Positions 1 to 64,000 of a stretch of DNA of 64,000 nt are shown here, one piece after another (position 1 is the stretch's first letter; each line of letters starts with the position of its first letter). The notes under the pieces were generated by a model. It searched no databases and was not told the origin of the DNA. It saw nothing but the letters and a program-made list of their open reading frames with translations. The position numbers and the translations under genes are program-made. The DNA comes from Frondihabitans sucicola (GTDB lineage: Bacteria > Actinomycetota > Actinomycetes > Actinomycetales > Microbacteriaceae): the NCBI RefSeq assembly GCF_030296615.1, contig NZ_AP027732.1:4035042-4099041 (forward strand). The letters run 5' to 3'.

Positions 1-1
1 C

Positions 2-394
2 AACGTCTTCGGCGTCGTCGCGGTCTACCAGGCGATGCTGCCCCTGCTCCGCAAGGGCGTGGACGCCCGCATCGTCAACGTCTCGAGCGGTGTCGGCTCG
101 TTGACCGCCAACGCCGATCCGACGTACCCGTACCACTCGATATACGGCCCCGTGTATCCGGCCTCGAAGGCGGCGGAGAACGCCATGACGCTGGCGATGA
201 TGATCGAACTGGAGGGGACCGACATCAAGATCAACCTCGTCTCGCCGGCGTTCACCAGCACGGCCCTCAACAACTTCGCCGGAACCGAATCGATCGAGGA
301 CGGATCCCGCGAGGTCGTGCGGGTCGCGCTCCTCGGCAAGGACGGCCCGACCGGCACCTTCACGCGCTGGGAGGACACCACCATTCCGTGGTAA
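2..394 (+). CDS. SDR family oxidoreductase, C-terminal part
   Basis: The gene is cut by the window start; about 130 residues are visible, beginning NVFGVV, which is the usual helix after the NAG motif of a short-chain dehydrogenase. The catalytic triad region is present: the serine strand (IVNVSSGVGS) and YPASKAA with the Tyr-x-x-x-Lys pair. The C-terminus follows the classical SDR plan (INLVSPAF, then a short tail ending in TIPW). It should be a soluble NAD(P)-dependent dehydrogenase/reductase; the substrate cannot be told. A MarR regulator follows 9 bases downstream and may be co-transcribed. The coenzyme-binding half lies outside the window. Confidence 0.85.
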   Translation, partial: NVFGVVAVYQAMLPLLRKGVDARIVNVSSGVGSLTANADPTYPYHSIYGPVYPASKAAENAMTLAMMIELEGTDIKINLVSPAFTSTALNNFAGTESIEDGSREVVRVALLGKDGPTGTFTRWEDTTIPW

Positions 395-403
395 CCATGT
401 CGG

Positions 404-859
404 GTGCCTGACGAATCGGAAGACCACAGCGACTCGGTCGGCGGCTGGGCGAAGAAGTACTACCTGACGTCCCGCGCGCTGATCGAGTCGACCCTGCGCC
501 CCTACGACATCGGCCGGACGCAGTGGTACGTGCTCCACCAGCTCGTGACCTACGGGCCCACCCTGCAGCGCGACCTCGGCCAGCTTCTCGAACTCGAGCG
601 GGCGACCCTGAGCGGAATCGTGACGGCTCTCGTGCGCAAGGGGCTCGTGACGCAGGAGGCCGACGCCACCGACCAGCGGCAGCGCGTGCTCCGCATCACC
701 GACGCCGGCCGGGCCCTGTGGAGCGAGCTCCCCGATCCGATCGCCATCTCGTCGTCGGTGGCCTTCGGCGGCGCCGATCCGGCCGACCTCGCCGCTGCGC
801 GCCGAGTGCTGCAGGAGGCCACACGCCGCCTCAACGCGCACATCGCGCCGCCCTCCTGA
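404..859 (+). CDS. MarR family transcriptional regulator
   Basis: The 151-residue protein has the MarR layout: an N-terminal dimerisation helix, a winged helix-turn-helix at about residues 40-100 with recognition helix LERATLSGIVTALVRKGLV, and the wing motif DATDQRQRVLRITDAG. It would bind DNA as a dimer and respond to a small ligand or oxidant. The GTG start at 404 lies 9 bases after the stop of the upstream SDR, which suggests the pair is one operon and that the SDR is a target. No operator could be assigned because the promoter is outside the window. The gene ends at a long hairpin shared with the convergent neighbour. Confidence 0.85.
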   Translation: MPDESEDHSDSVGGWAKKYYLTSRALIESTLRPYDIGRTQWYVLHQLVTYGPTLQRDLGQLLELERATLSGIVTALVRKGLVTQEADATDQRQRVLRITDAGRALWSELPDPIAISSSVAFGGADPADLAAARRVLQEATRRLNAHIAPPS

Positions 860-866
860 CCAGAAG

Positions 867-924
867 CAGGCGCTTTTACGTCGAACAGGCGAACTAGATC
901 GCCTGTTCTGCGTAAAAGCGCCTG
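867..924. terminator. Long hairpin at a convergent gene junction
   Basis: Arms 867-892 and 899-924 are reverse complements at 24 of 26 positions, with a 6-base loop. The hairpin lies just after the MarR stop and overlaps the last codons of the convergent flavoprotein gene. There is no T-tract on either side, so a bidirectional terminator or RNA-stabilising hairpin is inferred. Confidence 0.6.
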
Positions 925-2231
925 TCTTCGGGCGACGCCAGGCGGTCGGCGATCCGGTAGGCGAGCTGCCGCACCTCGGGGATGGCGACGGTCTCCCAGA
1001 GCGCGCCCTTGAGCGCCGCGCCGATCGCGAAAAGACGGTCGGAGGGCACCCCCGACGAGTCGACCAGGGCGCCGGAGGCGTCGGTGTCGAAGCCGATGCC
1101 CGTCGGGTCGGGAGCGACGAGGCCGGCGTCGAGGAGGGCGTCCACGAGCCGACTCCAGCCCCGAGACGCAACCGAAGCGGGGCCGGTGCAGTTGATCGCG
1201 ACGTCGAACGACGTTCCGGCGACACTCGGCGACAGCGTCAGGGCGCCCGACTCGATCAAGGCCGACACCTCGGCCCAGACCGCCTGCGCCATCCGGTGAC
1301 GGTGGACGTCCCAGCGCCGCGCGACGTGGTCGAGGAACCGCCGCCGATCGGCGACGGACAGCCTCTGCCACAGAGTCTGGACCTGCGGGCGCACGCCGTC
1401 GAGCACGGCCTGCCACGGGGATCCTGCGCCCTTCGCCGCCCGGAGCTGAGCGCCGAACGCGGAGATCATCTCGCCGAGGGTCGCGACCTCGTCGCCCAAC
1501 CCCGGCCCGGCCGCCGCAGGCTCGGGCAAGTGCACGGCGGGAAGCAGGAGGCGACGGCTCGTCGCGGTCAGTCGGACTCCCGGCATGCGTCGCGCGAGAG
1601 ACGTCGCCACGTCGATCATGGTCAGGCCGGTGCCGACCAGGAGGACCCGGTCGGACGCGGTGACCCCGTCGAGTGCGCCCGGCGCCCAGGGGTCGTCGAG
1701 GGAGCGCGCGGCCCCCGTCGCGACGGTGCCGGGTGCGGGGTTGCCGAGGGCGAGCACCGCGCTTTCCGCGGTCAACGACGAACCGTCGGCCAACGCGACC
1801 GTCACCCCGGCGGACGACGGCAGGATCCCGACGACCTCGCCCTGCAGAAAAGTCACCTCGGTCGGCGACGACGCGAGCAGCCCCGCGAACTGCGACTCGA
1901 CGTAGTCGCCGAAGACGCGGCGCGGCACGTACGAACCGGCATCGGCGGGCGTCCCGTCGACGTCCCGCCAGCCGGCGCGGTCGAGCCAGCGCAGGAACGC
2001 CTCGTCGTCGGTGGCCGAGAGGCTCATCTTGCCGGCGGGGCTGTTCAGGCGGTGGTGCGGCTCGGCGCGGCCGTAGGCGAGGCCGCGTCCGACGACGGGC
2101 TCCCGCCCGACGACAGTGACGTGCAGGGCCGGGAGGCCGAGGGCTGCGGACCGGTCGCGCAGCGCGAAGGTCGCGAACACTGCCGCCGCACCACCGCCCA
2201 CGATGACGACGGAGGATTCAGAGGAGCTCAT
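894..2231 (-). CDS. FAD/NAD(P)-binding protein (NAD_binding_9 type)
   Basis: The 445-residue protein starts with a Rossmann dinucleotide-binding motif (VVIVGGGAAA, residues about 8-17) and continues with the GRGLAYG and HHRLNSPAGKM segments typical of the family of FAD/NAD(P)-binding proteins that is often misnamed hydroxyacylglutathione hydrolase. A second nucleotide motif (VLLVGTGLTMID) occurs near residue 190. It is probably a cytoplasmic flavoprotein of unknown substrate. The ATG at 2231 has a GAAAGG ribosome site 7 bases upstream. The 3' end of the gene is part of the long hairpin at 867-924, so its last residues (DRRFYAEQAI) are encoded inside the stem. Confidence 0.75.
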   Translation of the reverse strand: MSSSESSVVIVGGGAAAVFATFALRDRSAALGLPALHVTVVGREPVVGRGLAYGRAEPHHRLNSPAGKMSLSATDDEAFLRWLDRAGWRDVDGTPADAGSYVPRRVFGDYVESQFAGLLASSPTEVTFLQGEVVGILPSSAGVTVALADGSSLTAESAVLALGNPAPGTVATGAARSLDDPWAPGALDGVTASDRVLLVGTGLTMIDVATSLARRMPGVRLTATSRRLLLPAVHLPEPAAAGPGLGDEVATLGEMISAFGAQLRAAKGAGSPWQAVLDGVRPQVQTLWQRLSVADRRRFLDHVARRWDVHRHRMAQAVWAEVSALIESGALTLSPSVAGTSFDVAINCTGPASVASRGWSRLVDALLDAGLVAPDPTGIGFDTDASGALVDSSGVPSDRLFAIGAALKGALWETVAIPEVRQLAYRIADRLASPEDRRFYAEQAI

Positions 2232-2291
2232 CGGGAGGCCTTTCGTGTCGGACTGTCATCGACGACGCTACCGACTGCGGCCACGCGCTCC

Positions 2292-2743
2292 CTACGCCCG
2301 AGCGGCCAGCTGCGTCGAACACGCCTCCGCGGCCACCCACGAGAGCATGGCGCACTTGACCCGCATCACGAACTTCGAGACGCCCTGGAAGGCCACGGCG
2401 TCACCGAGGAGGTCTTCGTCGGGCTCGCCGGCGCCCTTGGAGCGCATCATGGCGCGGAACGCATCGGTGCGCTCGGCGAGCTCGGCCAGCGTCAGGCCCG
2501 GTGCCAGCTCTGCCAACACCGATGCCGACGCCATCGAGATGCTGCAGCCGTCGCCCTGCCAAGCCAGCGTCGTGATCGTGCCCGTGTCGGGGTCGAGGGC
2601 GACGCGGACAGTGATCTCGTCCCCGCAGGTGGGATTGCGTTCGTAGTGCTCGGCGTCGGCGCCGTCGAGGGGGCCGTCGCCCGTGCGCGCCTTCGCGTGA
2701 TCGAGGATGACCTGCTGGTAGAGGCCTGCGAGTGCGTCGGGCA

Positions 2744-2744
<1 letters not shown>
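2292..2744 (-). CDS. sufU: Fe-S cluster assembly sulfur-transfer protein SufU
   Basis: The 150-residue protein has the zinc site of SufU: Cys40 and Asp42 in NPTCGDE, Cys67 in GDGCSIS and Cys131 in VKCAML. SufU accepts persulfide sulfur from the cysteine desulfurase SufS and passes it to the SufBCD scaffold. The ATG overlaps the sufS stop by one base (TGATG), so the two are translationally coupled. The length and the 18-20-residue insert between the second and third cysteines match Gram-positive SufU and not IscU. The sufBCD genes are not in the window. Confidence 0.93.
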
Positions 2745-5313
<2,569 letters not shown>

Positions 5314-5334
5314 CTAAGAGCGACCGGGCGCGGA

Positions 5335-5388
5335 CTCGGGCTCGGACTCGGGCTCGGGCTCGGGCTCGGACTCGGACTCGGACTCGGG
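5335..5388. repeat. Hexanucleotide repeat CTCGGG/CTCGGA, nine units
   Basis: Nine perfect-length units of CTCGGR lie between two genes of the minus strand, just upstream of the acyltransferase ATG. Because the unit is 6 bases long, copy-number change would not shift a frame but could alter promoter or leader spacing. A GC-rich stretch of GCGCGCTGC repeats follows. Confidence 0.9.
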
Positions 5389-5430
5389 CGACGCGCGCTG
5401 CGCGCTGCGCGCGCTCGCCTCTGCACTCGG

Positions 5431-6356
5431 TCACGGCGGTCGCAGGAGTGGGACCCCGACGCCCCCGAGGAGCTTGGCGAGCCTGCGGGGTTCGTGCAGA
5501 TCGCGCCAGTCGCAGCGCGTGAACCCGCGCACCTCTGGTCGACGGCGTATCCGGTCTTCGCGTCTCTTTTCTCTGACCACCACCTCGGCCGGTGTCAGAC
5601 GACCGAGGTAACGCGCCTCGGTGTATTTCACGACGCCGTCGAATTCCAGCATGGCCCCCTGCGCATCGAACCAGAAGTCGACCTCGCCGATCGCGCCCCG
5701 CTCGTCGAAGAACGGTCTTTGCAGGACGGGTTCTGGCGCTCCGATCTCGTCGAGGACGACCCGAGCGAAGGATTCGCCGGGCGACTGTGACTGCGGCGAG
5801 GCGAAAGCCAGGGCACGAGCGGCCGCCTTCGCTGCCCGGGCCCGAGGCCGTTCGCCGAGGCTGGCCGCGACAGCCGAGGAGTCGCCGCCGCAGCGAGCAA
5901 GGATGCAGTCGAGGATCGTGACGGCGTCGGCGCGTGGCGCGCTCAACGCGATGTCGGCGCCGGTTCGGGCCAACGAGGTGACGCGAATCCCTCCGATCTC
6001 GACCACGTCGTTCGGGCTCAGGCCTCCCGCGTGTTTGACGACTCCGGGCCAGGACTGTGTTCTCCGGCGGGCTGGATCGATGACGTGCACGCGTGATGGC
6101 TGGGGCCCGAGGCTGGGGAGACGATGCAGCGCCGCCGCCGATGCGTGCGAGACCACGACCCGCGGGCGAAGGCGCGCCACGGTGGCGCGGACCTGCAGGA
6201 CGTGCTGCTGACGAGGCGTGAGGAAGCGAACGCCGCAGCCTCGACATAGGCCGCGGTGTGGAGGCGAATGAGCTCATCACGTCGCGCCCCGCGGTGGAGC
6301 GCATCGTTGTGGCGGCGGTCGCTTGGAAGCGTACGGAGGATGTTCGGTTCCGGCAT
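5431..6356 (-). CDS. AbiEi-like / DUF559-type protein (one frameshift)
   Basis: Repaired length is about 308 residues. The N-terminal part (starting MPEPNILRTLP, with ARRDELIRLHTAAYV) resembles the winged-helix region of the actinobacterial proteins annotated as type IV toxin-antitoxin AbiEi-like regulators. The C-terminal part carries a restriction-endonuclease-like core: GEVDFWFDAQGAMLEFDG, then KYTEARY and a basic VVREKRREDRIRR helix, as in DUF559 proteins. The two parts are in different frames; the break is near 6210-6220, where one extra base joins the halves. These proteins are common singletons in Microbacteriaceae and no toxin partner is adjacent, so a toxin-antitoxin role is not supported here. 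Confidence 0.6.
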
Positions 6357-6459
6357 GCGTCAAGCGTGGCGCGCAGACGGCTCTCGGCGGCACGCCGCGA
6401 AGGAACTGTGGACGACGCGCCGGGCGCCGTCGTCCTGGGGAGGAGAGCTTGCGGCCCTG

Positions 6460-6518
6460 GCACCACGCCCCTGGTTGGCACCGAGCGCGCGCTTGGTGCC
6501 AACCAGGGCGCGTGGTGC
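6460..6518. repeat. Inverted repeat at the edge of the minisatellite
   Basis: Arm 6460-6482 and arm 6495-6518 are reverse complements over 23 bases apart from one inserted base, with a 12-base GC loop. The arms contain the CTGGTTGGCACC / GGTGCCAACCAG core that recurs in the tandem repeat to the right, so an inverted copy of the unit has formed a strong potential cruciform. Confidence 0.85.
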
Positions 6519-6705
6519 CGGCCGGAGGTTGCCAGGGGCTGTGGTGCCAACCAGGGGGCGCGGTGCCAACCAGGGCGCGTGGTGCCGGCCGGAGGCTGCC
6601 AGGGGCCGTGGTGCCACCCAGGGGGCGCGGTGCCAACCAGGGGCCTGGTGCCGGCCGGAGGTTGCCAGGGGCTGTGGTGCCAACCAGGGGGCGCGGTGCC
6701 AACCA
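6495..6705. repeat. 66-67-bp tandem repeat, about three copies
   Basis: The landmark GGAGG(T/C)TGCCAGGGG recurs at 6524, 6591 and 6657, a period of 67 and 66 bases. Each unit contains several copies of GGTGCCAACCAGGG. Units differ by a few substitutions, so the array is not freshly expanded. Confidence 0.88.
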
Positions 6706-6761
6706 GCGCGCGCGGCGCCAACGCGATAGCGAGCGGCACGTGCGCAGCGCGCCGCTCGGGG

Positions 6762-7289
6762 CTAGAGGGGCCGGGCAGGCACGCCGACGACGGTGGCACC
6801 CGGGGCGACGTCGCGGGTGACCACGGCGCCCGCCCCGACGCGGGCGTCGGAGCCGACCGTCACGGAGCCGAGCACGGCGGCGCCGGCACCGATCTCGACG
6901 CGGTCGCCGATCGACGGATGGCGCCGGCCGCCCGGGCCCGGCCCGCGGCCGCCGAGCGTGACGCCGTGGTAGATCAGCACGTCGTCGCCGACGACGGCGG
7001 TCTCGCCGATCACGACACCCATGCCGTGGTCGATGAAGAGGCGCCGCCCGATCGTCGCTCCGGGGTGGATCTCGATGCCCGTGAGCGACCGGGCGACCTG
7101 CGACAGCACGCGGGCCAGCAGCCGGGCGCCGGGGAAGGGGCGGGCGCGCCAGAGGCGGTTGGTGACCCGGTACGCCCAGACGGCGTGCAGACCGGAGTAG
7201 ACGAGGACGATCTCGAGGGCCCCTCGGGCGGCAGGATCGCCGGCTCTCGCCGCCCCGACGTCGTCGCGGAGCCGCGCGATCAGTCGCAC
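6762..7289 (-). CDS. cysE: Serine O-acetyltransferase (CysE/EpsC type)
   Basis: The 175-residue protein makes O-acetylserine from serine and acetyl-CoA, the first step of cysteine synthesis. It has a short alpha-helical N-terminus, then left-handed beta-helix hexapeptide repeats (IHPGATIG, LFIDHGMGVVIGET, IYHGVTLGGRG, RVEIGAGAAVLG, VVTRDVAPGATVVGVPAR). The HPSIGD and DHGMG segments carry the expected active-site histidines. Its length matches the short Gram-positive form. GTG 7289 is chosen because GAGGG lies 7 bases upstream; a GTG at 7319 in the same frame has no ribosome site. No O-acetylserine sulfhydrylase (cysK) is adjacent, although the two are often neighbours in actinobacteria. Confidence 0.9.
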   Translation of the reverse strand: MRLIARLRDDVGAARAGDPAARGALEIVLVYSGLHAVWAYRVTNRLWRARPFPGARLLARVLSQVARSLTGIEIHPGATIGRRLFIDHGMGVVIGETAVVGDDVLIYHGVTLGGRGPGPGGRRHPSIGDRVEIGAGAAVLGSVTVGSDARVGAGAVVTRDVAPGATVVGVPARPL

Positions 7290-7525
7290 GGGCGGACCCT
7301 CGGGAACCCGGAACGGCACGGCCGGGACACGCTGGAGCCGTTCGTGTCGCGCATTCGGCCTCTCGTTCCGTCGTCGCTGGTGGACGGCTCGATTCTAGGC
7401 GGTGGCGAGGCCCTCTCCGGCGGGTCTCCCCCTCGTGGCACCGCCCGTTCTGGGGATTCCGGGCCGTGTCGCGCCACCTTAGAGTGGCAACGGAGGTTCC
7501 GAGGGGAACCCGGGAGGGGAAGGCC

Positions 7526-7720
7526 ATGAAGGCAGGCAGGATCACGATCTACGTCGCCCTCGTCGTCATCGGGAGCCTTCTGACGCTCGACGCCGTCCGA
7601 CGCCTCGTCACGGGCGACTACCTCTGGTGGACGATCGAGGTGTTCGTGGCCGTCGTCGCCGCCCTTCTGGCCCACCGCGTGCGCGTGCGCCGCCCGGGCC
7701 GCGACCTCGAGCCCAGCTGA
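7526..7720 (+). CDS. Small two-helix membrane protein
   Basis: This 64-residue protein has two hydrophobic segments (ITIYVALVVIGSLLTL and WTIEVFVAVVAALLAHRV) separated by a short charged loop, and a basic C-terminal tail (VRVRRPGR). ATG 7526 is chosen over the longer GTG form because GGGAGGGGAAGG lies just before it. No family is recognised. It is transcribed away from cysE and towards the next gene, and a hairpin follows at 7752-7767. Confidence 0.65.
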   Translation: MKAGRITIYVALVVIGSLLTLDAVRRLVTGDYLWWTIEVFVAVVAALLAHRVRVRRPGRDLEPS

Positions 7721-7751
7721 CGCCGCGCCACGACGTGAATCAGCCGCCACA

Positions 7752-7767
7752 CCCTGCCGGTGCAGGG
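7752..7767. terminator. Small GC hairpin between convergent genes
   Basis: CCCTGC and GCAGGG form a 6-bp stem with a 4-base loop in the gap between the small membrane gene and the convergent gene ending at 7817. No T-tract is present. Confidence 0.4.
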
Positions 7768-7816
7768 GACGACGGCCGCGAGCGAGCGGGCTCCGACTCA
7801 GCGGGCGCCGCGCCGG

Positions 7817-8286
7817 CTAGAGAGTGGCGAACGAGGCGACCTGGATGTCCAGATCGACGATGAGCGACAGCATCCTGCCGTTGTGCAGCGTGCGGAACTC
7901 GTACTGCCCCTCGCCGATCTCCTGCGGTTCGGCCCAGGCGAGCGCCAGCCGGCTGCGGTGGTCGAGACCGGAGTGGATGGCCAACCAGCGGATGATCTGG
8001 GCGCGCTCGTCGCGGATCGCGCGGGTCCGCACCGAGCGGCGGTAGCTGACGACGGCGGCGACGAGGGTGAAGACGACGCCGGCCGCCAGCGCGATGATCT
8101 TGGCCGTGGCGTCGAGCGGCAGGAGCGCGGCGATGATGATGGTCTGGACGGCCGTGAGCAGGAGGGTCGAGTCGAGCATCGAGTAGCGCCGCAGGGGACG
8201 CCGCGGCCGTTGCCGCAGCGGATGCTCGTGAGCGGCAGCTCGATTTCCCGAAGTGCGTCGCTGGCCGACGGATTGACGATCGTCAC
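7817..8286 (-). CDS. Two-helix membrane protein of unknown function (one frameshift)
   Basis: Repaired length is about 156 residues. GTG 8286 is preceded by AGGGGAG at a good distance and starts MTIVNPSASDALREIELPL. The frame breaks at the G4 run 8194-8197; one extra base joins it to LRRYSMLDSTLLL and the rest. Two membrane helices follow (LLLTAVQTIIIAALLPL and IIALAAGVVFTLVAAVVSY), then a cytoplasmic tail with ERAQIIRWLAIHSGLDH. I do not recognise a family. If the frameshift is disregarded, the product would start at ATG 8179, which has no clear ribosome site. Confidence 0.55.
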
Positions 8287-8590
8287 GATGGAACTCCCCT
8301 GGCCCGTCCATGGGCCCGACGCGGGTCCGCCCGACGGACCCACAGGCCCGCCCGTCGGGCCCACAGCAATGGTGGCCCCTCGAGGGAGGACAGGGAGGCC
8401 CCCGTCCGGGGCGACACACCCCCAGTTCGCGGGTGTTTCCGGCCCGCGGCGCACGGGCTTCCGGTCGCGACCGCGAGCGACCGCGAACGACCGGAGCGAC
8501 CGGAGCGACCGCGAACGACTGCGAGCAACCGCGAAGAACGTGAAGAACGGCACCGACGGCCGCGACGTCACCAGCAGCGACGGCTCAGGA
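8287..8590. other. Structured gap, no gene seen
   Basis: This 304-base gap contains nested inverted repeats. GGGCCCGACG at 8312-8321 pairs with CGTCGGGCCC at 8353-8362, and inside are hairpins GGGTCCG/CGGACCC (8323-8341) and GGCCCG/CGGGCC (8345-8361). To the right, about 8465-8545, is a degenerate array of short CGACCGNGA-type repeats. The structure could end transcription from the DUF4265 gene. Confidence 0.55.
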
Positions 8591-9031
8591 TCACGGCGTC
8601 CGCGGATCCTCGAACTCCAGCACGCCTCGCGAAGCCGCCTCCTCGAGGGCGGCACGGACGGCGGGCTCAGGGGCGCGGGGCGGGACGTCGACGCACCAGA
8701 GCTGCGGGAAGCCGGACGGCGTGACGCTCGCCCCCAGGGTGCCGAGCCTCTCGAGGACGGGCTCGACGAGGTCGGAGCCCGCGAGCGAGATGATGCGGAA
8801 GCTGCGATGCCCGCCGGCGGTGATCCTGCGCTCGAACCGCAGGGTTCCGTCGGCGCCTCGGCTCGCCGCAACGGTGTCGCCGAGCGAGAGGTCGAGGGCG
8901 AACGCGGGCGTCTGATCGACGACGAAGCCGTCGCCGCTCGGATGCACGAGCAGGGGCTCGCTCGGCACGGGCGGCCAGCCGTCGTGGACGTCGAGCGCGA
9001 CGGCGACAGAGAGGCTGCTGTCATCGGGCAT
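8591..9031 (-). CDS. DUF4265 domain-containing protein
   Basis: The 146-residue protein matches the DUF4265 pattern: HDGWPPVPSEPL, an early loop FVVDQTPAFALDLSLGDTV, the segment TAGGHRSFRII, and a C-terminal helix. The family is small, cytoplasmic and of unknown biochemical role. It is transcribed divergently from the Nudix gene at 9080, with a gap of under 50 bases. Confidence 0.75.
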   Translation of the reverse strand: MPDDSSLSVAVALDVHDGWPPVPSEPLLVHPSGDGFVVDQTPAFALDLSLGDTVAASRGADGTLRFERRITAGGHRSFRIISLAGSDLVEPVLERLGTLGASVTPSGFPQLWCVDVPPRAPEPAVRAALEEAASRGVLEFEDPRTP

Positions 9032-9079
9032 GTTTCGACCCTAGGGCACGCCCGAGGGCCCGGTACTTGCTAGCCTGCC

Positions 9080-9550
9080 GTGGTGGCCACCCCCGACTTC
9101 GTCCTCGCTCTCCGCTCGAAGATCGGCACGGCGCCGCTCTGGCTCTCGGGCATCACGGCCGTGGTCGTCCGCGGATCGGAGGTGCTGCTGGTGCGGAGAT
9201 CCGACAACGGCGCCTGGACACCGGTCACGGGCATCATCGACCCGGGCGAGAACCCGGCGACCGCCGCCGCGCGCGAAGTGCTCGAGGAGGCCGACGTCGA
9301 GGCGCGTCCCGTCCGGCTCGTGCTGGTCGACGTGACCGAGCCGATCGTCTACGCGAACGGCGACGAGAGCCAGTACCTCGACCTGACGTTCCGGTGCGAC
9401 TACGTGTCGGGCACGCCCTTCCCGGCCGACGGGGAGAACACCGAAGCGCGGTGGTTCGAGGTCGACGACCTGCCCGAGATGTCGACCGACATGCGGGCCC
9501 GGCTTCAGGCGGGGCTCGACGACCGGCCAGAGGCGCGGTTCACGCTGTAG
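9080..9550 (+). CDS. Nudix hydrolase
   Basis: The 156-residue protein carries a Nudix box, GIIDPGENPATAAAREVLEE, which gives the Gx5Ex7REUxEE metal and diphosphate site; the usual glycine after the EE pair is replaced (EEADVE). It would hydrolyse a nucleoside diphosphate linked to another group, but the substrate is not determined. GTG at 9080 or 9083 may start translation (MVATPDF or MATPDF). A 15-bp tandem repeat begins 24 bases after the stop. Confidence 0.85.
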   Translation: MVATPDFVLALRSKIGTAPLWLSGITAVVVRGSEVLLVRRSDNGAWTPVTGIIDPGENPATAAAREVLEEADVEARPVRLVLVDVTEPIVYANGDESQYLDLTFRCDYVSGTPFPADGENTEARWFEVDDLPEMSTDMRARLQAGLDDRPEARFTL

Positions 9551-9573
9551 CGCCGACCCCGAGCGCATGCGCC

Positions 9574-9693
9574 GTCGGTGCACCCGCCGTCGGCGCGCGC
9601 AGCGTCGGCGCGCGCAGCGTCAGCGCGCGCAGCGTCAGCGCGCCCACCGTCAGCGCGCCCACCGTCGGCGCGCCCGCCTTCAGCACATCCGCC
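9574..9693. repeat. 15-bp tandem repeat, eight units
   Basis: Eight units of GTCRGCGCGCSCASC-type sequence run from 9574 to 9693, and a partial ninth unit runs into the end of the DinB-like gene. The unit is a multiple of three, so every frame stays open and gives Ala-Arg-Ala-Asp or Ser-Ala-Pro peptide repeats that should not be taken for genes. Confidence 0.92.
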
Positions 9694-9694
9694 G

Positions 9695-10212
9695 TCAGCG
9701 CGTGACGTCGTGCAGGTGGTGGATCGGGTCGTGCACGAAGTACAGGGCCAGGGTCTCCACCGTGAAACCGCTCCCGTCCGAGCGGAGACCGGTGCGGCCG
9801 AGCTGCGAGTCGTCGACGCTCTCGAAGGCCCGGGCAACGGACTCGGCCGCGACGGTGAGTTCGCGGGCGACCGCCCGGGGATCCTGCGCCGCGTAGTCGT
9901 CGTCGACGGCGGTGGCGTCCTGGTCCCAGTTCTCGAAGGTGGGTGCGTCTTCGTTCAGCATGAGAGCGAGTCGGCCGTCGAACACGCGGAACACGTCGCG
10001 CACGTGGGCTCCGTACTCCAGCGGCGACCAGGTGGAGTCGTCGGGCCGCTGCCGTACGTCGGGCTCGGACACGCGCGCGGGCCACGCTGCGGCGTTGGCG
10101 CGAACGAGGCGCGGGACGTCGCGGAAGACGACCGCCGTGGCGTCGTAACCGCAGTCGGTGCAGGGGCTTCGAGAACCCAGGTCCAGTTCTTCGTGTCGGG
10201 AACGATCGGCAT
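9695..10212 (-). CDS. DinB-like (YfiT/DinB superfamily) protein (one frameshift)
   Basis: Repaired length is about 172 residues. The start MPIVPDTKNWTWVLE followed by CTDCGYDA is typical of actinobacterial DinB-family proteins. The metal-binding histidines of the four-helix bundle are visible in EYGAHVRDVF and in the late motif HDPIHHLHDV. Such proteins are thought to be thiol-dependent transferases (mycothiol in actinobacteria) or stress proteins. The frame breaks at the G4 run 10163-10166; one extra base restores WVLEAPCTDCGYDA. The stop lies in the last unit of the 15-bp repeat. Confidence 0.8.
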
Positions 10213-10319
10213 GCCCCGACGATAGGCGAAACCCCCGCCCGGCTGCCGCTGTCGCGACTGCCACGCGGGGGCCGTCGAGTGCCAATCACGGACACCGCGG
10301 TGACGCGCCGACCCGGCGG

Positions 10320-10381
10320 CCGAGCCGGGCCCGCCGAGCCGGCGCCCGGGCCGAGCCGGGCCCGCCGAGCAGGCGCCCGGG
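10320..10381. repeat. 31-bp direct repeat, two copies
   Basis: The 31-bp units 10320-10350 and 10351-10381 differ at a single base. They are very GC-rich (GCCGAGCCGGGCCC core) and lie directly after the stop of the propeller gene, so they may act as its terminator region. Confidence 0.85.
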
Positions 10382-11900
10382 TCAGGGCTTGGCCGCGAGG
10401 GGCGTGTTGGCGTCGCCGGTCAGTTTGGGGTCGTGGTGGAACATCGGCCAGGCACCCTTCTTGTTGACGTTGGCTCCCTTGGCGCCGGCGTTCGTGAACT
10501 GGTAGTGGAAGAGGACCCCGCGGTTCTTGCCGTCGTAGCCGGCCAGCGTGAGGCCGATGGCTCCGTTGGGGTCGTTCGTCACGAGGGCGTTGTTCTGGAA
10601 CCCGTAGCCCGCACCGACCTTGAGCACGATCTTCCCCGAGCGTCCGTCGATGATGTAGGTGCCGGTGACGGTCGGGACGATGACGTCCTGGTAGCCCAGC
10701 CCGGTGAGGTCGGCCGTGCTGATGCCGCCGTACACGCCGCCCGGGACGGTGACGCGCCAGGTGGCGTGACCGGTGGCACCGTCGATCGCGTACACGATGC
10801 TCGAGGCGTTGCTGACCCGCCCGGCCTGGACGATCCAGTTCTGGCCGGTGCCCTTCACGTCGGCGAGCGCCGGGCTCGAGTCGGAGATGCCGTGGAGGTC
10901 GTCCTTCCAGTTCAGGTAGCAGTTCCGGTCGAAGGCCATCAGCTTGTTGGTGTCAGAGGCCCCCTTCCAGTAGGTCCCGGTGCCGGCGACGATGCCCCAG
11001 CGCCCGGACGAGAGGAAGGTACCGACGGCCGGCGAGCTCTGCACGACCTGCGTGGTGTCGTACGAGCACCGCAGACCACCCCCTGATTGCCCGTGCCGGC
11101 ATTGCCGGTGGACTTCAGGATCCGCAGGTGGCCGCCGTTCTTGTAGCGCTTGCCGAACGCGACTCCCGCGGTGGAGTCGCCCCTTCGACGATCACGTCGC
11201 GGCCACCGATGCCCAGGTCGGAGACGGCCGGGGTCGTGAAGTTGGTGTCGGCCTCGAACCAGGGGAACCCCCGGCCGACCTTGCCGGTCGCGGCGTCGAT
11301 GAGATCCTGCGTCTGGCCCATCGCACCGCCGATGACGCTGGCGTTGGACTGCATGTTGCCGATCGCCAGGCCGGTCATGACGCCGACGGTGGCCGCCTTG
11401 CCGGGCTGCCCGGCGGGCTTGACCGACCAGGCGAGGTGCCCGGCGGCCGTGATGGCTCGGTAGCCGCCTCGCGTCGGCGATCCCGAATTGCCCTCGCCGA
11501 AGAAGACCCGCGCCGTCGACCCGGAGCCGAGGACCGACGCCGTCGAGTCGACGGGGATGCCGCCGGTCGAGACCGGCCAGCCGCTGACGTTCGTCCCGTC
11601 GCTGAGGTGGAAGGCGCGCTCGTAACCGGCACGGTCGCCGATCAGTACGGAGGAGCCTTTGCTGTCGAGCGTCGCCACCATCGGCGACGACTTCGCGACC
11701 GGCTTGCCTGCGATCCCGAAGTTCTTCGACCAGGCGAGCTTGACCGCGAGCCCGGTCGCCGCCTGAGCCGGTTGAGCCGTCAGCGCCGGGACCGCCACGA
11801 TGCCACCGGTGGCGACCAGTGCTCCGGCGAGCAGGGCGCCGGCCACGCCTCGCCGTGTGGTCGTCTTCTTCGTCTTCCGTGTGCTCGCCCGTGAACCCAT
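10382..11900 (-). CDS. Secreted FG-GAP/beta-propeller-like protein (two frameshifts)
   Basis: Repaired length is about 506 residues. It has a basic N-terminus (MGSRASTRKTKKTTTRR), a hydrophobic core, and a likely signal-peptidase site after TAQPAQA. The mature part has repeated blades such as SSPMVATLDSKGSSVLIGD, TPAVSDLGIGGRDVIVEG, SSPALADVKGTGQNWIV and GGISTADLTGLGYQDVIV, as in FG-GAP or VCBS-like propellers. The frame breaks at the C4 run 11180-11183 and the C5 run 11079-11083; one extra base at each restores IVEGGDSTAGV and GLRCSYDTTQ. It is probably extracellular and may bind a polymer or protein; no catalytic motif was seen. The upstream region has two TCCCCC motifs. Confidence 0.7.
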
Positions 11901-11968
11901 GGTTGTGCCCTCGCCCTGATCGCATCTCGCAGGAACGCGCCGAATACGCGAACCCGTTTACCCCTGTG

Positions 11969-11989
11969 TCCCCCGACATCGTGTCCCCC
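11969..11989. promoter_or_regulatory. Paired TCCCCC motif upstream of the propeller gene
   Basis: TCCCCC occurs at 11969-11974 and 11984-11989, 15 bases apart. The 14-mer ACATCGTGTCCCCC (11976-11989) recurs exactly before the GH25 lysozyme gene at 58045-58058. A regulatory role is an inference. Confidence 0.4.
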
Positions 11990-12159
11990 GACCTCGGCAA
12001 CGGTACGTTGCGCGTCCCGGTCCGTCCATCCCTCCTTCAGGTGGCAGTGCGCCGTTCGTCGCGGGCCGGGCGCGCGTCGACCCGGGCGCGACCTCGGGAT
12101 TCGGCTGTGGGTTCTCCGACCGGTGACGGCGGGCGGGCTGCGGGCGCTAGGTTCGAAGG

Positions 12160-12783
12160 GTGGTGAGATCGAAGTCCAAGCGCGCAGCCCTCGAGGCCGA
12201 GACGGTCGACCCCAGCCTGGTCGAGGGCGCCATCGCCGACGGACTCCTGATCGCTCGGTCGGCGGCGAGCATCGCCGTGGCCAACAGGATCATCGTGCGG
12301 GCGCTCCGAGAGCAGGAGACCTTCGATCGCGACGAGACCCGGAGGGCCGTGCGCGACGAGCTCGCCCACCTCACCCGCGAACAACGGGACCTCGCGACCC
12401 GGATGGTCGAGACGCGCACGAAGGCTCTGAAGTCGCGCGGTCGGTCTCGGCACCAGTTCGACTACCGGGCCGACGACAACAACGCGCTGGCCTCCCGCGA
12501 GACCATCTACACGACCATCGCGACGAGACTCGACGTGCTCGCCGACGATGCGGCCTACATCGACGAGATCGTGACGGCCGCACGCGACCGCGCCTGGAAC
12601 GACATCGGCTCGACGATCATCAACCACGTGGAGAACGACGTCGTGGTCCCCGACGGAGACTACGACTCGCAGCGCGGCGAGCGGCTGCAGCAGCTCCTCG
12701 ACATCGACCTCGCTGCGCTGGCCTCGGCCTCCTCGGTCCCCTCGGCCTCCTCCTCCGAACCGGTGCCGCCCGCCGCCCCCTGA
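12160..12783 (+). CDS. Conserved protein of unknown function
   Basis: The 207-residue protein is largely alpha-helical and charged, with no signal peptide or membrane helix. Notable segments are IARSAASIAVANRIIVRALREQ and REQRDLATRMVETRTKAL. The middle has YRADDNNALASRETIY, and the C-terminus is a low-complexity Ala-Ser-Pro tail. I do not recognise a family. Start could be GTG 12160 or 12163; GAAGGG is better spaced for 12163. It converges on the thioredoxin-reductase-like gene, with a CCGGCA repeat between them. Confidence 0.65.
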   Translation: MVRSKSKRAALEAETVDPSLVEGAIADGLLIARSAASIAVANRIIVRALREQETFDRDETRRAVRDELAHLTREQRDLATRMVETRTKALKSRGRSRHQFDYRADDNNALASRETIYTTIATRLDVLADDAAYIDEIVTAARDRAWNDIGSTIINHVENDVVVPDGDYDSQRGERLQQLLDIDLAALASASSVPSASSSEPVPPAAP

Positions 12784-12797
12784 CTCGGACGCCCGCG

Positions 12798-12826
12798 CCG
12801 GCACCGGCACCGGCACCGGCACCGGC
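12798..12826. repeat. CCGGCA hexamer repeat
   Basis: Four CCGGCA units and a partial fifth lie between two convergent genes. It is a second hexamer array in the window, with a different unit from the one at 5335-5388. Confidence 0.85.
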
Positions 12827-12843
12827 CGACCGCGGCGGGCCGT

Positions 12844-13827
12844 TCAGCGCGACTCGGCGACGGACGCGGCAGCACGCCCGGCCGCGACCGCCGCGGCCGT
12901 CTCCGCGTCGATCAGGTCGGCATTGACGGCGGCAGCGGCGGTGACGCCGGAGGCCGCGGCCATGACGACCTGCTGCATCGGTTCCGCCACGTTGCCGGCG
13001 GCCCAGACACCTGCGACCGCGGTCCGGCCGGTGGGGTCGGCGTCGAGGCGGGTGCCCGGCCGGAGCGGATGCGGGGTCGGCAGGAGGCCGACGGGGCGGA
13101 GGAACTCGGCGCGCACCCGGAAGCCCGGCGCGACGGCGAGAGCCTCGAGGGGCACGTGATGCCCGTCCGACATCGTGACCCCGGTCAGGCGGGAGGCCGC
13201 GCCGCGTACCGACTCGATCGGACCGGTGACGACCTCGATCCTGCGCGCTTCGAGCTTGTCGAGGTCTTCCGGCGAGAGATCGGGTCCGTCGTGCAGCAGC
13301 AGCGTGACCCGGTCGGTCCACTGCCGGAAGAGCAGGGCCTGGTGCACGGCGAAGCCGTCGACGCCCACGACGCCGACGGCCCGGTCGCGGATCTCCCAGC
13401 CGTGGCAGTACGGGCAGTGCACGACGCCGCGACCCCAGTGCTCGCGCAGACCCGGGATCGACGGCAGCACGTCGACCAGCCCCGACGTCACGATCAGGCG
13501 CCGGGCGCGGAGGACGGCTCCTGTCGCGGTCTCGACGTCGAAGCCCGCCTCGAGCGATCCGTAGACGCCGACCACGCTGTCGTCGACGAACCGCACCCCG
13601 TACGCGGAGGCCTCCGCCCGCCCCGTGCGGACGAACTCGGCCGGCGACATGCCGTCGCGCGTCACGAAGCCCTGCACCCCGTCGGCCGGCGCATTGCGGG
13701 GTTCTCCCGCGTCGACGACCACCGTGCTCCGCCTCGCACGCCCGAGCGTGACGGCGGCGCTGAGGCCCGCCGCTCCCCCGCCGACGATCACGACGTCGAC
13801 CTGATTCGTTCCCGTTTCGATTGTCAT
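12844..13827 (-). CDS. Thioredoxin-reductase-like NAD(P)/FAD oxidoreductase
   Basis: The 327-residue protein has the two-domain pyridine-nucleotide disulfide oxidoreductase fold: FAD motif VVIVGGGAAGLSAAVTLGRARRS at the N-terminus, the redox dithiol in HCPYCHGWEI (about residue 140), and the FAD-closing motif TAVAGVWAAGNVAEPMQQV. It resembles the stand-alone thioredoxin-reductase homologues of actinobacteria and not the housekeeping TrxB, which is next to trxA. The start ATG 13827 (MTIETGTNQ) faces an XRE-cupin regulator 50 bases away, which suggests that the regulator controls this gene. Confidence 0.85.
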   Translation of the reverse strand: MTIETGTNQVDVVIVGGGAAGLSAAVTLGRARRSTVVVDAGEPRNAPADGVQGFVTRDGMSPAEFVRTGRAEASAYGVRFVDDSVVGVYGSLEAGFDVETATGAVLRARRLIVTSGLVDVLPSIPGLREHWGRGVVHCPYCHGWEIRDRAVGVVGVDGFAVHQALLFRQWTDRVTLLLHDGPDLSPEDLDKLEARRIEVVTGPIESVRGAASRLTGVTMSDGHHVPLEALAVAPGFRVRAEFLRPVGLLPTPHPLRPGTRLDADPTGRTAVAGVWAAGNVAEPMQQVVMAAASGVTAAAAVNADLIDAETAAAVAAGRAAASVAESR

Positions 13828-13877
13828 GCCCCAATCGTGACCAGCCAGCGCAGGATCCAGCAACTAGACTTGCCGAC

Positions 13878-14441
13878 ATGGCAAACGACGAGATCCTGGC
13901 CGGCGTCGGTCCGCGGCTGCGAGCGCTCCGGCAGAAGCGCGAGGTCACCCTCGCGGAGCTCGCCTCCGAGACCGGCATCTCGGTGAGCACCCTGTCGAGG
14001 CTCGAGTCGGGTGGCCGGCGGCCGACCCTCGAGCTGCTGCTGCCCCTGGCTCAAGCGCACGGGGTGCCCCTCGACGACCTCGTCGGAGCTCCCGCCACCG
14101 GCGACCCCCGCATCCACATCAAGCCCGTTCGCCACCACGGCATGACGATCCTGCCGCTCTCGCGCGGCGCTTCGGGGATGCAGGTCTTCAAGAACGTCCT
14201 GGCGGCCGGGTCCGACCGATCGGTCCCCGACCCACGGACCCACGAGGGACACGAGTGGATGTACGTCATCCGCGGCCGCCTGCGACTCGTCCTCGGTTCG
14301 CGCGATCTGGTGCTCGCGCCCGGCGAGGCGGCGGAGTTCGACACCCAGACCCCGCACTGGTTCGGGCGGGCCGACTCGAACGCGGTCGAGTTCCTCAGCC
14401 TGTTCGGTCGGCAGGGCGAGCGGATGCACGTGCGCGCCTAG
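13878..14441 (+). CDS. XRE-family regulator with cupin domain
   Basis: The 187-residue protein has an N-terminal helix-turn-helix (LRALRQKREVTLAELASETGISVSTLSRLESG is the recognisable XRE stretch, about residues 14-46) and a C-terminal cupin barrel (HEGHEWMYVIRGRLRLVLG, then APGEAAEFDTQTPHWFG). Such regulators sense small molecules in the cupin pocket. It is divergent from the thioredoxin-reductase-like gene with a 50-base gap, which is the usual arrangement for control of a neighbouring oxidoreductase. ATG 13878 is the first start after that gap. Confidence 0.88.
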   Translation: MANDEILAGVGPRLRALRQKREVTLAELASETGISVSTLSRLESGGRRPTLELLLPLAQAHGVPLDDLVGAPATGDPRIHIKPVRHHGMTILPLSRGASGMQVFKNVLAAGSDRSVPDPRTHEGHEWMYVIRGRLRLVLGSRDLVLAPGEAAEFDTQTPHWFGRADSNAVEFLSLFGRQGERMHVRA

Positions 14442-14490
14442 GGCTCGCCCGCCGACGGGCTGGGCACCACGGGGCCGGGGAGAGCGGCAC

Positions 14491-15994
14491 GTGTCGCTAA
14501 AATCGGACCATCGCGCTCACGCTCCCCACCCCCGTCACGGTCCTCTCGGCCCTGCGTTCGCCGCGCCTGCTGACCCGCGAGGCGCTGGCGGGCATCGTCA
14601 CGACGCTGGCGCTCGTGCCCGAGGTGATCTCGTTCTCGGTCGTCGCGGGCGTCGATCCGCTGGTCAGCCTCGTCGCGTCGATCGTGCTGGCACTCGTCAT
14701 GTCCTTCCTCGGCGGTCGGCCTGGTGTCGTGACGGCCGCGGCCGGGTCCGTCGCGCTCGTCATCGCTCCGCTCGTCCACGAGCACGGGGTGAGGTACGTG
14801 CTGCCGACCGTCGTCCTGGCCGGCGTGGTGCAGATCGTCTTCGGAACGACGGGGCTCGCCCGCCTGATGCGCTTCATCCCCCGCAGCGTCATGATCGGCT
14901 TCGTCAACGCCCTCGGAGTGCTCATCTTCACCGCGCAGGTGCGGCACGTGATCGGGGTGCCGTGGATCGCCTACGCGCTGTTCGGCCTGACGCTCGTCAT
15001 CGTGATCCTGCTGCCCCGGTTCACGAAGGTCGTGCCCGCACCGCTCGTCGCGATCGTGCTGGTGACGGCCATCGTCATCCTGGGTCACGTGGGCGTGCCG
15101 GACGTCGGCGACGAGGGCCCGCTCGGCGGCGGCCTGCCCGGCTTCACGCGGCTGCTCGTCCCCCTCGATCTGGACACGCTCACGATCATCGCCCCCACGG
15201 CGGTCAGCGTCGCCTTCGTCGGACTCATGGAGACGCTGCTCACGGCCAAGCTCGTCGACGACCTCACCGAGACGCCGTCGCACAAGGGGCGGGAGTCGTG
15301 GGCGCTCGGCGTCGCGAACATCGCCGCCGGGTTCTACGGCGGCATCGCCGGCTGCGCCATGATCGGGCAGACCATCCTCAACGTGAAGACCGGAGGCGCC
15401 CGCACCCGCATCTCGACCGTCGTCGCCGGGCTGTTCCTGCTGGTGCTCGTGACCGGCCTGTCGGGGGTCATGGCGCAGATCCCGATGGTGGCCCTGGCGG
15501 CCGTGATGATGATCGTCGCGATCACGACCGTCGACTGGCACAGCGTGAGACCGTCGACCCTGCGCAGGATGCCCGTGCCCGAGACGATCGTGATGGGCGT
15601 CACCGTGGTCGTGGTCGTCGTGTCGAACAACCTCGCTCTCGGCGTGCTGGTCGGCGTCGTCCTGGCGATGGTGTTGTTCGCCCGGCGCGTGGCCCATGTC
15701 ATCCGCGTGGTGCGGGTGGTGACGCCGGAGGAAGACGCGGTGCACTACGAGGTGCAGGGGCCGCTCTTCTTCGGATCGAGCAACGACCTGGTCGAGCGGT
15801 TCTCGTATCACGACGATCCGGCGACCGTCGTGGTCGACTTCACCCGGGCGCAGATCTGGGACGCCTCGACCGTCGCCTCGCTCGACTCGATCGAGGCGAA
15901 GTACCGCGCGGTCGGTTCGACGGTCGTGTTCGAGGGCCTCGACGATCGCAGTGCGGCGTTCCACTCGCGCTTGACCGGCCGACTCAGCGCGTAG
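14491..15994 (+). CDS. SulP family anion transporter with STAS domain (start frameshifted)
   Basis: Repaired length is about 501 residues. The membrane part has the SulP features ALVPEVISFSVVAGVDP, VTAAAGSVALV and GFYGGIAGCAMIGQTILNVK, with about ten or more membrane helices. The C-terminus is a STAS domain (VDFTRAQIWDASTVASLDSIEAKY). It imports sulfate, bicarbonate or another anion. The conserved frame is open back to 14501 but has no start codon. GTG 14491 has GGGGAGAG 6 bases upstream, and one extra C in each of the runs 14524-14527 and 14529-14533 would join it to VTVLSALRSPRLL. The next in-frame GTG, 14615, would remove a conserved helix. Confidence 0.85.
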
Positions 15995-16086
15995 CGCCGC
16001 ACCGCCGCGAGGCGGGGCGGGACTAGGCGCGGCGGGGCGCGGCGCGGCGGCGGCGCCGTGCGCGCCGGGACCCCGCACACACCGAA

Positions 16087-16133
16087 GCGGCCCCGCCGCA
16101 GAGCCTCTCGCGGGAGCTCGGCGGCGGGGCCGC
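16087..16133. terminator. 13-bp GC hairpin between sulP and glpD
   Basis: GCGGCCCCGCCGC (16087-16099) and its exact complement at 16121-16133 enclose a 21-base loop. It sits between two convergent genes, so a bidirectional terminator is likely even without a T-tract. Confidence 0.7.
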
Positions 16134-16168
16134 AGTCGGGGGCGACGCGCTGGGCGCGGCCAGTGACA

Positions 16169-17995
16169 CTACGCCTGCGCGGAACCCGACGCAGCAGCCG
16201 TGACGGGGCTCTCGGCCTCGACGGGCGCAGCGGCCGGAGCTGCGGCCGGGACGTGCTGCGACCCGACCTCGACGCCGTGGTACGTCGCCAGGATCGAGGT
16301 GGTGTTCTCGATCTCGGAGTCGCGAACCTCGTCGCTCCAGCCCAGCGAGCTCTGCAGGATCCCCGCGAGCTCGGTGAGGAGCTCGATGGTCACGCCGCCG
16401 ACGAAGGCGAGGTTGGTGCGGCGCAGGACGACGTCGACGAGGTGCACGGCGTCTTCGTGCTCGGCGAAGTACGCGATCTCGGCTGCCGTGAAGTCGGAGT
16501 CGCTCGCGAGGGGCTCGGACGGCTGGTCGAGGAGGGTCTGGATGACGTCTTCCGCGCGGGTCCCGTAGCGGGTCAGGAGACGGTCGACCTGGTCGCGCTC
16601 GAGGCCGTTCAGGTGGTCGGTGATCCAGCGGGCGCGGTCGCCCGGCAGCACGGGGAAGTCTTTGCCTCCACCGATCGGCATGCCTGCGGTGTCGATGGTG
16701 CGCGCGACGCCGAGGCGCGTGGTGGCCTCGGTCGACAGGTGCGTCGACAGGGCGCGGAAGGTGGTCCACTTGCCGCCGACGAGCGACAGCACCTTCGACT
16801 TCGGCAGGGCCGCGACGCTGGTCTCGACGATGCGGTAGTCGCGCGACACGAAGCCGGCCGCGAGGTCGTCGTGCTTCGGCAGCGGGCGGACGCCCGAGTA
16901 GCGGTACACGATCTCGCTGCGGGTGATCGTGATCTTCGGGAACACGTGCTTGACCAGGTCGAAGAAATAGTCGACTTCTTCTTCAGTGCAGATCGCCGGC
17001 TTCGACATGTCGGCCTCGAGGTCGGTCGTGCCGATGAGCACCCGGCCCTTGAGCGGGTAGATCAGGACGATGCGGCCGTCGTTGTTCTCGAAGAACAGCT
17101 CGCGCCCGTTGGTCGCCTTGAGCAGTTCGGGGCTGTCGACGACGATGTGCGAGCCCTTGGTGCCGCCCATGTACTGCGACGTGGTGCCGAGGAACTCGTT
17201 GGTGAGGTCGGTCCAGGGGCCGGAGGCGTTGATGACGACGTCGGCGGCGAAGACGAACTCGGTGCCCGAGACGACGTCGCGGAGGAGGACGCCGCCCTCT
17301 TTGGCCCCGACGGCCTCGACGTAGTTGGCGCTGCGAGCCGTCGCCGCGGACCCCTCGCCGGATCCGGCGGCCAGGCCGTCTTTCAGGACATCGAGGGCGA
17401 GGCGCTCGGGCTCGTGGACCGACGCGTCGTAGTAGGTGCCGGTGTACTTGATGCCCTTGTTGAGCGCGGGCATGTCGCGAAGCGCGGCCTTCCGCGTGCG
17501 GAAGACGTGTTTGGGCACGCTGCCGCCGTCGCGCGAGAAGGAGTCGTACAGGGTCATGCCGATCTGGATCAGCAGCGCGCCGCGCTCTTTCGTCGAGCGC
17601 TGCTTGTGCGTGAGCATGCGCAGCGGCGCGTTGAGGATGCCGGAGAAGGTGGAGAAGATCGGCATCGTCGTCTGCAACGGCTTGACGTAGTGGGGAGCGA
17701 TCTTCAGCAGACCGTTGCGCTCTTCGACGGATTCGCGGACGAGGCGGAACTCGCCGTTCTCGAGGTAGCGGATGCCGCCGTGAATCATGTGGCTCGACGC
17801 GGCGGATGCGCCGGAGGCGTAGTCGTTGCGCTCGACCAGCACGACGTCGACCCCCTGGAGGGAGAGGTCGCGGAAGGTGGCGATGCCGTTGATGCCGCCG
17901 CCGATGATCAGGACCTTGGCGTCGGGACGCTCGCTGATGCGGGTCACGTTGGCGCGGATGTCGCTTGTCTCGTGTGTCTTCTTCGACGGAGTCAC
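16169..17995 (-). CDS. glpD: Glycerol-3-phosphate dehydrogenase, FAD-dependent
   Basis: The 608-residue protein oxidises sn-glycerol-3-phosphate to dihydroxyacetone phosphate and passes electrons to the quinone pool at the membrane. Signatures include the FAD motif VLIIGGGINGIATFRDLSLQG, GASAASSHMIHGGIRYLE, the SGVRPLP motif, KWTTFRALS, and the C-terminal helical cap. An Ala-Pro-rich tail of about 30 residues follows the usual end. No glpF or glpK is adjacent. It is divergent from a SorC-family regulator, and a palindrome at 18070-18087 between them is a likely operator. Confidence 0.95.
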   Translation of the reverse strand: MTPSKKTHETSDIRANVTRISERPDAKVLIIGGGINGIATFRDLSLQGVDVVLVERNDYASGASAASSHMIHGGIRYLENGEFRLVRESVEERNGLLKIAPHYVKPLQTTMPIFSTFSGILNAPLRMLTHKQRSTKERGALLIQIGMTLYDSFSRDGGSVPKHVFRTRKAALRDMPALNKGIKYTGTYYDASVHEPERLALDVLKDGLAAGSGEGSAATARSANYVEAVGAKEGGVLLRDVVSGTEFVFAADVVINASGPWTDLTNEFLGTTSQYMGGTKGSHIVVDSPELLKATNGRELFFENNDGRIVLIYPLKGRVLIGTTDLEADMSKPAICTEEEVDYFFDLVKHVFPKITITRSEIVYRYSGVRPLPKHDDLAAGFVSRDYRIVETSVAALPKSKVLSLVGGKWTTFRALSTHLSTEATTRLGVARTIDTAGMPIGGGKDFPVLPGDRARWITDHLNGLERDQVDRLLTRYGTRAEDVIQTLLDQPSEPLASDSDFTAAEIAYFAEHEDAVHLVDVVLRRTNLAFVGGVTIELLTELAGILQSSLGWSDEVRDSEIENTTSILATYHGVEVGSQHVPAAAPAAAPVEAESPVTAAASGSAQA

Positions 17996-18069
17996 TGGCC
18001 TGTCGCTTTCACTGTCGTTGGTGTGTCGGTAATGCCATACTTGACCCGTGCGCGTGGGCGGTCAACCCC

Positions 18070-18087
18070 CGTGCACATATGTGCACG
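18070..18087. promoter_or_regulatory. Palindromic operator between glpD and sorC-type gene
   Basis: CGTGCACATATGTGCACG is a perfect 18-bp palindrome in the divergent promoter. Its position 27 bases before the regulator's ATG fits autoregulation and control of glpD by the SorC-type regulator. Confidence 0.75.
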
Positions 18088-18113
18088 TGTAGGTGAGACC
18101 GGAGGCCGCGTCG

Positions 18114-19100
18114 ATGACGATCGAGTTCCAGCACAGCGACAGGACCCAGGACGCCCTGCGCGCATCGCACCTCTACTACCTCCAAGATCTGACGATGGAG
18201 GCCATCGCGCGCGAACTCGGCACCTCGCGCTCGTCCGTCTCGCGCCTCCTGAGCTACGCCCGCGAAACCGGGCTCGTCGACATCCAGATCAAGTCGCCGC
18301 TCGACCAGGCGACCGTGGTGAGCGACGCGCTGCACCGCCGATTCAACGTCGTCGCGCACGTCGTCCCGGTCCCCGATCAGACGACCGACGTCGACCGCCT
18401 CGACCGGGTGGCCCTCTCGGCTGCACGGATTCTCACCCAGTTCGTCGACTCCAACATGGTCATCGGCGTCGCCTGGGGCTCCACCGTCAGCGCCATCAGC
18501 CGATACCTCGTCCCGAAGGCGACCCACGGGTCGATGGTCGTGCAGCTCAACGGCGCGGCCAACACGCGGACGACGGGCATCGTCTACGCGAGCGAGATCC
18601 TGCGCCGCTTCGGCGATGCGTTCGGGGCGCAGGTGCAGCAGTTCCCGGTTCCCGCGTTCTTCGACGACCCCGACACCAAGATCGCGCTGTGGCGCGAGCG
18701 CAGCACCAAGCGCGTGCTCGAGCTCCAGGAGTCGATGGACGTCGTGCTGTTCGGCATCGGGGCGGCCGACGCGCTCGTGCCGAGCCACGTCTACTCGGGC
18801 GGCTACCTCGAGCGAACCGACCACGAGAGTCTGCTGCACGACGGCGTCGTCGGCGACGTCGCCACGGTGTTCTTCCGCGAAGACGGCTCGTCGAGCGACA
18901 TCACGCTCAACCGGCGCGCTTCCGGGCCCGACTTCGCGACGATCCGCCGAGCGCCGCGCCGCGTCTGCGTCGTCGCCGGCACGTCGAAGGTCGCCGGGTT
19001 GCGCGGGGCGCTGGCGGCACACCTGATCACCGACCTCATCCTCGACGAGAGCACGGCCCGGGCACTGCTCGCCGGTCAGTCCGATGAGGGTCCGTCCTAG
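18114..19100 (+). CDS. SorC/DeoR-type sugar-binding transcriptional regulator
   Basis: The 328-residue protein has an N-terminal helix-turn-helix (LTMEAIARELGTSRSSVSRLLSYARE, about residues 25-50) and a C-terminal sugar-phosphate isomerase-like domain (VIGVAWGSTVSAISRYL; VVLFGIGAAD; VCVVAGTSKVAGLRGAL), which in SorC proteins binds a phosphorylated sugar. ATG 18114 is chosen because GGAGG lies 8 bases upstream. It is divergent from glpD, so glycerol-3-phosphate or a related triose phosphate is a reasonable ligand, but this is an inference. Confidence 0.9.
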   Translation: MTIEFQHSDRTQDALRASHLYYLQDLTMEAIARELGTSRSSVSRLLSYARETGLVDIQIKSPLDQATVVSDALHRRFNVVAHVVPVPDQTTDVDRLDRVALSAARILTQFVDSNMVIGVAWGSTVSAISRYLVPKATHGSMVVQLNGAANTRTTGIVYASEILRRFGDAFGAQVQQFPVPAFFDDPDTKIALWRERSTKRVLELQESMDVVLFGIGAADALVPSHVYSGGYLERTDHESLLHDGVVGDVATVFFREDGSSSDITLNRRASGPDFATIRRAPRRVCVVAGTSKVAGLRGALAAHLITDLILDESTARALLAGQSDEGPS

Positions 19101-19230
19101 GGCCTCGCTCGGCGTGCGGCCGTCCCTGACGCGAAGCAGCCGCACGCTTCGACCGTCGGGCGCGTAGCCTCGGGCGCGTCGGGGCACCCCGCCCGACGGA
19201 CCTCCTCGAAGACGAGAGAGCGAGACGCAC

Positions 19231-21115
19231 GTGCGCAACGATCACAAGGGCAAGGGCGGCAGGATCCTGCTCGCCGCCGTGGCGGCAGCCGTCCTGCTGG
19301 CAACACCGGCACTCCCGGCGGCGGCGGCGCCGGCGGGGCCGGTCGCGTCGCCCGCTCCGGCCCGGGCCCCCTCCCACACGAACCCGATGGCGCTCGCCCT
19401 GCCCGACGGCCAGACCGCCGCGAGCTGCGCCGACCCGACGGCGATCCACGGCGGGCCGACCACCGGACCGAAGGCCGACACGACCTGGTACCTGTACTGC
19501 ACCTCGGACGCCCTCACCGCCACCGAGAAGAATCCCGACGGCAGCCTGGTCAGCCACATCGTCCCGACCTACCGGTCCACCGACCTGACGCACTGGACGT
19601 ACGTCGGCGACGCCTTCACCCCGGCTACGAAACCGGCCTGGGTCGGAGCAGCCAACGGGATCTGGGCCCCCGACGTCGTCTATCGGGATCACCGCTACCT
19701 GATGTACTACGCCGCGTCGGACACTCCCGGAGCCGACGGTGCCACGACCGGCGGCGGCTCGGCCGTCGGCGTCGCGACGAGTTCGAGCCCTGCCGGGCCG
19801 TGGACCGACTCGGGCGGCCCGGTCGTCGCCCCGCAGGAGGCCGCCGACGGCACCGGGAAACGGTGGGAGTTCGACCCCGAGGTGATCACCTGGCGCGGGT
19901 CGTCCTACGTGTACTTCGGAAGCTACTTCGGCGGGATCAACGTCCGGAAGCTGACCGCCGACGGTCTCCGCTCGCAGCCGACGACCGAAAGGCCGATCGC
20001 GATCGACAACCGGTACGAGGGCGCATATCTGATGCAGCACGACGGCTGGTGGTACTTCCTCGGGTCGGCGACGAACTGTTGCAACGGCTCCCTGACCGGA
20101 TACGGAGTGTTCGTCGCCCGGTCGCGTAGTCCGCTCGGGCCGTTCCTCGACCGGGACGGCGTCTCGATTCTGTCGACGCGCGTCGGCGGTACGCCGCTGC
20201 TCGCGCAGAACGGCAACCGCTTCGTCGGGACCGGGCACAACACCGTCGTCACCGACTTCGCCCGCCAGGACTGGATCATCTACCACGCGGTCGATCAGAC
20301 GGACCCGTACTACGCGGGCCAGCCCGGCTACACGAAGCGACCGGCGCTGATCGACCCGCTCGACTGGCGGAGCGGCTGGCCGGCCGTCCGGGGCGGCGCA
20401 GGACCGTCCGACACCGCCCAGCCCGGCCTGCGGCGCAGCCCGGCGAGCGCGCGACGTACCACCCCGCTGGCAACCGGACGTACGGCCCGGCCGCACGATC
20501 TCGGCGCTGTCGACGGACTTCTCCGGCAGGGCACTGCCGTCCTCACTGTCGTGGACTCGCCGGCCTGCCGCGTCCACGTTCAGCGTCGGAGGAGGGGCCT
20601 TCCGCTGGCAGACGCAGGACGCCGACATCCATCCGCCGACGACACCCCTCGCGTCCGTCCTGACCGAGAGGGCTCCGCGCGGCGACTACGTCGTCGAGAC
20701 GCGAGTGGCGGTGAACACCCCGGCGACCGGCGACGGCACGAACTACGTGCAGGGAGGCCTGGTCGTCTACGGCGACGACGGCAACTACGTGCGCCTGACC
20801 TCGAACTCGATCTTCGACACGCGCCAGACCGAGTTCGGCAAGGAGGTGACGCCCGTGCCCGCCGGATCACCGAACTACGGCAACCAGGTCGTCGGCCCGG
20901 TCGGCTCGGCGACGACGCTCCGGATCGTGCACCGGGTCGTCGGCTCGACGCAGACCTACACGGCCTCCACCAGCGTCGACGGGCGCCACTTCGACAAGGG
21001 CGGCACCTGGACGGCCGCGCTGGGATCGACACCGCGGATCGGGCTGATCTCGCTCGGCGGCTCGGGGTTCACGTCGACGTTCGACTACCTGCGGGTCAGT
21101 GCGGTGGCCCGTTAG
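19231..21115 (+). CDS. Secreted GH43-type glycosidase with C-terminal lamin/DUF1349-like domain (two frameshifts)
   Basis: Repaired length is about 628 residues. A signal peptide (LLAAVAAAVLLATPALPAAAA) is followed by a five-bladed propeller of the GH43 type, with the catalytic acid/base region SCADPTAI, GIWAPDVVY and WEFDPEVITW, and the substrate loop YEGAYLMQHDGWWYFLGS. The C-terminal 200 residues (from about ISALSTDFSG to the end) resemble a concanavalin-like DUF1349 domain. The frame is lost twice between about 20420 and 20500. Arabinan or arabinoxylan side-chain release is likely, in line with the GH127 locus 6 kb away. The GTG start at 19231 directly precedes the signal peptide. Confidence 0.8.
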
Positions 21116-21141
21116 AGCGACCCCGCACGCGGCGTCACGTG

Positions 21142-21163
21142 TTGCATGCATCGATGCATGCAA
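21142..21163. promoter_or_regulatory. 22-bp perfect palindrome upstream of the GntR gene
   Basis: The palindrome has half-site TTGCATGCATC and ends 15 bases before the GntR start. Its place and symmetry make it a likely autoregulatory operator of the GntR-MFS operon. Confidence 0.8.
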
Positions 21164-21178
21164 GGGTAGGATCGAGGT

Positions 21179-21829
21179 GTGACGACCACTCCGATTGCGC
21201 CGACCTCCGAGCTGCCTGCCGCCGAACGCGCCTACGCCGAGACGAAGCTCCGCATCATCCGCGGTGAGCTCCCGGGCGGGTCGTCCCTGAGCGAGACCAC
21301 CGTGTGCCACGAACTCGGCCTCAGCCGAACGCCGGTCCACGAGGCCTTCCTGCGGCTGGCGGCCGAAGAGCTGCTGACCCTCGAGTCCCGGAAGGGCGCC
21401 GTCGTCCGGCCCATGTCGCCCAGCGAAGCCGACGACGTCGTCGAGATGCGCGAGGCCATCGAAGCGACGGCGGCGCGCCGCGCGATCGAGCAGGATCCCG
21501 AGACGCTGGGCCCGATCCTGCGCGATCTCCTCGCCGTCCAGGAGTCCTGCATCGAAAGCGGCGACATCGACGGGTTCGTCGACGCCGACGACGCGTTCCA
21601 CACGGCCGTCGTCGCGGCGTCGCACAACCCGATCGCCGCCCACTTCACGCGCCTGCTCCGCGACCGGGCGCAGCGTCTGCGCCACCACCTCATGCGCATC
21701 CAGCCATCGCACCTCGCGACCTCCCTCGACGACCACCGAGAGCTGGCGGCGGCGATCGAAGCCCGCGACCCGTCGGCGTACGCCGCTGCGCTCGCCCGCC
21801 ACGTCGATGTCCTGCGCGGTCTGCTGTGA
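21179..21829 (+). CDS. GntR family regulator, FadR (FCD) subfamily
   Basis: The 216-residue protein has a winged helix-turn-helix (LPGGSSLSETTVCHELGLSRTPVHEAFLRL, about residues 30-60) and an FCD ligand domain. The metal-binding residues are visible in DADDAFHTAVVAASHN and in the late HRELAAAIEARD segment, where the FCD histidines lie. It probably senses an organic acid or similar metabolite. Its stop overlaps the start of the MFS gene (GTGA), so it most likely controls that transporter, and the palindrome upstream is the expected operator. Confidence 0.88.
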   Translation: MTTTPIAPTSELPAAERAYAETKLRIIRGELPGGSSLSETTVCHELGLSRTPVHEAFLRLAAEELLTLESRKGAVVRPMSPSEADDVVEMREAIEATAARRAIEQDPETLGPILRDLLAVQESCIESGDIDGFVDADDAFHTAVVAASHNPIAAHFTRLLRDRAQRLRHHLMRIQPSHLATSLDDHRELAAAIEARDPSAYAAALARHVDVLRGLL

Positions 21830-23091
21830 CGGCGGTCGACACGGCCCCCGACACCGGGTCGCTCCGCGCAGTCTCGTCCGCCGCGGGTCCGCACCGGCGT
21901 CGCGCCCCGTCCTGGGCGCTGCTCTGGGGCGCCGTCTTCGCGATGTCGTGGGGCGGCAACCAGTTCAGCCCGCTCCTGCTGATGTACGAGAACCGGCAGC
22001 ACTACACGCCGGTGCTCGTGAACGCCTTCCTCGGCGTCTACGTCCTGGGCCTCGCGCCCGCGCTGCTCGTGGCGGGGTCGCTCTCGGACCGACACGGCCG
22101 CAAGCCGATCATGATGGCCGGGCTCGTCTCAGCCGTGATCGGGAGCGGGCTCCTGGCGTTCGGCGGCCTCGGCCCGGAGTTCCTCCTGGTCGGGCGGCTC
22201 TTCTCCGGCGCGACCGTGGGCGTCGCCATGGCGGTCGGCAACAGCTGGATCAAAGAGCTGTCGCAGGCCCCGCACGACCCGACGGCCGATCGGGCCTCGG
22301 GCGCCCGGCGCGCTTCGCTCGCGTTCACGCTCGGCTCCGGCGCCGGGGCGCTCGTGGCCGGGCTGATCGCCCAGTGGGGCCCGATCCCCGAGATCCTGCC
22401 GTTCCTCATCCACATCGCCGTCACGATCCCGTTCTTCGTGATCGTCGCCCGCGCCCCCGAGACCTCCGCGAACGGAGGCCTGACCGGTCCGTGGTGGCGA
22501 CAGCTCCGCATCCCGTCCGCCTCGCACAGAAGATTTGTGCGCGTGGTCGTCGTCGCGGCGCCGTGGATCTTCGTCGGTGCGGCCGTCGGCTACGGCTACC
22601 TGCCGACGCAACTCCGCGGGGCCACAGGGCAGTGGGGGCTCGTGTTCGCGACCGCTGCGACCGTCGTCGCGCTCGGCGTCTCGTCGGCGTTTCAGCCGCT
22701 GGCGCGCCGCATCCACTCCGCGACCAGCGCGCGCGGTCTCGCCCTCATGGTCGTCCTGATCGCCGCGGGCCTCGTGGTCGTGATCGTCTCGATCCTGGCC
22801 CAATCGATCTGGCTCGGACTCGCCGCGAACGTCATCATCGGCTTCGGGATGGGCATCGGCCTCGTCTCGGGGCTGCAGGAGGTCCAGACGATCGCGGGAT
22901 CGCGCGACCTCGCCGGCCTGACCGGCGTCTTCTACGCCGTCGCCTACGCGGGCTTCCTCGCACCCGCCGTGATCGCCGCCGTGGCCGTCTTCGCCCCCGT
23001 GACCGCCATCCTCACGGTGCTCGTCGGACTCGCCGTCGTCTCGTGGGTGCTCGTGCTGGTGTCGTCGAGGAAGCACCTGCCGACGCAGTAG
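21826..23091 (+). CDS. Major facilitator superfamily transporter
   Basis: The 421-residue protein has 12 predicted membrane helices. The MFS loop motif between helices 2 and 3 is present as SLSDRHGRKPIMMAG. The N-terminal cytoplasmic tail contains HRRRAPSW. The GTG start overlaps the GntR stop by four bases, so the two genes are translationally coupled and the regulator's ligand is probably the transported compound. The substrate is not identifiable; import of an organic acid or drug efflux are both possible. Confidence 0.85.
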   Translation: MTAVDTAPDTGSLRAVSSAAGPHRRRAPSWALLWGAVFAMSWGGNQFSPLLLMYENRQHYTPVLVNAFLGVYVLGLAPALLVAGSLSDRHGRKPIMMAGLVSAVIGSGLLAFGGLGPEFLLVGRLFSGATVGVAMAVGNSWIKELSQAPHDPTADRASGARRASLAFTLGSGAGALVAGLIAQWGPIPEILPFLIHIAVTIPFFVIVARAPETSANGGLTGPWWRQLRIPSASHRRFVRVVVVAAPWIFVGAAVGYGYLPTQLRGATGQWGLVFATAATVVALGVSSAFQPLARRIHSATSARGLALMVVLIAAGLVVVIVSILAQSIWLGLAANVIIGFGMGIGLVSGLQEVQTIAGSRDLAGLTGVFYAVAYAGFLAPAVIAAVAVFAPVTAILTVLVGLAVVSWVLVLVSSRKHLPTQ

Positions 23092-23102
23092 GGGGCGCCG
23101 CC

Positions 23103-23155
23103 TCCTCGGCCGGTCGCTGCCGGCTCGCCAGTCGCCGCTTCCTCGGCCGGTCGCT
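23103..23155. repeat. 16-bp direct repeat after the MFS gene
   Basis: TCCTCGGCCGGTCGCT occurs at 23103-23118 and again at 23140-23155. It lies in a short gap between two convergent genes; its role is unknown. Confidence 0.7.
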
Positions 23156-23200
23156 CCCCGCTCGGCCGGCGCTCTGCACCGAGTCCCGCACCGGGGGCGC

Positions 23201-23665
23201 TCAGCTCGGGGGGACCGGCAGCGACAGGGGCGGCGCCTTCAGCGAGAGTTCACACGCGGACTCCGGCTCGGCCCGTGACCACCTCAGGTCGTAGCTCTTC
23301 GTCGCCAGGGCGCGCCGCGCGGAGTCGACCGCGGTCGCTGTGACCTGCCCCGGCCGCGGGCCGCTGACGGTGAAGAGCCACTCCGTGCCGCTCACCCGTC
23401 GAGCTCCGAACGGCGGACCGTTCGTGACACCGGTCGTCGGGTCGGGTGTCGGCTCGACCCCCGCCGGGAGGGAACAGCCGGCCGCCGCGCACAGGGTGAC
23501 GCCGTCGACTGCCGCCGCGTCGCCGGTGACGTTCACCTGGATCGTCTCGACGTGGCCGACCGCCGAGCAGGCGGTCTGCTGGTGGGTGAGTTGCGAACCC
23601 ACCAGCACTCCCAGGATCACGAGGGCGGCGCCGCCCGCCGCGATCGCCGCCGTCCGCTGCCTCAT
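23201..23665 (-). CDS. Membrane-anchored or secreted protein of unknown function
   Basis: The 154-residue protein has one N-terminal hydrophobic segment (IAAGGAALVILGVLVGSQL) that could be an uncleaved anchor. The outer part has a spaced pair of cysteines in VTLCAAAGCSLPAG and single cysteines near each end, so disulfides are likely. No family is recognised. It faces the MFS gene in convergent orientation and lies downstream of the ABC permease operon on the same strand, separated by about 80 bases. Confidence 0.6.
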   Translation of the reverse strand: MRQRTAAIAAGGAALVILGVLVGSQLTHQQTACSAVGHVETIQVNVTGDAAAVDGVTLCAAAGCSLPAGVEPTPDPTTGVTNGPPFGARRVSGTEWLFTVSGPRPGQVTATAVDSARRALATKSYDLRWSRAEPESACELSLKAPPLSLPVPPS

Positions 23666-23747
23666 GGAGCGATCTTCGCACCGGCGACCCGTCCGCGAAC
23701 TAACGACCTCGCATCGATCGGTGGCGCACGGCCGGTGTGCCGGCGCT

Positions 23748-24710
23748 CTATCCCTTCAGGGCTCCCGACGACAGCCCGGCGACGTAGAAGCGCTGGAGCC
23801 CGACGTAGAGCGCGATGCAGGGGATCATCGCGACGACGGATCCGGCGACCAGCGTGCCGTAGTTGATCTGACCGTACGCGCCGGTCTGGAGGTTGAGCAG
23901 GGCGACGGGCAGCGTGTAGAGGCTCTCCCGGGTGAGGAAGGTGAGCGCCCCGAGGAACTCCGTCCATGCCGCGAGGAAGGCGTACAGAGCCGCCGTCGCC
24001 GCGCCCGGGAGCAACAGCGGCCTCAGGACGGAGAGCAGCACGCGCGTGCGGCTGGCCCCGTCGACGAGCGCCGAGTCTTCGAGCTCGTCGGGGATCGCGT
24101 CGAAGGCGTTCCGCATCACGAAGGTGCCGAAAGGGAGGTTCACCGTCACGTAGAAGAGAATCAGGCCCACCAGCGAATCCGTCAGGTGCATCGCATTGAG
24201 CTGCAGGTAGAGCGGCGTGAGGATGGCCTGGAACGGCACCATCATCGTCAGCAGGATGAGGCCGAAGAAGAACTTGGAGCCGCGGAATCGGAACTTCGAC
24301 AGACCGTAGCCGGCGAGGGTCGAGACGACGGCCGCGATCACGGCCGTCGAGATGGACACGATCAGGCTGTTCACGAGCCCGCTCAGCAGGTGCTGAGACG
24401 GGCTGAAGATCGCCTTGAAGTTCGCGAAGCCGAAGTTCCAGAACGAGGCCCAGGTCGGCGCCGCGACGATCACGTCGTTCGGCTGGAAGGCGCGCAGGAT
24501 CGCGATCAGCAGCGGGACGGCGAAGATCAGCGCCGACCCGACACCGGCGATCACGAAGAGGGTCCGCTTCACCCGGGTGTCGCGGGGGTGGTTGACACTG
24601 CCCTGGTGGTGCTTGGGATTGCGGTTCGAGGCGGCTGCCGCCCCGTCGGGCGTCGTCTCGACGACGCGCCCGGCGAGGGAGCCGGCAGGGTTCGTGGCTG
24701 CGGTGGTCAT
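23748..24710 (-). CDS. Carbohydrate ABC transporter permease (MalG/AraQ type)
   Basis: The 320-residue protein has six membrane helices and the inner-membrane EAA loop seen as ELEDSALVDGASRTRVLLSVLRPLLLP, which contacts the ATPase. The N-terminal 50 residues are polar and low in complexity. It forms the translocation pore with the permease encoded upstream. ATG 24710 is the start (MTTAATNP). No ATPase gene is present in the operon, which is normal for sugar ABC systems that share a general MsmK/MsiK-type ATPase. Confidence 0.92.
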   Translation of the reverse strand: MTTAATNPAGSLAGRVVETTPDGAAAASNRNPKHHQGSVNHPRDTRVKRTLFVIAGVGSALIFAVPLLIAILRAFQPNDVIVAAPTWASFWNFGFANFKAIFSPSQHLLSGLVNSLIVSISTAVIAAVVSTLAGYGLSKFRFRGSKFFFGLILLTMMVPFQAILTPLYLQLNAMHLTDSLVGLILFYVTVNLPFGTFVMRNAFDAIPDELEDSALVDGASRTRVLLSVLRPLLLPGAATAALYAFLAAWTEFLGALTFLTRESLYTLPVALLNLQTGAYGQINYGTLVAGSVVAMIPCIALYVGLQRFYVAGLSSGALKG

Positions 24711-24724
24711 GGTGGCGTCGCCTC

Positions 24725-25669
24725 TCAGTCTTTGTCTCGGAGAGCCCAGAACTGGAAGGCCGTCACCAGAGCGATGACGACGATCAGCGCGAAGGCCTCG
24801 GCCGTGGCGGCACCCAGCTGGAGCTGCACGAAGGCTCGGTTGTAGATGTAGCCGACGATGGTCTGGGTCTCGGTGCCGGGGCCGCCCTGCGTCAGGATGT
24901 AGAACTGCGTGAAGGCGAGGAGCGAACCGGTCACCGAGATGATGACGCTCAGGGCGATCGTGTTCTTGATGATCGGCATGGTGATGAGGCGCTCCTGCTG
25001 CCACCAGGTGGCTCCCTCGAGCGAGGCGGCCTCGTACACCTCGTCGGGGATGCCCTGCATGGCACTCATGACCAGCACCATCGTGAGCCCCGACACCGCC
25101 CAGACGACGAACACGCAGATGAGCCCGGTCGCGAGCGGACCGTTCACCAGCCAGGCCGTGGAACCGTCGGTGATGTGGAGCAGCTTGAGCAGGACGTTGA
25201 CCAGGCCGGAGTTCGGCTGGGCCTCGAGGACCAGCGTGAAGCTGAGCGTCGTGAGGCCGACGACGTACGGCAGGAAGAAGAGCGTGCGGAGCAGCGTCGC
25301 CCCGCGTCGCCTCGACCGCACCAGGACGGCCAGGAAATAGCCCAGCGCCAGGATCGGAACGGTGACGATGGCGGTGTAGAGGAGCGTGTACAGGATCGAC
25401 TGGACGAAGGTCGGGTCTTGGAACAGGTGAAGGTAGTTCAGGAGCCCGACGAAATGGTAGCTGCCGATCAGCGGCCAGTTGGTCAGCGAGATGTAGATCG
25501 CGATCACCAGAGGAGCGACCACGAACACGATCACGAAGGCGAGCGCGGGGCTGACCAGGGCCAGCCCGATCCGGGGCGGGTGGGTGAGCGATGCTCTGGG
25601 TTTGTTCTCGGGCGCTGGTGCGCCCGGTCGCTCGGCTCTCGCGCGCGACCTCAGGGTTGTCGATGACAC
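24725..25669 (-). CDS. Carbohydrate ABC transporter permease (MalF/AraP type)
   Basis: The 314-residue protein has six membrane helices and the EAA motif EVYEAASLEGATWWQQERLITMPIIK near residue 210. It pairs with the downstream MalG-type permease. GTG 25669 is chosen because GAGGAGG lies 7 bases upstream. The order binding protein, MalF-type, MalG-type is standard, and the position next to a GH127 enzyme points to arabinose-containing oligosaccharides as the cargo. Confidence 0.92.
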   Translation of the reverse strand: MSSTTLRSRARAERPGAPAPENKPRASLTHPPRIGLALVSPALAFVIVFVVAPLVIAIYISLTNWPLIGSYHFVGLLNYLHLFQDPTFVQSILYTLLYTAIVTVPILALGYFLAVLVRSRRRGATLLRTLFFLPYVVGLTTLSFTLVLEAQPNSGLVNVLLKLLHITDGSTAWLVNGPLATGLICVFVVWAVSGLTMVLVMSAMQGIPDEVYEAASLEGATWWQQERLITMPIIKNTIALSVIISVTGSLLAFTQFYILTQGGPGTETQTIVGYIYNRAFVQLQLGAATAEAFALIVVIALVTAFQFWALRDKD

Positions 25670-25695
25670 CGATGCACCTCCTCGTGCAGGTCGAC

Positions 25696-27006
25696 CTAGG
25701 CCTGGGCCTGGTCGAGGATTCGATCCCAGACGGGCTGGGCGTTCTTCATCGCGGTGGTGACCCCGTCGCCGAACACGGCCTCGCGGAACAGGGCGAGGAA
25801 CGGGCTCGACGTCTGGTTGTAGAGCAGGTTGTACGCGAGCGTCTGCGGCGCGTAGCCCTTGTCGAGGTTCTTCAGAGGCAGGACCGACAGCGGGTACTTC
25901 TTCTCGTAGGCCGGGGTCAGCACGTCGGAGCGCACGGGGAAGTAGCCTCCCGCGGGCAACGCCGACTGGGTCGCCGTCGCGGTGGCGAACTTCATGAACT
26001 CCCAGCCGCCCGACGCGTTGGACGCGCCGTTGGGGATGCACATGTTGTCGCCGCCGTCGAAGAAGGCGGCACCCCCGGTCGGACCGGGCAGGAGCACGGC
26101 GCCCATCTTCTTGATCATCGCGGGCGGGGCCGCTGACACGGCACCCCAGGAGGTCGGGATCATGCCCACCGTGCCGGTGCGGAAGTCGGCGCCCCAGGCC
26201 GTCCCGGCGTCGCTGTAGGCGTTCGACGAGACCAGCTTGTCGGTCCAGAGCTGCCGGTAGAACGCCAGCGTCTGCTCGAGAGCGTCGTTTCCGACGATGT
26301 GCCCCGTCTGCTTGCCGAGGGTGCCGAGCTGCATGTCGGTGCCGGTGGCCCAGATGTTGGGCTGGACCGTGAACCCCAGGATGCCGGCTGCCGCCCCCGA
26401 GAGACTCCACGCGTGGATGTCGCCGCCGAGCCTCTGCAGCTTCTTCGCCGCAGCCAGGAGCCCGTCGAAACCGGTCGACAGCGAGTCGGGATCGACGTCG
26501 GCCTTCTTCAGCAGGTCGATGTTGTAGTAGAGCATCGAGTTGTCGGCGAGGTACGGCAGACCGAAGATCTTGCCCTTCTGCTTCACCAGGTCGAGGTGAC
26601 CGGTCGACAGCGAGTCGTAGTACGGAAGCGCCTTCACCACGTCGGTCAGGTCGGCGAAGACGTCGCGGTAGGCGAACAGCACGGAATTGATGTCGTCCAT
26701 GTCGACGACGTCCGGTGGCTGGCCGCCGCGGATCGCCGTCGCCAGCTTCGTGACGTACTGGGCGTCGGGGATCGGCGTCAGAGTGACCTTCAGATCGCTG
26801 TGTGACGCGTTGAACGAACTGACCAGCGACACGAGGCCGGTCTGCGTCGCGGCTCGACACCAGACGTTGACCGTACCGGTCGCCTTGCGCGAGAAGCTGC
26901 TGGAGCCGGAGTCGATCTGCGGGAGCGCACCCGCGCAACCGGCGAGCGCGACGGCCGCGGCGCCCATGATCCCGCCGGCCAGGAACGTGCGTCTGTTGAC
27001 AGCCAT
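25696..27006 (-). CDS. Extracellular sugar-binding lipoprotein of the ABC transporter
   Basis: The 436-residue protein has a Tat-like NRRTFLAGG signal and a lipobox (VALAGCAG) with Cys24 as the lipidated residue. The remainder is a family 1 sugar-binding protein (VNVWCRAATQTGLV; PDVVDMDDINSVLFAYRD; GTVGMIPTSWGAV; AGGYFPVRSDVL). It captures the substrate outside the cell and delivers it to the two permeases encoded next. It lies 5 bases after the GH127 gene, so all four genes probably form one operon. Confidence 0.93.
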   Translation of the reverse strand: MAVNRRTFLAGGIMGAAAVALAGCAGALPQIDSGSSSFSRKATGTVNVWCRAATQTGLVSLVSSFNASHSDLKVTLTPIPDAQYVTKLATAIRGGQPPDVVDMDDINSVLFAYRDVFADLTDVVKALPYYDSLSTGHLDLVKQKGKIFGLPYLADNSMLYYNIDLLKKADVDPDSLSTGFDGLLAAAKKLQRLGGDIHAWSLSGAAAGILGFTVQPNIWATGTDMQLGTLGKQTGHIVGNDALEQTLAFYRQLWTDKLVSSNAYSDAGTAWGADFRTGTVGMIPTSWGAVSAAPPAMIKKMGAVLLPGPTGGAAFFDGGDNMCIPNGASNASGGWEFMKFATATATQSALPAGGYFPVRSDVLTPAYEKKYPLSVLPLKNLDKGYAPQTLAYNLLYNQTSSPFLALFREAVFGDGVTTAMKNAQPVWDRILDQAQA

Positions 27007-27010
27007 GGCG

Positions 27011-29005
27011 CTAGAGGGTCGGGACCCACACGCGCATGGGGCCGATCTCTCGGTTGGCCCAGGCGTAGTACGGGATCGCGGTCAGGGTGACGGGGGCAGG
27101 ATCACGAGGCTCGACCGTGGGGTTCGCCCCCGGGTAGCCCACGCCGTTGGGAGTGTTGTCGAGCCGCTGGTACGGCCAGGCCGTCTCGACGTGGTCGGAC
27201 GGCCAGGACGCCGAGAGCTCGAGGGTGTCGATGCCGTCGAGCAGGTCGTCGCGGCGCTTCACGTCGATCGCTGCGTCGACCTCGAGCAGGACGTCGTCGA
27301 CGGCGACGCCGGGGTTGTCGCTGTGCTCTACCGCGTAGACGAGGGGGCCGCGCTCGATCGCCACGGAACCTCGCGAGGAGTCGATCCGCGAGTCGGCCGC
27401 GTACAGGTGCGCTGCCATGTCGAGCTCGAGCAGGATCACGTCGCCCACGGCGAACTCGCGCTCGATGCGGGCGTACTCCCCGGCCCTGGTGGCGACGGGC
27501 TCGCCGTTCACCGTGAGGACCGCCGTGTCGGACCACGCCGGAATCCGGACGTCGAGAGTCCAGGTGCCCGTCGTCTCGGTCACGGTGACGCCGATCGCGC
27601 CGCTCCACGGGTAGTCGGTCTCGACCCGGACCGAACCCCCGTCGAATGCGAACTCGCCCGAGGCGTACTGGTGCAGTTGGAGACCACCGTCTTTCGTCGT
27701 GGCCAGATAGGCGTCGAGGCTCGCGAAGGTGCGCATGATGTTGGGCGGGCAGCACGCGCAGTCGAACCAGCCTCGGCGTCCGTGCGCCGGAGAGCGGTTC
27801 TCGTCGGCGTGGGCGTGATCGCGGAGCTGGAGCGGGTTGACGTAGAAGTACTCGGTGCCGGCCAGCGAGACGCCGGGGAGGAAGGCGTTGTAGAGGAAGC
27901 GTTCGATGGCGTCGGCGTAGACGGGTCTGCCGGTGGCGAGGAGGAGCCGCCACGCCCACTGCACGCCGCCGATGGCTGCGCACGACTCGGCGTAGCCCCG
28001 GTCGGTCGGGAGTTCGTACGGGTCGCCGAACGCCTCCCAGTCCCAGCGGGCGCCGAGGCCGCCCGTGATGAACGCCTTCGACGACATCATGGAGGCGAAC
28101 TGGGTCTCGAGGGCCGACAGCAGCTCGGCGTCGCCGAGCTCGAGAGCCACATCGGTCGCACCGGCACCCAGGTAGACGGAGCGGACCGCGTGACCCTCGA
28201 CGGTCGTCGCCTCGCGCACCGGGACCCGGTCGGAGAAGTAAGTCGCCTCTTTGCCTCGACCGGCCGTGTAGCCGCGACCCCGAGCCTCCACGAAGTGGGC
28301 GGCGAGATCGAGGTAGCGCCGCTCGTCGGTCACGCGGTAGAGCTCGACGAGCCCCATCTCGACGACGGGGTGGCCGTCGACGTCGCGCCGCTTGGCGGGG
28401 CCGAACGTGGCGTCGAGGTGGTCGGCGAGCTTGATCGCGACGTCGAGGAGACCGGTGTCGCCGGTCGCGCGGACCTGGGCGACCGCCGCCTGGAACAGGT
28501 GGCCGGCGCAGTACATCTCGTGGCTCCACGGGAGGTCGGTGTAGCGACCTGCGACACCGCCCTGGATCTGTTGCACGGAGTCGAGGTAGCCGTCGTCGGC
28601 CTGGGCCGACGCGACGAGGGCGGTGACCTCACGTTGAAGCTCGAGCAGGTCGTCGGACGGGACTCTGCCGTACTCGAAGGCGAGCGCCTCGAGCCACTTG
28701 TACACGTCGCTGTCCATGAAGATCGGCCCCCGAGCGTCACCCGACTCGAGGCCGGCGGCGATGCGGAGATTGGCGAAGTTGCCTGCCGTCTCGAGGAGGT
28801 CGTAGGCCTCGCGGATGGCGGCGGCCCCGTTGCGCTGCTGCCGGACGGACCAGAACCCCGACGTGAGGTGAGCGGCCCCCGCTTCGAGCGGCCGGAGCGC
28901 CGCTGCGGCGTTCGCGCTCGGTTCGACCGGCTGTGCCCGCCGGGGAGCGCCCAGGGTTTGCTCCGCTCCTGAAAGACTCTGTGGTGACGGCGTCGTTGCA
29001 GACAT
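27011..29005 (-). CDS. GH127 beta-L-arabinofuranosidase-type enzyme
   Basis: The 664-residue protein has the (alpha/alpha)6 barrel of GH127/DUF1680. The diagnostic metal-thiolate site is present as FDCACCPPNIMR, and GGLGARWDWEAFG, YNAFLPGVS and WSHEMYCAGHL match the family. These enzymes release beta-L-arabinofuranose from plant cell-wall glycoproteins such as extensin. There is no signal peptide, so it acts in the cytoplasm on imported oligosaccharides. ATG 29005 is preceded by AAAGGAG at 5 bases. It heads an operon with the ABC transporter and is divergent from a LacI regulator. Confidence 0.92.
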   Translation of the reverse strand: MSATTPSPQSLSGAEQTLGAPRRAQPVEPSANAAAALRPLEAGAAHLTSGFWSVRQQRNGAAAIREAYDLLETAGNFANLRIAAGLESGDARGPIFMDSDVYKWLEALAFEYGRVPSDDLLELQREVTALVASAQADDGYLDSVQQIQGGVAGRYTDLPWSHEMYCAGHLFQAAVAQVRATGDTGLLDVAIKLADHLDATFGPAKRRDVDGHPVVEMGLVELYRVTDERRYLDLAAHFVEARGRGYTAGRGKEATYFSDRVPVREATTVEGHAVRSVYLGAGATDVALELGDAELLSALETQFASMMSSKAFITGGLGARWDWEAFGDPYELPTDRGYAESCAAIGGVQWAWRLLLATGRPVYADAIERFLYNAFLPGVSLAGTEYFYVNPLQLRDHAHADENRSPAHGRRGWFDCACCPPNIMRTFASLDAYLATTKDGGLQLHQYASGEFAFDGGSVRVETDYPWSGAIGVTVTETTGTWTLDVRIPAWSDTAVLTVNGEPVATRAGEYARIEREFAVGDVILLELDMAAHLYAADSRIDSSRGSVAIERGPLVYAVEHSDNPGVAVDDVLLEVDAAIDVKRRDDLLDGIDTLELSASWPSDHVETAWPYQRLDNTPNGVGYPGANPTVEPRDPAPVTLTAIPYYAWANREIGPMRVWVPTL

Positions 29006-29081
29006 GCTGCTCCTTTGCAAGCGACCGAACCTGCCCGAGCCCTCACTTCGTGTGGGGTCACAGGGCGGTTCGGAAAAAGCG

Positions 29082-29093
29082 GAATACGTTTTC
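29082..29093. promoter_or_regulatory. Candidate LacI operator
   Basis: GAATACGTTTTC is a near-palindrome centred on ACGT in the divergent region between the GH127 operon and the LacI gene. Two of twelve positions break symmetry, as is common for natural LacI-family sites. Confidence 0.5.
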
Positions 29094-29225
29094 TGGACTC
29101 AATGTATGCCGCGACGACGAAAGGCACAAGCCCCGAATGGCAACTGTGGAAAACCTCTGGCTATATGCTTCTGGGGAGGACAGGGGCTGCGGGATCCTGC
29201 TCTTCCCACCGGAAAGGAGGTTGCC

Positions 29226-30224
29226 GTGAGCCAAGACCAGGCAGCCTCCGTGGTGCGCATCACGGACGTCGCCGCGCTGGCGGGGGTCTCGATCGGCACC
29301 GCCTCGAAGGCCCTGAACGACACCGGGCAGTTGCGCGACGAGACGCGCGCGCGGGTGCGGGAGGCCGCTCAGAAGCTCGGCTTCGTCATGGACGCTCGGG
29401 GTCGCGCCCTCTCGTCCGGTCGCAGTTACACGGTGGGCATGATCACGACCGACTCGTTCGGGCGATTCACCATCCCGGTCATGCTCGGCGCCGAAGACGT
29501 CCTCAGCGCGGGGCAGCTCGCCGTCCTCATGTGCGACACCCGCGACGACTCCGTGCGCGAGCAGCACTACATCCGCTCCCTGACGTCGCGGCGGGTCGAC
29601 GGCATCATCGTCACAGGCCGCTCCTCCGACCCGCGACCACCCATCGACGTCGCTATCCCCGTCGTCTACGCCTTCACGCCGTCGACCGATCCGAGCGACG
29701 TCTCGATCTCTCTGGACGATGCCCGCGGAGCGGAGATCCTGGCCGACCACCTGCTGTCGCTCGGCCGCTCGAAGGTTGCCTACGTCTCGGGTCCGAGGCG
29801 GCACGCCGCCGCTTCGTCGCGCGCCTCCGCCGCCGCCGCCCACCTCGGCGCAGCGCTCGAGGGCGATCCGCTGTACGGCGACTGGTCGGAGCAGTGGGGC
29901 CGACAGTCGGTCGATCTGCTGCTGCGACGCTCGCCCGACCTCGACGCGATCGCCTGCGGCTCGGACCAGATCGCGCGAGGCGTCTGCGATCGCCTCCGCG
30001 AGCTCGGCAAGTCGGTGCCGGGCGACATCGCGGTCACGGGCTTCGACGACTGGAACGTGATGGCCCTCGCGAGCCGCCCACCCCTCACCACCGTCAACCT
30101 CCGCCTCGAAGAGCTGGGCCGGTTGGCCGGTCAGGCCCTCCTCGAGCTGATCGCCTCCGGGCGCCCGGCCTCTCTCGCGATCGAGCCGACCCTGGTCATC
30201 CGCGCCTCGACCATCGGCTCCTGA
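29226..30224 (+). CDS. LacI family transcriptional regulator
   Basis: The 332-residue protein has the LacI helix-turn-helix and hinge (ITDVAALAGVSIGTASKALND, with VREAAQKLGFVMDARGRALSS) and a periplasmic-binding-protein-like core ending ARPASLAIEPTLVIRAST. It should repress the divergent arabinoside operon and be released by a sugar, probably L-arabinose or an arabinoside. GTG 29226 is chosen because GGAGG lies 6 bases upstream and the DNA-binding domain begins about 10 residues later. Confidence 0.92.
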   Translation: MSQDQAASVVRITDVAALAGVSIGTASKALNDTGQLRDETRARVREAAQKLGFVMDARGRALSSGRSYTVGMITTDSFGRFTIPVMLGAEDVLSAGQLAVLMCDTRDDSVREQHYIRSLTSRRVDGIIVTGRSSDPRPPIDVAIPVVYAFTPSTDPSDVSISLDDARGAEILADHLLSLGRSKVAYVSGPRRHAAASSRASAAAAHLGAALEGDPLYGDWSEQWGRQSVDLLLRRSPDLDAIACGSDQIARGVCDRLRELGKSVPGDIAVTGFDDWNVMALASRPPLTTVNLRLEELGRLAGQALLELIASGRPASLAIEPTLVIRASTIGS

Positions 30225-30294
30225 GCCGCACGCCCGAGCACGCTCGAGAACTGCACTCTAGGCGCACGCTGCGCGCGTCCCCCTTTTTGCCGCC

Positions 30295-30309
30295 TTGTCC
30301 CCCGATATC
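30295..30309. promoter_or_regulatory. TCCCCC motif upstream of the chitinase-like gene
   Basis: TTGTCCCCCGATATC is accompanied by a second TCCCCC at 30288-30293, 10 bases to the left. It resembles the sites before the propeller and lysozyme genes. A further inverted repeat, GTTTGT/ACAAAC, spans 30335-30357 in the same leader. Confidence 0.4.
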
Positions 30310-30412
30310 AGCGCGAATAGAGTTTTCGTGACGGGTTTGTAAAGAACACTAACAAACTCCGCCGCGAATCACGAATCCTCCCCTGAGATCCACCCGGTCG
30401 AAAGGTCACGCA

Positions 30413-31483
30413 ATGAAACGACTCCCTCTCGCGGCCGGCACCGTCGCCGTCGCCGCCCTCGCCATCCTGGGTCTGGCCGCCCCCGCGCAGGCGGCCACGG
30501 CCGCACACGGCGCCCGCCCCGTGCCGATCCTGCCCGCCCTGCCTCTGCCGACGCACTTCTCGGCTCCCTACGTCGATGTGACGGCCGTCTCCGATCTCGC
30601 GGCCGTCTCGAAGCAGTCCGGCTCGAAAGACCTGACGCTGGCGTTCCTGCAGACGCCCAGCGCAGGATCTTGCACCGTCGACTGGGCCGGCGACCCGGCC
30701 GCACCCGTCGCCGCGTCGACCTACGGGGTGGCGATCGGCACGATCCGGCTGCGAGGCGGCGACGTGATCCCCTCGTTCGGCGGTTACTCGGCCGACACCA
30801 CCGGAACCGAGATCGCCGACAGCTGCACCGACGTGCACAAGATCGCTCTCGCCTACGAGAACGTCGTGACGACCTACAAGGTGCAGCGCCTCGACTTCGA
30901 CATCGAAGCCGATTCGCTCAACGACGCCGCGGGCATCCAGCGACGCAACCAGGCGATCGGCGAGGTCGAGAAGTGGGCGGCGAAGACGCACCGCCGCGTC
31001 GCGTTCAGCTACACGCTGCCCTCCACTCCGCAGGGCCTCGCCCCGTCGGGGCTCGCGGTGCTGCAGTCCGCCGCCGCCGAGGGCGCCGCGATCACCACCG
31101 TCAACATCATGACCTTCGACTACTACGACGGCCTCACCCACGACATGGCGAAGGACGCCGAGACGGCCGCGACGGCCCTGACCACTCAGTTGCGGGCGAC
31201 CATCTCGCCTCGGCTGTCGAATCGCGCCCTCTGGCAGCAGGTCGGCGTCACGCAGATGATCGGCGTCGACGACTACGGCCCCGCCGAGACGCTGACCGTC
31301 TCGCAGGCGAAGGCGTTCGTCGCCTGGGCCCGCGGCGCCGGCATCGGCTCGATCGCCTTCTGGGCCCTCGAACGCGACAACGGTTCGTGCCCCGGCACGA
31401 CGGGCGCGAACGCCTGTTCGGGCGTCGACCAGCCGACCTGGGCCTTCAGCCGAGCATTCGCGACCTTCGCGCGCTGGCTCTAG
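30413..31483 (+). CDS. Secreted GH18 chitinase-like protein
   Basis: The 356-residue protein has a signal peptide (TVAVAALAILGLAAPAQAATA) and a GH18 TIM barrel. The catalytic motif is seen as RLDFDIEAD, which supplies the DxxDxDxE-type acid; other barrel strands are VIPSFGGYSADTTG, VNIMTFDYYDG and GIGSIAFWALERDNG. It would cleave chitin or another GlcNAc polymer outside the cell. The C-terminal segment SCPGTTGANACSGV probably forms a disulfide. No binding module is fused. A long hairpin follows the stop. Confidence 0.88.
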   Translation: MKRLPLAAGTVAVAALAILGLAAPAQAATAAHGARPVPILPALPLPTHFSAPYVDVTAVSDLAAVSKQSGSKDLTLAFLQTPSAGSCTVDWAGDPAAPVAASTYGVAIGTIRLRGGDVIPSFGGYSADTTGTEIADSCTDVHKIALAYENVVTTYKVQRLDFDIEADSLNDAAGIQRRNQAIGEVEKWAAKTHRRVAFSYTLPSTPQGLAPSGLAVLQSAAAEGAAITTVNIMTFDYYDGLTHDMAKDAETAATALTTQLRATISPRLSNRALWQQVGVTQMIGVDDYGPAETLTVSQAKAFVAWARGAGIGSIAFWALERDNGSCPGTTGANACSGVDQPTWAFSRAFATFARWL

Positions 31484-31490
31484 CCCTCCA

Positions 31491-31569
31491 GAAATCGAAG
31501 GGGATTCTCGGTCGACACCCCTGCGATCCCACCGTTCGGGTCTCGCAGGCGAGAATCCCCTTCGATTTC
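31491..31569. terminator. 20-bp perfect hairpin after the chitinase-like gene
   Basis: Arms 31491-31510 and 31550-31569 are exact complements over 20 bases, and the 39-base loop contains a further CTGCGA/TCGCAG pairing. It lies between convergent genes and should end transcription from both sides. Confidence 0.75.
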
Positions 31570-31636
31570 GAGGCGTGTCGGAGCGGGGCGGAGCGGGCGG
31601 GGCGGAGCGGTTGGGGCGGGGCGGACGAGCGGAGCG

Positions 31637-32233
31637 TCAGAAGACGCGGCCGACGACGTCCTCCAGGAGACCCTTCGTCGGCACGTTCGTCTGCTGGATC
31701 CTGATGCCCGTCGCACCGCGGACGAAGTAGGTGTCACCGACCTGCGTGCCGTGTTCGGGTTCCGTCGAGATCTTCTGGCAGCGCTGTCCGCTGAGGACGC
31801 CGGCGCAGGTGAAGCCCTTCGCGGGGAGGGCGCGGAGCCCGGTGGCCGCGGCGGCGGGCGCGACCGTCTCGAATTCGATCGAGATCCCCGAGATGTCGGC
31901 GCGCGGATCCCGCCAGATGCACAGGAGCGATTTGCCACTTTTCACGATCGCGGGCGTGAGCGCCGACGTCGGCGCGGGTCGCGGCGGGCTCTCGAGCGGC
32001 GTCGTCGCGAAGGACGTGGCCGACGCCAGCCCTGCGATGAGGGCTTTGCAGTCGGTGGGGAACATCACCGTCGCCGGGCTCGACGCATCGCCGGTCGGCG
32101 CCGTGGCGCTGGGGGCCGGATCCGCGCGGGAAGTGGTCTTCGTCGGCGGCGGCGTCGTCGTCGCGGTGCACCCGGCGATCAGGATCACGGCCGCGACCGC
32201 GATCACGCCGGCCACCGCCCCCTTGTATGCCAT
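31637..32233 (-). CDS. DUF3558-type lipoprotein
   Basis: The 198-residue protein has a signal with a lipobox (VILIAGCTATT) and a Thr-Pro-rich linker. The folded part has DCKALIAG, LLCIWRDPRADI and a C-terminal cysteine pair (FTCAGVLSGQRCQKI), which fits actinobacterial DUF3558-like lipoproteins. It is exported and anchored to the membrane; function is unknown. ATG 32233 has GGGGAG at a good distance, whereas an in-frame ATG at 32242 sits almost on top of it. Confidence 0.65.
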   Translation of the reverse strand: MAYKGAVAGVIAVAAVILIAGCTATTTPPPTKTTSRADPAPSATAPTGDASSPATVMFPTDCKALIAGLASATSFATTPLESPPRPAPTSALTPAIVKSGKSLLCIWRDPRADISGISIEFETVAPAAAATGLRALPAKGFTCAGVLSGQRCQKISTEPEHGTQVGDTYFVRGATGIRIQQTNVPTKGLLEDVVGRVF

Positions 32234-32512
32234 GACTCGCATCTCTCCCCGATCTTCACGCCCGTCTGGGCTGGCTTCACGTTAGGCCGCTCTCGGCGAC
32301 GGCGCGATCCTCCGTCAGAGTGATTCGAGGCGGCGCGCCTACATCGCTCTGCGGATGCCGCGAGCGCGACGGGATCCGGTGACCCGGAGGCGCTCTCCGG
32401 TCGGCGCCGCAGCGCCACAGCGCCACCCTGGTGCGAACTGCTCGAAGAAGCCTGCTCGGCCGCCGCGGGCGGGCGGCGGAGCGCAGCGCCCGTGCCGGTC
32501 GGCCGTCCGACG

Positions 32513-34149
32513 TCAGTCGCCGCGTCGGATGAAGGCGGCGACCAGCTCGCCGATCAGGACGGCCGTCGCGGCCGGGCCGCGCGACGGTGTCGTGGGCAGG
32601 ATCGACGTGTCGGCGACCCGGAGACCCGTCACGCCGTGCACGCGGCCGTACTGGTCGACGACCGCGCCCGGATCGCTCGCGGGCCCGAGGGACGCGCTTC
32701 CGCAGAGGTGGATCGCCGTGCCGAGGTGGCCGAGCATCCAGGTGTCGAGCAGTTCGTCGTCGTCGAGGATCTCGTCGGTCAGCTCGGTCAGCCGCCGGAA
32801 CAGGTGTTTGTAGGCCTCGGTCCGCAGGAGGGCGACGGTGGTGCGGACGGCCTCGCGCATCCGGGTGCGGTCGTCGTCGGTGTCGAGGTAGTGGTAGTCG
32901 ATGCGCGGCTGAATCTCGGGGTCGGCGGACTCGAGGGTGATCGCACCCCTGGACGTCTCCTGCTGCACGGCGACGATGAAGGTCAGATCGTCGCGGTGGA
33001 CGACCTGCTGGAAGAAGCGGCGGAGCGAGACGCCACGGAGGGCCGCGATCCAGGCGCGCGGGTGCCGCAGGGCGGCAAGGATCCCCCGCTCGTGCTCTGG
33101 GCGCTTCCGGTCAGCAGATAGCCGGTGGGCTTGATCATGGGCAGGATCTCGAGGTCGCCCTCCGATGCCGATCCTGCGGCGGTGAAATTGAGGCAGTCGG
33201 CCATCGACTGCCTGCTCGACGCGTCGACGATGTCGCGCTTGGGCTGCCATCCGACGTTGATCTCGGGGTGATCGCTGAAGTCTTTGCCGACGCCCGGCAG
33301 ATCGTGCACGACCCGGACGCCGTGCGCCTCCAGCTCGTCGCGGGGCCCGACGCCGGAGACGAGCAGCAGGTGGGGCGACTTCACCCCGCCGGCCGACAGG
33401 ACGATCTCGTCGGCTTCGACGAGGGAGACGGCACCGGCGCGAGAGATCTCCACGCCGCTGGCTCGGGTGCCGTCGAAGACGACGCGCCGCACATAGGTGC
33501 CGCCCTGCACGGTGAGGTTCGGCCGGTCGCGAACGGGATTGATGTAGGCGATGCCGGTGTTGAGGCGGAGCCCGTCGACGGAGTTCATCGGCACCGGCCC
33601 GTGCCCCGGTGCACCCTGAGCGTTCTTGTCCGGCTCCTCGGGGAAGCCCAGCTCGGCGGCGGCCCGACCGAACGCGACGGTCGCCGGGTGGTCTTGAGGA
33701 GGACGCGAGATCGTGACCGGACCGGACGAGCCGTGCTCCGGCGAGTCGCCGAACTGGAGGTCGTTCTCGAGCTTCCGGTAGAACGGCAGGACGGCGTCCC
33801 AGGCCCAGGCGTCGCTGCCGTCCGCCGACCAGCGGTCGAAATCGGAGCGGCGCGCGCGGATGAAGTAGGCACCGTTGATGCTGGACGAGCCGCCCAGGAT
33901 CCTGCCGCGCGCGACGACGTACGGGAGGGCCGGGGTGAGGTGACCGAGGAACGACCAGTTGTCGGGATGACCTGGCATGGCGCCCTGCACGGTGCCGGAG
34001 TCGAGGAGTTCTCGCGGGAATCCCGCCGTCGTCTCGGGGGTGGGTCCCGCCTCGAGGAGGAGCACCGACCGCTCGGGGTCTTCGGACAGACGCGCCGCCA
34101 GCGGGGCGCCGGCGGCACCCGCCCCGACGACGATCACGTCGTACTTCAC
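32513..34149 (-). CDS. mftG: Mycofactocin-associated GMC oxidoreductase MftG (one frameshift)
   Basis: Repaired length is about 545 residues. The protein is a glucose-methanol-choline oxidoreductase: FAD motif VIVVGAGAAGAPLAARLSE, GGSSSINGAYFIRAR, and the C-terminal active-site region AIHLCGSASLGP with VADTSILPTTPSRGPAATAVLIGE. MftG is thought to re-oxidise reduced mycofactocin (mycofactocinol) and pass electrons towards the respiratory chain. The frame breaks at the G3 run 33099-33101; an extra base restores GSAPEHERGILAAL. GTG 34149 overlaps the mftR stop as GTGA, with GGGAGG 9 bases upstream, so mftR and mftG are coupled. Confidence 0.88.
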
Positions 34150-34804
34150 TCGAGAGCGCCTCCCGGAGCCGTATCGCCTCGGGTGAGGGAGACGTCGGTG
34201 AGGTCGAAGCCGTTCGCGATCAGTCGGAGCGACCTGCCGAGAAGCTCGAGCAGGTCGGCGTCGTCGTGCCGCAGCCACTGCTCGTAGGCAGCGAGCGACG
34301 CGGACAGCATGGCCCAACCGACGGTCTGGGGCACGAGGTCTTCGGGGTCGAGGCCGGTGCGCTCGGCGACGAAATCGGCGATCGCCTGTCGCCACGACGC
34401 GTAGCGCAGGGCGGAGTGCGCGACGAGGGACGGCACGTTCAGCAGGAGGTCCATCCGCTGGCGGTGATAGAGGAACTCGTCTTCGGGGAACCGATTGAAC
34501 TCGATGACCGCGGCGCGAAGGGCGTCGCGCACCGGGACGTCCGGGGGAGGGCGAAGAGGTAGGCGCGCATCGACGCGATCATGGTGTCGAAGTCGCCCCA
34601 GGGCAGATCGTTCTTCGACGAGAAGTACCGGAAGAAGGTGCGGCGCCCGATCCCGGCCGCGGAGGCGATGTCGTCGATCGTCGTCGCGTCGAAGCCTCGC
34701 TCGATGAAGAGCTGAAGGCCGAGGTGGCTCAGCTGCGCGTTGGAAGTCGCCGGCTGCCGCCCGATCCGGGGAGCGTCTCCCGACGAGCTTTCTTCAACTT
34801 CCAC
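34146..34804 (-). CDS. mftR: Mycofactocin TetR regulator MftR (one frameshift)
   Basis: Repaired length is about 219 residues. The N-terminal TetR helix-turn-helix is clear (FIERGFDATTIDDIASAAGIGRRTFFRYFSSKND), and the C-terminal ligand domain (FNRFPEDEFLYHRQRMDLL; AERTGLDPEDLVPQTVGWAM) matches the mycofactocin system regulator family. The frame breaks at the G5 run 34543-34547; an extra base restores ALPPDVPVRDALRAAV. It is divergent from mftA, and the palindrome at 34822-34836 lies between their promoters. In mycobacteria MftR represses mft genes and responds to long-chain acyl-CoA; that this holds here is an inference. Confidence 0.88.
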
Positions 34805-34821
34805 TTTTTACTCTTCCCATC

Positions 34822-34836
34822 GGCACTGGGTGCCAT
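34822..34836 (+). promoter_or_regulatory. Candidate MftR operator 1 (mftR/mftA)
   Basis: GGCACTGGGTGCCAT contains an inverted repeat GGCAC-N3-GTGCC and lies 18 bases before the mftR start and 64 before mftA. A second half-site, AGTGCCAT, follows at 34845-34851. The same 15-mer pattern occurs before mftD and before the sixth SDR. Confidence 0.75.
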
Positions 34837-34899
34837 TAGTGTAAGTGCCATCGCGGAAAGACTCCACGGAACGCCAATGATTGTCGTGAGGAGCATGAC

Positions 34900-35022
34900 A
34901 TGGACAGCATTTCATCGCAGATCGAAACCGACGCACAGGTCGATTCGAGCGCCGCAGGTTTGATCGAAGACGACAGTCTGGTCGAGGAGATCTCGATCGA
35001 CGGCATGTGCGGCGTCTACTAG
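34900..35022 (+). CDS. mftA: Mycofactocin precursor peptide MftA
   Basis: This 40-residue peptide starts MDSISSQIETDA and ends VEEISIDGMCGVY, the invariant MftA C-terminus. The last two residues, Val and Tyr, are the ones that MftC decarboxylates and cross-links and that MftE and MftD later turn into the redox-active premycofactocin core. The acidic N-terminal part is the leader bound by MftB. ATG 34900 has GAGG 6 bases upstream. The gene lies 16 bases before mftB and is divergent from mftR. It is too short for most gene finders. Confidence 0.97.
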   Translation: MDSISSQIETDAQVDSSAAGLIEDDSLVEEISIDGMCGVY

Positions 35023-35038
35023 GCCGTCGGTCGCCGTC

Positions 35039-35305
35039 ATGGATCTCGACCGAGCCTGGGATCTCCATCCGCAGGTCTCCGTCCGTCCAGAGCCCTTCGG
35101 AGCGTTGCTGTATCACTTCGGCACGCGAAAACTCTCCTTCCTGAAAGACCGCACTCTCCTCACGGTCGTTCAGTCGCTCGGTGACTCCCCGACGGCTCGC
35201 GCCGCGTGCACGGCCGCCGGCATCGCCGATTCCGACCTCGCCAAGTACTCCAGCGCCCTCGGCACCCTGGAGCGTTCGTCGATGGTCGTCGAAAGGACCC
35301 CATGA
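35039..35305 (+). CDS. mftB: Mycofactocin peptide chaperone MftB
   Basis: The 88-residue protein is a PqqD-like RiPP recognition element: WDLHPQVSVRPEPFGALLYHFGTRKLSFLK is the conserved winged-helix strand region, followed by a helical tail. MftB binds the MftA leader and presents it to MftC. Its stop overlaps the mftC start as ATGA, so the proteins are made together. The length is normal for the family. Confidence 0.93.
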   Translation: MDLDRAWDLHPQVSVRPEPFGALLYHFGTRKLSFLKDRTLLTVVQSLGDSPTARAACTAAGIADSDLAKYSSALGTLERSSMVVERTP

Positions 35306-36637
35306 CCACGGTTCTCCCCTCCACCTCGTTCTCCGCCCCCGTCGTGGCGGCGCCGCCGCCGCAACCTCAGCGTCTCGTCGACCTGTTCGAGTTCGGCCTC
35401 GATGCCCCGATCTGCCTCACCTGGGAGCTGACGTACGCCTGCAACCTGTCGTGCGTGCACTGCCTCTCGAGCTCCGGGCGCCGGGATCCCCGCGAGCTCA
35501 CCACCGACGAGGCCAAGGCGGTGATCGACGAGTTCCAGAAGATGCAGGTCTTCTACGTCAACATCGGTGGCGGCGAGCCGACGGTCCGCCCCGACTTCTG
35601 GGAGCTCATCGACTACGCCACCTCCCACGACGTGGGCGTCAAGTTCTCGACCAACGGCGTCAAGATCACCCCCGAGGTCGCTGCTCGCATCGCCACCAAC
35701 GACTACCTCGACATCCAGATCTCGATGGACGGAGCGACCCCCGAGGTCAACGACTACGTGCGCGGTCCCGGCTCGTACGCCACGGCCATCACCGCCATGA
35801 AGAACCTGTCCGAGGCGGGCTTCAAGAACTTCAAGCTGTCGGTGGTCTGCACCAGCCAGAACATCTCGCAGCTCGACCAGTTCAAGGAGATCGCCGACAC
35901 CTACGGCGCCCAGCTCCGCCTGACGCGACTGCGCCCCTCGGGCCGAGGCGCAGACGTGTGGGACGAACTGCACCCGACGAAGGAACAGCAGCGCGAGCTC
36001 TACGACTGGCTCGTGGCGCACGGCGACAACGTTCTGACCGGAGACTCGTTCTTCCACCTGTCGGCCTACGGAGACGCTCTCCCCGGTCTCAACATGTGCG
36101 GCGCAGGTCGCGTGGTCTGCCTGATCGATCCTGTCGGCGACGTCTACGCCTGCCCGTTCATGATCCACGACGACTTCAAGGCCGGGAACATCCGGTCCGA
36201 GGGCGGCTTCGAGGAGATCTGGAAGCACTCGGAGCTCTTCACCCGCCTGCGCCAGCCGCAGTCGGGCGGCGCCTGCGCGTCCTGCCAGTTCTTCAGCACC
36301 TGCAAGGGCGGCTGCATGGCGGCCAAGTTCTTCACCGGTCTCCCCTCGACGGGCCCGACCCGGAGTGCGTGCAGGGGTACGGCGAAGAGGCGCTGCTCAA
36401 GATCAAAGACGAGAAGAACGCGCTGCCGAAGTCGGGAGTCGACCACTCGCACCGCACCACGAAGCAGTCGAAGTCGGGCAAGGTCTACATCGCCCTCGGC
36501 CTGAAGTCCGATCTGACTGCGCCGCCGGTCAGCGCCTGCGCCGAAGACCCGCTGGCCGACTTCGCTCCGATCCCGGTCTCGAAGCCACCGGTCAGCGAGT
36601 GCGCCGAAGACCCCTGGCGGGCTTCCGCGCTCCCTGA
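35302..36637 (+). CDS. mftC: Mycofactocin radical SAM maturase MftC (two frameshifts)
   Basis: Repaired length is about 445 residues. MftC performs the oxidative decarboxylation and carbon-carbon cross-linking of the MftA C-terminal Val-Tyr. The SAM cluster motif is CNLSCVHC (CxxxCxxC), GGGEPTVRPDF binds SAM, and the SPASM domain has CGAGRVVC, ACPF and CASCQFFSTCKGGC. The frame breaks at the C4 run 36342-36345 (repair gives GLPLDGPDPECVQGYG) and again at the C4 run 36611-36614 (repair gives AEDPLAGFRAP then stop at 36637). The C-terminal motif PPVSxCAEDPLA is present twice, where other MftC proteins I know of have it once. Confidence 0.92.
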
Positions 36638-36641
36638 CCTG

Positions 36642-36683
36642 CAGCAGCAGCAGCAGCAGCACCACCACCGGCACCACCAGCAC
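36642..36683. repeat. CAG/CAC triplet run after mftC
   Basis: Six CAG triplets are followed by CAC-rich triplets. Read without repairing mftC this would be a poly-Gln/His tail, but the repaired stop at 36637 puts the run outside the gene. A hairpin AGGGCGCC/GGCGCCCT follows at 36693-36712. Confidence 0.8.
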
Positions 36684-36692
36684 GTCGTCACG

Positions 36693-36712
36693 AGGGCGCC
36701 TCCGGGCGCCCT
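36693..36712 (+). terminator. Short GC hairpin downstream of mftC
   Basis: An 8-bp perfect stem with a 4-base loop lies 55 bases after the repaired mftC stop. Without a T-tract, it may attenuate rather than end transcription into the SDR genes. Confidence 0.45.
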
Positions 36713-36746
36713 GGTCGGCGACTCGAAAAGAGAGAAGGAACACGCG

Positions 36747-36851
36747 ATGAAGCGTGTCGAACGGACTGCGGCGGTGAGCACCCGAGCCGTCCGCGACGAC
36801 GGGCGGAGCCGCGCTCTCCGGCCGGCGCTCGTCGACGGCACCCAGTACTGA
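36747..36851 (+). CDS. Small ORF resembling the start of the downstream SDRs
   Basis: A 34-residue frame begins at ATG 36747 with AGAAGGAA upstream, in nearly the same context as the three following SDR genes. Its start MKRVERTAAVSTRAVRDDGR aligns with MGRVEGKVAFITGAARGQGR, and about 14 of 34 positions match overall. It ends in GTQY and is followed at once by a terminator-like hairpin. It may be a decayed SDR copy left by tandem duplication or a leader peptide; expression is not established. Confidence 0.35.
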   Translation: MKRVERTAAVSTRAVRDDGRSRALRPALVDGTQY

Positions 36852-36856
36852 CGAGA

Positions 36857-36879
36857 GGCTCGGCTTGCGCCGGGCCTTT
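36857..36879 (+). terminator. Terminator or attenuator before the SDR array
   Basis: GGCTCGGC and GCCGGGCC form an 8-bp stem (one G-U pair) with a TTGC loop, followed by TTTC. It lies 6 bases after the small ORF and 48 before the first SDR, a layout that would suit attenuation. Confidence 0.55.
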
Positions 36880-36926
36880 CGCCTTCCCGGCGGAGACGCC
36901 GCCCGGAGGAGAGAAAGGAGCACGCG

Positions 36927-37760
36927 ATGGGGCGTGTAGAAGGAAAAGTGGCATTCATCACGGGAGCGGCGCGAGGACAGGGGCGGTCGCACGCGATCCG
37001 GCTCGCCCAGGAGGGCGCCGACATCATCGCCGTCGACCTCCTCGAGGCGATCCCCGGGGCCCCGTACGCGGCGGCCACGCAGGAGGACCTCGACGAGACG
37101 GTTCGCCAGGTCGAAGCCCTCGACCGGCGGATCGTCGCCAGTAAGGCCGACGTCCGCGACTACGAGGGGTTGAAGAAAGCCCTCGACGACGGAGTCGCCG
37201 AACTCGGGCGACTCGACATCGTCTCGGCCAACGCCGGAATCTCGACCCAGATGGCACCGACCGACGAACTCACCGAAGACATGTGGCAGAACATGATCGA
37301 CACCAACCTCACCGGTGTCTGGCACACCGCGAAGGCGGCCATCCCCCACCTCAAGGCGGGAGGACGGGGTGGCGCGATCATCCTCACGAGCTCCGAGGCG
37401 GGCATCAAGGGGTACGCGAACATCGCGCACTACGTCTCGGCCAAACACGGCGTCGTCGGGCTGATGCGCACCCTGGCCATCGAACTCGCGCCGGACATGA
37501 TCCGGGTCAACAGCATCCACCCGACCCAGGTCGACACCGACATGATCATGAACGAGGCGACCTACAGACTCTTCGCCCCGAACCTCGAGAATCCGACCCG
37601 GGAAGACTTCGCCCCGGCCTCGCAGGCGACCAACACGCTGCCGATCCCGTGGGTCGAAGCCGTCGACATCTCGAACGCCGTCCTCTTCCTCGCCTCCGAC
37701 GAGGCGCGGTACGTCACCGGCGTGCCCCTGCCGGTGGACGCCGGCTGCTTCCTCAAGTGA
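36927..37760 (+). CDS. Mycofactocin-coupled SDR, copy 1
   Basis: The 277-residue enzyme has the SDR cofactor motif TGAARGQGRSHA, a long insert after the second strand (EDLDETVRQVEALDRRIVASKADVRD) typical of mycofactocin-coupled SDRs, the NAG motif (SANAGIST) and catalytic Ser plus YVSAK. Enzymes of this family keep a bound nicotinamide and use mycofactocin as the external electron acceptor. GAAAGGAGCACGCG precedes the ATG. It is the first of four head-to-tail copies; the C-terminus GVPLPVDAGCFLK is complete. Confidence 0.92.
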   Translation: MGRVEGKVAFITGAARGQGRSHAIRLAQEGADIIAVDLLEAIPGAPYAAATQEDLDETVRQVEALDRRIVASKADVRDYEGLKKALDDGVAELGRLDIVSANAGISTQMAPTDELTEDMWQNMIDTNLTGVWHTAKAAIPHLKAGGRGGAIILTSSEAGIKGYANIAHYVSAKHGVVGLMRTLAIELAPDMIRVNSIHPTQVDTDMIMNEATYRLFAPNLENPTREDFAPASQATNTLPIPWVEAVDISNAVLFLASDEARYVTGVPLPVDAGCFLK

Positions 37761-37802
37761 TCACCGCGATCACGCTCTAGCCACCCACGAAAGGAGCACG
37801 CC

Positions 37803-38642
37803 ATGGGACGTGTAGAAGGGAAGGTCGCATTCATCACCGGTGCGGCCCGCGGGCAAGGCCGCTCGCACGCAATCCGGCTCGCCCAGGAGGGCGCGGACAT
37901 CATCGCCGTCGACATCGCCGAGGGCATCCCCAGCATCGAGCGCTACTACCCGGGAGCGACCGAGGAGGACCTCGCCGAGACGGTCCGCCAGATCGAGGCT
38001 CTCGACCGCAGGATCGTCGCCACGAAGGCCGACGTCCGCGACTACGACGCGCTGAAGGCCGCGCTCGACGACGGGGTGGCCCAGCTCGGCCACGTCGACA
38101 TCGTCTCGGCGAACGCCGGAGTCTTCGCCTTCGGCGACAAGACGCAGGAGGTGACGGAGCAGGACTGGCAGGACGTCATCGACATCAACGAGACCGGCGT
38201 CTGGCACACCTGCAAGGCCGTCATCCCGCACCTGATCGACCAGGGGACGGGCGGGTCGTTGATCCTCACGAGTTCGACGGCCGGTCTCAAGGGCACGCCG
38301 AACGTCGCCGCGTACACCGCCAGCAAGCACGCGGTGGTGGGCATCATGCGCACGCTCGCCCTCGAGCTCGCGCAGTACAGCGTGCGAGTCAACACGGTGC
38401 ACCCGACCGGGGTGGCGACCGACATGATCCTGAACGAGGCGGCCTGGAAGCTCTTCCTGCCCGATGTCGCCCACCCGACCCGGGAGCAGGCGGCGGAGGT
38501 CTTCGCCTCGACCAACGCGCTGCCGATCCCGTGGGTCGACCCCGTCGACATCTCGAACGCCGTGCTGTTCCTCGCCTCCGACGAGGCGCGGTACGTCACC
38601 GGCACCGAGCTGAAGATCGACGCGGGCTACACCATCAAATAG
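37803..38642 (+). CDS. Mycofactocin-coupled SDR, copy 2
   Basis: The 279-residue enzyme shares the first 22 residues almost exactly with copies 1 and 3 (MGRVEGKVAFITGAARGQGR). It has the mycofactocin-type insert (EEDLAETVRQIEALDRRIVATKADVRD), SANAGVFAFG, and the catalytic YTASKHAVVG. The centre diverges from its neighbours (WQDVIDINETGVWHTCKAV), so the substrate pocket probably differs. It begins 43 bases after copy 1 and is preceded by the same AAAGGAGCACGC leader. Confidence 0.92.
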   Translation: MGRVEGKVAFITGAARGQGRSHAIRLAQEGADIIAVDIAEGIPSIERYYPGATEEDLAETVRQIEALDRRIVATKADVRDYDALKAALDDGVAQLGHVDIVSANAGVFAFGDKTQEVTEQDWQDVIDINETGVWHTCKAVIPHLIDQGTGGSLILTSSTAGLKGTPNVAAYTASKHAVVGIMRTLALELAQYSVRVNTVHPTGVATDMILNEAAWKLFLPDVAHPTREQAAEVFASTNALPIPWVDPVDISNAVLFLASDEARYVTGTELKIDAGYTIK

Positions 38643-38683
38643 ACCTCGTCCCCAGCCGGGACGATCAGAGAAAGGAGCACGCG

Positions 38684-39517
38684 ATGGGGCGTGTAGAAGG
38701 AAAGGTCGCGTTCGTCACGGGCGCGGCGAGAGGCCAGGGGCGCAGCCACGCGCTGCGGCTCGCCCAGGAGGGCGCCGACATCATCGCCATCGACCTCACC
38801 GGCCAGATCGACTCCGTGCCGTACGCGATGTCGCAGCCGTCGGATCTCGAAGAGACCGTTCGGCAGATCGAAGCACTCGACCGCCGGATCGTCGCGACGA
38901 AAGCCGACGTCCGCGACTTCGACCAGGTCAAGGCCGCGGTCGACGACGGGGTCGCCCAGCTCGGCCGCCTCGACATCGTCTCGGCCAATGCCGGCATCTT
39001 CAGTTTCGGCAGCCTCGCCGACCTGGAGGAGCAGGTCTTCCGCGACATGATCGACGTCAACCTGACCGGCGTCTGGCACGCCGCCAAGGCGGCCATCCCT
39101 CACATCCGCGCCGGAGGCAGGGGCGGGTCGATCGTCCTGACCAGCTCGACGGCGGGGCTCGAGGGCATGGAGAACATCGGTCACTACGTCGCCGCCAAAC
39201 ACGGCGTCGTGGGGCTGATGCGCACCCTGGCGATCGAGCTCGCACCCGACATGATCCGCGTGAACAGCGTCCACCCGACGAGCGTCAACACCGACATGAT
39301 CCAGAACTCGGCGACCTACGCGCTCTTCGCCCCGGACCTGCCGGAAGCCGAGCGGACCAAGGAAACCCTGGGCGCGCGCTTCGGCGCACTCAACAAGCTG
39401 CCGATTCCGTGGGTCGAGCCGGTCGACATCTCGAACGCCGTGCTGTGGCTCGCCTCCGACGAGGCCCGCTACGTCACCGGCGTCACCCTGCCGGTGGACG
39501 CCGGCGAACAGCTGTAA
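38684..39517 (+). CDS. Mycofactocin-coupled SDR, copy 3
   Basis: The 277-residue enzyme has TGAARGQGRSHA, the insert SDLEETVRQIEALDRRIVATK, SANAGIFSFG and YVAAKHGVVG. Its C-terminal half is closest to copy 1 (TLAIELAPDMIRVNSVHPT), and the ends VTGVTLPVDAGEQL are intact. The frame is open upstream of ATG 38684, but GAAAGGAGCACGCG directly before it and the alignment with copies 1 and 2 fix the start. Confidence 0.92.
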   Translation: MGRVEGKVAFVTGAARGQGRSHALRLAQEGADIIAIDLTGQIDSVPYAMSQPSDLEETVRQIEALDRRIVATKADVRDFDQVKAAVDDGVAQLGRLDIVSANAGIFSFGSLADLEEQVFRDMIDVNLTGVWHAAKAAIPHIRAGGRGGSIVLTSSTAGLEGMENIGHYVAAKHGVVGLMRTLAIELAPDMIRVNSVHPTSVNTDMIQNSATYALFAPDLPEAERTKETLGARFGALNKLPIPWVEPVDISNAVLWLASDEARYVTGVTLPVDAGEQL

Positions 39518-39580
39518 AGAGCACTGCACCGGGGTACCGGTCACCCACCGGTACCCCGGCTCAACCCGAAAGGACACCCC

Positions 39581-40408
39581 ATGGGACAGCTCGACGGCAA
39601 AGTCGCCTTCATCACCGGCGCCGCCCGCGGACAGGGCCGGAGCCACGCGATCACCCTGGCCAAGGAGGGCGCCGACATCATCGCCATCGACGTGTGCAAG
39701 CAGGTCGACACGGTCCCGTATCCCGGAGCCACGTCCGAGGACCTCCAAGAGACGGTCCGCCAGGTCGAGGCGCTGGATCGCAGGATCATCGCCTCCGAAG
39801 TGGACATCCGCGACTACGCCGGGCTCAAGACGGCGGTCGACCAGGGAGTCGCCGACCTCGGCCGCCTCGACATCGTCGTGTCGCAGGCCGGGATCTCGAC
39901 CCCGGCGCCGACCCTCGAGATGGACGAGGAGACCTGGCAGACGATGATCGACGTCAATCTGACCGGGCAGTGGCACACCGTCAAGGCGGCGGTCCCGCAC
40001 ATCGTCTCCGGCGGCCGCGGTGGAGCGGTCGTCATCACGAGCTCGCTGGCGGCTCTGATCGCCAACGCGAACACGGCGCACTACTCGGCAGCGAAGGCCG
40101 GACTCGTCGGTCTCATGCGCGTGCTCGCGGTCGAGCTCGCTCCCCAGAGCATCCGCGTGAACACCATCCACCCGACGACCGTCAACACCGACATGATCCT
40201 GAACGAGCCGACCTACAAGCTGTTCCGGCCCGACCTTGCGACCCCGACCCGCGCCGACTTCGAGGTCGCCGCCCTGACCCTGAACAAGCTTCCGATCGCG
40301 GGTGTCGAGCCGATCGACATCTCCAACGCCGTGCTGTACCTGGTCGGGGACTCGGGCCGCTACGTGACCGGCACCACGCACGTCGTCGACGCCGGCGGTC
40401 AACTGTGA
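39581..40408 (+). CDS. Mycofactocin-coupled SDR, copy 4
   Basis: The 275-residue enzyme is the most divergent of the array (start MGQLDGKVAFITGAARG). The insert SEDLQETVRQVEALDRRIIASEVDIRD is present, NAG is replaced by SQAGIST, and the catalytic YSAAKAGLVG is intact. GAAAGGACACCCC precedes the ATG. Its stop overlaps the GTG start of the MoxR gene (GTGA), which ties the AAA+ protein to the SDR operon. Replacement of the canonical Asn in NAG is unusual and could affect the proton relay. Confidence 0.92.
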   Translation: MGQLDGKVAFITGAARGQGRSHAITLAKEGADIIAIDVCKQVDTVPYPGATSEDLQETVRQVEALDRRIIASEVDIRDYAGLKTAVDQGVADLGRLDIVVSQAGISTPAPTLEMDEETWQTMIDVNLTGQWHTVKAAVPHIVSGGRGGAVVITSSLAALIANANTAHYSAAKAGLVGLMRVLAVELAPQSIRVNTIHPTTVNTDMILNEPTYKLFRPDLATPTRADFEVAALTLNKLPIAGVEPIDISNAVLYLVGDSGRYVTGTTHVVDAGGQL

Positions 40409-41337
40409 CGGTGGAGGGCCAGTCGACCACGGATCGGCGCGGGAGCGAGACCCGAGGTCGCATCGCACGGCACCTGGTCGGTCGCGAGCGCGAGCTCGAA
40501 CTCGCCCTGGCCGCGGTCGGAGCCGGCCGCGACCTCGTCCTCGAGGGACCGCCGGGCACGAGCAAGACGACGATGCTCAAGGCGATCACCGAGGAGTGGG
40601 GCATCCCGCTGTTCTTCGTCGAGGGCAACGCCGATCTCACCGCGGCGAAACTCGTCGGTCACCACAATCCCGCTCGGGTGCTCAAGGAGGACTACAGCGC
40701 GGACACGTTCGTACCCGGTCCCCTCGCCCTGGCGATGGAGAACGGCGGATTCCTCTACATCGAGGAGTTCAACCGGGCACCGGAGGACACTCTCAACACC
40801 CTGCTCACGGCCATGGCCGACCGGCGCATCGAGGTGCCGCGCGTGGGCCTCATCACGGCGGCGCCGACCTTCCGGGTGATCGCGTCGATGAACCCGTTCG
40901 ACAACGTCGGCACGACGAGACTCTCCACGAGTGTCAGCGACCGCCTCAACCGCATCGTCGTCGGGTACCAGGACGCCGAGGCGGAGGCGGGGATCGTGCG
41001 GCTCCGGTCTCGACTCGTGGGGCGTCTCGGCGACCGCATCGTCGGCGACGCCGTCGCGGTGACCCGGGCGACTCGCAGCCACCCCGACGTCCGACAGGGC
41101 AGCAGCGTGCGTGGCGCGATCGACTGCGCCCTGATCACCGACGAGCTCTCCGCCCTGCGCGACCTCGCCGACCCGGACGACGATCGCTACCCCGAGACCT
41201 TCTTCGACGCGATGGTCGTGTCGCTGTCGGGCCGCATCCATCTCGACGAGGCAGCCGAGACCACGGCGGAGCGCGTGCTCCGGGAGATCTGGGAGGACCG
41301 CTTCGTGCTCGAGCCCGCACGAGCCGAGCCCGGCTGA
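40405..41337 (+). CDS. MoxR-family AAA+ ATPase
   Basis: The 310-residue protein has Walker A GPPGTSKTT (Ser in place of the usual second Gly), Walker B FLYIEEFNRAPE, sensor 1 in VIASMNPFDNVG and an arginine-finger region (LSTSVSDRLNRIVVGY). MoxR ATPases act as chaperones with VWA proteins to insert cofactors or metals into oxidoreductases, as in CoxD-CoxE or NorQ-NorD. Its start overlaps the stop of SDR copy 4, and a VWA gene follows. I do not know of this pair as a core part of mycofactocin loci. Confidence 0.88.
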   Translation: MTVEGQSTTDRRGSETRGRIARHLVGRERELELALAAVGAGRDLVLEGPPGTSKTTMLKAITEEWGIPLFFVEGNADLTAAKLVGHHNPARVLKEDYSADTFVPGPLALAMENGGFLYIEEFNRAPEDTLNTLLTAMADRRIEVPRVGLITAAPTFRVIASMNPFDNVGTTRLSTSVSDRLNRIVVGYQDAEAEAGIVRLRSRLVGRLGDRIVGDAVAVTRATRSHPDVRQGSSVRGAIDCALITDELSALRDLADPDDDRYPETFFDAMVVSLSGRIHLDEAAETTAERVLREIWEDRFVLEPARAEPG

Positions 41338-41442
41338 AGAGCCGTCGAGGCCGACTCCCCGATCCGCCGCGAGGCGAAGTCGCGCCCGGAGCCGGCCAGG
41401 CCTCTGGCACGCAGGCCGAAGCGGCTGGACCAGGATCCCACG

Positions 41443-42318
41443 GTGTTCGACGCCGTCGCGGGCCCGGGTGGCCTCGCGCTGCGGCCGCAACCCGGCAGAT
41501 CGGGCAAAGCGGCGAAGCGTCCGCAGGGCTCCGGCGCGGGATTCACGGACGACCCCGCCGATCTGGTGCCGCTCGAGGAGGATCCGGCCGAGGCGGAACC
41601 CGGCGTCCGCGAGCGCGCGCGAGCGATCGCAGCCCGGCTCTCCGTCCCGAAGCCGAAGGCCGACCGCACGGCGCGCAGAGGCGCGGGCGACGTGGCCAGC
41701 CTTCCCTACGCCGAGGGCAGCGACGAGATCGATCTCGACGCGACCCTGGAGGTCCTCGCCGAGAAGCCGATGCCGGAGGACGACGACATCGTCGTCCGCG
41801 AGCGCGTCAGGACGAAGCGCTCCGTCGTGCTGGCCGTCGACGTCTCGGGCTCGATGAAGGGAGAGCGGATCCGGACGGCGGCGGCCACGGTCGGGGCTCT
41901 GGCTGCGGAACTCGACCAGGACGCGCTCGGAGTGATCGCCTTCTGGTCGGACGCAGCGGTGCTGCTCGAGCTCGGCCGGAGAATCGATCCGATGGCACTG
42001 CTCGACCAGATGCTGCGCATCCCCGCCCGGGGCCTGACCAACGTCGGGTTTCCGCTCACGATCGCCGCGAGCCAGCTGGCCGGGGTCCCGCAGCGGGATG
42101 CGCGCGTGATCCTGCTCTCCGACTGTGTCCACAACGCCGGGCCCGACCCGCGACCTCTCGCCGCTCTGCTGCCCCGCCTCGACGTGCTGCTCGACACCAG
42201 CGGCGAGAAGGACGTCGAGCTCGGACACGAGCTGGCCAGGATCGGACGCGGCTCGTTCCGGCCGGTCCGGACGCATCACGACATCGCCCCCGCCCTCAGC
42301 GCCCTGTTCCGGAACTGA
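41443..42318 (+). CDS. VWA domain protein, partner of the MoxR ATPase
   Basis: The visible protein is 291 residues. A disordered N-terminal half is followed by a CoxE-like VWA domain with a complete metal site: DVSGSMKG (DxSxS), Thr in GLTNVGFPL and Asp in LLSDCVHNAG. Such proteins partner a MoxR ATPase and recognise its client. The same frame is open back to 41338, directly after the MoxR stop, and GTG 41443 has no ribosome site, so the start is uncertain; a missing base near 41330-41440 could hide the real one. Confidence 0.82.
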   Translation: MFDAVAGPGGLALRPQPGRSGKAAKRPQGSGAGFTDDPADLVPLEEDPAEAEPGVRERARAIAARLSVPKPKADRTARRGAGDVASLPYAEGSDEIDLDATLEVLAEKPMPEDDDIVVRERVRTKRSVVLAVDVSGSMKGERIRTAAATVGALAAELDQDALGVIAFWSDAAVLLELGRRIDPMALLDQMLRIPARGLTNVGFPLTIAASQLAGVPQRDARVILLSDCVHNAGPDPRPLAALLPRLDVLLDTSGEKDVELGHELARIGRGSFRPVRTHHDIAPALSALFRN

Positions 42319-42342
42319 CCGGGAAGTCCCCCTTCCCCCTGT

Positions 42343-42357
42343 GGCACTCGGTGCCAT
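42343..42357 (+). promoter_or_regulatory. Candidate MftR operator 2 (mftD)
   Basis: GGCACTCGGTGCCAT matches the site before mftR/mftA at 13 of 15 bases and lies 56 bases before the mftD start. It suggests an internal, MftR-controlled promoter for mftD-mftE-SDR-mftF. Confidence 0.75.
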
Positions 42358-42413
42358 AATGAACGGAGCACACGGCGGTGCAGCCGCGGTGCACGAACGA
42401 GAGTGAGGGTCCG

Positions 42414-43667
42414 ATGGCCAGGAATCCGTGGTTCGAGACAGTGGCGGAAGCTCAGCGCCGAGCCAAGAAGCAGCTTCCCAGTTCGGTCTACGGGGCACTC
42501 GTCGCGGGCTCCGAGCGCGGCCTGACGATCGACGACAACATCGGGGCGTTCTCCGAGCTGGGCTTCGCGCCGCACGTCGCGGGGCACAAGGCGAACCGCG
42601 ACCTGTCGACGACCGTGCTCGGGATCCCGATCGACTTCCCCGTGATCATCTCGCCCACCGGTGTCCAGGCGGTCCACCCCGACGGCGAAGTGGCCGTCGC
42701 GAGAGCCGCGGCAGCACGGGGCACGATCATGGGCCTCAGCTCGTTCGCGAGCAAACCGATCGAAGAGGTCGCCAAGGCGAACCCCAACACCTTCTTCCAG
42801 ATGTACTGGACGGGCACGCGAGACCAGATGATCCAGCGAATGGATCGCGCACGGGCCGCCGGTGCGAAGGCGCTCATCTCGACCCTCGACTGGTCGTTCT
42901 CGAACGGTCGCGACTGGGGCAGCCCGGCCATCCCCGACAAGCTCGACCTGAAGACGATGGTGAAGTTCGCGCCGAACGTCCTGCCTCACCCGTCGTGGCT
43001 GCTGCGCTACGCGAAGGAGCGCACCCTTCCCGACCTGACGACGCCCAACCTCCAGCCGCCGGACGGCCCGGCGCCGACGTTCTTCGGCGCGTACTACGAG
43101 TGGATGCAGACACCCCCGCCCACCTGGGAGGACGTCGCCTGGCTCGCCAAGGAGTGGGGCGGCCCGTTCATCCTCAAGGGCGTGAGCCGCGTCGACGATG
43201 CGCGAAGAGCCGTCGACGCCGGTGTGAACGCCATCTCCGTGTCGAACCACGGCGGCAACAACCTCGACTCGACGCCGGGCACGATCCGCATGCTGCCGTC
43301 GGTCGTCGAAGCGGTCGACGGCCAGATCGAGGTCCTCCTCGACGGCGGCATTCGCCGTGGCGGCGACGTCGCGAAGGCGCTGGCCCTGGGCGCACGCGCC
43401 GTCCTCATCGGGCGCGCGTACCTGTGGGGCCTCGCCGCGAACGGCCAGGCCGGTGTCGAGAACGTCCTCGACATCCTGAAGGGCGGTCTCGACTCCGCCG
43501 TGCTGGGCACCGGGCACGCTTCCGTCCACGAGCTCTCGGCCGACGACCTCGTCATCCCCGACGGCTTCACCCGCACGCTGGGAGGGTCGGCTCTCGCCGC
43601 CGCCACGGCCGGCGGGCGCCCCCGCGCGACGAAGACGACCCCGCGGACGAAGAACCCGATCGGGTAG
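42414..43667 (+). CDS. mftD: Mycofactocin FMN oxidase MftD
   Basis: The 417-residue protein belongs to the FMN-dependent alpha-hydroxy-acid oxidase family. The catalytic histidine region is ISVSNHGGNNLD, the FMN phosphate site is LLDGGIRRGGDVAKALALGA, and the N-terminal RAKKQLPSSVYGALVAGSERG is typical of MftD. It deaminates and oxidises the cyclised dipeptide AHDP to premycofactocin, creating the redox-active diketone. ATG 42414 (MARNPWFETV) is preferred over an in-frame upstream start because GAGTGAGG precedes it. The last 25 residues are a basic low-complexity tail. Confidence 0.94.
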   Translation: MARNPWFETVAEAQRRAKKQLPSSVYGALVAGSERGLTIDDNIGAFSELGFAPHVAGHKANRDLSTTVLGIPIDFPVIISPTGVQAVHPDGEVAVARAAAARGTIMGLSSFASKPIEEVAKANPNTFFQMYWTGTRDQMIQRMDRARAAGAKALISTLDWSFSNGRDWGSPAIPDKLDLKTMVKFAPNVLPHPSWLLRYAKERTLPDLTTPNLQPPDGPAPTFFGAYYEWMQTPPPTWEDVAWLAKEWGGPFILKGVSRVDDARRAVDAGVNAISVSNHGGNNLDSTPGTIRMLPSVVEAVDGQIEVLLDGGIRRGGDVAKALALGARAVLIGRAYLWGLAANGQAGVENVLDILKGGLDSAVLGTGHASVHELSADDLVIPDGFTRTLGGSALAAATAGGRPRATKTTPRTKNPIG

Positions 43668-43677
43668 CGTCACGTCC

Positions 43678-44394
43678 ATGGCCGCCCCACTCACCGGCTG
43701 GACCGAACTGGCCTCGGCCACGTGGCCCGAGGTGCCCGAATCGCCGCTTGTCCTCGTCCCCACCGGGTCGACCGAGCAGCACGGGCCGCACCTGCCGTTC
43801 CACACCGACAGCGTCGTCGCGCGCGCCGTCGCCACGGGCGTCGCCGAGACGTTGCCCGGGCAGGTCGTGGTCGCGCCCACCATCGCGTTCGGGGCCAGCG
43901 GCGAGCACGCCGACTTCCCCGGGACGATCTCGATCGGCCACGACGCGCTCCACGCACTCCTCGTCGAGACGGTGCGCTCCCTCGACCTCTGGGCGGGGCG
44001 CGTCGTCTTCGTGAACGGCCACGGCGGCAACGTCGTAACGGTGCGCCGGGTCGTGGCCGAGATGCGAGCCGAAGGGCACGACGTCGACTGGGCTCCGTGC
44101 GTCCTGCCCGGCGGCGACGCCCACGCCGGCCTGACCGAGACCTCCCTCATGCTGCACCTCCGGCCGGGCGACGTCCGGATCGACCTCGCCGAGCCCGGCG
44201 AATCCGCGCCGCTCGAAGAGATCCTGCCGCTCATGACGCGTTCCGGTGTTCGGGCCGTCTCGCCGAACGGAATTTTGGGCGATCCGACCGGCGCCTCTGC
44301 CGCTCAGGGCCGCGAGTTCCTCGCAACCATGGTCGACGGCGTCGTCCGACGCCTGGCGACCACCGCACCACCACCCGTCACCACGATTCCCTAG
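43678..44394 (+). CDS. mftE: Mycofactocin precursor peptidase MftE
   Basis: The 238-residue protein is a creatininase-family metallopeptidase. Metal ligands are seen in GSTEQHGPHLPFHTDS and GASGEHADFPG, and NGHGGN is intact. MftE cleaves the modified MftA to free the C-terminal Val-Tyr-derived dipeptide AHDP. It begins 10 bases after mftD and ends 9 bases before the next SDR, so all are in one operon. Confidence 0.94.
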   Translation: MAAPLTGWTELASATWPEVPESPLVLVPTGSTEQHGPHLPFHTDSVVARAVATGVAETLPGQVVVAPTIAFGASGEHADFPGTISIGHDALHALLVETVRSLDLWAGRVVFVNGHGGNVVTVRRVVAEMRAEGHDVDWAPCVLPGGDAHAGLTETSLMLHLRPGDVRIDLAEPGESAPLEEILPLMTRSGVRAVSPNGILGDPTGASAAQGREFLATMVDGVVRRLATTAPPPVTTIP

Positions 44395-44403
44395 GAGAAC
44401 ATC

Positions 44404-45218
44404 ATGACCGGACGCCTCGAGGGCAAAGTCGCCTTCATCACCGGTGCTGCACGCGGCCAGGGCCGCGCCCACGCCGTCAAACTGGCCTCGGAGGGGGCCG
44501 ACATCATCGCCGTCGACATCGCCGGACCGCTTCCGCTCGTCCCGTACGACTCGCCGACCATGGCCGACGTCGACGAGACGGTGAGACTCGTCGAAGAACT
44601 CGACCGGCGAATCCTGTTCGAGCAGTGCGACACCCGCGATCTCGAGAAGATGCGCGCTTTCGTCGATGCCTCGGTCGCCAACCTCGGCAGGCTCGACGTC
44701 GTCGTCGGCAACGCCGGCATCTGCATCCCCGCCACGTGGGACGAAACGACCCCCGACATGTTCCAGACCACGATGGACATCAACGTCGTCGGAACCTGGA
44801 ACACGGTCATGGTCGGCGCGCCCCACCTCGTGACGGCGGGCGGCGGATCGATCATCCTGACGAGTTCGTACGCGGGCAAGAAGATGCAGCCGTTCATGGT
44901 TCACTACACGGCGAGCAAGCACGCCGTCACCGGAATGACTCGCGCCTTCGCCGCCGAACTGGGCAAGCACAACATCCGCGTCAACAGCGTCCACCCGGGA
45001 GCGGTCAACACGCCCATGGGATCCGGCGACATGATCGCAGCGATCACCCATACCAACGAGAGCAACCCCCGCTCGCCGGCATGGGAACCCCGTTCCTCCC
45101 CACCTACTCCGCCGAGGCCGAGGACATCGCGAACGCCGTGGCCTTCCTCGCCTCCGACGACGCGCGTCTCATCACGGCCGAACACCTGAGCATCGATCAG
45201 GGTGCGCAGTACTTCTGA
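44404..45218 (+). CDS. Mycofactocin-coupled SDR, copy 5 (one frameshift)
   Basis: Repaired length is about 271 residues. It has TGAARGQGRAHA, the insert ADVDETVRLVEELDRRILFEQ, GNAGICIPA and YTASKHAVTG. The frame breaks at the C5 run 45066-45070; one extra C restores NESNPPLAGMGTPFL and the end SIDQGAQYF. It lies between mftE and mftF, the place where most mft loci keep their companion SDR, so it may be the ancestral copy and the array after mftC a later expansion. Confidence 0.9.
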
Positions 45219-46651
45219 TCGGCCGGCGGCCGAAGCCCTGCCGGCACCTCCCCCGGGGGCGGGCTGCCGATCGGTTTCGCGGTGCGCCTCGGCCACGCGG
45301 TCCGGGTGGAGGACTCCGGTACGACCCTGATCGGCGGTTCGCCCACGCGGGTCCTCTACCTCAAGCCCGCGGCGGGGCGGCTGCTCGCCGATCGCACCCT
45401 CACCGTGCAGGATCCCGCGACCCGCGCCCTCGCCGACCGTCTCCTCGACGCCGCGATGGCCGAGCCGATCGTCTCCACGCTCACTCCCCCGCCGGTGCAC
45501 GAGGTCACCTTCGTGATCCCTGTCTACGGCCGGCCGGATGCTCTCGACCGGCTCCTGGCGAGCCTGCCGACCGGCTCGCGCGCCCTCGTCGTCGACGACG
45601 TCTCGCCCGACCGCGAAGCCATCGTCGCGGTCGCCGAACGCCACGGCGCCGAGTTCCTCCCGCTCGATGTCAACGGGGGTCCGGCCCGTGCGCGCAACGT
45701 CGGTCTCGGCCACGTCACGACGGCATTCGCCGCCTTCGCCGACACCGACCTCGTGCTCGACGACCAGACGGTGCCGACGATGCTCGCGCATTTCGCCGAT
45801 CCCCGCGTCGCCCTCGTGGCGCCGCGCGTGCACGGACTCCGCGACGACACCGGGCTGAACTGGGTCGGGCGGTACGAACAGGCGAGGTCCTCGCTCGATC
45901 TGGGCGAGCATCCGGCCCTCGTCCGCCAGCGGTCGCCCGTCTCCTGGGTTCCCGCGGCCTTCCTCATCGGCAGGACCACAGCCCTCGGCGCCGGGTTCAG
46001 TGCCGAGATGCGCGAGGGGAAGACGTCGACCTCATCTGGCGGCTCGCCGATGCCGGATGGCGCGTCCGCTACGAACCCGCGGCGGCCGTGTGGCACGAGC
46101 ACCGGCAGCGCGTGATCGCCTGGCTCGGCCGGAAGGCCTTCTACGGCAGCTCCGCGCACCCGCTGGCCGTGCGGCACGGAGCCGACGTCGCTCCGGCGGT
46201 CCTCGCGCCCTGGAACGTCGGCGTCATCGCGGCCCTCCTCGCACAGCGCCGCTGGTCGCTGCCGGTGGCCCTGGGAATGACCCTCGTGACGGTCTGGCGC
46301 GTGTCGCGAAAACTCCGGCGCAGCGATCGACCCGTTCGGCAGGCCGCCCGCCTGACCGCGAACGGAGTCGGGTCGTCGCTGGTGCAGACGACGGCGCTCC
46401 TCGTCCGGCACTGGTGGCCGGTCGCAGTCGTCCTCAGCGTCTTCTCGGCGCGGATCCGGCGCGCTCTGCTCGTCTCGGCCGTCGTCGACGCCGGCATCGA
46501 GTGGGCGCGTCTCCGACCCGACCTCGACCCCGTCCGGTTCGGCCTGGCCAGGCGCCTCGACGACCTCGCCTACGGCGCGGGCGTGTGGTGGTCCGCCGCG
46601 AAGGGCCGATCCCTCCGGGCCGTGCTGCCGCACATCACCCGGCGCGACTGA
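45202..46651 (+). CDS. mftF: Mycofactocin glycosyltransferase MftF (frameshifted)
   Basis: Repaired length is about 483 residues, near the usual size. A GT-A glycosyltransferase core is present (VTFVIPVYGRPDAL; VVDDVSPD; NGGPARARNVGL; FADTDLVLDD), then EDVDLIWRLADAGWRVRYEP and a C-terminal part with hydrophobic segments. MftF adds beta-1,4-glucose units to premycofactocin. The frame breaks at the G4 run 46016-46019. The conserved start GLPIGFAVRLG lies upstream of the first in-frame GTG (45282); GTG 45202, inside the end of the SDR gene, fits if one base is missing in the C5-G5 run near 45250-45259. Confidence 0.86.
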
Positions 46652-46682
46652 GCGGGGCCGGCCGACCGGGCCGACCCCGCTC
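46650..46682. terminator. Hairpin between mftF and the sixth SDR
   Basis: GAGCGGGG (46650-46657) pairs with CCCCGCTC (46675-46682), with further GC pairing inside. It marks the end of the plus-strand mft operon and of the convergent SDR gene. Confidence 0.6.
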
Positions 46683-46691
46683 GATCGGCCC

Positions 46692-47546
46692 CTACTTGAC
46701 CGGGTTGGCGTTGACCCCGGTCAGGATCATGTGCCCCGCGTCGACCGGGATCGTCACCCCGGTGACGTTCGACGCGAGCGCCGAGTTGAGGTAGACGGCC
46801 GTGTCGGCGATGGCTTCCGGAGGCAGGAACGTCGTTCCCTTGAGGGCGCCGAAGTGGTAGCCGCCCTCGATCATGTCCGCCTCGGTGCCGCCGGGGTGGC
46901 CGGCGAACATGTCCCAGGCGCCCTGGTGGTCGGTCATCGGCGTCTTGATGGCGCCGGGGTTGATCGAGTTGCAGCGGATGCCGTACGGAGCCAGTTCGAG
47001 CGCGACGTTCTTCATCAGTCCGATGACGCCGTGCTTGGCCGCCACGTAGTGGGCGTAGTTGATGCCGGGCTCGAGGCCGTTGATCGAACTCGTCATGACG
47101 ATGGAGCCGCTCTGGCGCTCGATCATGTGGGGCGCGACCGCTTTCGCGGCCTTCCAGACGCCGGTGAGGTTGACGGCGATCATGTCGTCCCACGACTCCT
47201 CCGACAGTTCCCAGAACGGCGCCTGAGTCCAGATGCCGGCGTTGGCGATCAGGATGTCGATCTTGCCGAACTCCGCGACGCCTCGTTCGACGGCGCCGTC
47301 GAGGTCGGACTGCTTGCGTACATCGCCCTTGATGGCGATGATCCGCCGGTCGAGCGCCTCGACCTGACGCACGGTCTCATCGAGATCCTCCTGACGACCC
47401 ATCGTGTAGTCGACGCTCGCGATCTGGTCGGCGATGTCGAGGATGACGATGTCGGCACCCTCCTGTGCGCTCCGCACGGCGTGCGCTCGGCCCTGACCCC
47501 TGGATCCGCCCGTGATGAGGGCGACTTTGCCTTCTAGCATTCCCAT
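46692..47546 (-). CDS. Mycofactocin-coupled SDR, copy 6
   Basis: The 284-residue enzyme has TGGSRGQGRAHA, the mycofactocin-type insert QEDLDETVRQVEALDRRIIAIK, ANAGIWTQAPF and YVAAKHGVIG. The C-terminal region has an insert (DHQGAWDMFAGHPGGTEADM) not present in the other copies. It is convergent with mftF and has its own promoter with the third copy of the candidate MftR site at 47613-47627, so it is probably part of the mft regulon although on the other strand. Confidence 0.92.
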   Translation of the reverse strand: MGMLEGKVALITGGSRGQGRAHAVRSAQEGADIVILDIADQIASVDYTMGRQEDLDETVRQVEALDRRIIAIKGDVRKQSDLDGAVERGVAEFGKIDILIANAGIWTQAPFWELSEESWDDMIAVNLTGVWKAAKAVAPHMIERQSGSIVMTSSINGLEPGINYAHYVAAKHGVIGLMKNVALELAPYGIRCNSINPGAIKTPMTDHQGAWDMFAGHPGGTEADMIEGGYHFGALKGTTFLPPEAIADTAVYLNSALASNVTGVTIPVDAGHMILTGVNANPVK

Positions 47547-47612
47547 GATGACTCTCCGATTCTTCTGCCGGGAGTCGGCGCGATCGGCGACACCCGTGTC
47601 ATATCCGACGAT

Positions 47613-47627
47613 ATGGCATTGAGTGCC
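47613..47627 (-). promoter_or_regulatory. Candidate MftR operator 3 (sixth SDR)
   Basis: On the minus strand the site reads GGCACTCAATGCCAT and lies 66 bases before the start of the sixth SDR. It shares GGCACT and TGCCAT with the sites at 34822 and 42343, with variation only in the three central bases. Confidence 0.72.
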
Positions 47628-47640
47628 GAAAGGGAATGGC

Positions 47641-49152
47641 TCAGGATCGAGAGGCCTCCAGAAGGGCCCAGAGCTCAGCGCGGCCGGAGAATTCGTCGAG
47701 GTCGAGCTGGAGCAGAGAGCCGACTCGCGCGATCCTGGCCTTGAGGGTGTGGCGGTGGAGTCCGGCCTCCCGGGCCGCCGACTCCCAGTGCCCGTTGTGC
47801 GCGAGCCACAGTCGCGAACAGACCACGAGGTCGCCCGTTTCGTCGGCCAGGACGGCGAGACGCTTCTTCGCGAGGTTCTCGGCCGCCGGCGACCAGAGGT
47901 CGTCGAGGAGACCGCCCGCGGACTCCCCGAAGACGTTGAGCCCCGGACCGGGATTCTGCGAGAGCACGCGCGCCGCCTGAGCGAGGCCGGCCGAGGCCTC
48001 GACGGGTGCCAGGACCGCTGACAGCCCGACGGCGAGTTCGCCGATTCCCGGCACCTGCGCGACCACGCCGAGGAACCGCTCCGTCGACGCCGCGTCGATC
48101 ACGACGACGATCCGATCGCCACGGTCGTCGACGAACGCCAGCCGACCGCGAGTCACCGCGTCGATCAGGCGGCCACGGGCCGCGGCCGGAAGCTCGGCGG
48201 GAGGCGACAGGATCCCGACGCGGAGGGCCTCGGGGAGGTCGTCCTGGAACTCGGCCGAGACGGCGGCCGCGCCGCCCACTTGGCTGTCGAGGAGCAATCG
48301 CACGATCACGGAGCCGAGGCGCTGCTCGAGGTGGCGCTCGGAGTCTCCGTAGCGCAGGAGCACCTCCGCGATCGCGACCGCGCTCGTCACCACCGCCTGC
48401 ATGGCGACGTCGTTGTGTCCCGCTCCGGCGACGCCCATCGCGCCGCGGAGCGCACCTCGGGGCCCAAGGGTCTGCGCGGTCGCGAACCCGGACCAGCCGG
48501 GGAGCGCGACGTCGACGCTGGCGCGCGAACCGCGGCCGAGGATCTTGCGGCCCTCCTCCTCGAGAGGCGCGAGGGCGATCTCGGACGTGCGCTCCTCGAG
48601 GAGGACGTCGCCCGTGGACGACAGGATCACGATGGCACCCTGGACCTGTTCGGCCAGAGCCCGCGCCACGGCGACGAGCGTGCCGGTCGTGAGTGCCGCG
48701 ACCGAGACGGCGCGCTGCGCCCGCAGGGTCCAGGCGTCGCGTTCGCGCTCGAGGGCCGAGATGCGGTCGGCGACCCAGCGGATCAGTGCGATGAACGGGA
48801 CCTCGAGGGGAACCTCGACCAGGGTGACCTCGCGTTCCTCGCAGGCTTGGACCAGGGACGCCGGGGTCCCCTCGCGGATGACCTCGAGGCCGAAGCCGAC
48901 GGCCACGACGCCCGCCGCCACCAGCCGATCGACGTAGGCGCGGTAGTACTCGTCGTCGTCCTCCTGCGGGAACTGCGTGCCGGTGGTGAGCAGCATCGTG
49001 TCGCCACTGAGGAAGGGCGTGGGGTCGTTCAGATCGGAGCTGTGCACCCAGTCGATCGCCGTGTCCAGGCCTCGCCCCGTGAGTCGCGGGATCAAGCGGA
49101 GCACGGAGTCGCCGAGAAGGCCGCGGACCGTGGGGGACGTCATCGACTGCAC
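47641..49152 (-). CDS. PucR family transcriptional regulator
   Basis: The 503-residue protein has an N-terminal PucR domain (TVRGLLGDSVLRLIPRL; FLSGDTMLLTTG; VEVPLEVPF) and a C-terminal helix-turn-helix (ESAAREAGLHRHTLKARIARVGSLL) followed by a GGDEF-like relic region upstream. PucR proteins are activators of purine, GABA and polyamine catabolism genes. It is divergent from gabT with a 143-base gap that holds a direct repeat, so it most likely activates the gabT-gabD-aminobutyraldehyde dehydrogenase operon. Translation may start at GTG 49152 or ATG 49143. Confidence 0.88.
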   Translation of the reverse strand: MQSMTSPTVRGLLGDSVLRLIPRLTGRGLDTAIDWVHSSDLNDPTPFLSGDTMLLTTGTQFPQEDDDEYYRAYVDRLVAAGVVAVGFGLEVIREGTPASLVQACEEREVTLVEVPLEVPFIALIRWVADRISALERERDAWTLRAQRAVSVAALTTGTLVAVARALAEQVQGAIVILSSTGDVLLEERTSEIALAPLEEEGRKILGRGSRASVDVALPGWSGFATAQTLGPRGALRGAMGVAGAGHNDVAMQAVVTSAVAIAEVLLRYGDSERHLEQRLGSVIVRLLLDSQVGGAAAVSAEFQDDLPEALRVGILSPPAELPAAARGRLIDAVTRGRLAFVDDRGDRIVVVIDAASTERFLGVVAQVPGIGELAVGLSAVLAPVEASAGLAQAARVLSQNPGPGLNVFGESAGGLLDDLWSPAAENLAKKRLAVLADETGDLVVCSRLWLAHNGHWESAAREAGLHRHTLKARIARVGSLLQLDLDEFSGRAELWALLEASRS

Positions 49153-49162
49153 CGTCGAAGGT

Positions 49163-49206
49163 TATCCCCAATTGCCGCTTGGGCCGCGATCTATCCACAG
49201 ATTGCC
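49163..49206. promoter_or_regulatory. Direct repeat in the pucR-gabT promoter
   Basis: TATCCCCAATTGCC (49163-49176) and TATCCACAGATTGCC (49192-49206) are near-identical and about 29 bases apart, close to three helical turns. CCCAA/TTGGG and TGCC/GGCA inverted repeats overlap them. They are candidate PucR binding sites. Confidence 0.55.
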
Positions 49207-49295
49207 AAAACGGCATACCTCGCGTGTCGTGCACTCCCTACATTGGCGTCTATCCGTTCTGCACCACCCTGATCAGCACCCCTGAGGAGGCCACC

Positions 49296-50672
49296 GTGAC
49301 GATCGTCGATTCCAGCGACGCAGGGCCCTACGTTCCCGGCCAGACGACGGGCGGGCCCGGCCTGCCCCAGCGCCGACGCCTCGTCACCGAGATCCCCGGC
49401 CCCCGTTCCCGGGAGCTCCTCGCGCGCAAGTCGAGTGCCGTCGCCCGCGGTGTCGGAATCAGCCTGCCGGTCTTCACCGACGCGGCCGGCGGCGGCGTCC
49501 TCGTCGACGTCGACGGCAACAGCTTCATCGACTTCGGCACCGGCATCGCGGTCACCGGTGTCGGCAACGCCGCTCCCGGCGTCGTCACGGCGGTGCAGCA
49601 GCAGGTCGAGCGGTACACCCACACGTGCTTCATGATCACGGGCTACGACTCCTACGTCGACGTCGCCGAAGCCCTGAATCGTCTCACGCCCGGCGACCAC
49701 GACAAGCGCACGGCTCTGTTCAACACGGGTGCGGAGGCCGTCGAGAACGCCGTCAAGATCGCCCGCTCCTACACCGGGCGGCCCGCCGTGATCGCGTTCG
49801 ACCACGCATATCACGGCCGAACCAACCTCACGATGGCGCTCACGGCCAAGGCGATGCCCTACAAGTCGGGTTTCGGTCCGTTCGCGCCCGAGATCTACCG
49901 AGCACCGCTCTCCTACCCGTACCGCGACGGCCTGAGCGGCGACGAGGCCGCCCGCGAGGCCATCGCGATGATCGAGAAGCAGGTCGGTGCCGCTTCCGTG
50001 GCCGCCGTCATCATCGAGCCGATCCAGGGCGAGGGCGGCTTCATCGTGCCCGCACCCGGGTTCCTCAGCGCGCTCTCCGCGTGGGCGACCGAGAACGGGG
50101 TCGTCTTCATCGCCGACGAGGTCCAGACCGGCTTCGCCCGGACGGGCGCGATGTTCGCCAGCGAGCACGAGGGCATCGTCCCCGACCTCATCGCGACGGC
50201 CAAAGGCATCGCCGGCGGCCTTCCCCTGTCGGCGGTCACAGGGCGGGCAGAGATCATGGACGCCCCGCACGTGGGCGGCCTCGGCGGCACCTACGGCGGA
50301 AACCCGGTCGCCTGCGCTGCCGCGCTGGCGGCGATCGAGGCCTACGAGCACGACGGTCTCATCGAGCGCGCCGGCGAGATCGAGACACTCATGAAGGCGC
50401 GGCTCACCGACCTCCAGTCGCGCGACCCTCGCATCGGTGATGTCCGCGGTCGCGGCGCCATGATCGCCATCGAGCTCGTCGATCCGCTCACCGGCGAGCC
50501 CGACGCAGCCCTCACGGCGGCGGTCGCCAAGCACAGTCACGATAACGGCGTGGTGCTGCTGACCTGCGGTACGTTCGGCAACGTCATCCGATTCCTTCCG
50601 CCCCTGTCCATCAACGACGCCTTACTCCACGACGGCCTCGACGTCGTGGCGCACGCCCTGGAGGCAGCATGA
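49296..50672 (+). CDS. gabT: 4-aminobutyrate aminotransferase
   Basis: The 458-residue PLP enzyme converts GABA and 2-oxoglutarate to succinate semialdehyde and glutamate. Class III aminotransferase features are NTGAEAVENAVKIAR, FDHAYHGRTNL, IEPIQGEGG, FIADEVQTGFARTG and the PLP lysine in TAKGIAGGLPLSA. GTG 49296 is chosen because TGAGGAGG lies 5 bases upstream and earlier in-frame ATGs lie in the promoter. The next gene, gabD, starts inside its last codon (ATGA). Confidence 0.95.
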   Translation: MTIVDSSDAGPYVPGQTTGGPGLPQRRRLVTEIPGPRSRELLARKSSAVARGVGISLPVFTDAAGGGVLVDVDGNSFIDFGTGIAVTGVGNAAPGVVTAVQQQVERYTHTCFMITGYDSYVDVAEALNRLTPGDHDKRTALFNTGAEAVENAVKIARSYTGRPAVIAFDHAYHGRTNLTMALTAKAMPYKSGFGPFAPEIYRAPLSYPYRDGLSGDEAAREAIAMIEKQVGAASVAAVIIEPIQGEGGFIVPAPGFLSALSAWATENGVVFIADEVQTGFARTGAMFASEHEGIVPDLIATAKGIAGGLPLSAVTGRAEIMDAPHVGGLGGTYGGNPVACAAALAAIEAYEHDGLIERAGEIETLMKARLTDLQSRDPRIGDVRGRGAMIAIELVDPLTGEPDAALTAAVAKHSHDNGVVLLTCGTFGNVIRFLPPLSINDALLHDGLDVVAHALEAA

Positions 50673-52141
50673 CCATCACCGCTTCTCGAGAGCAGCAGAT
50701 CCTCACCTCGGTGCCGACCGACCTCCTCATCAACGGTGTCTGGCGTCCGGCTCAGAGCGGCAGCACCTTCGCCGTCATCGACCCCGCCACCGGCGACGAA
50801 CTGGCCCAGGTCGCCGACGGCACCCCGGCCGACGGCATCGCCGCGCTCGACGCCGCCGACGCGGCCGCGGCCGACTGGGCCGCCACCGCGCCGCGCAAGC
50901 GGGGCGAGATCCTCCGTCGCGCCTTCGACCTCGCCATCGAGCACCAGGAGGACCTCGCCGTCCTCATGACGATCGAGATGGGCAAGTCCCTTCCCGAAGC
51001 TCGAGGCGAGGTCACCTACGGGGCCGAGTTCCTGCGCTGGTTCTCCGAAGAGGCGGTCCGCATCTCGGGCCGCTACGGCCGGAACCCCGAGGGCACGGGC
51101 ACGGCCATCGTGTCGCACCGGCCCGTGGGGCCGTGCCTTCTCATCACGCCGTGGAACTTCCCGCTCGCCATGGCGACGCGCAAGATCGCACCAGCCTTGG
51201 CGGCCGGGTGCACCGTCGTCCTCAAGCCGGCCGAGCTCACCCCGCTCACGAGCCTCTTCCTCGGCTCGTTGCTGCTCGAGGCGGGCGTTCCCGACGGGGT
51301 CGTCAACATCGTCACGACCACCGATTCGTCGGGAGTCGGCTCGGCACTGATGGCCGACCCGAGGCTGCGCAAGGTGAGTTTCACCGGGTCGACGCCGGTG
51401 GGCAAGGTCCTGCTCAAGCAGGCGGCCGACAACGTGCTGCGCACGTCGATGGAGCTCGGCGGCAACGCCCCCTTCCTGGTCTTCGACGACGCCGACATCG
51501 AGGCTGCCGTCGCCGGCGCCATGCTCGCCAAATTCCGCAACATCGGTGAAGCCTGCACCGCGGCGAACCGCTTCTTCGTCCACGCGTCCGTCGCCAACGA
51601 GTTCGCCTCACGGCTCACCGCCAAGGTCCGCGAACTGGGCGTCGGGCGCGGCACCGACGACGGCGTGTCGATCGGCCCCCTCATCAATGCCGCCGCCGTG
51701 GAGAAGAACGCCGAGCTCGTCGACGACGCCACTTCCCGCGGGGCGACGATCGTCACCGGCGGAAGCGCGATCGACGGCCCCGGCACCTTCTTCGCGCCGA
51801 CCGTGCTGACCGGCATCCAGCCCGGCACCCGCCTCCTGCGCGAAGAGATCTTCGGCCCCGTCGCAGCGATCACGACGTTCGAGACCGAAGACGAGGGAGT
51901 GCGGCTGGCCAACGACACCGAGTTCGGTCTCGTGTCCTACGCGTTCACTCGCGACCTGGCGCGCGGGCACCGACTCGTCGACAGCCTCCGCTCCGGCATG
52001 CTCGGTCTCAACACGGGCGTCGTCTCCAACGCCGCCGCCCCCTTCGGCGGCGTGAAGTCGTCCGGCCTCGGTCGAGAGGGCGGCCTCGAAGGCATCCACG
52101 AATACCTCGACACCACCTACACGCTGATTCCCGCGAGCTGA
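50669..52141 (+). CDS. gabD: Succinate-semialdehyde dehydrogenase
   Basis: The 490-residue aldehyde dehydrogenase oxidises succinate semialdehyde to succinate. The catalytic residues are Glu in MELGGNAPF and Cys in NIGEACTAANR; the cofactor loop is TPWNFPLAMATRKIAPALAAG and the NAD(P) motif is VSFTGSTPVGK. It overlaps gabT by four bases and precedes the aminobutyraldehyde dehydrogenase by 12, so the three genes form one operon that leads to the citric acid cycle. Confidence 0.93.
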   Translation: MTITASREQQILTSVPTDLLINGVWRPAQSGSTFAVIDPATGDELAQVADGTPADGIAALDAADAAAADWAATAPRKRGEILRRAFDLAIEHQEDLAVLMTIEMGKSLPEARGEVTYGAEFLRWFSEEAVRISGRYGRNPEGTGTAIVSHRPVGPCLLITPWNFPLAMATRKIAPALAAGCTVVLKPAELTPLTSLFLGSLLLEAGVPDGVVNIVTTTDSSGVGSALMADPRLRKVSFTGSTPVGKVLLKQAADNVLRTSMELGGNAPFLVFDDADIEAAVAGAMLAKFRNIGEACTAANRFFVHASVANEFASRLTAKVRELGVGRGTDDGVSIGPLINAAAVEKNAELVDDATSRGATIVTGGSAIDGPGTFFAPTVLTGIQPGTRLLREEIFGPVAAITTFETEDEGVRLANDTEFGLVSYAFTRDLARGHRLVDSLRSGMLGLNTGVVSNAAAPFGGVKSSGLGREGGLEGIHEYLDTTYTLIPAS

Positions 52142-52153
52142 GAGAGCACGACC

Positions 52154-53575
52154 ATGCCCCACGAGATCCTGCAGAACTTCATCGGCGGCCAGTTCGTCGC
52201 GGCCCACGGCGAGGCGACGCTCGACGTCGTCGACCCGCGCACCGAAGCGGTCGTCGCAACCTCGCCCGTGTCCGACGGCTCCGACGTCGACGCGGCCATG
52301 GCCGCAGCCGAGGCGGCGTTCCCGGCCTGGAAGCGCACGACGCCGAGCGGTCGCCAGAAGGCGCTCCTCGCGCTGGCCGACGCCCTCGAAGCAGGGTCCG
52401 ACCGCCTGGTCGAAGCCCAGCACCGCAACACCGGGCAGCCGAAGGCCCTGATCGCGTCCGAAGAGGTCGCCGTCGGCGCCGATCAGCTGCGCTTCTTCGC
52501 CGGGGCCGCCCGGCAGGCGACAGGCCTCGCCTCCGGCGAGTTCCTCGAAGGTCTGACCTCGTCGGTTCGGCGCGAGCCCATCGGCGTCGTGGCGCAGGTG
52601 ACGCCCTGGAACTACCCGCTGATGATGGCCCTCTGGAAAATCGGGCCGGCCCTCGCCGCCGGCAACACGATCGTGCTCAAGCCGAGCGACACCACTCCCG
52701 AGTCCACCCTGGTCCTGGCCGAGCTGACCCGCGGCGTCCTACCGGACGGAGTCTTCAACGTCGTCCTCGGCGACGCGTCGACAGGTGCCCTGCTGACGGA
52801 GCACCCGACTCCGGGCCTCGTGGCGATCACGGGCAGCGTTCGCGCGGGGCGAGCCGTGGCGACCTCCGGTGCCGAAGGGCTCAAGCGCGTCCACCTCGAG
52901 CTGGGCGGCAAGGCTCCCGTCGTCGTGTTCCCGGACGTCGACCTGACCGCGACCGCCGAGGCCGTCACGCAGGCCGCGTTCTTCAACGCCGGGCAAGACT
53001 GCACCGCCGCCACGCGCGTCATCGTGCACCGCGACGTCCACGACGCCTTCGTCGACGCGCTGGTCACGGCCGCCGAGAACACGATCACCGGCGATGTCGA
53101 AGATGCCTTCTACGGCCCTCTCAACAACGCCAGGCACTTCGCTCAGGTCGTCGCCGCCGTCGACGGTCTGCCCGAGCACGCCACGGTGCGCACCGGCGGA
53201 TTCCGCGTCGGCGACACCGGCTTCTTCTACGCGCCGACGATCGTCGCCGACGTGCGTCAAGACGACCCGATCGTCCAAGACGAGACCTTCGGCCCGGTGC
53301 TCACGGTGCAGGCCTTCGACACCGACGACGAAGCGCTCGAGCTCGCGAACGGCGTCCGGTACGCCCTCGCCTCCAGCGTGTGGACCACCGACCACACGAC
53401 GGCCGAGCGCTTCGCTCGCGATCTCGACTTCGGATGCGTCTGGATAAACACCCACATCCCGCTCGCGGCCGAGATGCCCCACGGCGGGTTCAAACAGTCC
53501 GGCTACGGGAAAGACCTGTCCGCCTATTCCGTCGACGACTACACCCGGATCAAGCACGTCATGAGCGCGCACTGA
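52154..53575 (+). CDS. Gamma-aminobutyraldehyde dehydrogenase
   Basis: The 473-residue aldehyde dehydrogenase has Glu in HLELGGKAPVV and Cys in FNAGQDCTAATRV, with the betaine/aminobutyraldehyde-type start QNFIGGQFV and the C-terminal HGGFKQSGYGKDLS. It should oxidise 4-aminobutanal, made by putrescine oxidase, to GABA (PatD/Prr-type reaction). The position between gabD and a putrescine oxidase gene supports this substrate over betaine aldehyde. Confidence 0.9.
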   Translation: MPHEILQNFIGGQFVAAHGEATLDVVDPRTEAVVATSPVSDGSDVDAAMAAAEAAFPAWKRTTPSGRQKALLALADALEAGSDRLVEAQHRNTGQPKALIASEEVAVGADQLRFFAGAARQATGLASGEFLEGLTSSVRREPIGVVAQVTPWNYPLMMALWKIGPALAAGNTIVLKPSDTTPESTLVLAELTRGVLPDGVFNVVLGDASTGALLTEHPTPGLVAITGSVRAGRAVATSGAEGLKRVHLELGGKAPVVVFPDVDLTATAEAVTQAAFFNAGQDCTAATRVIVHRDVHDAFVDALVTAAENTITGDVEDAFYGPLNNARHFAQVVAAVDGLPEHATVRTGGFRVGDTGFFYAPTIVADVRQDDPIVQDETFGPVLTVQAFDTDDEALELANGVRYALASSVWTTDHTTAERFARDLDFGCVWINTHIPLAAEMPHGGFKQSGYGKDLSAYSVDDYTRIKHVMSAH

Positions 53576-53686
53576 CGACGCTTCGCTCCGCCCGCCCGCG
53601 CTCCCGCCACGTCAAGCGCGGTCTGTCCGACCAGCAACCAGCCCGCCCGTCATCATCCCCGAGCTCAACAAGTAAAGGTGTCCACA

Positions 53687-55062
53687 ATGTCCGAGACCAC
53701 GACACTCACCGCTGACGTCGTCATCATCGGAGCCGGAGCCACCGGCCTCACCGCGGCCAGCGATCTCGTGAAGGCCGGCCTGTCGGTCGTGGTTCTCGAG
53801 GCCCGCGACCGGGTCGGCGGCCGACTCTGGACCAATTCCATCGACGGCCAGATGTTCGAGATCGGCGGCCAGTGGGTCTCGCCCGACCAGACGGCCCTGT
53901 TGGCGACCCTCGACGAGCTCGGGCTGGCGACCTACGAGCGCTTCCGCACGGGTGACAGCGTCTACGTCGGCCGCGACGGTGCGGCCAAGCGATTCACCGG
54001 TGACATCTTCCCCGCGACACCGACCACGGAGAGCGAGATCGAGCGCCTCATCGGCGTGATGGACGAGCTCACCGCCCAGACCGATCCCGACGCCCCCTGG
54101 GAGCACCCGAGGGCCCGCGAACTCGACTCGGTCTCGTTCAAGGAGTGGCTGATCACGCAGTCCGACGACGAAGAGGCCCGCGACAACATCGCCCTCTTCA
54201 TCGCCGATGCCATGCTCACCAAGCCCGCTCACGCGTTCTCGACCCTGCAGGCCCTTCTCATGGCGGCGAGCGCCGGCAGTTTCTCGAACCTCGTCGACGC
54301 CGACTTCATCCTCGACCGCCGAGTGGTCGGCGGGCTCCAGAGCGTGCCACTCGCCCTCTCGGAGAGTCTCGGCGACCGGGTCACGCTCGAGCAGGCGGTC
54401 CGCACCCTCGAATGGAACGAGAGCGGCGTCGTCGCGATCACCGACACCCTGCGCGTCGAGGCCAAGCGCGCACTGGTCGCCGTCCCGCCGAACCTCTACG
54501 GGCGCATCTCCTACGATCCCCGCTGCCGCGCCGGCGCCACCAGCTTCACCAACACCTGTCGCTCGGCCTCGTGATCAAGGTCCACGCCACCTACGAGACA
54601 CCGTTCTGGCGCGAAGCCGGGCTCTCCGGCACGGCGTTCAGCCCGTACCAGCTGGTGCACGAGGCGTACGACAACAGCAACCACGGCGAGTCCCGCGGCA
54701 CCCTCGTCGGATTCGTGAGCGACGAGAAGGCCGACAGGGTGCTCGCGCTCGACGCCGACGAGCGCCGCGCGAAGATCCTGGCGTCCCTTGCCACCTACTA
54801 CGGGCCACAGGCGGAGAATCCCGCCGTCTACTACGAGAGCGACTGGGCGGCCGAGGAGTGGACCCAGGGCGCCTACGCGGCCAGCTACGACCTCGGCGGC
54901 CTCACCCGCTACGGGGCCGACCAGCACCTGCCCGTCGGCCCGATCCGCTTCGGTTCCAGCGACGTCGCCGGCCTGGGCTACCAGCACGTCGACGGCGCGA
55001 TCCGAATGGGGCACCGGCTCGGCAGCGAGATCTTCGCCGACGTGGTCGCCGCCGCTCACTGA
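53687..55062 (+). CDS. Putrescine oxidase-like flavin amine oxidase (one frameshift)
   Basis: Repaired length is about 458 residues. The FAD motif is VVIIGAGATGLTAASDLVKAG, with LEARDRVGGRLWT and EIGGQWVSPDQ; the C-terminal FAD loop is AGLGYQHVDGAIRMGHRLGSEI. It oxidises putrescine to 4-aminobutanal, ammonia and hydrogen peroxide, as the actinobacterial putrescine oxidases do. The frame breaks at the C4 run 54518-54521; an extra C restores YDPPLPRRRHQLHQHLSLG. ATG 53687 is preferred because AAAGG lies 8 bases upstream. Confidence 0.88.
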
Positions 55063-55077
55063 CGACTCGCGGGCCGT

Positions 55078-55139
55078 CGATCCGCCGACTCGACCTCGAT
55101 CCACGATCTCGCGTGGATCCACGTCGAATCAGCGGATCG
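55078..55139. terminator. 28-bp hairpin between puo-type gene and agmatine deiminase
   Basis: Arms 55078-55105 and 55112-55139 are complementary at 24 of 28 positions with a 6-base loop. It lies exactly between two convergent stops and is the fourth such hairpin in the window. Confidence 0.65.
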
Positions 55140-56194
55140 TCAGGCCCCGACGGCCGGCTGCTGCTGCGTGATGCAGTGAATACCGCCACCCCGCGCGAAG
55201 ATCGGTCGGGCATCCACCGTGACGACACGTCGGCCCGGGTACACCGACGCCAGGATGGCGGCCGCCCGCTCATCGGAGGCGGGCTGACCGAAACCGCAGG
55301 CGATCACACCGCCGTTGACGACGAGGTGGTTGACGTAGCTGTGATCGACGAACCCGCGCTCGTCGCGGAGCTCCGCGGGCGCCGGGAGCTCCACGATCTC
55401 GAACGCCCGCCCCGTGGCATCCTGCTGTCGCTCGAAGAAGGCGCGGAGCGAAGCGGTCACGGCGTGGTCGGGGTGCGCAGGGTCCTCCTGGGAGTGCAGC
55501 AGCAGCACACCGGGCGACGCGATCGTCGCCACCATGTCGACATGGCCCCGCGTGCCGAACTCGTCGTAGTCACGAGTGAGGCCGCGAGGCAGCCAGATGA
55601 CGTGCGTCGCCCCGATCGTGCGGGCCAGCTCGACCTCCACCCGAGCCCTGTCGGCGTGCGGATTCCGGCCCGGGTCGAGTTGCACGGTCTCGGTGACGAG
55701 CACCGTCCCGAGTCCGTCGACGTGGATGGCGCCGCCCTCGTTGACCAGCAGGGAGGGCAGGATGCTCGCTCCGGCGCGCGAGGCGACGAACGCCCCGATC
55801 TCCCGGTCGGCGCCCCAGGACGCCCAGCTCTGGGCGCCCCAGCCGTTGAAGATCCAGTCCACCGCACCGAGCCCCGGGCGTGAAGCGCCGGTGGCGCCCC
55901 TGGCGAGGGCAGGACGAACGTCGGGCCGGAGTCGCGGATCCAGAAGTCGTCGAGGGGAGCCTCGACCACCTCGATCGCGGCCGACAGGTGTCGTCGGGCG
56001 TCGTCGCGGGCCGAGGGGTCGACGACCATCGTGACGGGTTCGAACTCGGCGACGGCGTGGGCCACGGCCGCCCACGCGGCGCGGGCCTCCTCGGCGGAGG
56101 CGTGATCGTCGCCGAGGGTGTAGCCGTCGCGCGGGAAGGCCATCCACGTGCGCTCGTGCGGGGCCGTCTCGGCGGGCATGCGCCACGCGGTCAT
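55140..56194 (-). CDS. aguA: Agmatine deiminase (one frameshift)
   Basis: Repaired length is about 351 residues. The family signatures are TAPHERTWMAFP at the start, IRDSGPTFVL, DWIFNGWGAQ, NEGGAIHVDGLG and the catalytic cysteine in GGGIHCITQQQP. It converts agmatine to N-carbamoylputrescine and ammonia. The frame changes between 55935 and 55870; an extra base in the C4 run 55897-55900 gives a smooth join (SPGGATGASRPGLGAVDW). ATG 56194 overlaps the stop of the upstream amidase as ATGA, so the two enzymes are coupled in pathway order. Confidence 0.9.
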
Positions 56195-57222
56195 GCGACA
56201 CCCCCGCCGAGTCCGGCTGCGGCAGCGGCAGCCGCCGCCACGGCTCCGTAGCCGTCGCGCTCCTCGTCGACGGGCGCCACGAGGGCCTGGTACTGGTCGG
56301 GTCGCCTGGTCACGTAGAACGGGAACAGCTTCAGCCACTCGTCGCGCTGCGCGATGTCGAGCGACGCCACGAGAACGGCCGAGGCGTCGCGGGGAGCCTC
56401 CACGAGGATCCTGCCGAACGGGTCGGAGATGAACGACGACCCGTAGAAGGTGATGTCGCCTTCGTCGCCCCAGCGATTGGGCACGACCATGAAGAGACCG
56501 CTGGTGATGCCGTTCGCCGTGATGACGTGGCGCCAGATGTCGCGGGTGTCGAAGTCGGGGAAGGTCGGCTCGGAGCCGATCGCCGTCGGGTACGCCAGCA
56601 GCTCGGCGCCGGCCAGCCCGTAGGCCCTCGACAGCTCGGGGAACCACTCGTCCCAGCAGGTGGGCAGCCCGACGCGCGCGCCGAGCCCCGGAGCGGAGTA
56701 CACGGGGTGCGGGTCGGCGTCGCCGCCCGGCCGGAAGAAGGTGTCTTCGTAGTAGCCGGCGCTGATCGGGATGTGGGTCTTTCGCGTGCGCCCCACGAGG
56801 TGGCCCTCCGGGTCGAGCAGGATCGCCGTGTTGTAGCCACGCGGATCGTCCGGATCGTCGTCGTGGGCCGGACGCTCGTACAGCGAAGCGTGCACGAACA
56901 CCCCGAAGTCGCGCGCGGCCTCGGCGGCGAAGGTGAACGTCGGGCCGGACTCCAGCTCTTCGGCGTCGTCCTTCGGCACTCCGGCTGCCGGCTGATCTCC
57001 CGGGTAGCGACGCAGCGTCAGCTCCGGAAGGAAGACGGCGGCGGCGCCCGCGGACGCGGCGAGACGGATGCCCTCGCGGAGTTCCGCCACGTGCTCCCGC
57101 GGGTCGGGCAGCCAGCTCATCTGAACGAGGCCGATGCGAAGGGGCTCGCGGACACCGGGATCGTTCACTCCGGTCGGGACCCGGAGCGGAGCGGACGGGA
57201 CGGGAGCGGTGATGAGTTGCAC
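56191..57222 (-). CDS. aguB: N-carbamoylputrescine amidase-type nitrilase
   Basis: The 343-residue protein is a carbon-nitrogen hydrolase with the Glu-Lys-Cys triad in VFLPELTLRRY, RTRKTHIPI and PTCWDEWFPE. It should hydrolyse N-carbamoylputrescine to putrescine, carbon dioxide and ammonia. The first 30 residues and the Ala/Gly-rich last 20 are extensions beyond the usual length of about 290-300. GTG 57222 has CGAGGAGG 6-7 bases upstream. It is the first gene of the operon and is divergent from a TetR regulator. Confidence 0.88.
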   Translation of the reverse strand: MQLITAPVPSAPLRVPTGVNDPGVREPLRIGLVQMSWLPDPREHVAELREGIRLAASAGAAAVFLPELTLRRYPGDQPAAGVPKDDAEELESGPTFTFAAEAARDFGVFVHASLYERPAHDDDPDDPRGYNTAILLDPEGHLVGRTRKTHIPISAGYYEDTFFRPGGDADPHPVYSAPGLGARVGLPTCWDEWFPELSRAYGLAGAELLAYPTAIGSEPTFPDFDTRDIWRHVITANGITSGLFMVVPNRWGDEGDITFYGSSFISDPFGRILVEAPRDASAVLVASLDIAQRDEWLKLFPFYVTRRPDQYQALVAPVDEERDGYGAVAAAAAAAAGLGGGVA

Positions 57223-57263
57223 GGCGAGCCTCCTCGGTCGTGACGCGGACGCGTCGTCATTTA

Positions 57264-57279
57264 TTGATCATACGATCAA
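57264..57279. promoter_or_regulatory. Palindromic operator between aguB and the TetR gene
   Basis: TTGATCATACGATCAA has 6-bp arms TTGATC/GATCAA around four bases. It lies in the AT-rich centre of the divergent promoter and is the probable site of the adjacent TetR-type repressor. Confidence 0.7.
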
Positions 57280-57332
57280 CTATTCGCCCACGCCAGCCCT
57301 CGGGAAGACCGGATCCGGCTAGCATTCCTACC

Positions 57333-57962
57333 GTGACGACCAGCACCGGAGAGCCCCGCCGACGCCGACGCCCCGATGAACGGCGCGAGGAGGTCGCGCA
57401 GACCGCCCGCGACCTGGCCCTCGGTGACGGACTCGCCGCACTCAGCCTCCGCTCCATCGCCTCCTCCATGAACGTCGCTTCCGGGCTCGTCGCCCACTAC
57501 GAGCCCTCGATGGAAGAGCTCACCGCCTCGACCTTCCGTCACGTGGTGGCGGTCGAGCTCACCGAGGTCCGCGCTCTCGTCGATGACGCGCCGACCGGCC
57601 TCGACCGGCTCGACCGGCTCGTCACGACCCTTCTCGACCCGGAGCGCGACGCGCTGTCGACGATCTGGGCCGACGCCTGGAGCCTCGGGCGCCGCATGCC
57701 CCTGCTCGCTCGCGCCGCCCGCGAATCGATGGATTCGTGGCATTCGTACGCTCGCGAGATCCTGCTCGCCGCCGTTGCCGAGGGGAGCGTCCGCACGACC
57801 GAGCCCGACCTGGTCGCCCTCGAACTCTTCGCTCTCGTGGACAGCACGACCGCCTACGCCCTCGTGTCGTATCGCACCCCGAAAGAGCGGAACCAGCTCG
57901 TCAGACGCGCTCTGGAGCAGGCTCTCGGGCTCGAGTCCGGAATTCTTGCGCGACGCGCCTGA
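57333..57962 (+). CDS. TetR family regulator of the agmatine/putrescine genes
   Basis: The 209-residue protein has a TetR helix-turn-helix (DGLAALSLRSIASSMNVASGLVAHYEPSMEEL) and a C-terminal domain like that of TetR_C proteins (DSWHSYAREILLAAVAEG). GTG 57333 is chosen because the DNA-binding domain begins soon after; upstream in-frame starts would put the operator inside the gene. It is divergent from aguB-aguA, so these are the likely targets and a polyamine the likely ligand. Confidence 0.85.
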   Translation: MTTSTGEPRRRRRPDERREEVAQTARDLALGDGLAALSLRSIASSMNVASGLVAHYEPSMEELTASTFRHVVAVELTEVRALVDDAPTGLDRLDRLVTTLLDPERDALSTIWADAWSLGRRMPLLARAARESMDSWHSYAREILLAAVAEGSVRTTEPDLVALELFALVDSTTAYALVSYRTPKERNQLVRRALEQALGLESGILARRA

Positions 57963-58044
57963 GCCAGGAAAAGCCCCGGTCAGGGCTTATTCAGTCGTGT
58001 GACGAATGGGACTCGTGTGACCCATGGGACTCGTTCGGGGGTGT

Positions 58045-58058
58045 ACATCGTGTCCCCC
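58045..58058. promoter_or_regulatory. TCCCCC motif upstream of the GH25 gene
   Basis: ACATCGTGTCCCCC is identical to a site before the secreted propeller gene. A GGGGG run at 58037-58041 gives it partial dyad symmetry. ATGGGACTCGT also occurs twice just upstream. Confidence 0.4.
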
Positions 58059-58126
58059 ACTGGTTAGCCTCGGTGAGTCCGGCCGGGTCGCACTAGGGGT
58101 GTGCCCACGCCGGCTCAGGGAGACCC

Positions 58127-59887
58127 ATGACTTCGATCATCCGTTCCGCTGTGACCGCAGGGGCGGCCTTGGCGATCGCCACGGCTCTTGCGGTCGGCAC
58201 GACGCACCTGGCCTCGCCGGCGTCCGCGGCGACGGCCGCGCCGACGCCGACCGTCAGCGCCTCGCCGACCGTCAGCGCCTCGCCCGGTGCCACAGCCTCG
58301 CCCAGCGCCTCCGCGTCTGCCACGCCGAGCGCGTCGCCGAGCGCAGCCGCCACTCCCACCCCCGCTCCCAGCGCGAGCACCGGCGTCGACACGTCCGCCG
58401 ACGACCCGTCCCTCGCGGCCCAGAACGCGGCCGGCAACCACTCGATGGGGTCGACGATCCCGTCCTCCGACCCTGCCGCTGCGGCCGTGCCCAAGCTGAA
58501 GTCGCTCGCACAGGCCAAGGTCGCAGCCACCAAGACGTGGCCGGCGGGTCTCAAGGGCCTCGATGTGAGCGCGTACCAGACGGGCATCAACTGGAAGACC
58601 CTGTACAGTCAGGGCGCCCGGTTCGCCTACGTGAAGGCCACCGAAGGTACGGGCTACCAGAGCAGCCAGTTCGCCTCGCAGTACAACGGCTCTTACGCCG
58701 CCGGCATGGTCCGCGGCGCCTACCACTTCGCGACGCCCAACACCTCGACCGGCACCGCGCAGGCCACCTACTTCGTCGCCCACGGCGGCGGCTGGTCACC
58801 GGACGGTCGCACGCTGCCGCCGCTGCTCGACGTCGAGTACGGCTACAACGGCACCTGCTGGGGGCTCAGCCAGTCGGCCATGGTGAAGTGGATCAGCGAC
58901 TTCTCCAACACGGTCCTCGCCAAGGTCGGCACGCGTCCTGCCATCTACGCGACGGCGAACTGGTGGAACACCTGCACCGGCAGCAGCAAGGCCTTCTCCG
59001 CCAACCCGTTCTTCGTCGCGCAGTATCCGACGACGACGACCTCCTCGTCCAAGCCGGCCACCCTGGGCGCCAGCTGGTCGAAGTGGAACTTCTGGCAGTG
59101 GTCCTCGACCGGTCCGTTCCCGGGCGACTCCGACGTGTTCAACGGAACCGCCGCGTCCCTGACGCTGCTGGCGCGCGGCGGCGGCACTCCGATCTCGACC
59201 GCCGGCCCCGACGCCGGATCCACCCTGCAAGGTGCCAAGAGTCTCCAGCCGGGCAAGTCGATCGAGTCGTCCAACGGCCAGTACCAGCTCATCATGCAGA
59301 CCGACGGCAACCTCGTCGTCTACGGCAACGGCCGCTGGATCTGGCAGACCGCCACGCAACACAATCCCGGTGCTCGACTCGAGATGCAGGCCGACGGCAA
59401 CTTCGTCGTGTACTCGAAGGCCAACAAGGCCCTCTGGAACACCGGGACGAACGGTGCGGGCTCCAGCCCGAAAGCCGTCCTCCAGTCGAACGGCGACCTC
59501 CAGGTCGTCACGTCGCGCGGTGTCGTCTGGCACAACGGCGCCTCGGGGTCGTCGACCCTGCTGTCGAACACCACGCTGAAGGGCGGGCAGTTCTTGCACG
59601 ACCCCACCGGGCTCCTGCAGGCCATCATGCAGACGGACGGCAACTTCGTCGTCTACATCGGCGGCAAGGCGAAGTTCAACACCCACACGAACGGCCTCAA
59701 GGGTGCGACGCTCATCCTGCAGACCGACGGCAACCTCGTGCTGTACGACTCGGCCCATAAAGCCCGCTGGAACACGAACACCTACCACGCCGGCGCGGGC
59801 TGCTACCTGACGATGCAGTCGGACGGCACCCTCGTCCTCCGCAACAAGGGCGGCACGGCGATCTGGACGAGCAACACGCACGTCTAG
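58127..59887 (+). CDS. Secreted GH25 lysozyme with B-type lectin domain
   Basis: The 586-residue protein has a signal peptide (about 1-35), a Ser-Ala-Pro linker to about residue 95, a GH25 muramidase domain (GLDVSAYQTGINW, FAYVKATEG, YHFATP, PPLLDVEYGY and FWQWSSTG, about 140-330), and a bulb-type lectin domain (about 380-586). The lectin part has repeated QxDGNxVxY sugar sites: QTDGNLVVY, QADGNFVVY, QTDGNFVVY and QTDGNLVLY, plus two degenerate copies. It should cleave peptidoglycan outside the cell, with the lectin giving a choice of cell-surface sugar. A role in wall turnover or in attack on other bacteria is inferred. Confidence 0.92.
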   Translation: MTSIIRSAVTAGAALAIATALAVGTTHLASPASAATAAPTPTVSASPTVSASPGATASPSASASATPSASPSAAATPTPAPSASTGVDTSADDPSLAAQNAAGNHSMGSTIPSSDPAAAAVPKLKSLAQAKVAATKTWPAGLKGLDVSAYQTGINWKTLYSQGARFAYVKATEGTGYQSSQFASQYNGSYAAGMVRGAYHFATPNTSTGTAQATYFVAHGGGWSPDGRTLPPLLDVEYGYNGTCWGLSQSAMVKWISDFSNTVLAKVGTRPAIYATANWWNTCTGSSKAFSANPFFVAQYPTTTTSSSKPATLGASWSKWNFWQWSSTGPFPGDSDVFNGTAASLTLLARGGGTPISTAGPDAGSTLQGAKSLQPGKSIESSNGQYQLIMQTDGNLVVYGNGRWIWQTATQHNPGARLEMQADGNFVVYSKANKALWNTGTNGAGSSPKAVLQSNGDLQVVTSRGVVWHNGASGSSTLLSNTTLKGGQFLHDPTGLLQAIMQTDGNFVVYIGGKAKFNTHTNGLKGATLILQTDGNLVLYDSAHKARWNTNTYHAGAGCYLTMQSDGTLVLRNKGGTAIWTSNTHV

Positions 59888-59917
59888 GCTCGGGCCGGCC
59901 CGCTGATCGAGGCCGGC

Positions 59918-60537
59918 TCAGCCCCCGAGCTCGGCCAGGCGAGGCAGCGCTGCCTCGTCGGCGCCCAGGAAGATCAGCCGCTGCCGGAGCGACAGGACGG
60001 CGAGCTCCCAGAAGAGGTCGCGTTCGTCCATCGTGTCGGTGACGTAGCGCAGACCGACGAAGGTTCCGACCAGGACGAGCGCCTCGCGATGCGTGTCGAT
60101 GCCGAGCGGGACGAGGCCCTGGCCGGCAGCACGACGGAGGTCGTCGGCGAGACGGGCGACCCAGCCGACGTAGGCCCGAGGTGCGGCAGGATCGTCCAGC
60201 TTGTGTTCGTTGACCAGCCGAAGTGCCGCTCGCGCGAGGGGTTCGTGCTGAACGCCCGGGCGACGACGGCGGTCGACTCGAGGATGTCGGCGAGCGGCCC
60301 GCCCGGGGACGGCTCGGTCGAGAGGAAGGTCCCTCCCGGGAAGGCCTCGGCCACGACCTGCGCGGCGATGTCGGCCTTCGTGGCGAAGTGGTAGCTCACC
60401 AGACTCTTGGCGACACCGGCGCGTGCCGCGATCGAACCGTACGACGACGACTCGTACCCCTTGATCTCGAACTCGAGGCCGGCCGCCTCCAAGATCGTGC
60501 GCACCGTCCGGCGACGCTGTTCTTCGCGGATGCCCAT
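59918..60537 (-). CDS. TetR family regulator (one frameshift)
   Basis: Repaired length is about 206 residues. The N-terminal helix-turn-helix is clear (GYESSSYGSIAARAGVAKSLVSYHFATKADI). The frame breaks at the G4 run 60238-60241; an extra base gives STNPLARAALRLVNEH and a C-terminal helix bundle ending PRLAELGG at the stop 59918. It resembles regulators of the Streptomyces gamma-butyrolactone-receptor type (length, YGSIAARAG). The target is unknown; it lies downstream of the VOC gene on the same strand. Confidence 0.8.
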
Positions 60538-60568
60538 GGCGGCATATTAGCGGCCCGACCTCTGCACG

Positions 60569-61441
60569 TCAGGGCTTGACCGAGACCTCGATCCGGTTCG
60601 ACCACGGGTCGTCGAACGAGGCGATGCGGCCGTCGTCGCGCGTCGCGATCCGGTGGTGCGTCAGGCGCTCTTCGAGGGCACCGAGGTCGTCGGGCGTCGG
60701 CACCTCGATGCGGACGAGCCCCAGGCCGAGGGCGAGCTGACGTCGACCGGCGCCAGCACTGTTCCAGGTGTTCATCGCCATGTGGTGGTGATAGCCGCCG
60801 GCGCTGACGAAGAGAGCCTGGGTGCCGAACATCGTGGTCGTCTCGAAGCCGAGCTGCTCCACGTAGAACCGCCGCGCGCTGGGCACGTCGCCGACGCTGA
60901 GGTGCACGTGACCGACGCTGGCCGGTCGTCCGTTCGCGCCCGCGAGGGCGGCCTCGGAGAGGTTCTCCTGCAGGAACGCGTTCGGATCGAGAGCCAGCGT
61001 CGCCATGTCGATCTGCCCGTGGGTCCAGCTCCACTCGGTTCGCGAGCGATCCCAGTAGAGCTCGATGCCGTTGCCCTCGGGGTCGGTGAAGTAGAAGGCC
61101 TTGCTGACGAGGTGATCGGCACTGCCGGTGAACGACTGCGGGTAGCGGGCGGCGACGCCGTACACGGCCGTCGCGAGGTCGGCCTCGGTCTCGAACAGGA
61201 TCGCCGTGTGGAACAACCCCGCTTCGCGCGGCCCGGCGTGCTTGAGCTCGGGCGCGTGCTCCAGGATCACGATCGGTACGGCCCCGCGCCCCAGGATGGT
61301 GCGCTCGGGCTCTTGCGCCAGCAGCGTGAGCGTCACCGCGTCGCGATAGTAGGCGGTCATGGCCTCGAGGTCGGCGACCCGAAGGGTGACCGCGCCCATG
61401 GAGGTGTCGGCGGCGAGCAGGTCGGCAGCGTTCGTGGACAT
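60569..61441 (-). CDS. VOC family protein, catechol 2,3-dioxygenase (CatE)-like
   Basis: The 290-residue protein has two vicinal-oxygen-chelate modules. Candidate metal ligands are His in GLFHTAILF, and His and Glu in ASVGHVHLSV and SNRIEVSVKP of the second module; GGYHHHMAMNTW is a typical active-site loop. It may be an extradiol dioxygenase or a hydroquinone-specific relative. A perfect 7-bp inverted repeat at 61463-61480 just upstream of its ATG points to control by a MarR- or TetR-type regulator. Confidence 0.85.
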   Translation of the reverse strand: MSTNAADLLAADTSMGAVTLRVADLEAMTAYYRDAVTLTLLAQEPERTILGRGAVPIVILEHAPELKHAGPREAGLFHTAILFETEADLATAVYGVAARYPQSFTGSADHLVSKAFYFTDPEGNGIELYWDRSRTEWSWTHGQIDMATLALDPNAFLQENLSEAALAGANGRPASVGHVHLSVGDVPSARRFYVEQLGFETTTMFGTQALFVSAGGYHHHMAMNTWNSAGAGRRQLALGLGLVRIEVPTPDDLGALEERLTHHRIATRDDGRIASFDDPWSNRIEVSVKP

Positions 61442-61462
61442 GTCACCGAGGCTACCATCAAT

Positions 61463-61480
61463 TAGTTGTCGCTACAACTA
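61463..61480. promoter_or_regulatory. Palindromic operator upstream of the VOC gene
   Basis: TAGTTGTCGCTACAACTA has 7-bp perfect arms around CGCT and lies 22 bases before the VOC start. The form is that of MarR-family sites before quinone-detoxifying VOC genes. Confidence 0.65.
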
Positions 61481-61642
61481 TTTCCGAGTCGCCGACACTC
61501 CGTCGATCACACGGCCGATGGGCAAGCCGCGCATCCCCGACACGGGCACGCGGCGCATAATGGGCCTATCGGAACTGTGCGACATGTGTCGGTTATATGA
61601 ATGTGGCCGACCGCCGGTTCCGCGGACAGACAAGGAAGAACA

Positions 61643-62692
61643 ATGAAAGCTCTGCGCTACGTGGCCGTCGGTGAAGCACCCGAGGTCGTCGACATCCCGA
61701 TCCCGAAACCTGGGCCCGGCCAGATCCTCCTGAAGGTCACAGCGGGAGGCGTCTGCCACTCGGACGACTACGTCATGGGCCTGTCCGAGGAGGAGTACAC
61801 CGCCGCCGGCTACCCGCTCCCGATGACCCTCGGGCACGAGGGCGCGGGCATCATCCACGAGCTCGGCGAAGGCGCGGGCGCCGGCGGGCTGAAAGTCGGA
61901 GACGCCGTCGCCGTCTACGGACCGTGGGGCTGCGGCTACTGCCACAACTGCTCGCAGGGCCATGAGAACTACTGCACCAACGCTCAGGCGCTCGGCATCA
62001 CCCCTCCCGGCCTCGGGACCGACGGCTCGATGGCCGAGTACATGATCGTCGACGACGCTCGCCACCTCGTTCCGCTCGGAGACCTCGATCCGATCAAGAA
62101 CGTCTCCCTCACCGACGCCGGCCTCACCCCGTACCACGCCATCAAGCGCTCGCTCCCGAAGCTCGGTGCCGGAACCTACGCCGTCGTGATCGGTTCCGGC
62201 GGTCTCGGACACGTGGGGATCCAGATCCTGAAGGCCCTGTCCGGTGCCACCGTGATCGTGCTCGACGTGAACGACGAGAAGCTCGAGCTCGCGAAGCACG
62301 TCGGCGCCGACATCACCCTCCTCAGCGACGAGGACGCCGCCGGGAAGATCCTGGAGATCACGGGCGGCCTCGGCGCGAACGCCGTCTTCGACTTCGTCGG
62401 CGCCGCGCCGACGATTCCGCTGGCCGTCTCGGTCGCCGGCATCGAGGCCGACGTCACGGTCGTCGGAATCGGCGGCGGAGACGTCGCCTTCGGCTTCGGC
62501 TCGATCAACTACGACGTGGCCGTCCGGATTCCGTACTGGGGATACCGCAACGAGCTCATCGAGATCCTCGATCTGGCTCGCGCGGGCAAGGTCGACGTGG
62601 AGATCCAGCAGTACTCGCTCGACGAGGGGCCTCGGGCCTACGCCGATCTGGCGAGCGGCTCCATCCGCGGACGGGCCGTGATCGTTCCGTAG
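61643..62692 (+). CDS. Zinc-dependent alcohol dehydrogenase, NAD(P)-linked
   Basis: The 349-residue medium-chain dehydrogenase has the catalytic zinc site (GGVCHSDDYV with Cys, and GHEGAGIIHELG with His-Glu), the four-cysteine structural zinc loop (WGCGYCHNCSQGHENYC) and a Rossmann motif (VVIGSGGLGHVGIQ). It should interconvert alcohols and aldehydes. ATG 61643 has AAGGAAG 4 bases upstream. Its sequence start (MKALRYVAVGEAPEV) is unlike the NDMA-dependent mycofactocin alcohol dehydrogenases, so it is probably an ordinary NAD(P) enzyme. Confidence 0.92.
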   Translation: MKALRYVAVGEAPEVVDIPIPKPGPGQILLKVTAGGVCHSDDYVMGLSEEEYTAAGYPLPMTLGHEGAGIIHELGEGAGAGGLKVGDAVAVYGPWGCGYCHNCSQGHENYCTNAQALGITPPGLGTDGSMAEYMIVDDARHLVPLGDLDPIKNVSLTDAGLTPYHAIKRSLPKLGAGTYAVVIGSGGLGHVGIQILKALSGATVIVLDVNDEKLELAKHVGADITLLSDEDAAGKILEITGGLGANAVFDFVGAAPTIPLAVSVAGIEADVTVVGIGGGDVAFGFGSINYDVAVRIPYWGYRNELIEILDLARAGKVDVEIQQYSLDEGPRAYADLASGSIRGRAVIVP

Positions 62693-62718
62693 GCGAACCG
62701 GGGCGTCGCGCGCGAGAG

Positions 62719-63504
62719 CTACAGGGTCTGGTGCGCGACGCCCGCAACGCCGCCCATCCGTTCGAGCGCGGCGCTCAGGAGGGTTCCGACGGCGTCGGGC
62801 AGCACGTGGTGATTGAGGTAGATTCCCTCGAGCCACGAGAGGACCTCGTCGGCGGGCATGCCGACCTCGTCCCAGTCGATGCCCGGGCGGGCGCTGGTGA
62901 CGGGAAGCTCGGTCGCAGGATCCAGGCGCGCCTCGGCGATGGCGAGGTCGGGGGCGCCCTCCGCAGCCGTCCAGAGCAGCGCGATCGGGTGGTTGTCGCC
63001 GTCGATGTGCTCGTGATCGACGTGGCCGGAGCCGAGCCACGGAAGCGTCAGCAGCTCCCCCTCGATGTCGACCGTGATGAGGTCGAGATGCGTGGGCTCC
63101 TCGACCTCGCAGACGTACAACTCGTACCCCTCGTCATGCCACGCGGCGGCCTCTTCGAGGTCTTCGAGGAGGTCGGGCATGCGGAGGTGGAAGTCGGCCA
63201 ACAGCAACGACGCCCAGGTGAGCACCGGCTCGGTGACGCTCTTCGGCCACGGGCTGCGATCCGTGTCGTCACCGGTGCCCCGGTGGAAGTGGTAGTCGAT
63301 GCCGCCGTCGACGGTCTCGAGATGGAGCTGGCCACTGGCGAACTCCACGGCGAGGCTCGACTGACCGGTCTCGTCGTCCCAGTCGCCGAACAGATCGGGT
63401 TTGCCCAGTGACACGGGCGGCGGAACCTGCGCGGCCGCCTTCGGCCCCAGGTTCAGGACCGCCTGGAATCGCCTGGTGGGCAGCCTCAAACTCATATCCG
63501 TCAC
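62719..63504 (-). CDS. Conserved protein of unknown function
   Basis: The 261-residue soluble acidic protein has no signal peptide or membrane helix. Notable stretches are LPTRRFQAVLNLGPKAAAQVP, HFHRGTGDDTDRSP and GIDWDEVGMPADEVLSWLEG. I do not recognise a family. It faces the alcohol dehydrogenase in convergent orientation, with 26 bases between stops, and lies downstream of the aldo/keto reductase on the same coordinate order but as a separate unit. Confidence 0.6.
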   Translation of the reverse strand: MTDMSLRLPTRRFQAVLNLGPKAAAQVPPPVSLGKPDLFGDWDDETGQSSLAVEFASGQLHLETVDGGIDYHFHRGTGDDTDRSPWPKSVTEPVLTWASLLLADFHLRMPDLLEDLEEAAAWHDEGYELYVCEVEEPTHLDLITVDIEGELLTLPWLGSGHVDHEHIDGDNHPIALLWTAAEGAPDLAIAEARLDPATELPVTSARPGIDWDEVGMPADEVLSWLEGIYLNHHVLPDAVGTLLSAALERMGGVAGVAHQTL

Positions 63505-63552
63505 GGCCGCAAGACTACCGCGCGCGAACGCGGCAGCCTCGCGGGTGACGGG

Positions 63553-64000
63553 TCAGGCGATGGCCGACAGTTCGGTGAACTCGTCGTCGGTCAGCTCGAT
63601 CTGAGCCCCGCGCATGTTGTCTTCCAGGTGCTCCACGGTCGAGGTTCCGGGAATCGGCAGCATGACCGGCGACCGCTTCAGCAGCCACGCCAGCGCGAGC
63701 TGAGCGGGGGTCGCGTTCTTCTTCTGAGCCAGCTCGGTCAAGGGGCTGCCCTCACGCGTCAGCTTGCCGGTGGCGAGCGGGAACCACGGGATGAACGCGA
63801 TGCCGTTCTCGGTCGAGTAGTCGAGGAGCTCCTCGGAGGCCCGGTTGGTCAGGTTGTAGAGGTTCTGCACCGACACGATCGTGGCCACCTTCTGTGCGGC
63901 CTGAAGCTGCTCGACCGAGACCTCGCTCAGGCCGATGTGCCGGATCTTGCCCTCGTCCTGCAGCTTCTTGAGCTCGCCGACCTGGTCGTCGAGCGGCACC
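63553..64000 (-). CDS. Aldo/keto reductase, C-terminal part
   Basis: The gene runs off the window end; about 149 residues are visible. EGKIRHIGLSEVS, SVQNLYNLTNR and the NADP-binding AWLLKRSPVMLPIPGTSTVEHLEDN are typical of the AKR superfamily. The catalytic Tyr-Lys-His region lies outside the window. It should be an NADPH-dependent aldehyde or ketone reductase. Confidence 0.9.
   Translation of the reverse strand, partial: VPLDDQVGELKKLQDEGKIRHIGLSEVSVEQLQAAQKVATIVSVQNLYNLTNRASEELLDYSTENGIAFIPWFPLATGKLTREGSPLTELAQKKNATPAQLALAWLLKRSPVMLPIPGTSTVEHLEDNMRGAQIELTDDEFTELSAIA

Follow-up and report, generated by a model that had tools for sequence, protein, structure and literature searches.

The stretch of DNA analysed here (the window; 64,000 nucleotides from Frondihabitans sucicola) carries a MoxR-type AAA+ ATPase and a VWA protein inside a mycofactocin (mft) operon, which raises the question of how the two are produced and on what they act. 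The original prediction had taken them for a pair of genes, the first overlapping the stop of SDR copy 4 and the second preceding mftD, that might load or exchange cofactor in the SDRs, MftD, or MftG.

ATPase and VWA domain in one reading frame

The predicted location was borne out. Both proteins are real and lie in the mft operon, with four mft-type SDRs before them and mftD after them, and MftC, the four TIGR03971 SDRs, MftD, and MftE around them were all above the NCBIfam cut-off (Table 1). The MoxR GTG (40405–40407) overlaps the TGA of SDR copy 4 (40406–40408) by 4 nt (GTGA). The MftF, MftR, and SDR5 frames near the module look broken, suggesting that the window assembly has indels or decay; MftF is present as two pieces, each of which matches a part of the MftF model but scores below the cut-off when taken alone.

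Table 1. Positions of the MoxR-VWA module and of the mft genes around it in the window
Feature	Position	Strand	Evidence
MftC radical SAM maturase	35206..36504	+	TIGR03962 623.9 bits (cut-off 265)
Mycofactocin-coupled SDR copy 1, likely client	36927..37760	+	TIGR03971 408.9 bits (cut-off 300)
Mycofactocin-coupled SDR copy 2, likely client	37803..38642	+	TIGR03971 400.4 bits
Mycofactocin-coupled SDR copy 3, true start ~38684	38531..39517	+	TIGR03971 412.1 bits from ORF residue 55
Mycofactocin-coupled SDR copy 4, stop overlapping MoxR start	39581..40408	+	TIGR03971 386.8 bits
MoxR-type AAA+ ATPase, 310 aa, product when TGA terminates	40405..41337	+	ORF; Pfam AAA_5; Walker A GPPGTSKT; Foldseek
Candidate read-through ORF MoxR-[TGA]-VWA, 637 aa (TGA counted as one residue)	40405..42318	+	Single frame; two-sided conservation; sense-codon fused relatives
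Proposed recoding site CCC GGC TGA AGA (Pro-Gly-stop-Arg), TGA 41335-41337	41329..41340	+	TGA 81/81; +4 A 81/81; tree-aware controls
VWA half, 326 codons before stop, MIDAS-type DVSGSMKG	41338..42318	+	Pfam VWA_2; alignment; start-codon survey
MftD	42378..43667	+	TIGR03966 691.3 bits
MftE	43678..44394	+	TIGR03964 307.8 bits

The ATPase matched Pfam AAA_5 (82.6 bits) and AAA_3 (48.6 bits), and the VWA protein VWA_2 (44.3 bits) and VWA_CoxE (26.9 bits). The segments DVSGSMKG, LTN, and LLSDC of the VWA half were invariant in an alignment of 11 sequences (A1). The nearest folds among the Foldseek matches listed from the PDB were CbbQ2 (E 4.6e-16) and NorQ (5.8e-16), the AAA+ part being the one aligned. 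Membership in the ChlD/BchD/CobT chelatase subunits was not supported by TIGR02031 (30 bits, cut-off 499.55) or TIGR02442 (23–30 bits, cut-off 779.45). Assignment to a defence ternary system (bpMoxR) was rejected as well, with PF20030 at 23.9 bits (cut-off 27) and the best PADLOC match (IetA, 18.6 bits) limited to a short stretch.

MoxR and VWA share one frame, with only the TGA at 41335–41337 between them. The ORF tool placed the VWA start at GTG 41443, but when the query started with codon +2 past the MoxR stop, homologues aligned to it from its first residue onward; judged from the sequence, this GTG is not the true N-terminus of VWA. In the AlphaFold model, the TGA (residue 311) falls within a low-confidence linker (304–337) that is presumably disordered.

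Conservation across the internal TGA

We surveyed 80 of 182 confirmed relatives; these 80 come from at most 78 genomes (L078 and L120 share one, as do L105 and L131), among them several of the ten genomes of the family used in the frame comparison. The shared frame split by a single TGA was found in all 80 of these named-genome loci as in the window. In these 81 junctions the internal stop was always TGA and the +4 base always A, compared with 64% TGA and 14% +4 A at 1206 other gene ends in the same loci. The surrounding consensus was approximately [AED]PG*R[AE]VEADSP. Codon +1 was AGA, AGG, or AAA in 51, 28, and 2 junctions, respectively; AGR thus encoded Arg at +1 in 79 of 79 cases, while its share of the other Arg codons in these genes was 5.6% (n=5174).

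Long in-frame openness was discarded as evidence, since 385 of 1178 other gene ends in these GC-rich loci are open for at least 100 codons, and we relied on conservation instead. The dN/dS ratio of codons +2 to +11 after the TGA was 0.31, compared with 0.24–0.27 for the MoxR C-terminus, and it was 0.9 and 2.5 when the same stretch was read in the other two frames. By this measure, the codons after the TGA evolve as coding sequence. The ratio reached about 1.2 in the linker (+12 to +20), a stretch that is unaligned. Alignments A3 and A4 comprised 30 of the 80 loci and 28 loci, respectively, each with the window.

Further evidence came from a tree (a single FastTree run whose outgroup branches are long), in which all 86 leaves of the TGA clade had TGA over 16.9 amino acid substitutions per site (clade support 0.90). 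Changes were counted on 79 leaves, i.e. 79 of the 81 junctions, because L070 and L125 were too short for the tree; it also omits L187, L193, L154, and L191. There were 0 changes in the internal stop and 0 in its +4 base, and 7 in the VWA stop and 31 in its +4 base. RNAalifold detected no conserved structure around the TGA in 29 junctions (three weak pairs, none changed on both sides). A 3' stimulatory RNA structure is common, though not universal, at read-through genes.

We considered whether these could be two ordinary genes with an incidentally common frame, VWA being made through re-initiation that is coupled to MoxR termination and uses a non-standard or internal start. For two Rhodococcus plasmids, the RefSeq annotation has separate genes, the VWA starts lying 46 and 145 nt past the MoxR stop; a start codon is present at +3 or +9 in 33 of the 81 junctions, and in some junctions the bases after the TGA resemble a Shine-Dalgarno sequence. 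T and A are also enriched at the third position of the Gly codon, which would create NTGA overlaps. However, the peptide is conserved from codon +1, which no in-frame start can precede, and we found no start codon for VWA conserved among the 81 junctions: 48 of them have no ATG, GTG, or TTG within codons +1 to +13, and the first one after the TGA lies anywhere from codon 3 to codon 107. The overlap base is not constant among the 81 junctions (36 T, 22 C, 20 A, and 3 G, so that GTG overlaps occur in 3 only), and we therefore rejected a conventional start overlap of the NTGA kind. The invariance of the frame and of the TGA across the 81 junctions also speaks against two genes, as do relatives with a sense-codon fusion or a slippery site (see below), and this explanation is improbable, even though more distant MoxR/VWA homologues are ordinary pairs. 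The prediction of an ATPase with a VWA protein therefore held, while its two separate genes most likely are one recoded gene, as indicated by the shared frame and the conservation across the TGA. Some VWA-only protein may still arise from internal starts.

A TGA so strictly conserved could also be a selenocysteine codon, or be subject to other dedicated recoding with special factors. Selenocysteine was rejected: SelB was absent above the cut-off from the genome of the window (best 202.2 bits, cut-off 242.25; assembly 92% complete), there was no Rfam match at E<=1 in window positions 40300–42400, and fused relatives have His or Gly, not Cys, at this position. No suppressor tRNA was found in the window, which has no tRNA gene, or in 30 loci, which have one for Leu and one for His. 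Such recoding is thus very unlikely. The probability of a sequencing error, or of pseudogene decay of a fusion, is close to nil: the broken-looking MftF, MftR, and SDR5 frames would fit it, but it is refuted by the identical TGA in all 80 other loci together with the purifying selection downstream.

Fused relatives and comparable systems

Fused relatives carry His or Gly in place of the TGA. In L151, a metagenome-assembled genome with frameshifts elsewhere in this gene, a sense codon replaces the stop (PG-CAC-IALDADNP), and L146 encodes the fusion as a single ORF. L211–L213 have a single fused ORF in the mft operon and no second MoxR in 19 kb, which suggests that free MoxR is dispensable in some lineages. 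Two distant genomes have a separate MoxR immediately before a MoxR-VWA gene, downstream of mft SDRs. More distant MoxR/VWA pairs (about 45–51% identity for MoxR and 30% for VWA) usually consist of ordinary genes that do not share a frame.

The frameshift type rests on three genomes from a single genus (L188–L190), which have TTT TTC TGA and encode VWA in the -1 frame. The slippery heptamer (T_TTT_TTC) was seen in these three only, at the junction TTTTTTCTGA. In L188 and L189, internal initiation is possible, because GTG codons in the VWA frame lie inside MoxR, 283–349 nt before the stop; L190 has none. Compared with mononucleotide shuffles, the stretch downstream showed no better folding (z 2.0, 0.5, and -0.5). 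A GCCCGG/CCGGGC stem is common to all three.

One of the closest parallels is frameshifted chlD (fs-chlD). According to the available parts of two reports, this single gene yields, by recoding, a small AAA+ and a medium AAA+-VWA chelatase subunit, is annotated as two neighbouring genes, and has fused relatives (PMC9227772, PMC3711429); its -1 frameshift site is given as A_AAA_AAR in part of a third (PMC5009743). The window gene would likewise be one recoded gene for an AAA+ and an AAA+-VWA protein, split in annotation and with fused relatives, but it uses an in-frame UGA where fs-chlD uses -1 frameshifting, and it adjoins mycofactocin SDRs. No slippery site of the fs-chlD type was found in the window, an in-frame TGA being present instead.

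NorQ-NorD and CbbQ-CbbO similarly combine a MoxR AAA+ protein with a MIDAS-bearing VWA protein, and CbbQ2 and NorQ were the nearest folds among the matches listed. Each of these systems consists of two separate genes and proteins. In the window, by contrast, VWA would be fused to an ATPase subunit through recoding, and the clients would be others. The NorQ hexamer binds one NorD, as stated in the available part of PMC9976466. With programmed read-through genes, the window gene shares conserved coding past a putatively leaky UGA, but the known cases, judged by title among the matches listed, come mainly from viruses and eukaryotes. The accessible portion of PMC7918605 infers that in-frame stops are frequently read through in prokaryotic genes.

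Linkage to mycofactocin SDRs and proposed role

The original prediction would have failed had close homologues mostly lain away from mft genes; instead, 76 of the 80 loci had in their flanks an mft gene or an mft-type SDR of at least 50% identity. In 70 of the 80 loci, such an SDR was directly upstream on the same strand. MftF matches in the neighbourhood survey were named after the two MftF pieces of the window. MftC is missing from the flank in 34 loci; these belong to 33 genomes, 27 of which have MftC elsewhere, and the module occurs without MftC in seven genomes (the other 6 of these 33 and G132). Among 199 family genomes, 11 had strong VWA matches and 11 had MftC above the cut-off, with 9 having both. 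With respect to the mycofactocin system (MftA-G and the TIGR03971 SDRs), the module is thus located within the operon or next to its SDRs. No description of a MoxR and VWA protein with this system was found in the literature searched, the sole co-mention, by title, concerning Mycobacterium chelonae prophages, and the available part of PMC3023750 does not mention ATPase, AAA, VWA, or chaperone.

On two plasmids and at several further loci of Rhodococcus, the module accompanies SDRs apart from mft biosynthesis genes, and the SDRs therefore suit the role of client better than MftD or MftG. Of the predicted clients, the SDRs were thus favoured by the Rhodococcus context, and MftD and MftG fit less well. 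That the gene is indeed recoded while the resulting machine targets MftD, MftG, mycofactocin transport, or a metal enzyme is rather unlikely. MftD is in the flank of 50 of the 80 loci, L115 and L126 have MftD and no SDR beside the module, and known MoxR-VWA systems include some for metal enzymes (NorQD, CO dehydrogenase), as far as the sources available in part describe them. Against this stand the same-strand SDR directly upstream in 70 loci, the Rhodococcus neighbourhoods, and the tandem form downstream of SDRs in two distant genomes.

We consider it probable that one gene with a programmed leaky UGA provides both MoxR and MoxR-VWA, and that these form a ring remodelling mycofactocin SDRs. 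Most ribosomes would stop at the UGA and release the ATPase, and a minority would insert an amino acid, expected to be Trp, in the context Pro-Gly-UGA-A to give the fusion. Both products would co-assemble into an AAA+ ring with few VWA domains, as in NorQ6-NorD1, and the rate of read-through would fix the ratio of MoxR to MoxR-VWA. The ring would remodel mycofactocin-dependent SDRs, most likely by loading, repairing, or freeing their buried NAD; we infer the predicted loading or exchange of cofactor for the SDRs. The available parts of two papers state that tRNA-Trp tends to misread a UGA with a following A in E. coli and that release after Pro or Gly is slow (PMC5289835, PMC7246954).

More tentatively, and with somewhat less than even probability, recoding may have evolved repeatedly as a means of setting the stoichiometry of AAA+/VWA machines. 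The ancestor, a single-ORF MoxR-VWA, would have gained the leaky UGA once in Actinomycetes, and a -1 slippery site separately in a sister lineage, with duplication elsewhere. All these forms would give rings of many plain ATPase subunits and few VWA-bearing ones, which would install or rescue the locked-in NAD of mycofactocin-dependent dehydrogenases. UGA read-through varies with growth conditions, so it may also tune the pathway.

The literature searched holds little on widely conserved, functional UGA read-through in chromosomal genes of bacteria. If the proposal is true, read-through joins the two protein modules in many genera of actinobacteria, relatives probably use frameshifting as an alternative, and public annotations split the protein and truncate its N-terminus. 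The subunit ratio of an AAA+ machine would then be set at translation, and the mycofactocin system would gain a probable maturation or repair factor. This makes testable the question of how SDRs with buried, non-exchangeable NAD are loaded or rescued.

Genes of the mycofactocin operon

The original prediction placed a MoxR ATPase gene, its start overlapping the stop of SDR copy 4, and a VWA gene within a mycofactocin (mft) operon. Both genes are indeed present, the MoxR GTG and the SDR TGA share a 4-nt GTGA, and the neighbouring MftC, four TIGR03971 SDRs, MftD and MftE all score above the NCBIfam cut-offs. The second protein is VWA_2/CoxE-like (Pfam). Farther out in the window we found MftF in two pieces (each alone below the cut-off), the C-terminal part of MftR and an additional TIGR03971 SDR. 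The frames of MftR, SDR copy 5 and MftF are truncated or split in two, reflecting either assembly indels or gene decay; the MftC C-terminus also looks shifted. A 40-aa ORF carries a C-terminal IDGMCGVY, which we take to be the MftA signature.

Positions of features in the window
Feature	Position	Description
MftR	34146-34804	
Likely MftA candidate	34900-35022	
Likely MftB candidate	35039-35305	
SDR copy 4	39581-40408	TIGR03971 (NCBIfam, above cut-off)
MoxR	40405-41337	AAA_5 protein (Pfam)
Internal TGA	41335-41337	sole separator of MoxR and VWA
VWA start as called	41443	GTG
SDR copy 5	44404-45189	
MftF	45282-46651	
Downstream of the mft operon	49179-52138	4-aminobutyrate transaminase-like and succinate-semialdehyde dehydrogenase-like genes

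The conserved UGA between MoxR and VWA

MoxR and VWA share one frame. Homologue matches to VWA start at codon 2 past the MoxR stop, where the query itself began. The same MoxR-TGA-VWA layout was observed in ten further genomes of the window's family and, in a scan of named genomes, at 80/80 loci (the best 80 of 182 relatives; several of the ten family genomes recur among them). Since the scan relied on VWA peptide patterns, the stop had no part in the selection of loci. Among the records are Microbacteriaceae, Streptomyces, Kineosporia, Nesterenkonia, Arthrobacter, Rhodococcus, Geodermatophilaceae, Williamsia, Trebonia and Jiangella. The contigs of a Mucilaginibacter MAG (L075) and an Acidobacteria MAG (L100) resemble mis-binned actinobacterial sequence, as judged by similarity.

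At the 81 junctions (the window plus these 80 loci), the internal stop was always TGA and always followed by A. Codon +1 was AGA (51), AGG (28) or AAA (2), while elsewhere in the same genes AGR accounted for 5.6% of Arg codons (n = 5174). Pro occupied codon -2 in 80 cases and Gly codon -1 in 78, with GGG used once (24% of other Gly codons) and GGT 35 times (12%). Of 1206 gene ends other than those of MoxR, taken from crude gene calls, 767 had TGA and 172 had A at +4. On the tree, all 86 leaves of the TGA clade (support 0.90) had TGA over 16.9 amino-acid substitutions per site. Neither the internal stop nor its +4 base changed among the 79 leaves scored, as compared with 7 changes for VWA's own stop, 31 for its +4 base, and 16-34 for each third position of codons -10 to -1 and +1 to +11. 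The dN/dS ratio was 0.31 at codons +2 to +11, similar to the MoxR C-terminus (0.24-0.27), and about 1.2 in the unaligned linker (+12 to +20). No conservation was found past VWA's own stop. From these comparisons we infer programmed UGA read-through, which would yield a short MoxR and a long MoxR-VWA fusion.

The earliest ATG, GTG or TTG past the TGA ranges from codon 3 to codon 107, and codons +1 to +13 contain none in 48/81 junctions; conservation nonetheless begins at +1. Use of an NTG overlapping the stop would predict that GTG is common, but the base in question was T in 36, C in 22, A in 20 and G in only 3 junctions, and this candidate was rejected. RefSeq annotates two genes in two Rhodococcus plasmids (L203 and L204), with VWA starting 46 and 145 nt downstream; these VWA look too short.

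As to the mechanism of the proposed read-through, excerpts of the literature indicate that in E. coli UGA is the leakiest stop, with mostly Trp inserted (PMC11126739, citing an earlier study with 14% in one context), that tRNA-Trp misreads UGA-A especially readily (PMC5289835), and that release is slow for peptides with terminal Pro or Gly (PMC7246954). The conserved Pro-Gly-UGA-A unites these features. No conserved 3' RNA structure was found past the TGA, nor SelB in the window's own genome at the curated cut-off. AlphaFold modelled the read-through protein from 31 sequences (mean pLDDT 76.9) with a pTM of 0.44, so that domain placement is unreliable; the model comprises an AAA+ domain that extends to about residue 302 and a VWA domain, and the TGA residue falls inside a stretch (304-337) with pLDDT under 50. 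The closest solved folds are CbbQ2 and NorQ, aligned over the AAA+ part. A NorQ hexamer binds one NorD, according to an excerpt of PMC9976466; read-through of about one in six, a conjectural figure, would supply one VWA per ring.

Other likely routes to the same products

In a phylum sample (396 genomes), L146-L150 and L152 match almost the entire read-through protein without a stop (41-53% identical), L146 being a single frame of 814 codons. The L151 junction reads ...AAPG-CAC-IALDADNPI, with His where the stop would be, and a class sample (148 genomes) gave one further stop-free relative, G689.

Three genomes, all from one genus (L188-L190), have a MoxR that terminates in ...CAT TTT TTC TGA, and VWA goes on in the -1 frame. 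Here T_TTT_TTC has the form of a slippery heptamer, a candidate site for a -1 frameshift; Phe codons outside it are all TTC (29/29). The -1 product, HFF-LRARRSPGG..., aligns with HFILEPARAEPG-stop. In L190, the -1 frame has no start codon from the preceding stop to the slippery site. In L188 and L189, VWA may be made by internal initiation, because GTGs lie in its frame 283-349 nt upstream, within MoxR. These two loci are near-identical, so that the frameshift type amounts to about two independent samples. The TGA type occurs in two further genomes from the family of this genus; a candidate -1 site would replace UGA read-through in one genus. A GCCCGG/CCGGGC stem is seen just 3' of that site (TTTTTTCTGA at the MoxR end). 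From the text available, chlD similarly yields AAA+ and AAA+-VWA subunits from one gene by -1 frameshifting (PMC3711429, PMC9227772), up to 63% in reporters (PMC3711429), but the window gene falls outside the chlD family by score.

In G251 (L205) and G434 (L206), the MoxR-VWA gene (664 and 738 codons) comes immediately after a separate MoxR (304 and 330), and both follow mycofactocin SDRs; here gene duplication would provide both products. L211-L213 have a single fused ORF between MftC and MftD, and no second MoxR was found in 19 kb. Most of the more distant pairs (MoxR ~45-51% and VWA ~30% identical) consist of ordinary genes whose frames differ. Because the TGA clade has sense-codon fusions and the frameshift type next to it on the tree (supports 0.989 and 0.942), and additional fusions serve as outgroups, a single ORF is likely ancestral.

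Linkage to mycofactocin SDRs

Homologues are usually found near mft genes, in agreement with the proposed link: 76 of the 80 loci (best 80 of 182) had an mft gene or mft-type SDR in the flank, and 70 an mft-type SDR directly upstream on the same strand. MftD was present in 50 flanks and MftC in 46. NCBIfam was run on nine neighbouring proteins: eight SDRs, all of which exceeded the TIGR03971 cut-off, and one MoxR, from a locus without an adjoining SDR. The 34 loci lacking MftC in the flank represent 33 genomes, 27 of which have it elsewhere. Within the window's family (199 genomes), 11 had a strong VWA gene, 11 MftC over the cut-off, and 9 both; in G101, MftC is accompanied by a fragment of MoxR where a contig ends, G018 has MftC only, and G064 and G132 have the VWA gene without MftC. 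In G132, G737, G738, G740, G743, G745 and G746, we observed the module with SDRs, some with MftD or MftF, and did not find MftC. These genomes may either have missing assembly parts or use mycofactocin made by others. In the Rhodococcus plasmids L203 and L204, the module lies in catabolic-looking regions together with mycofactocin SDRs, and the part displayed holds no genes for mft biosynthesis.

MoxR-VWA machines are known. Among the matches listed in open-licence papers, we found no description of MoxR or read-through with mycofactocin; the words MoxR and mycofactocin co-occur in a paper that, by its title, concerns prophages. What appears new is a non-chelatase, mycofactocin-linked AAA+/VWA machine with predicted recoding by in-frame UGA read-through. 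By analogy with CbbQO and NorQD, its most economical function would be that of an ATP-driven remodeller loading, repairing or freeing the buried NAD of the SDRs.
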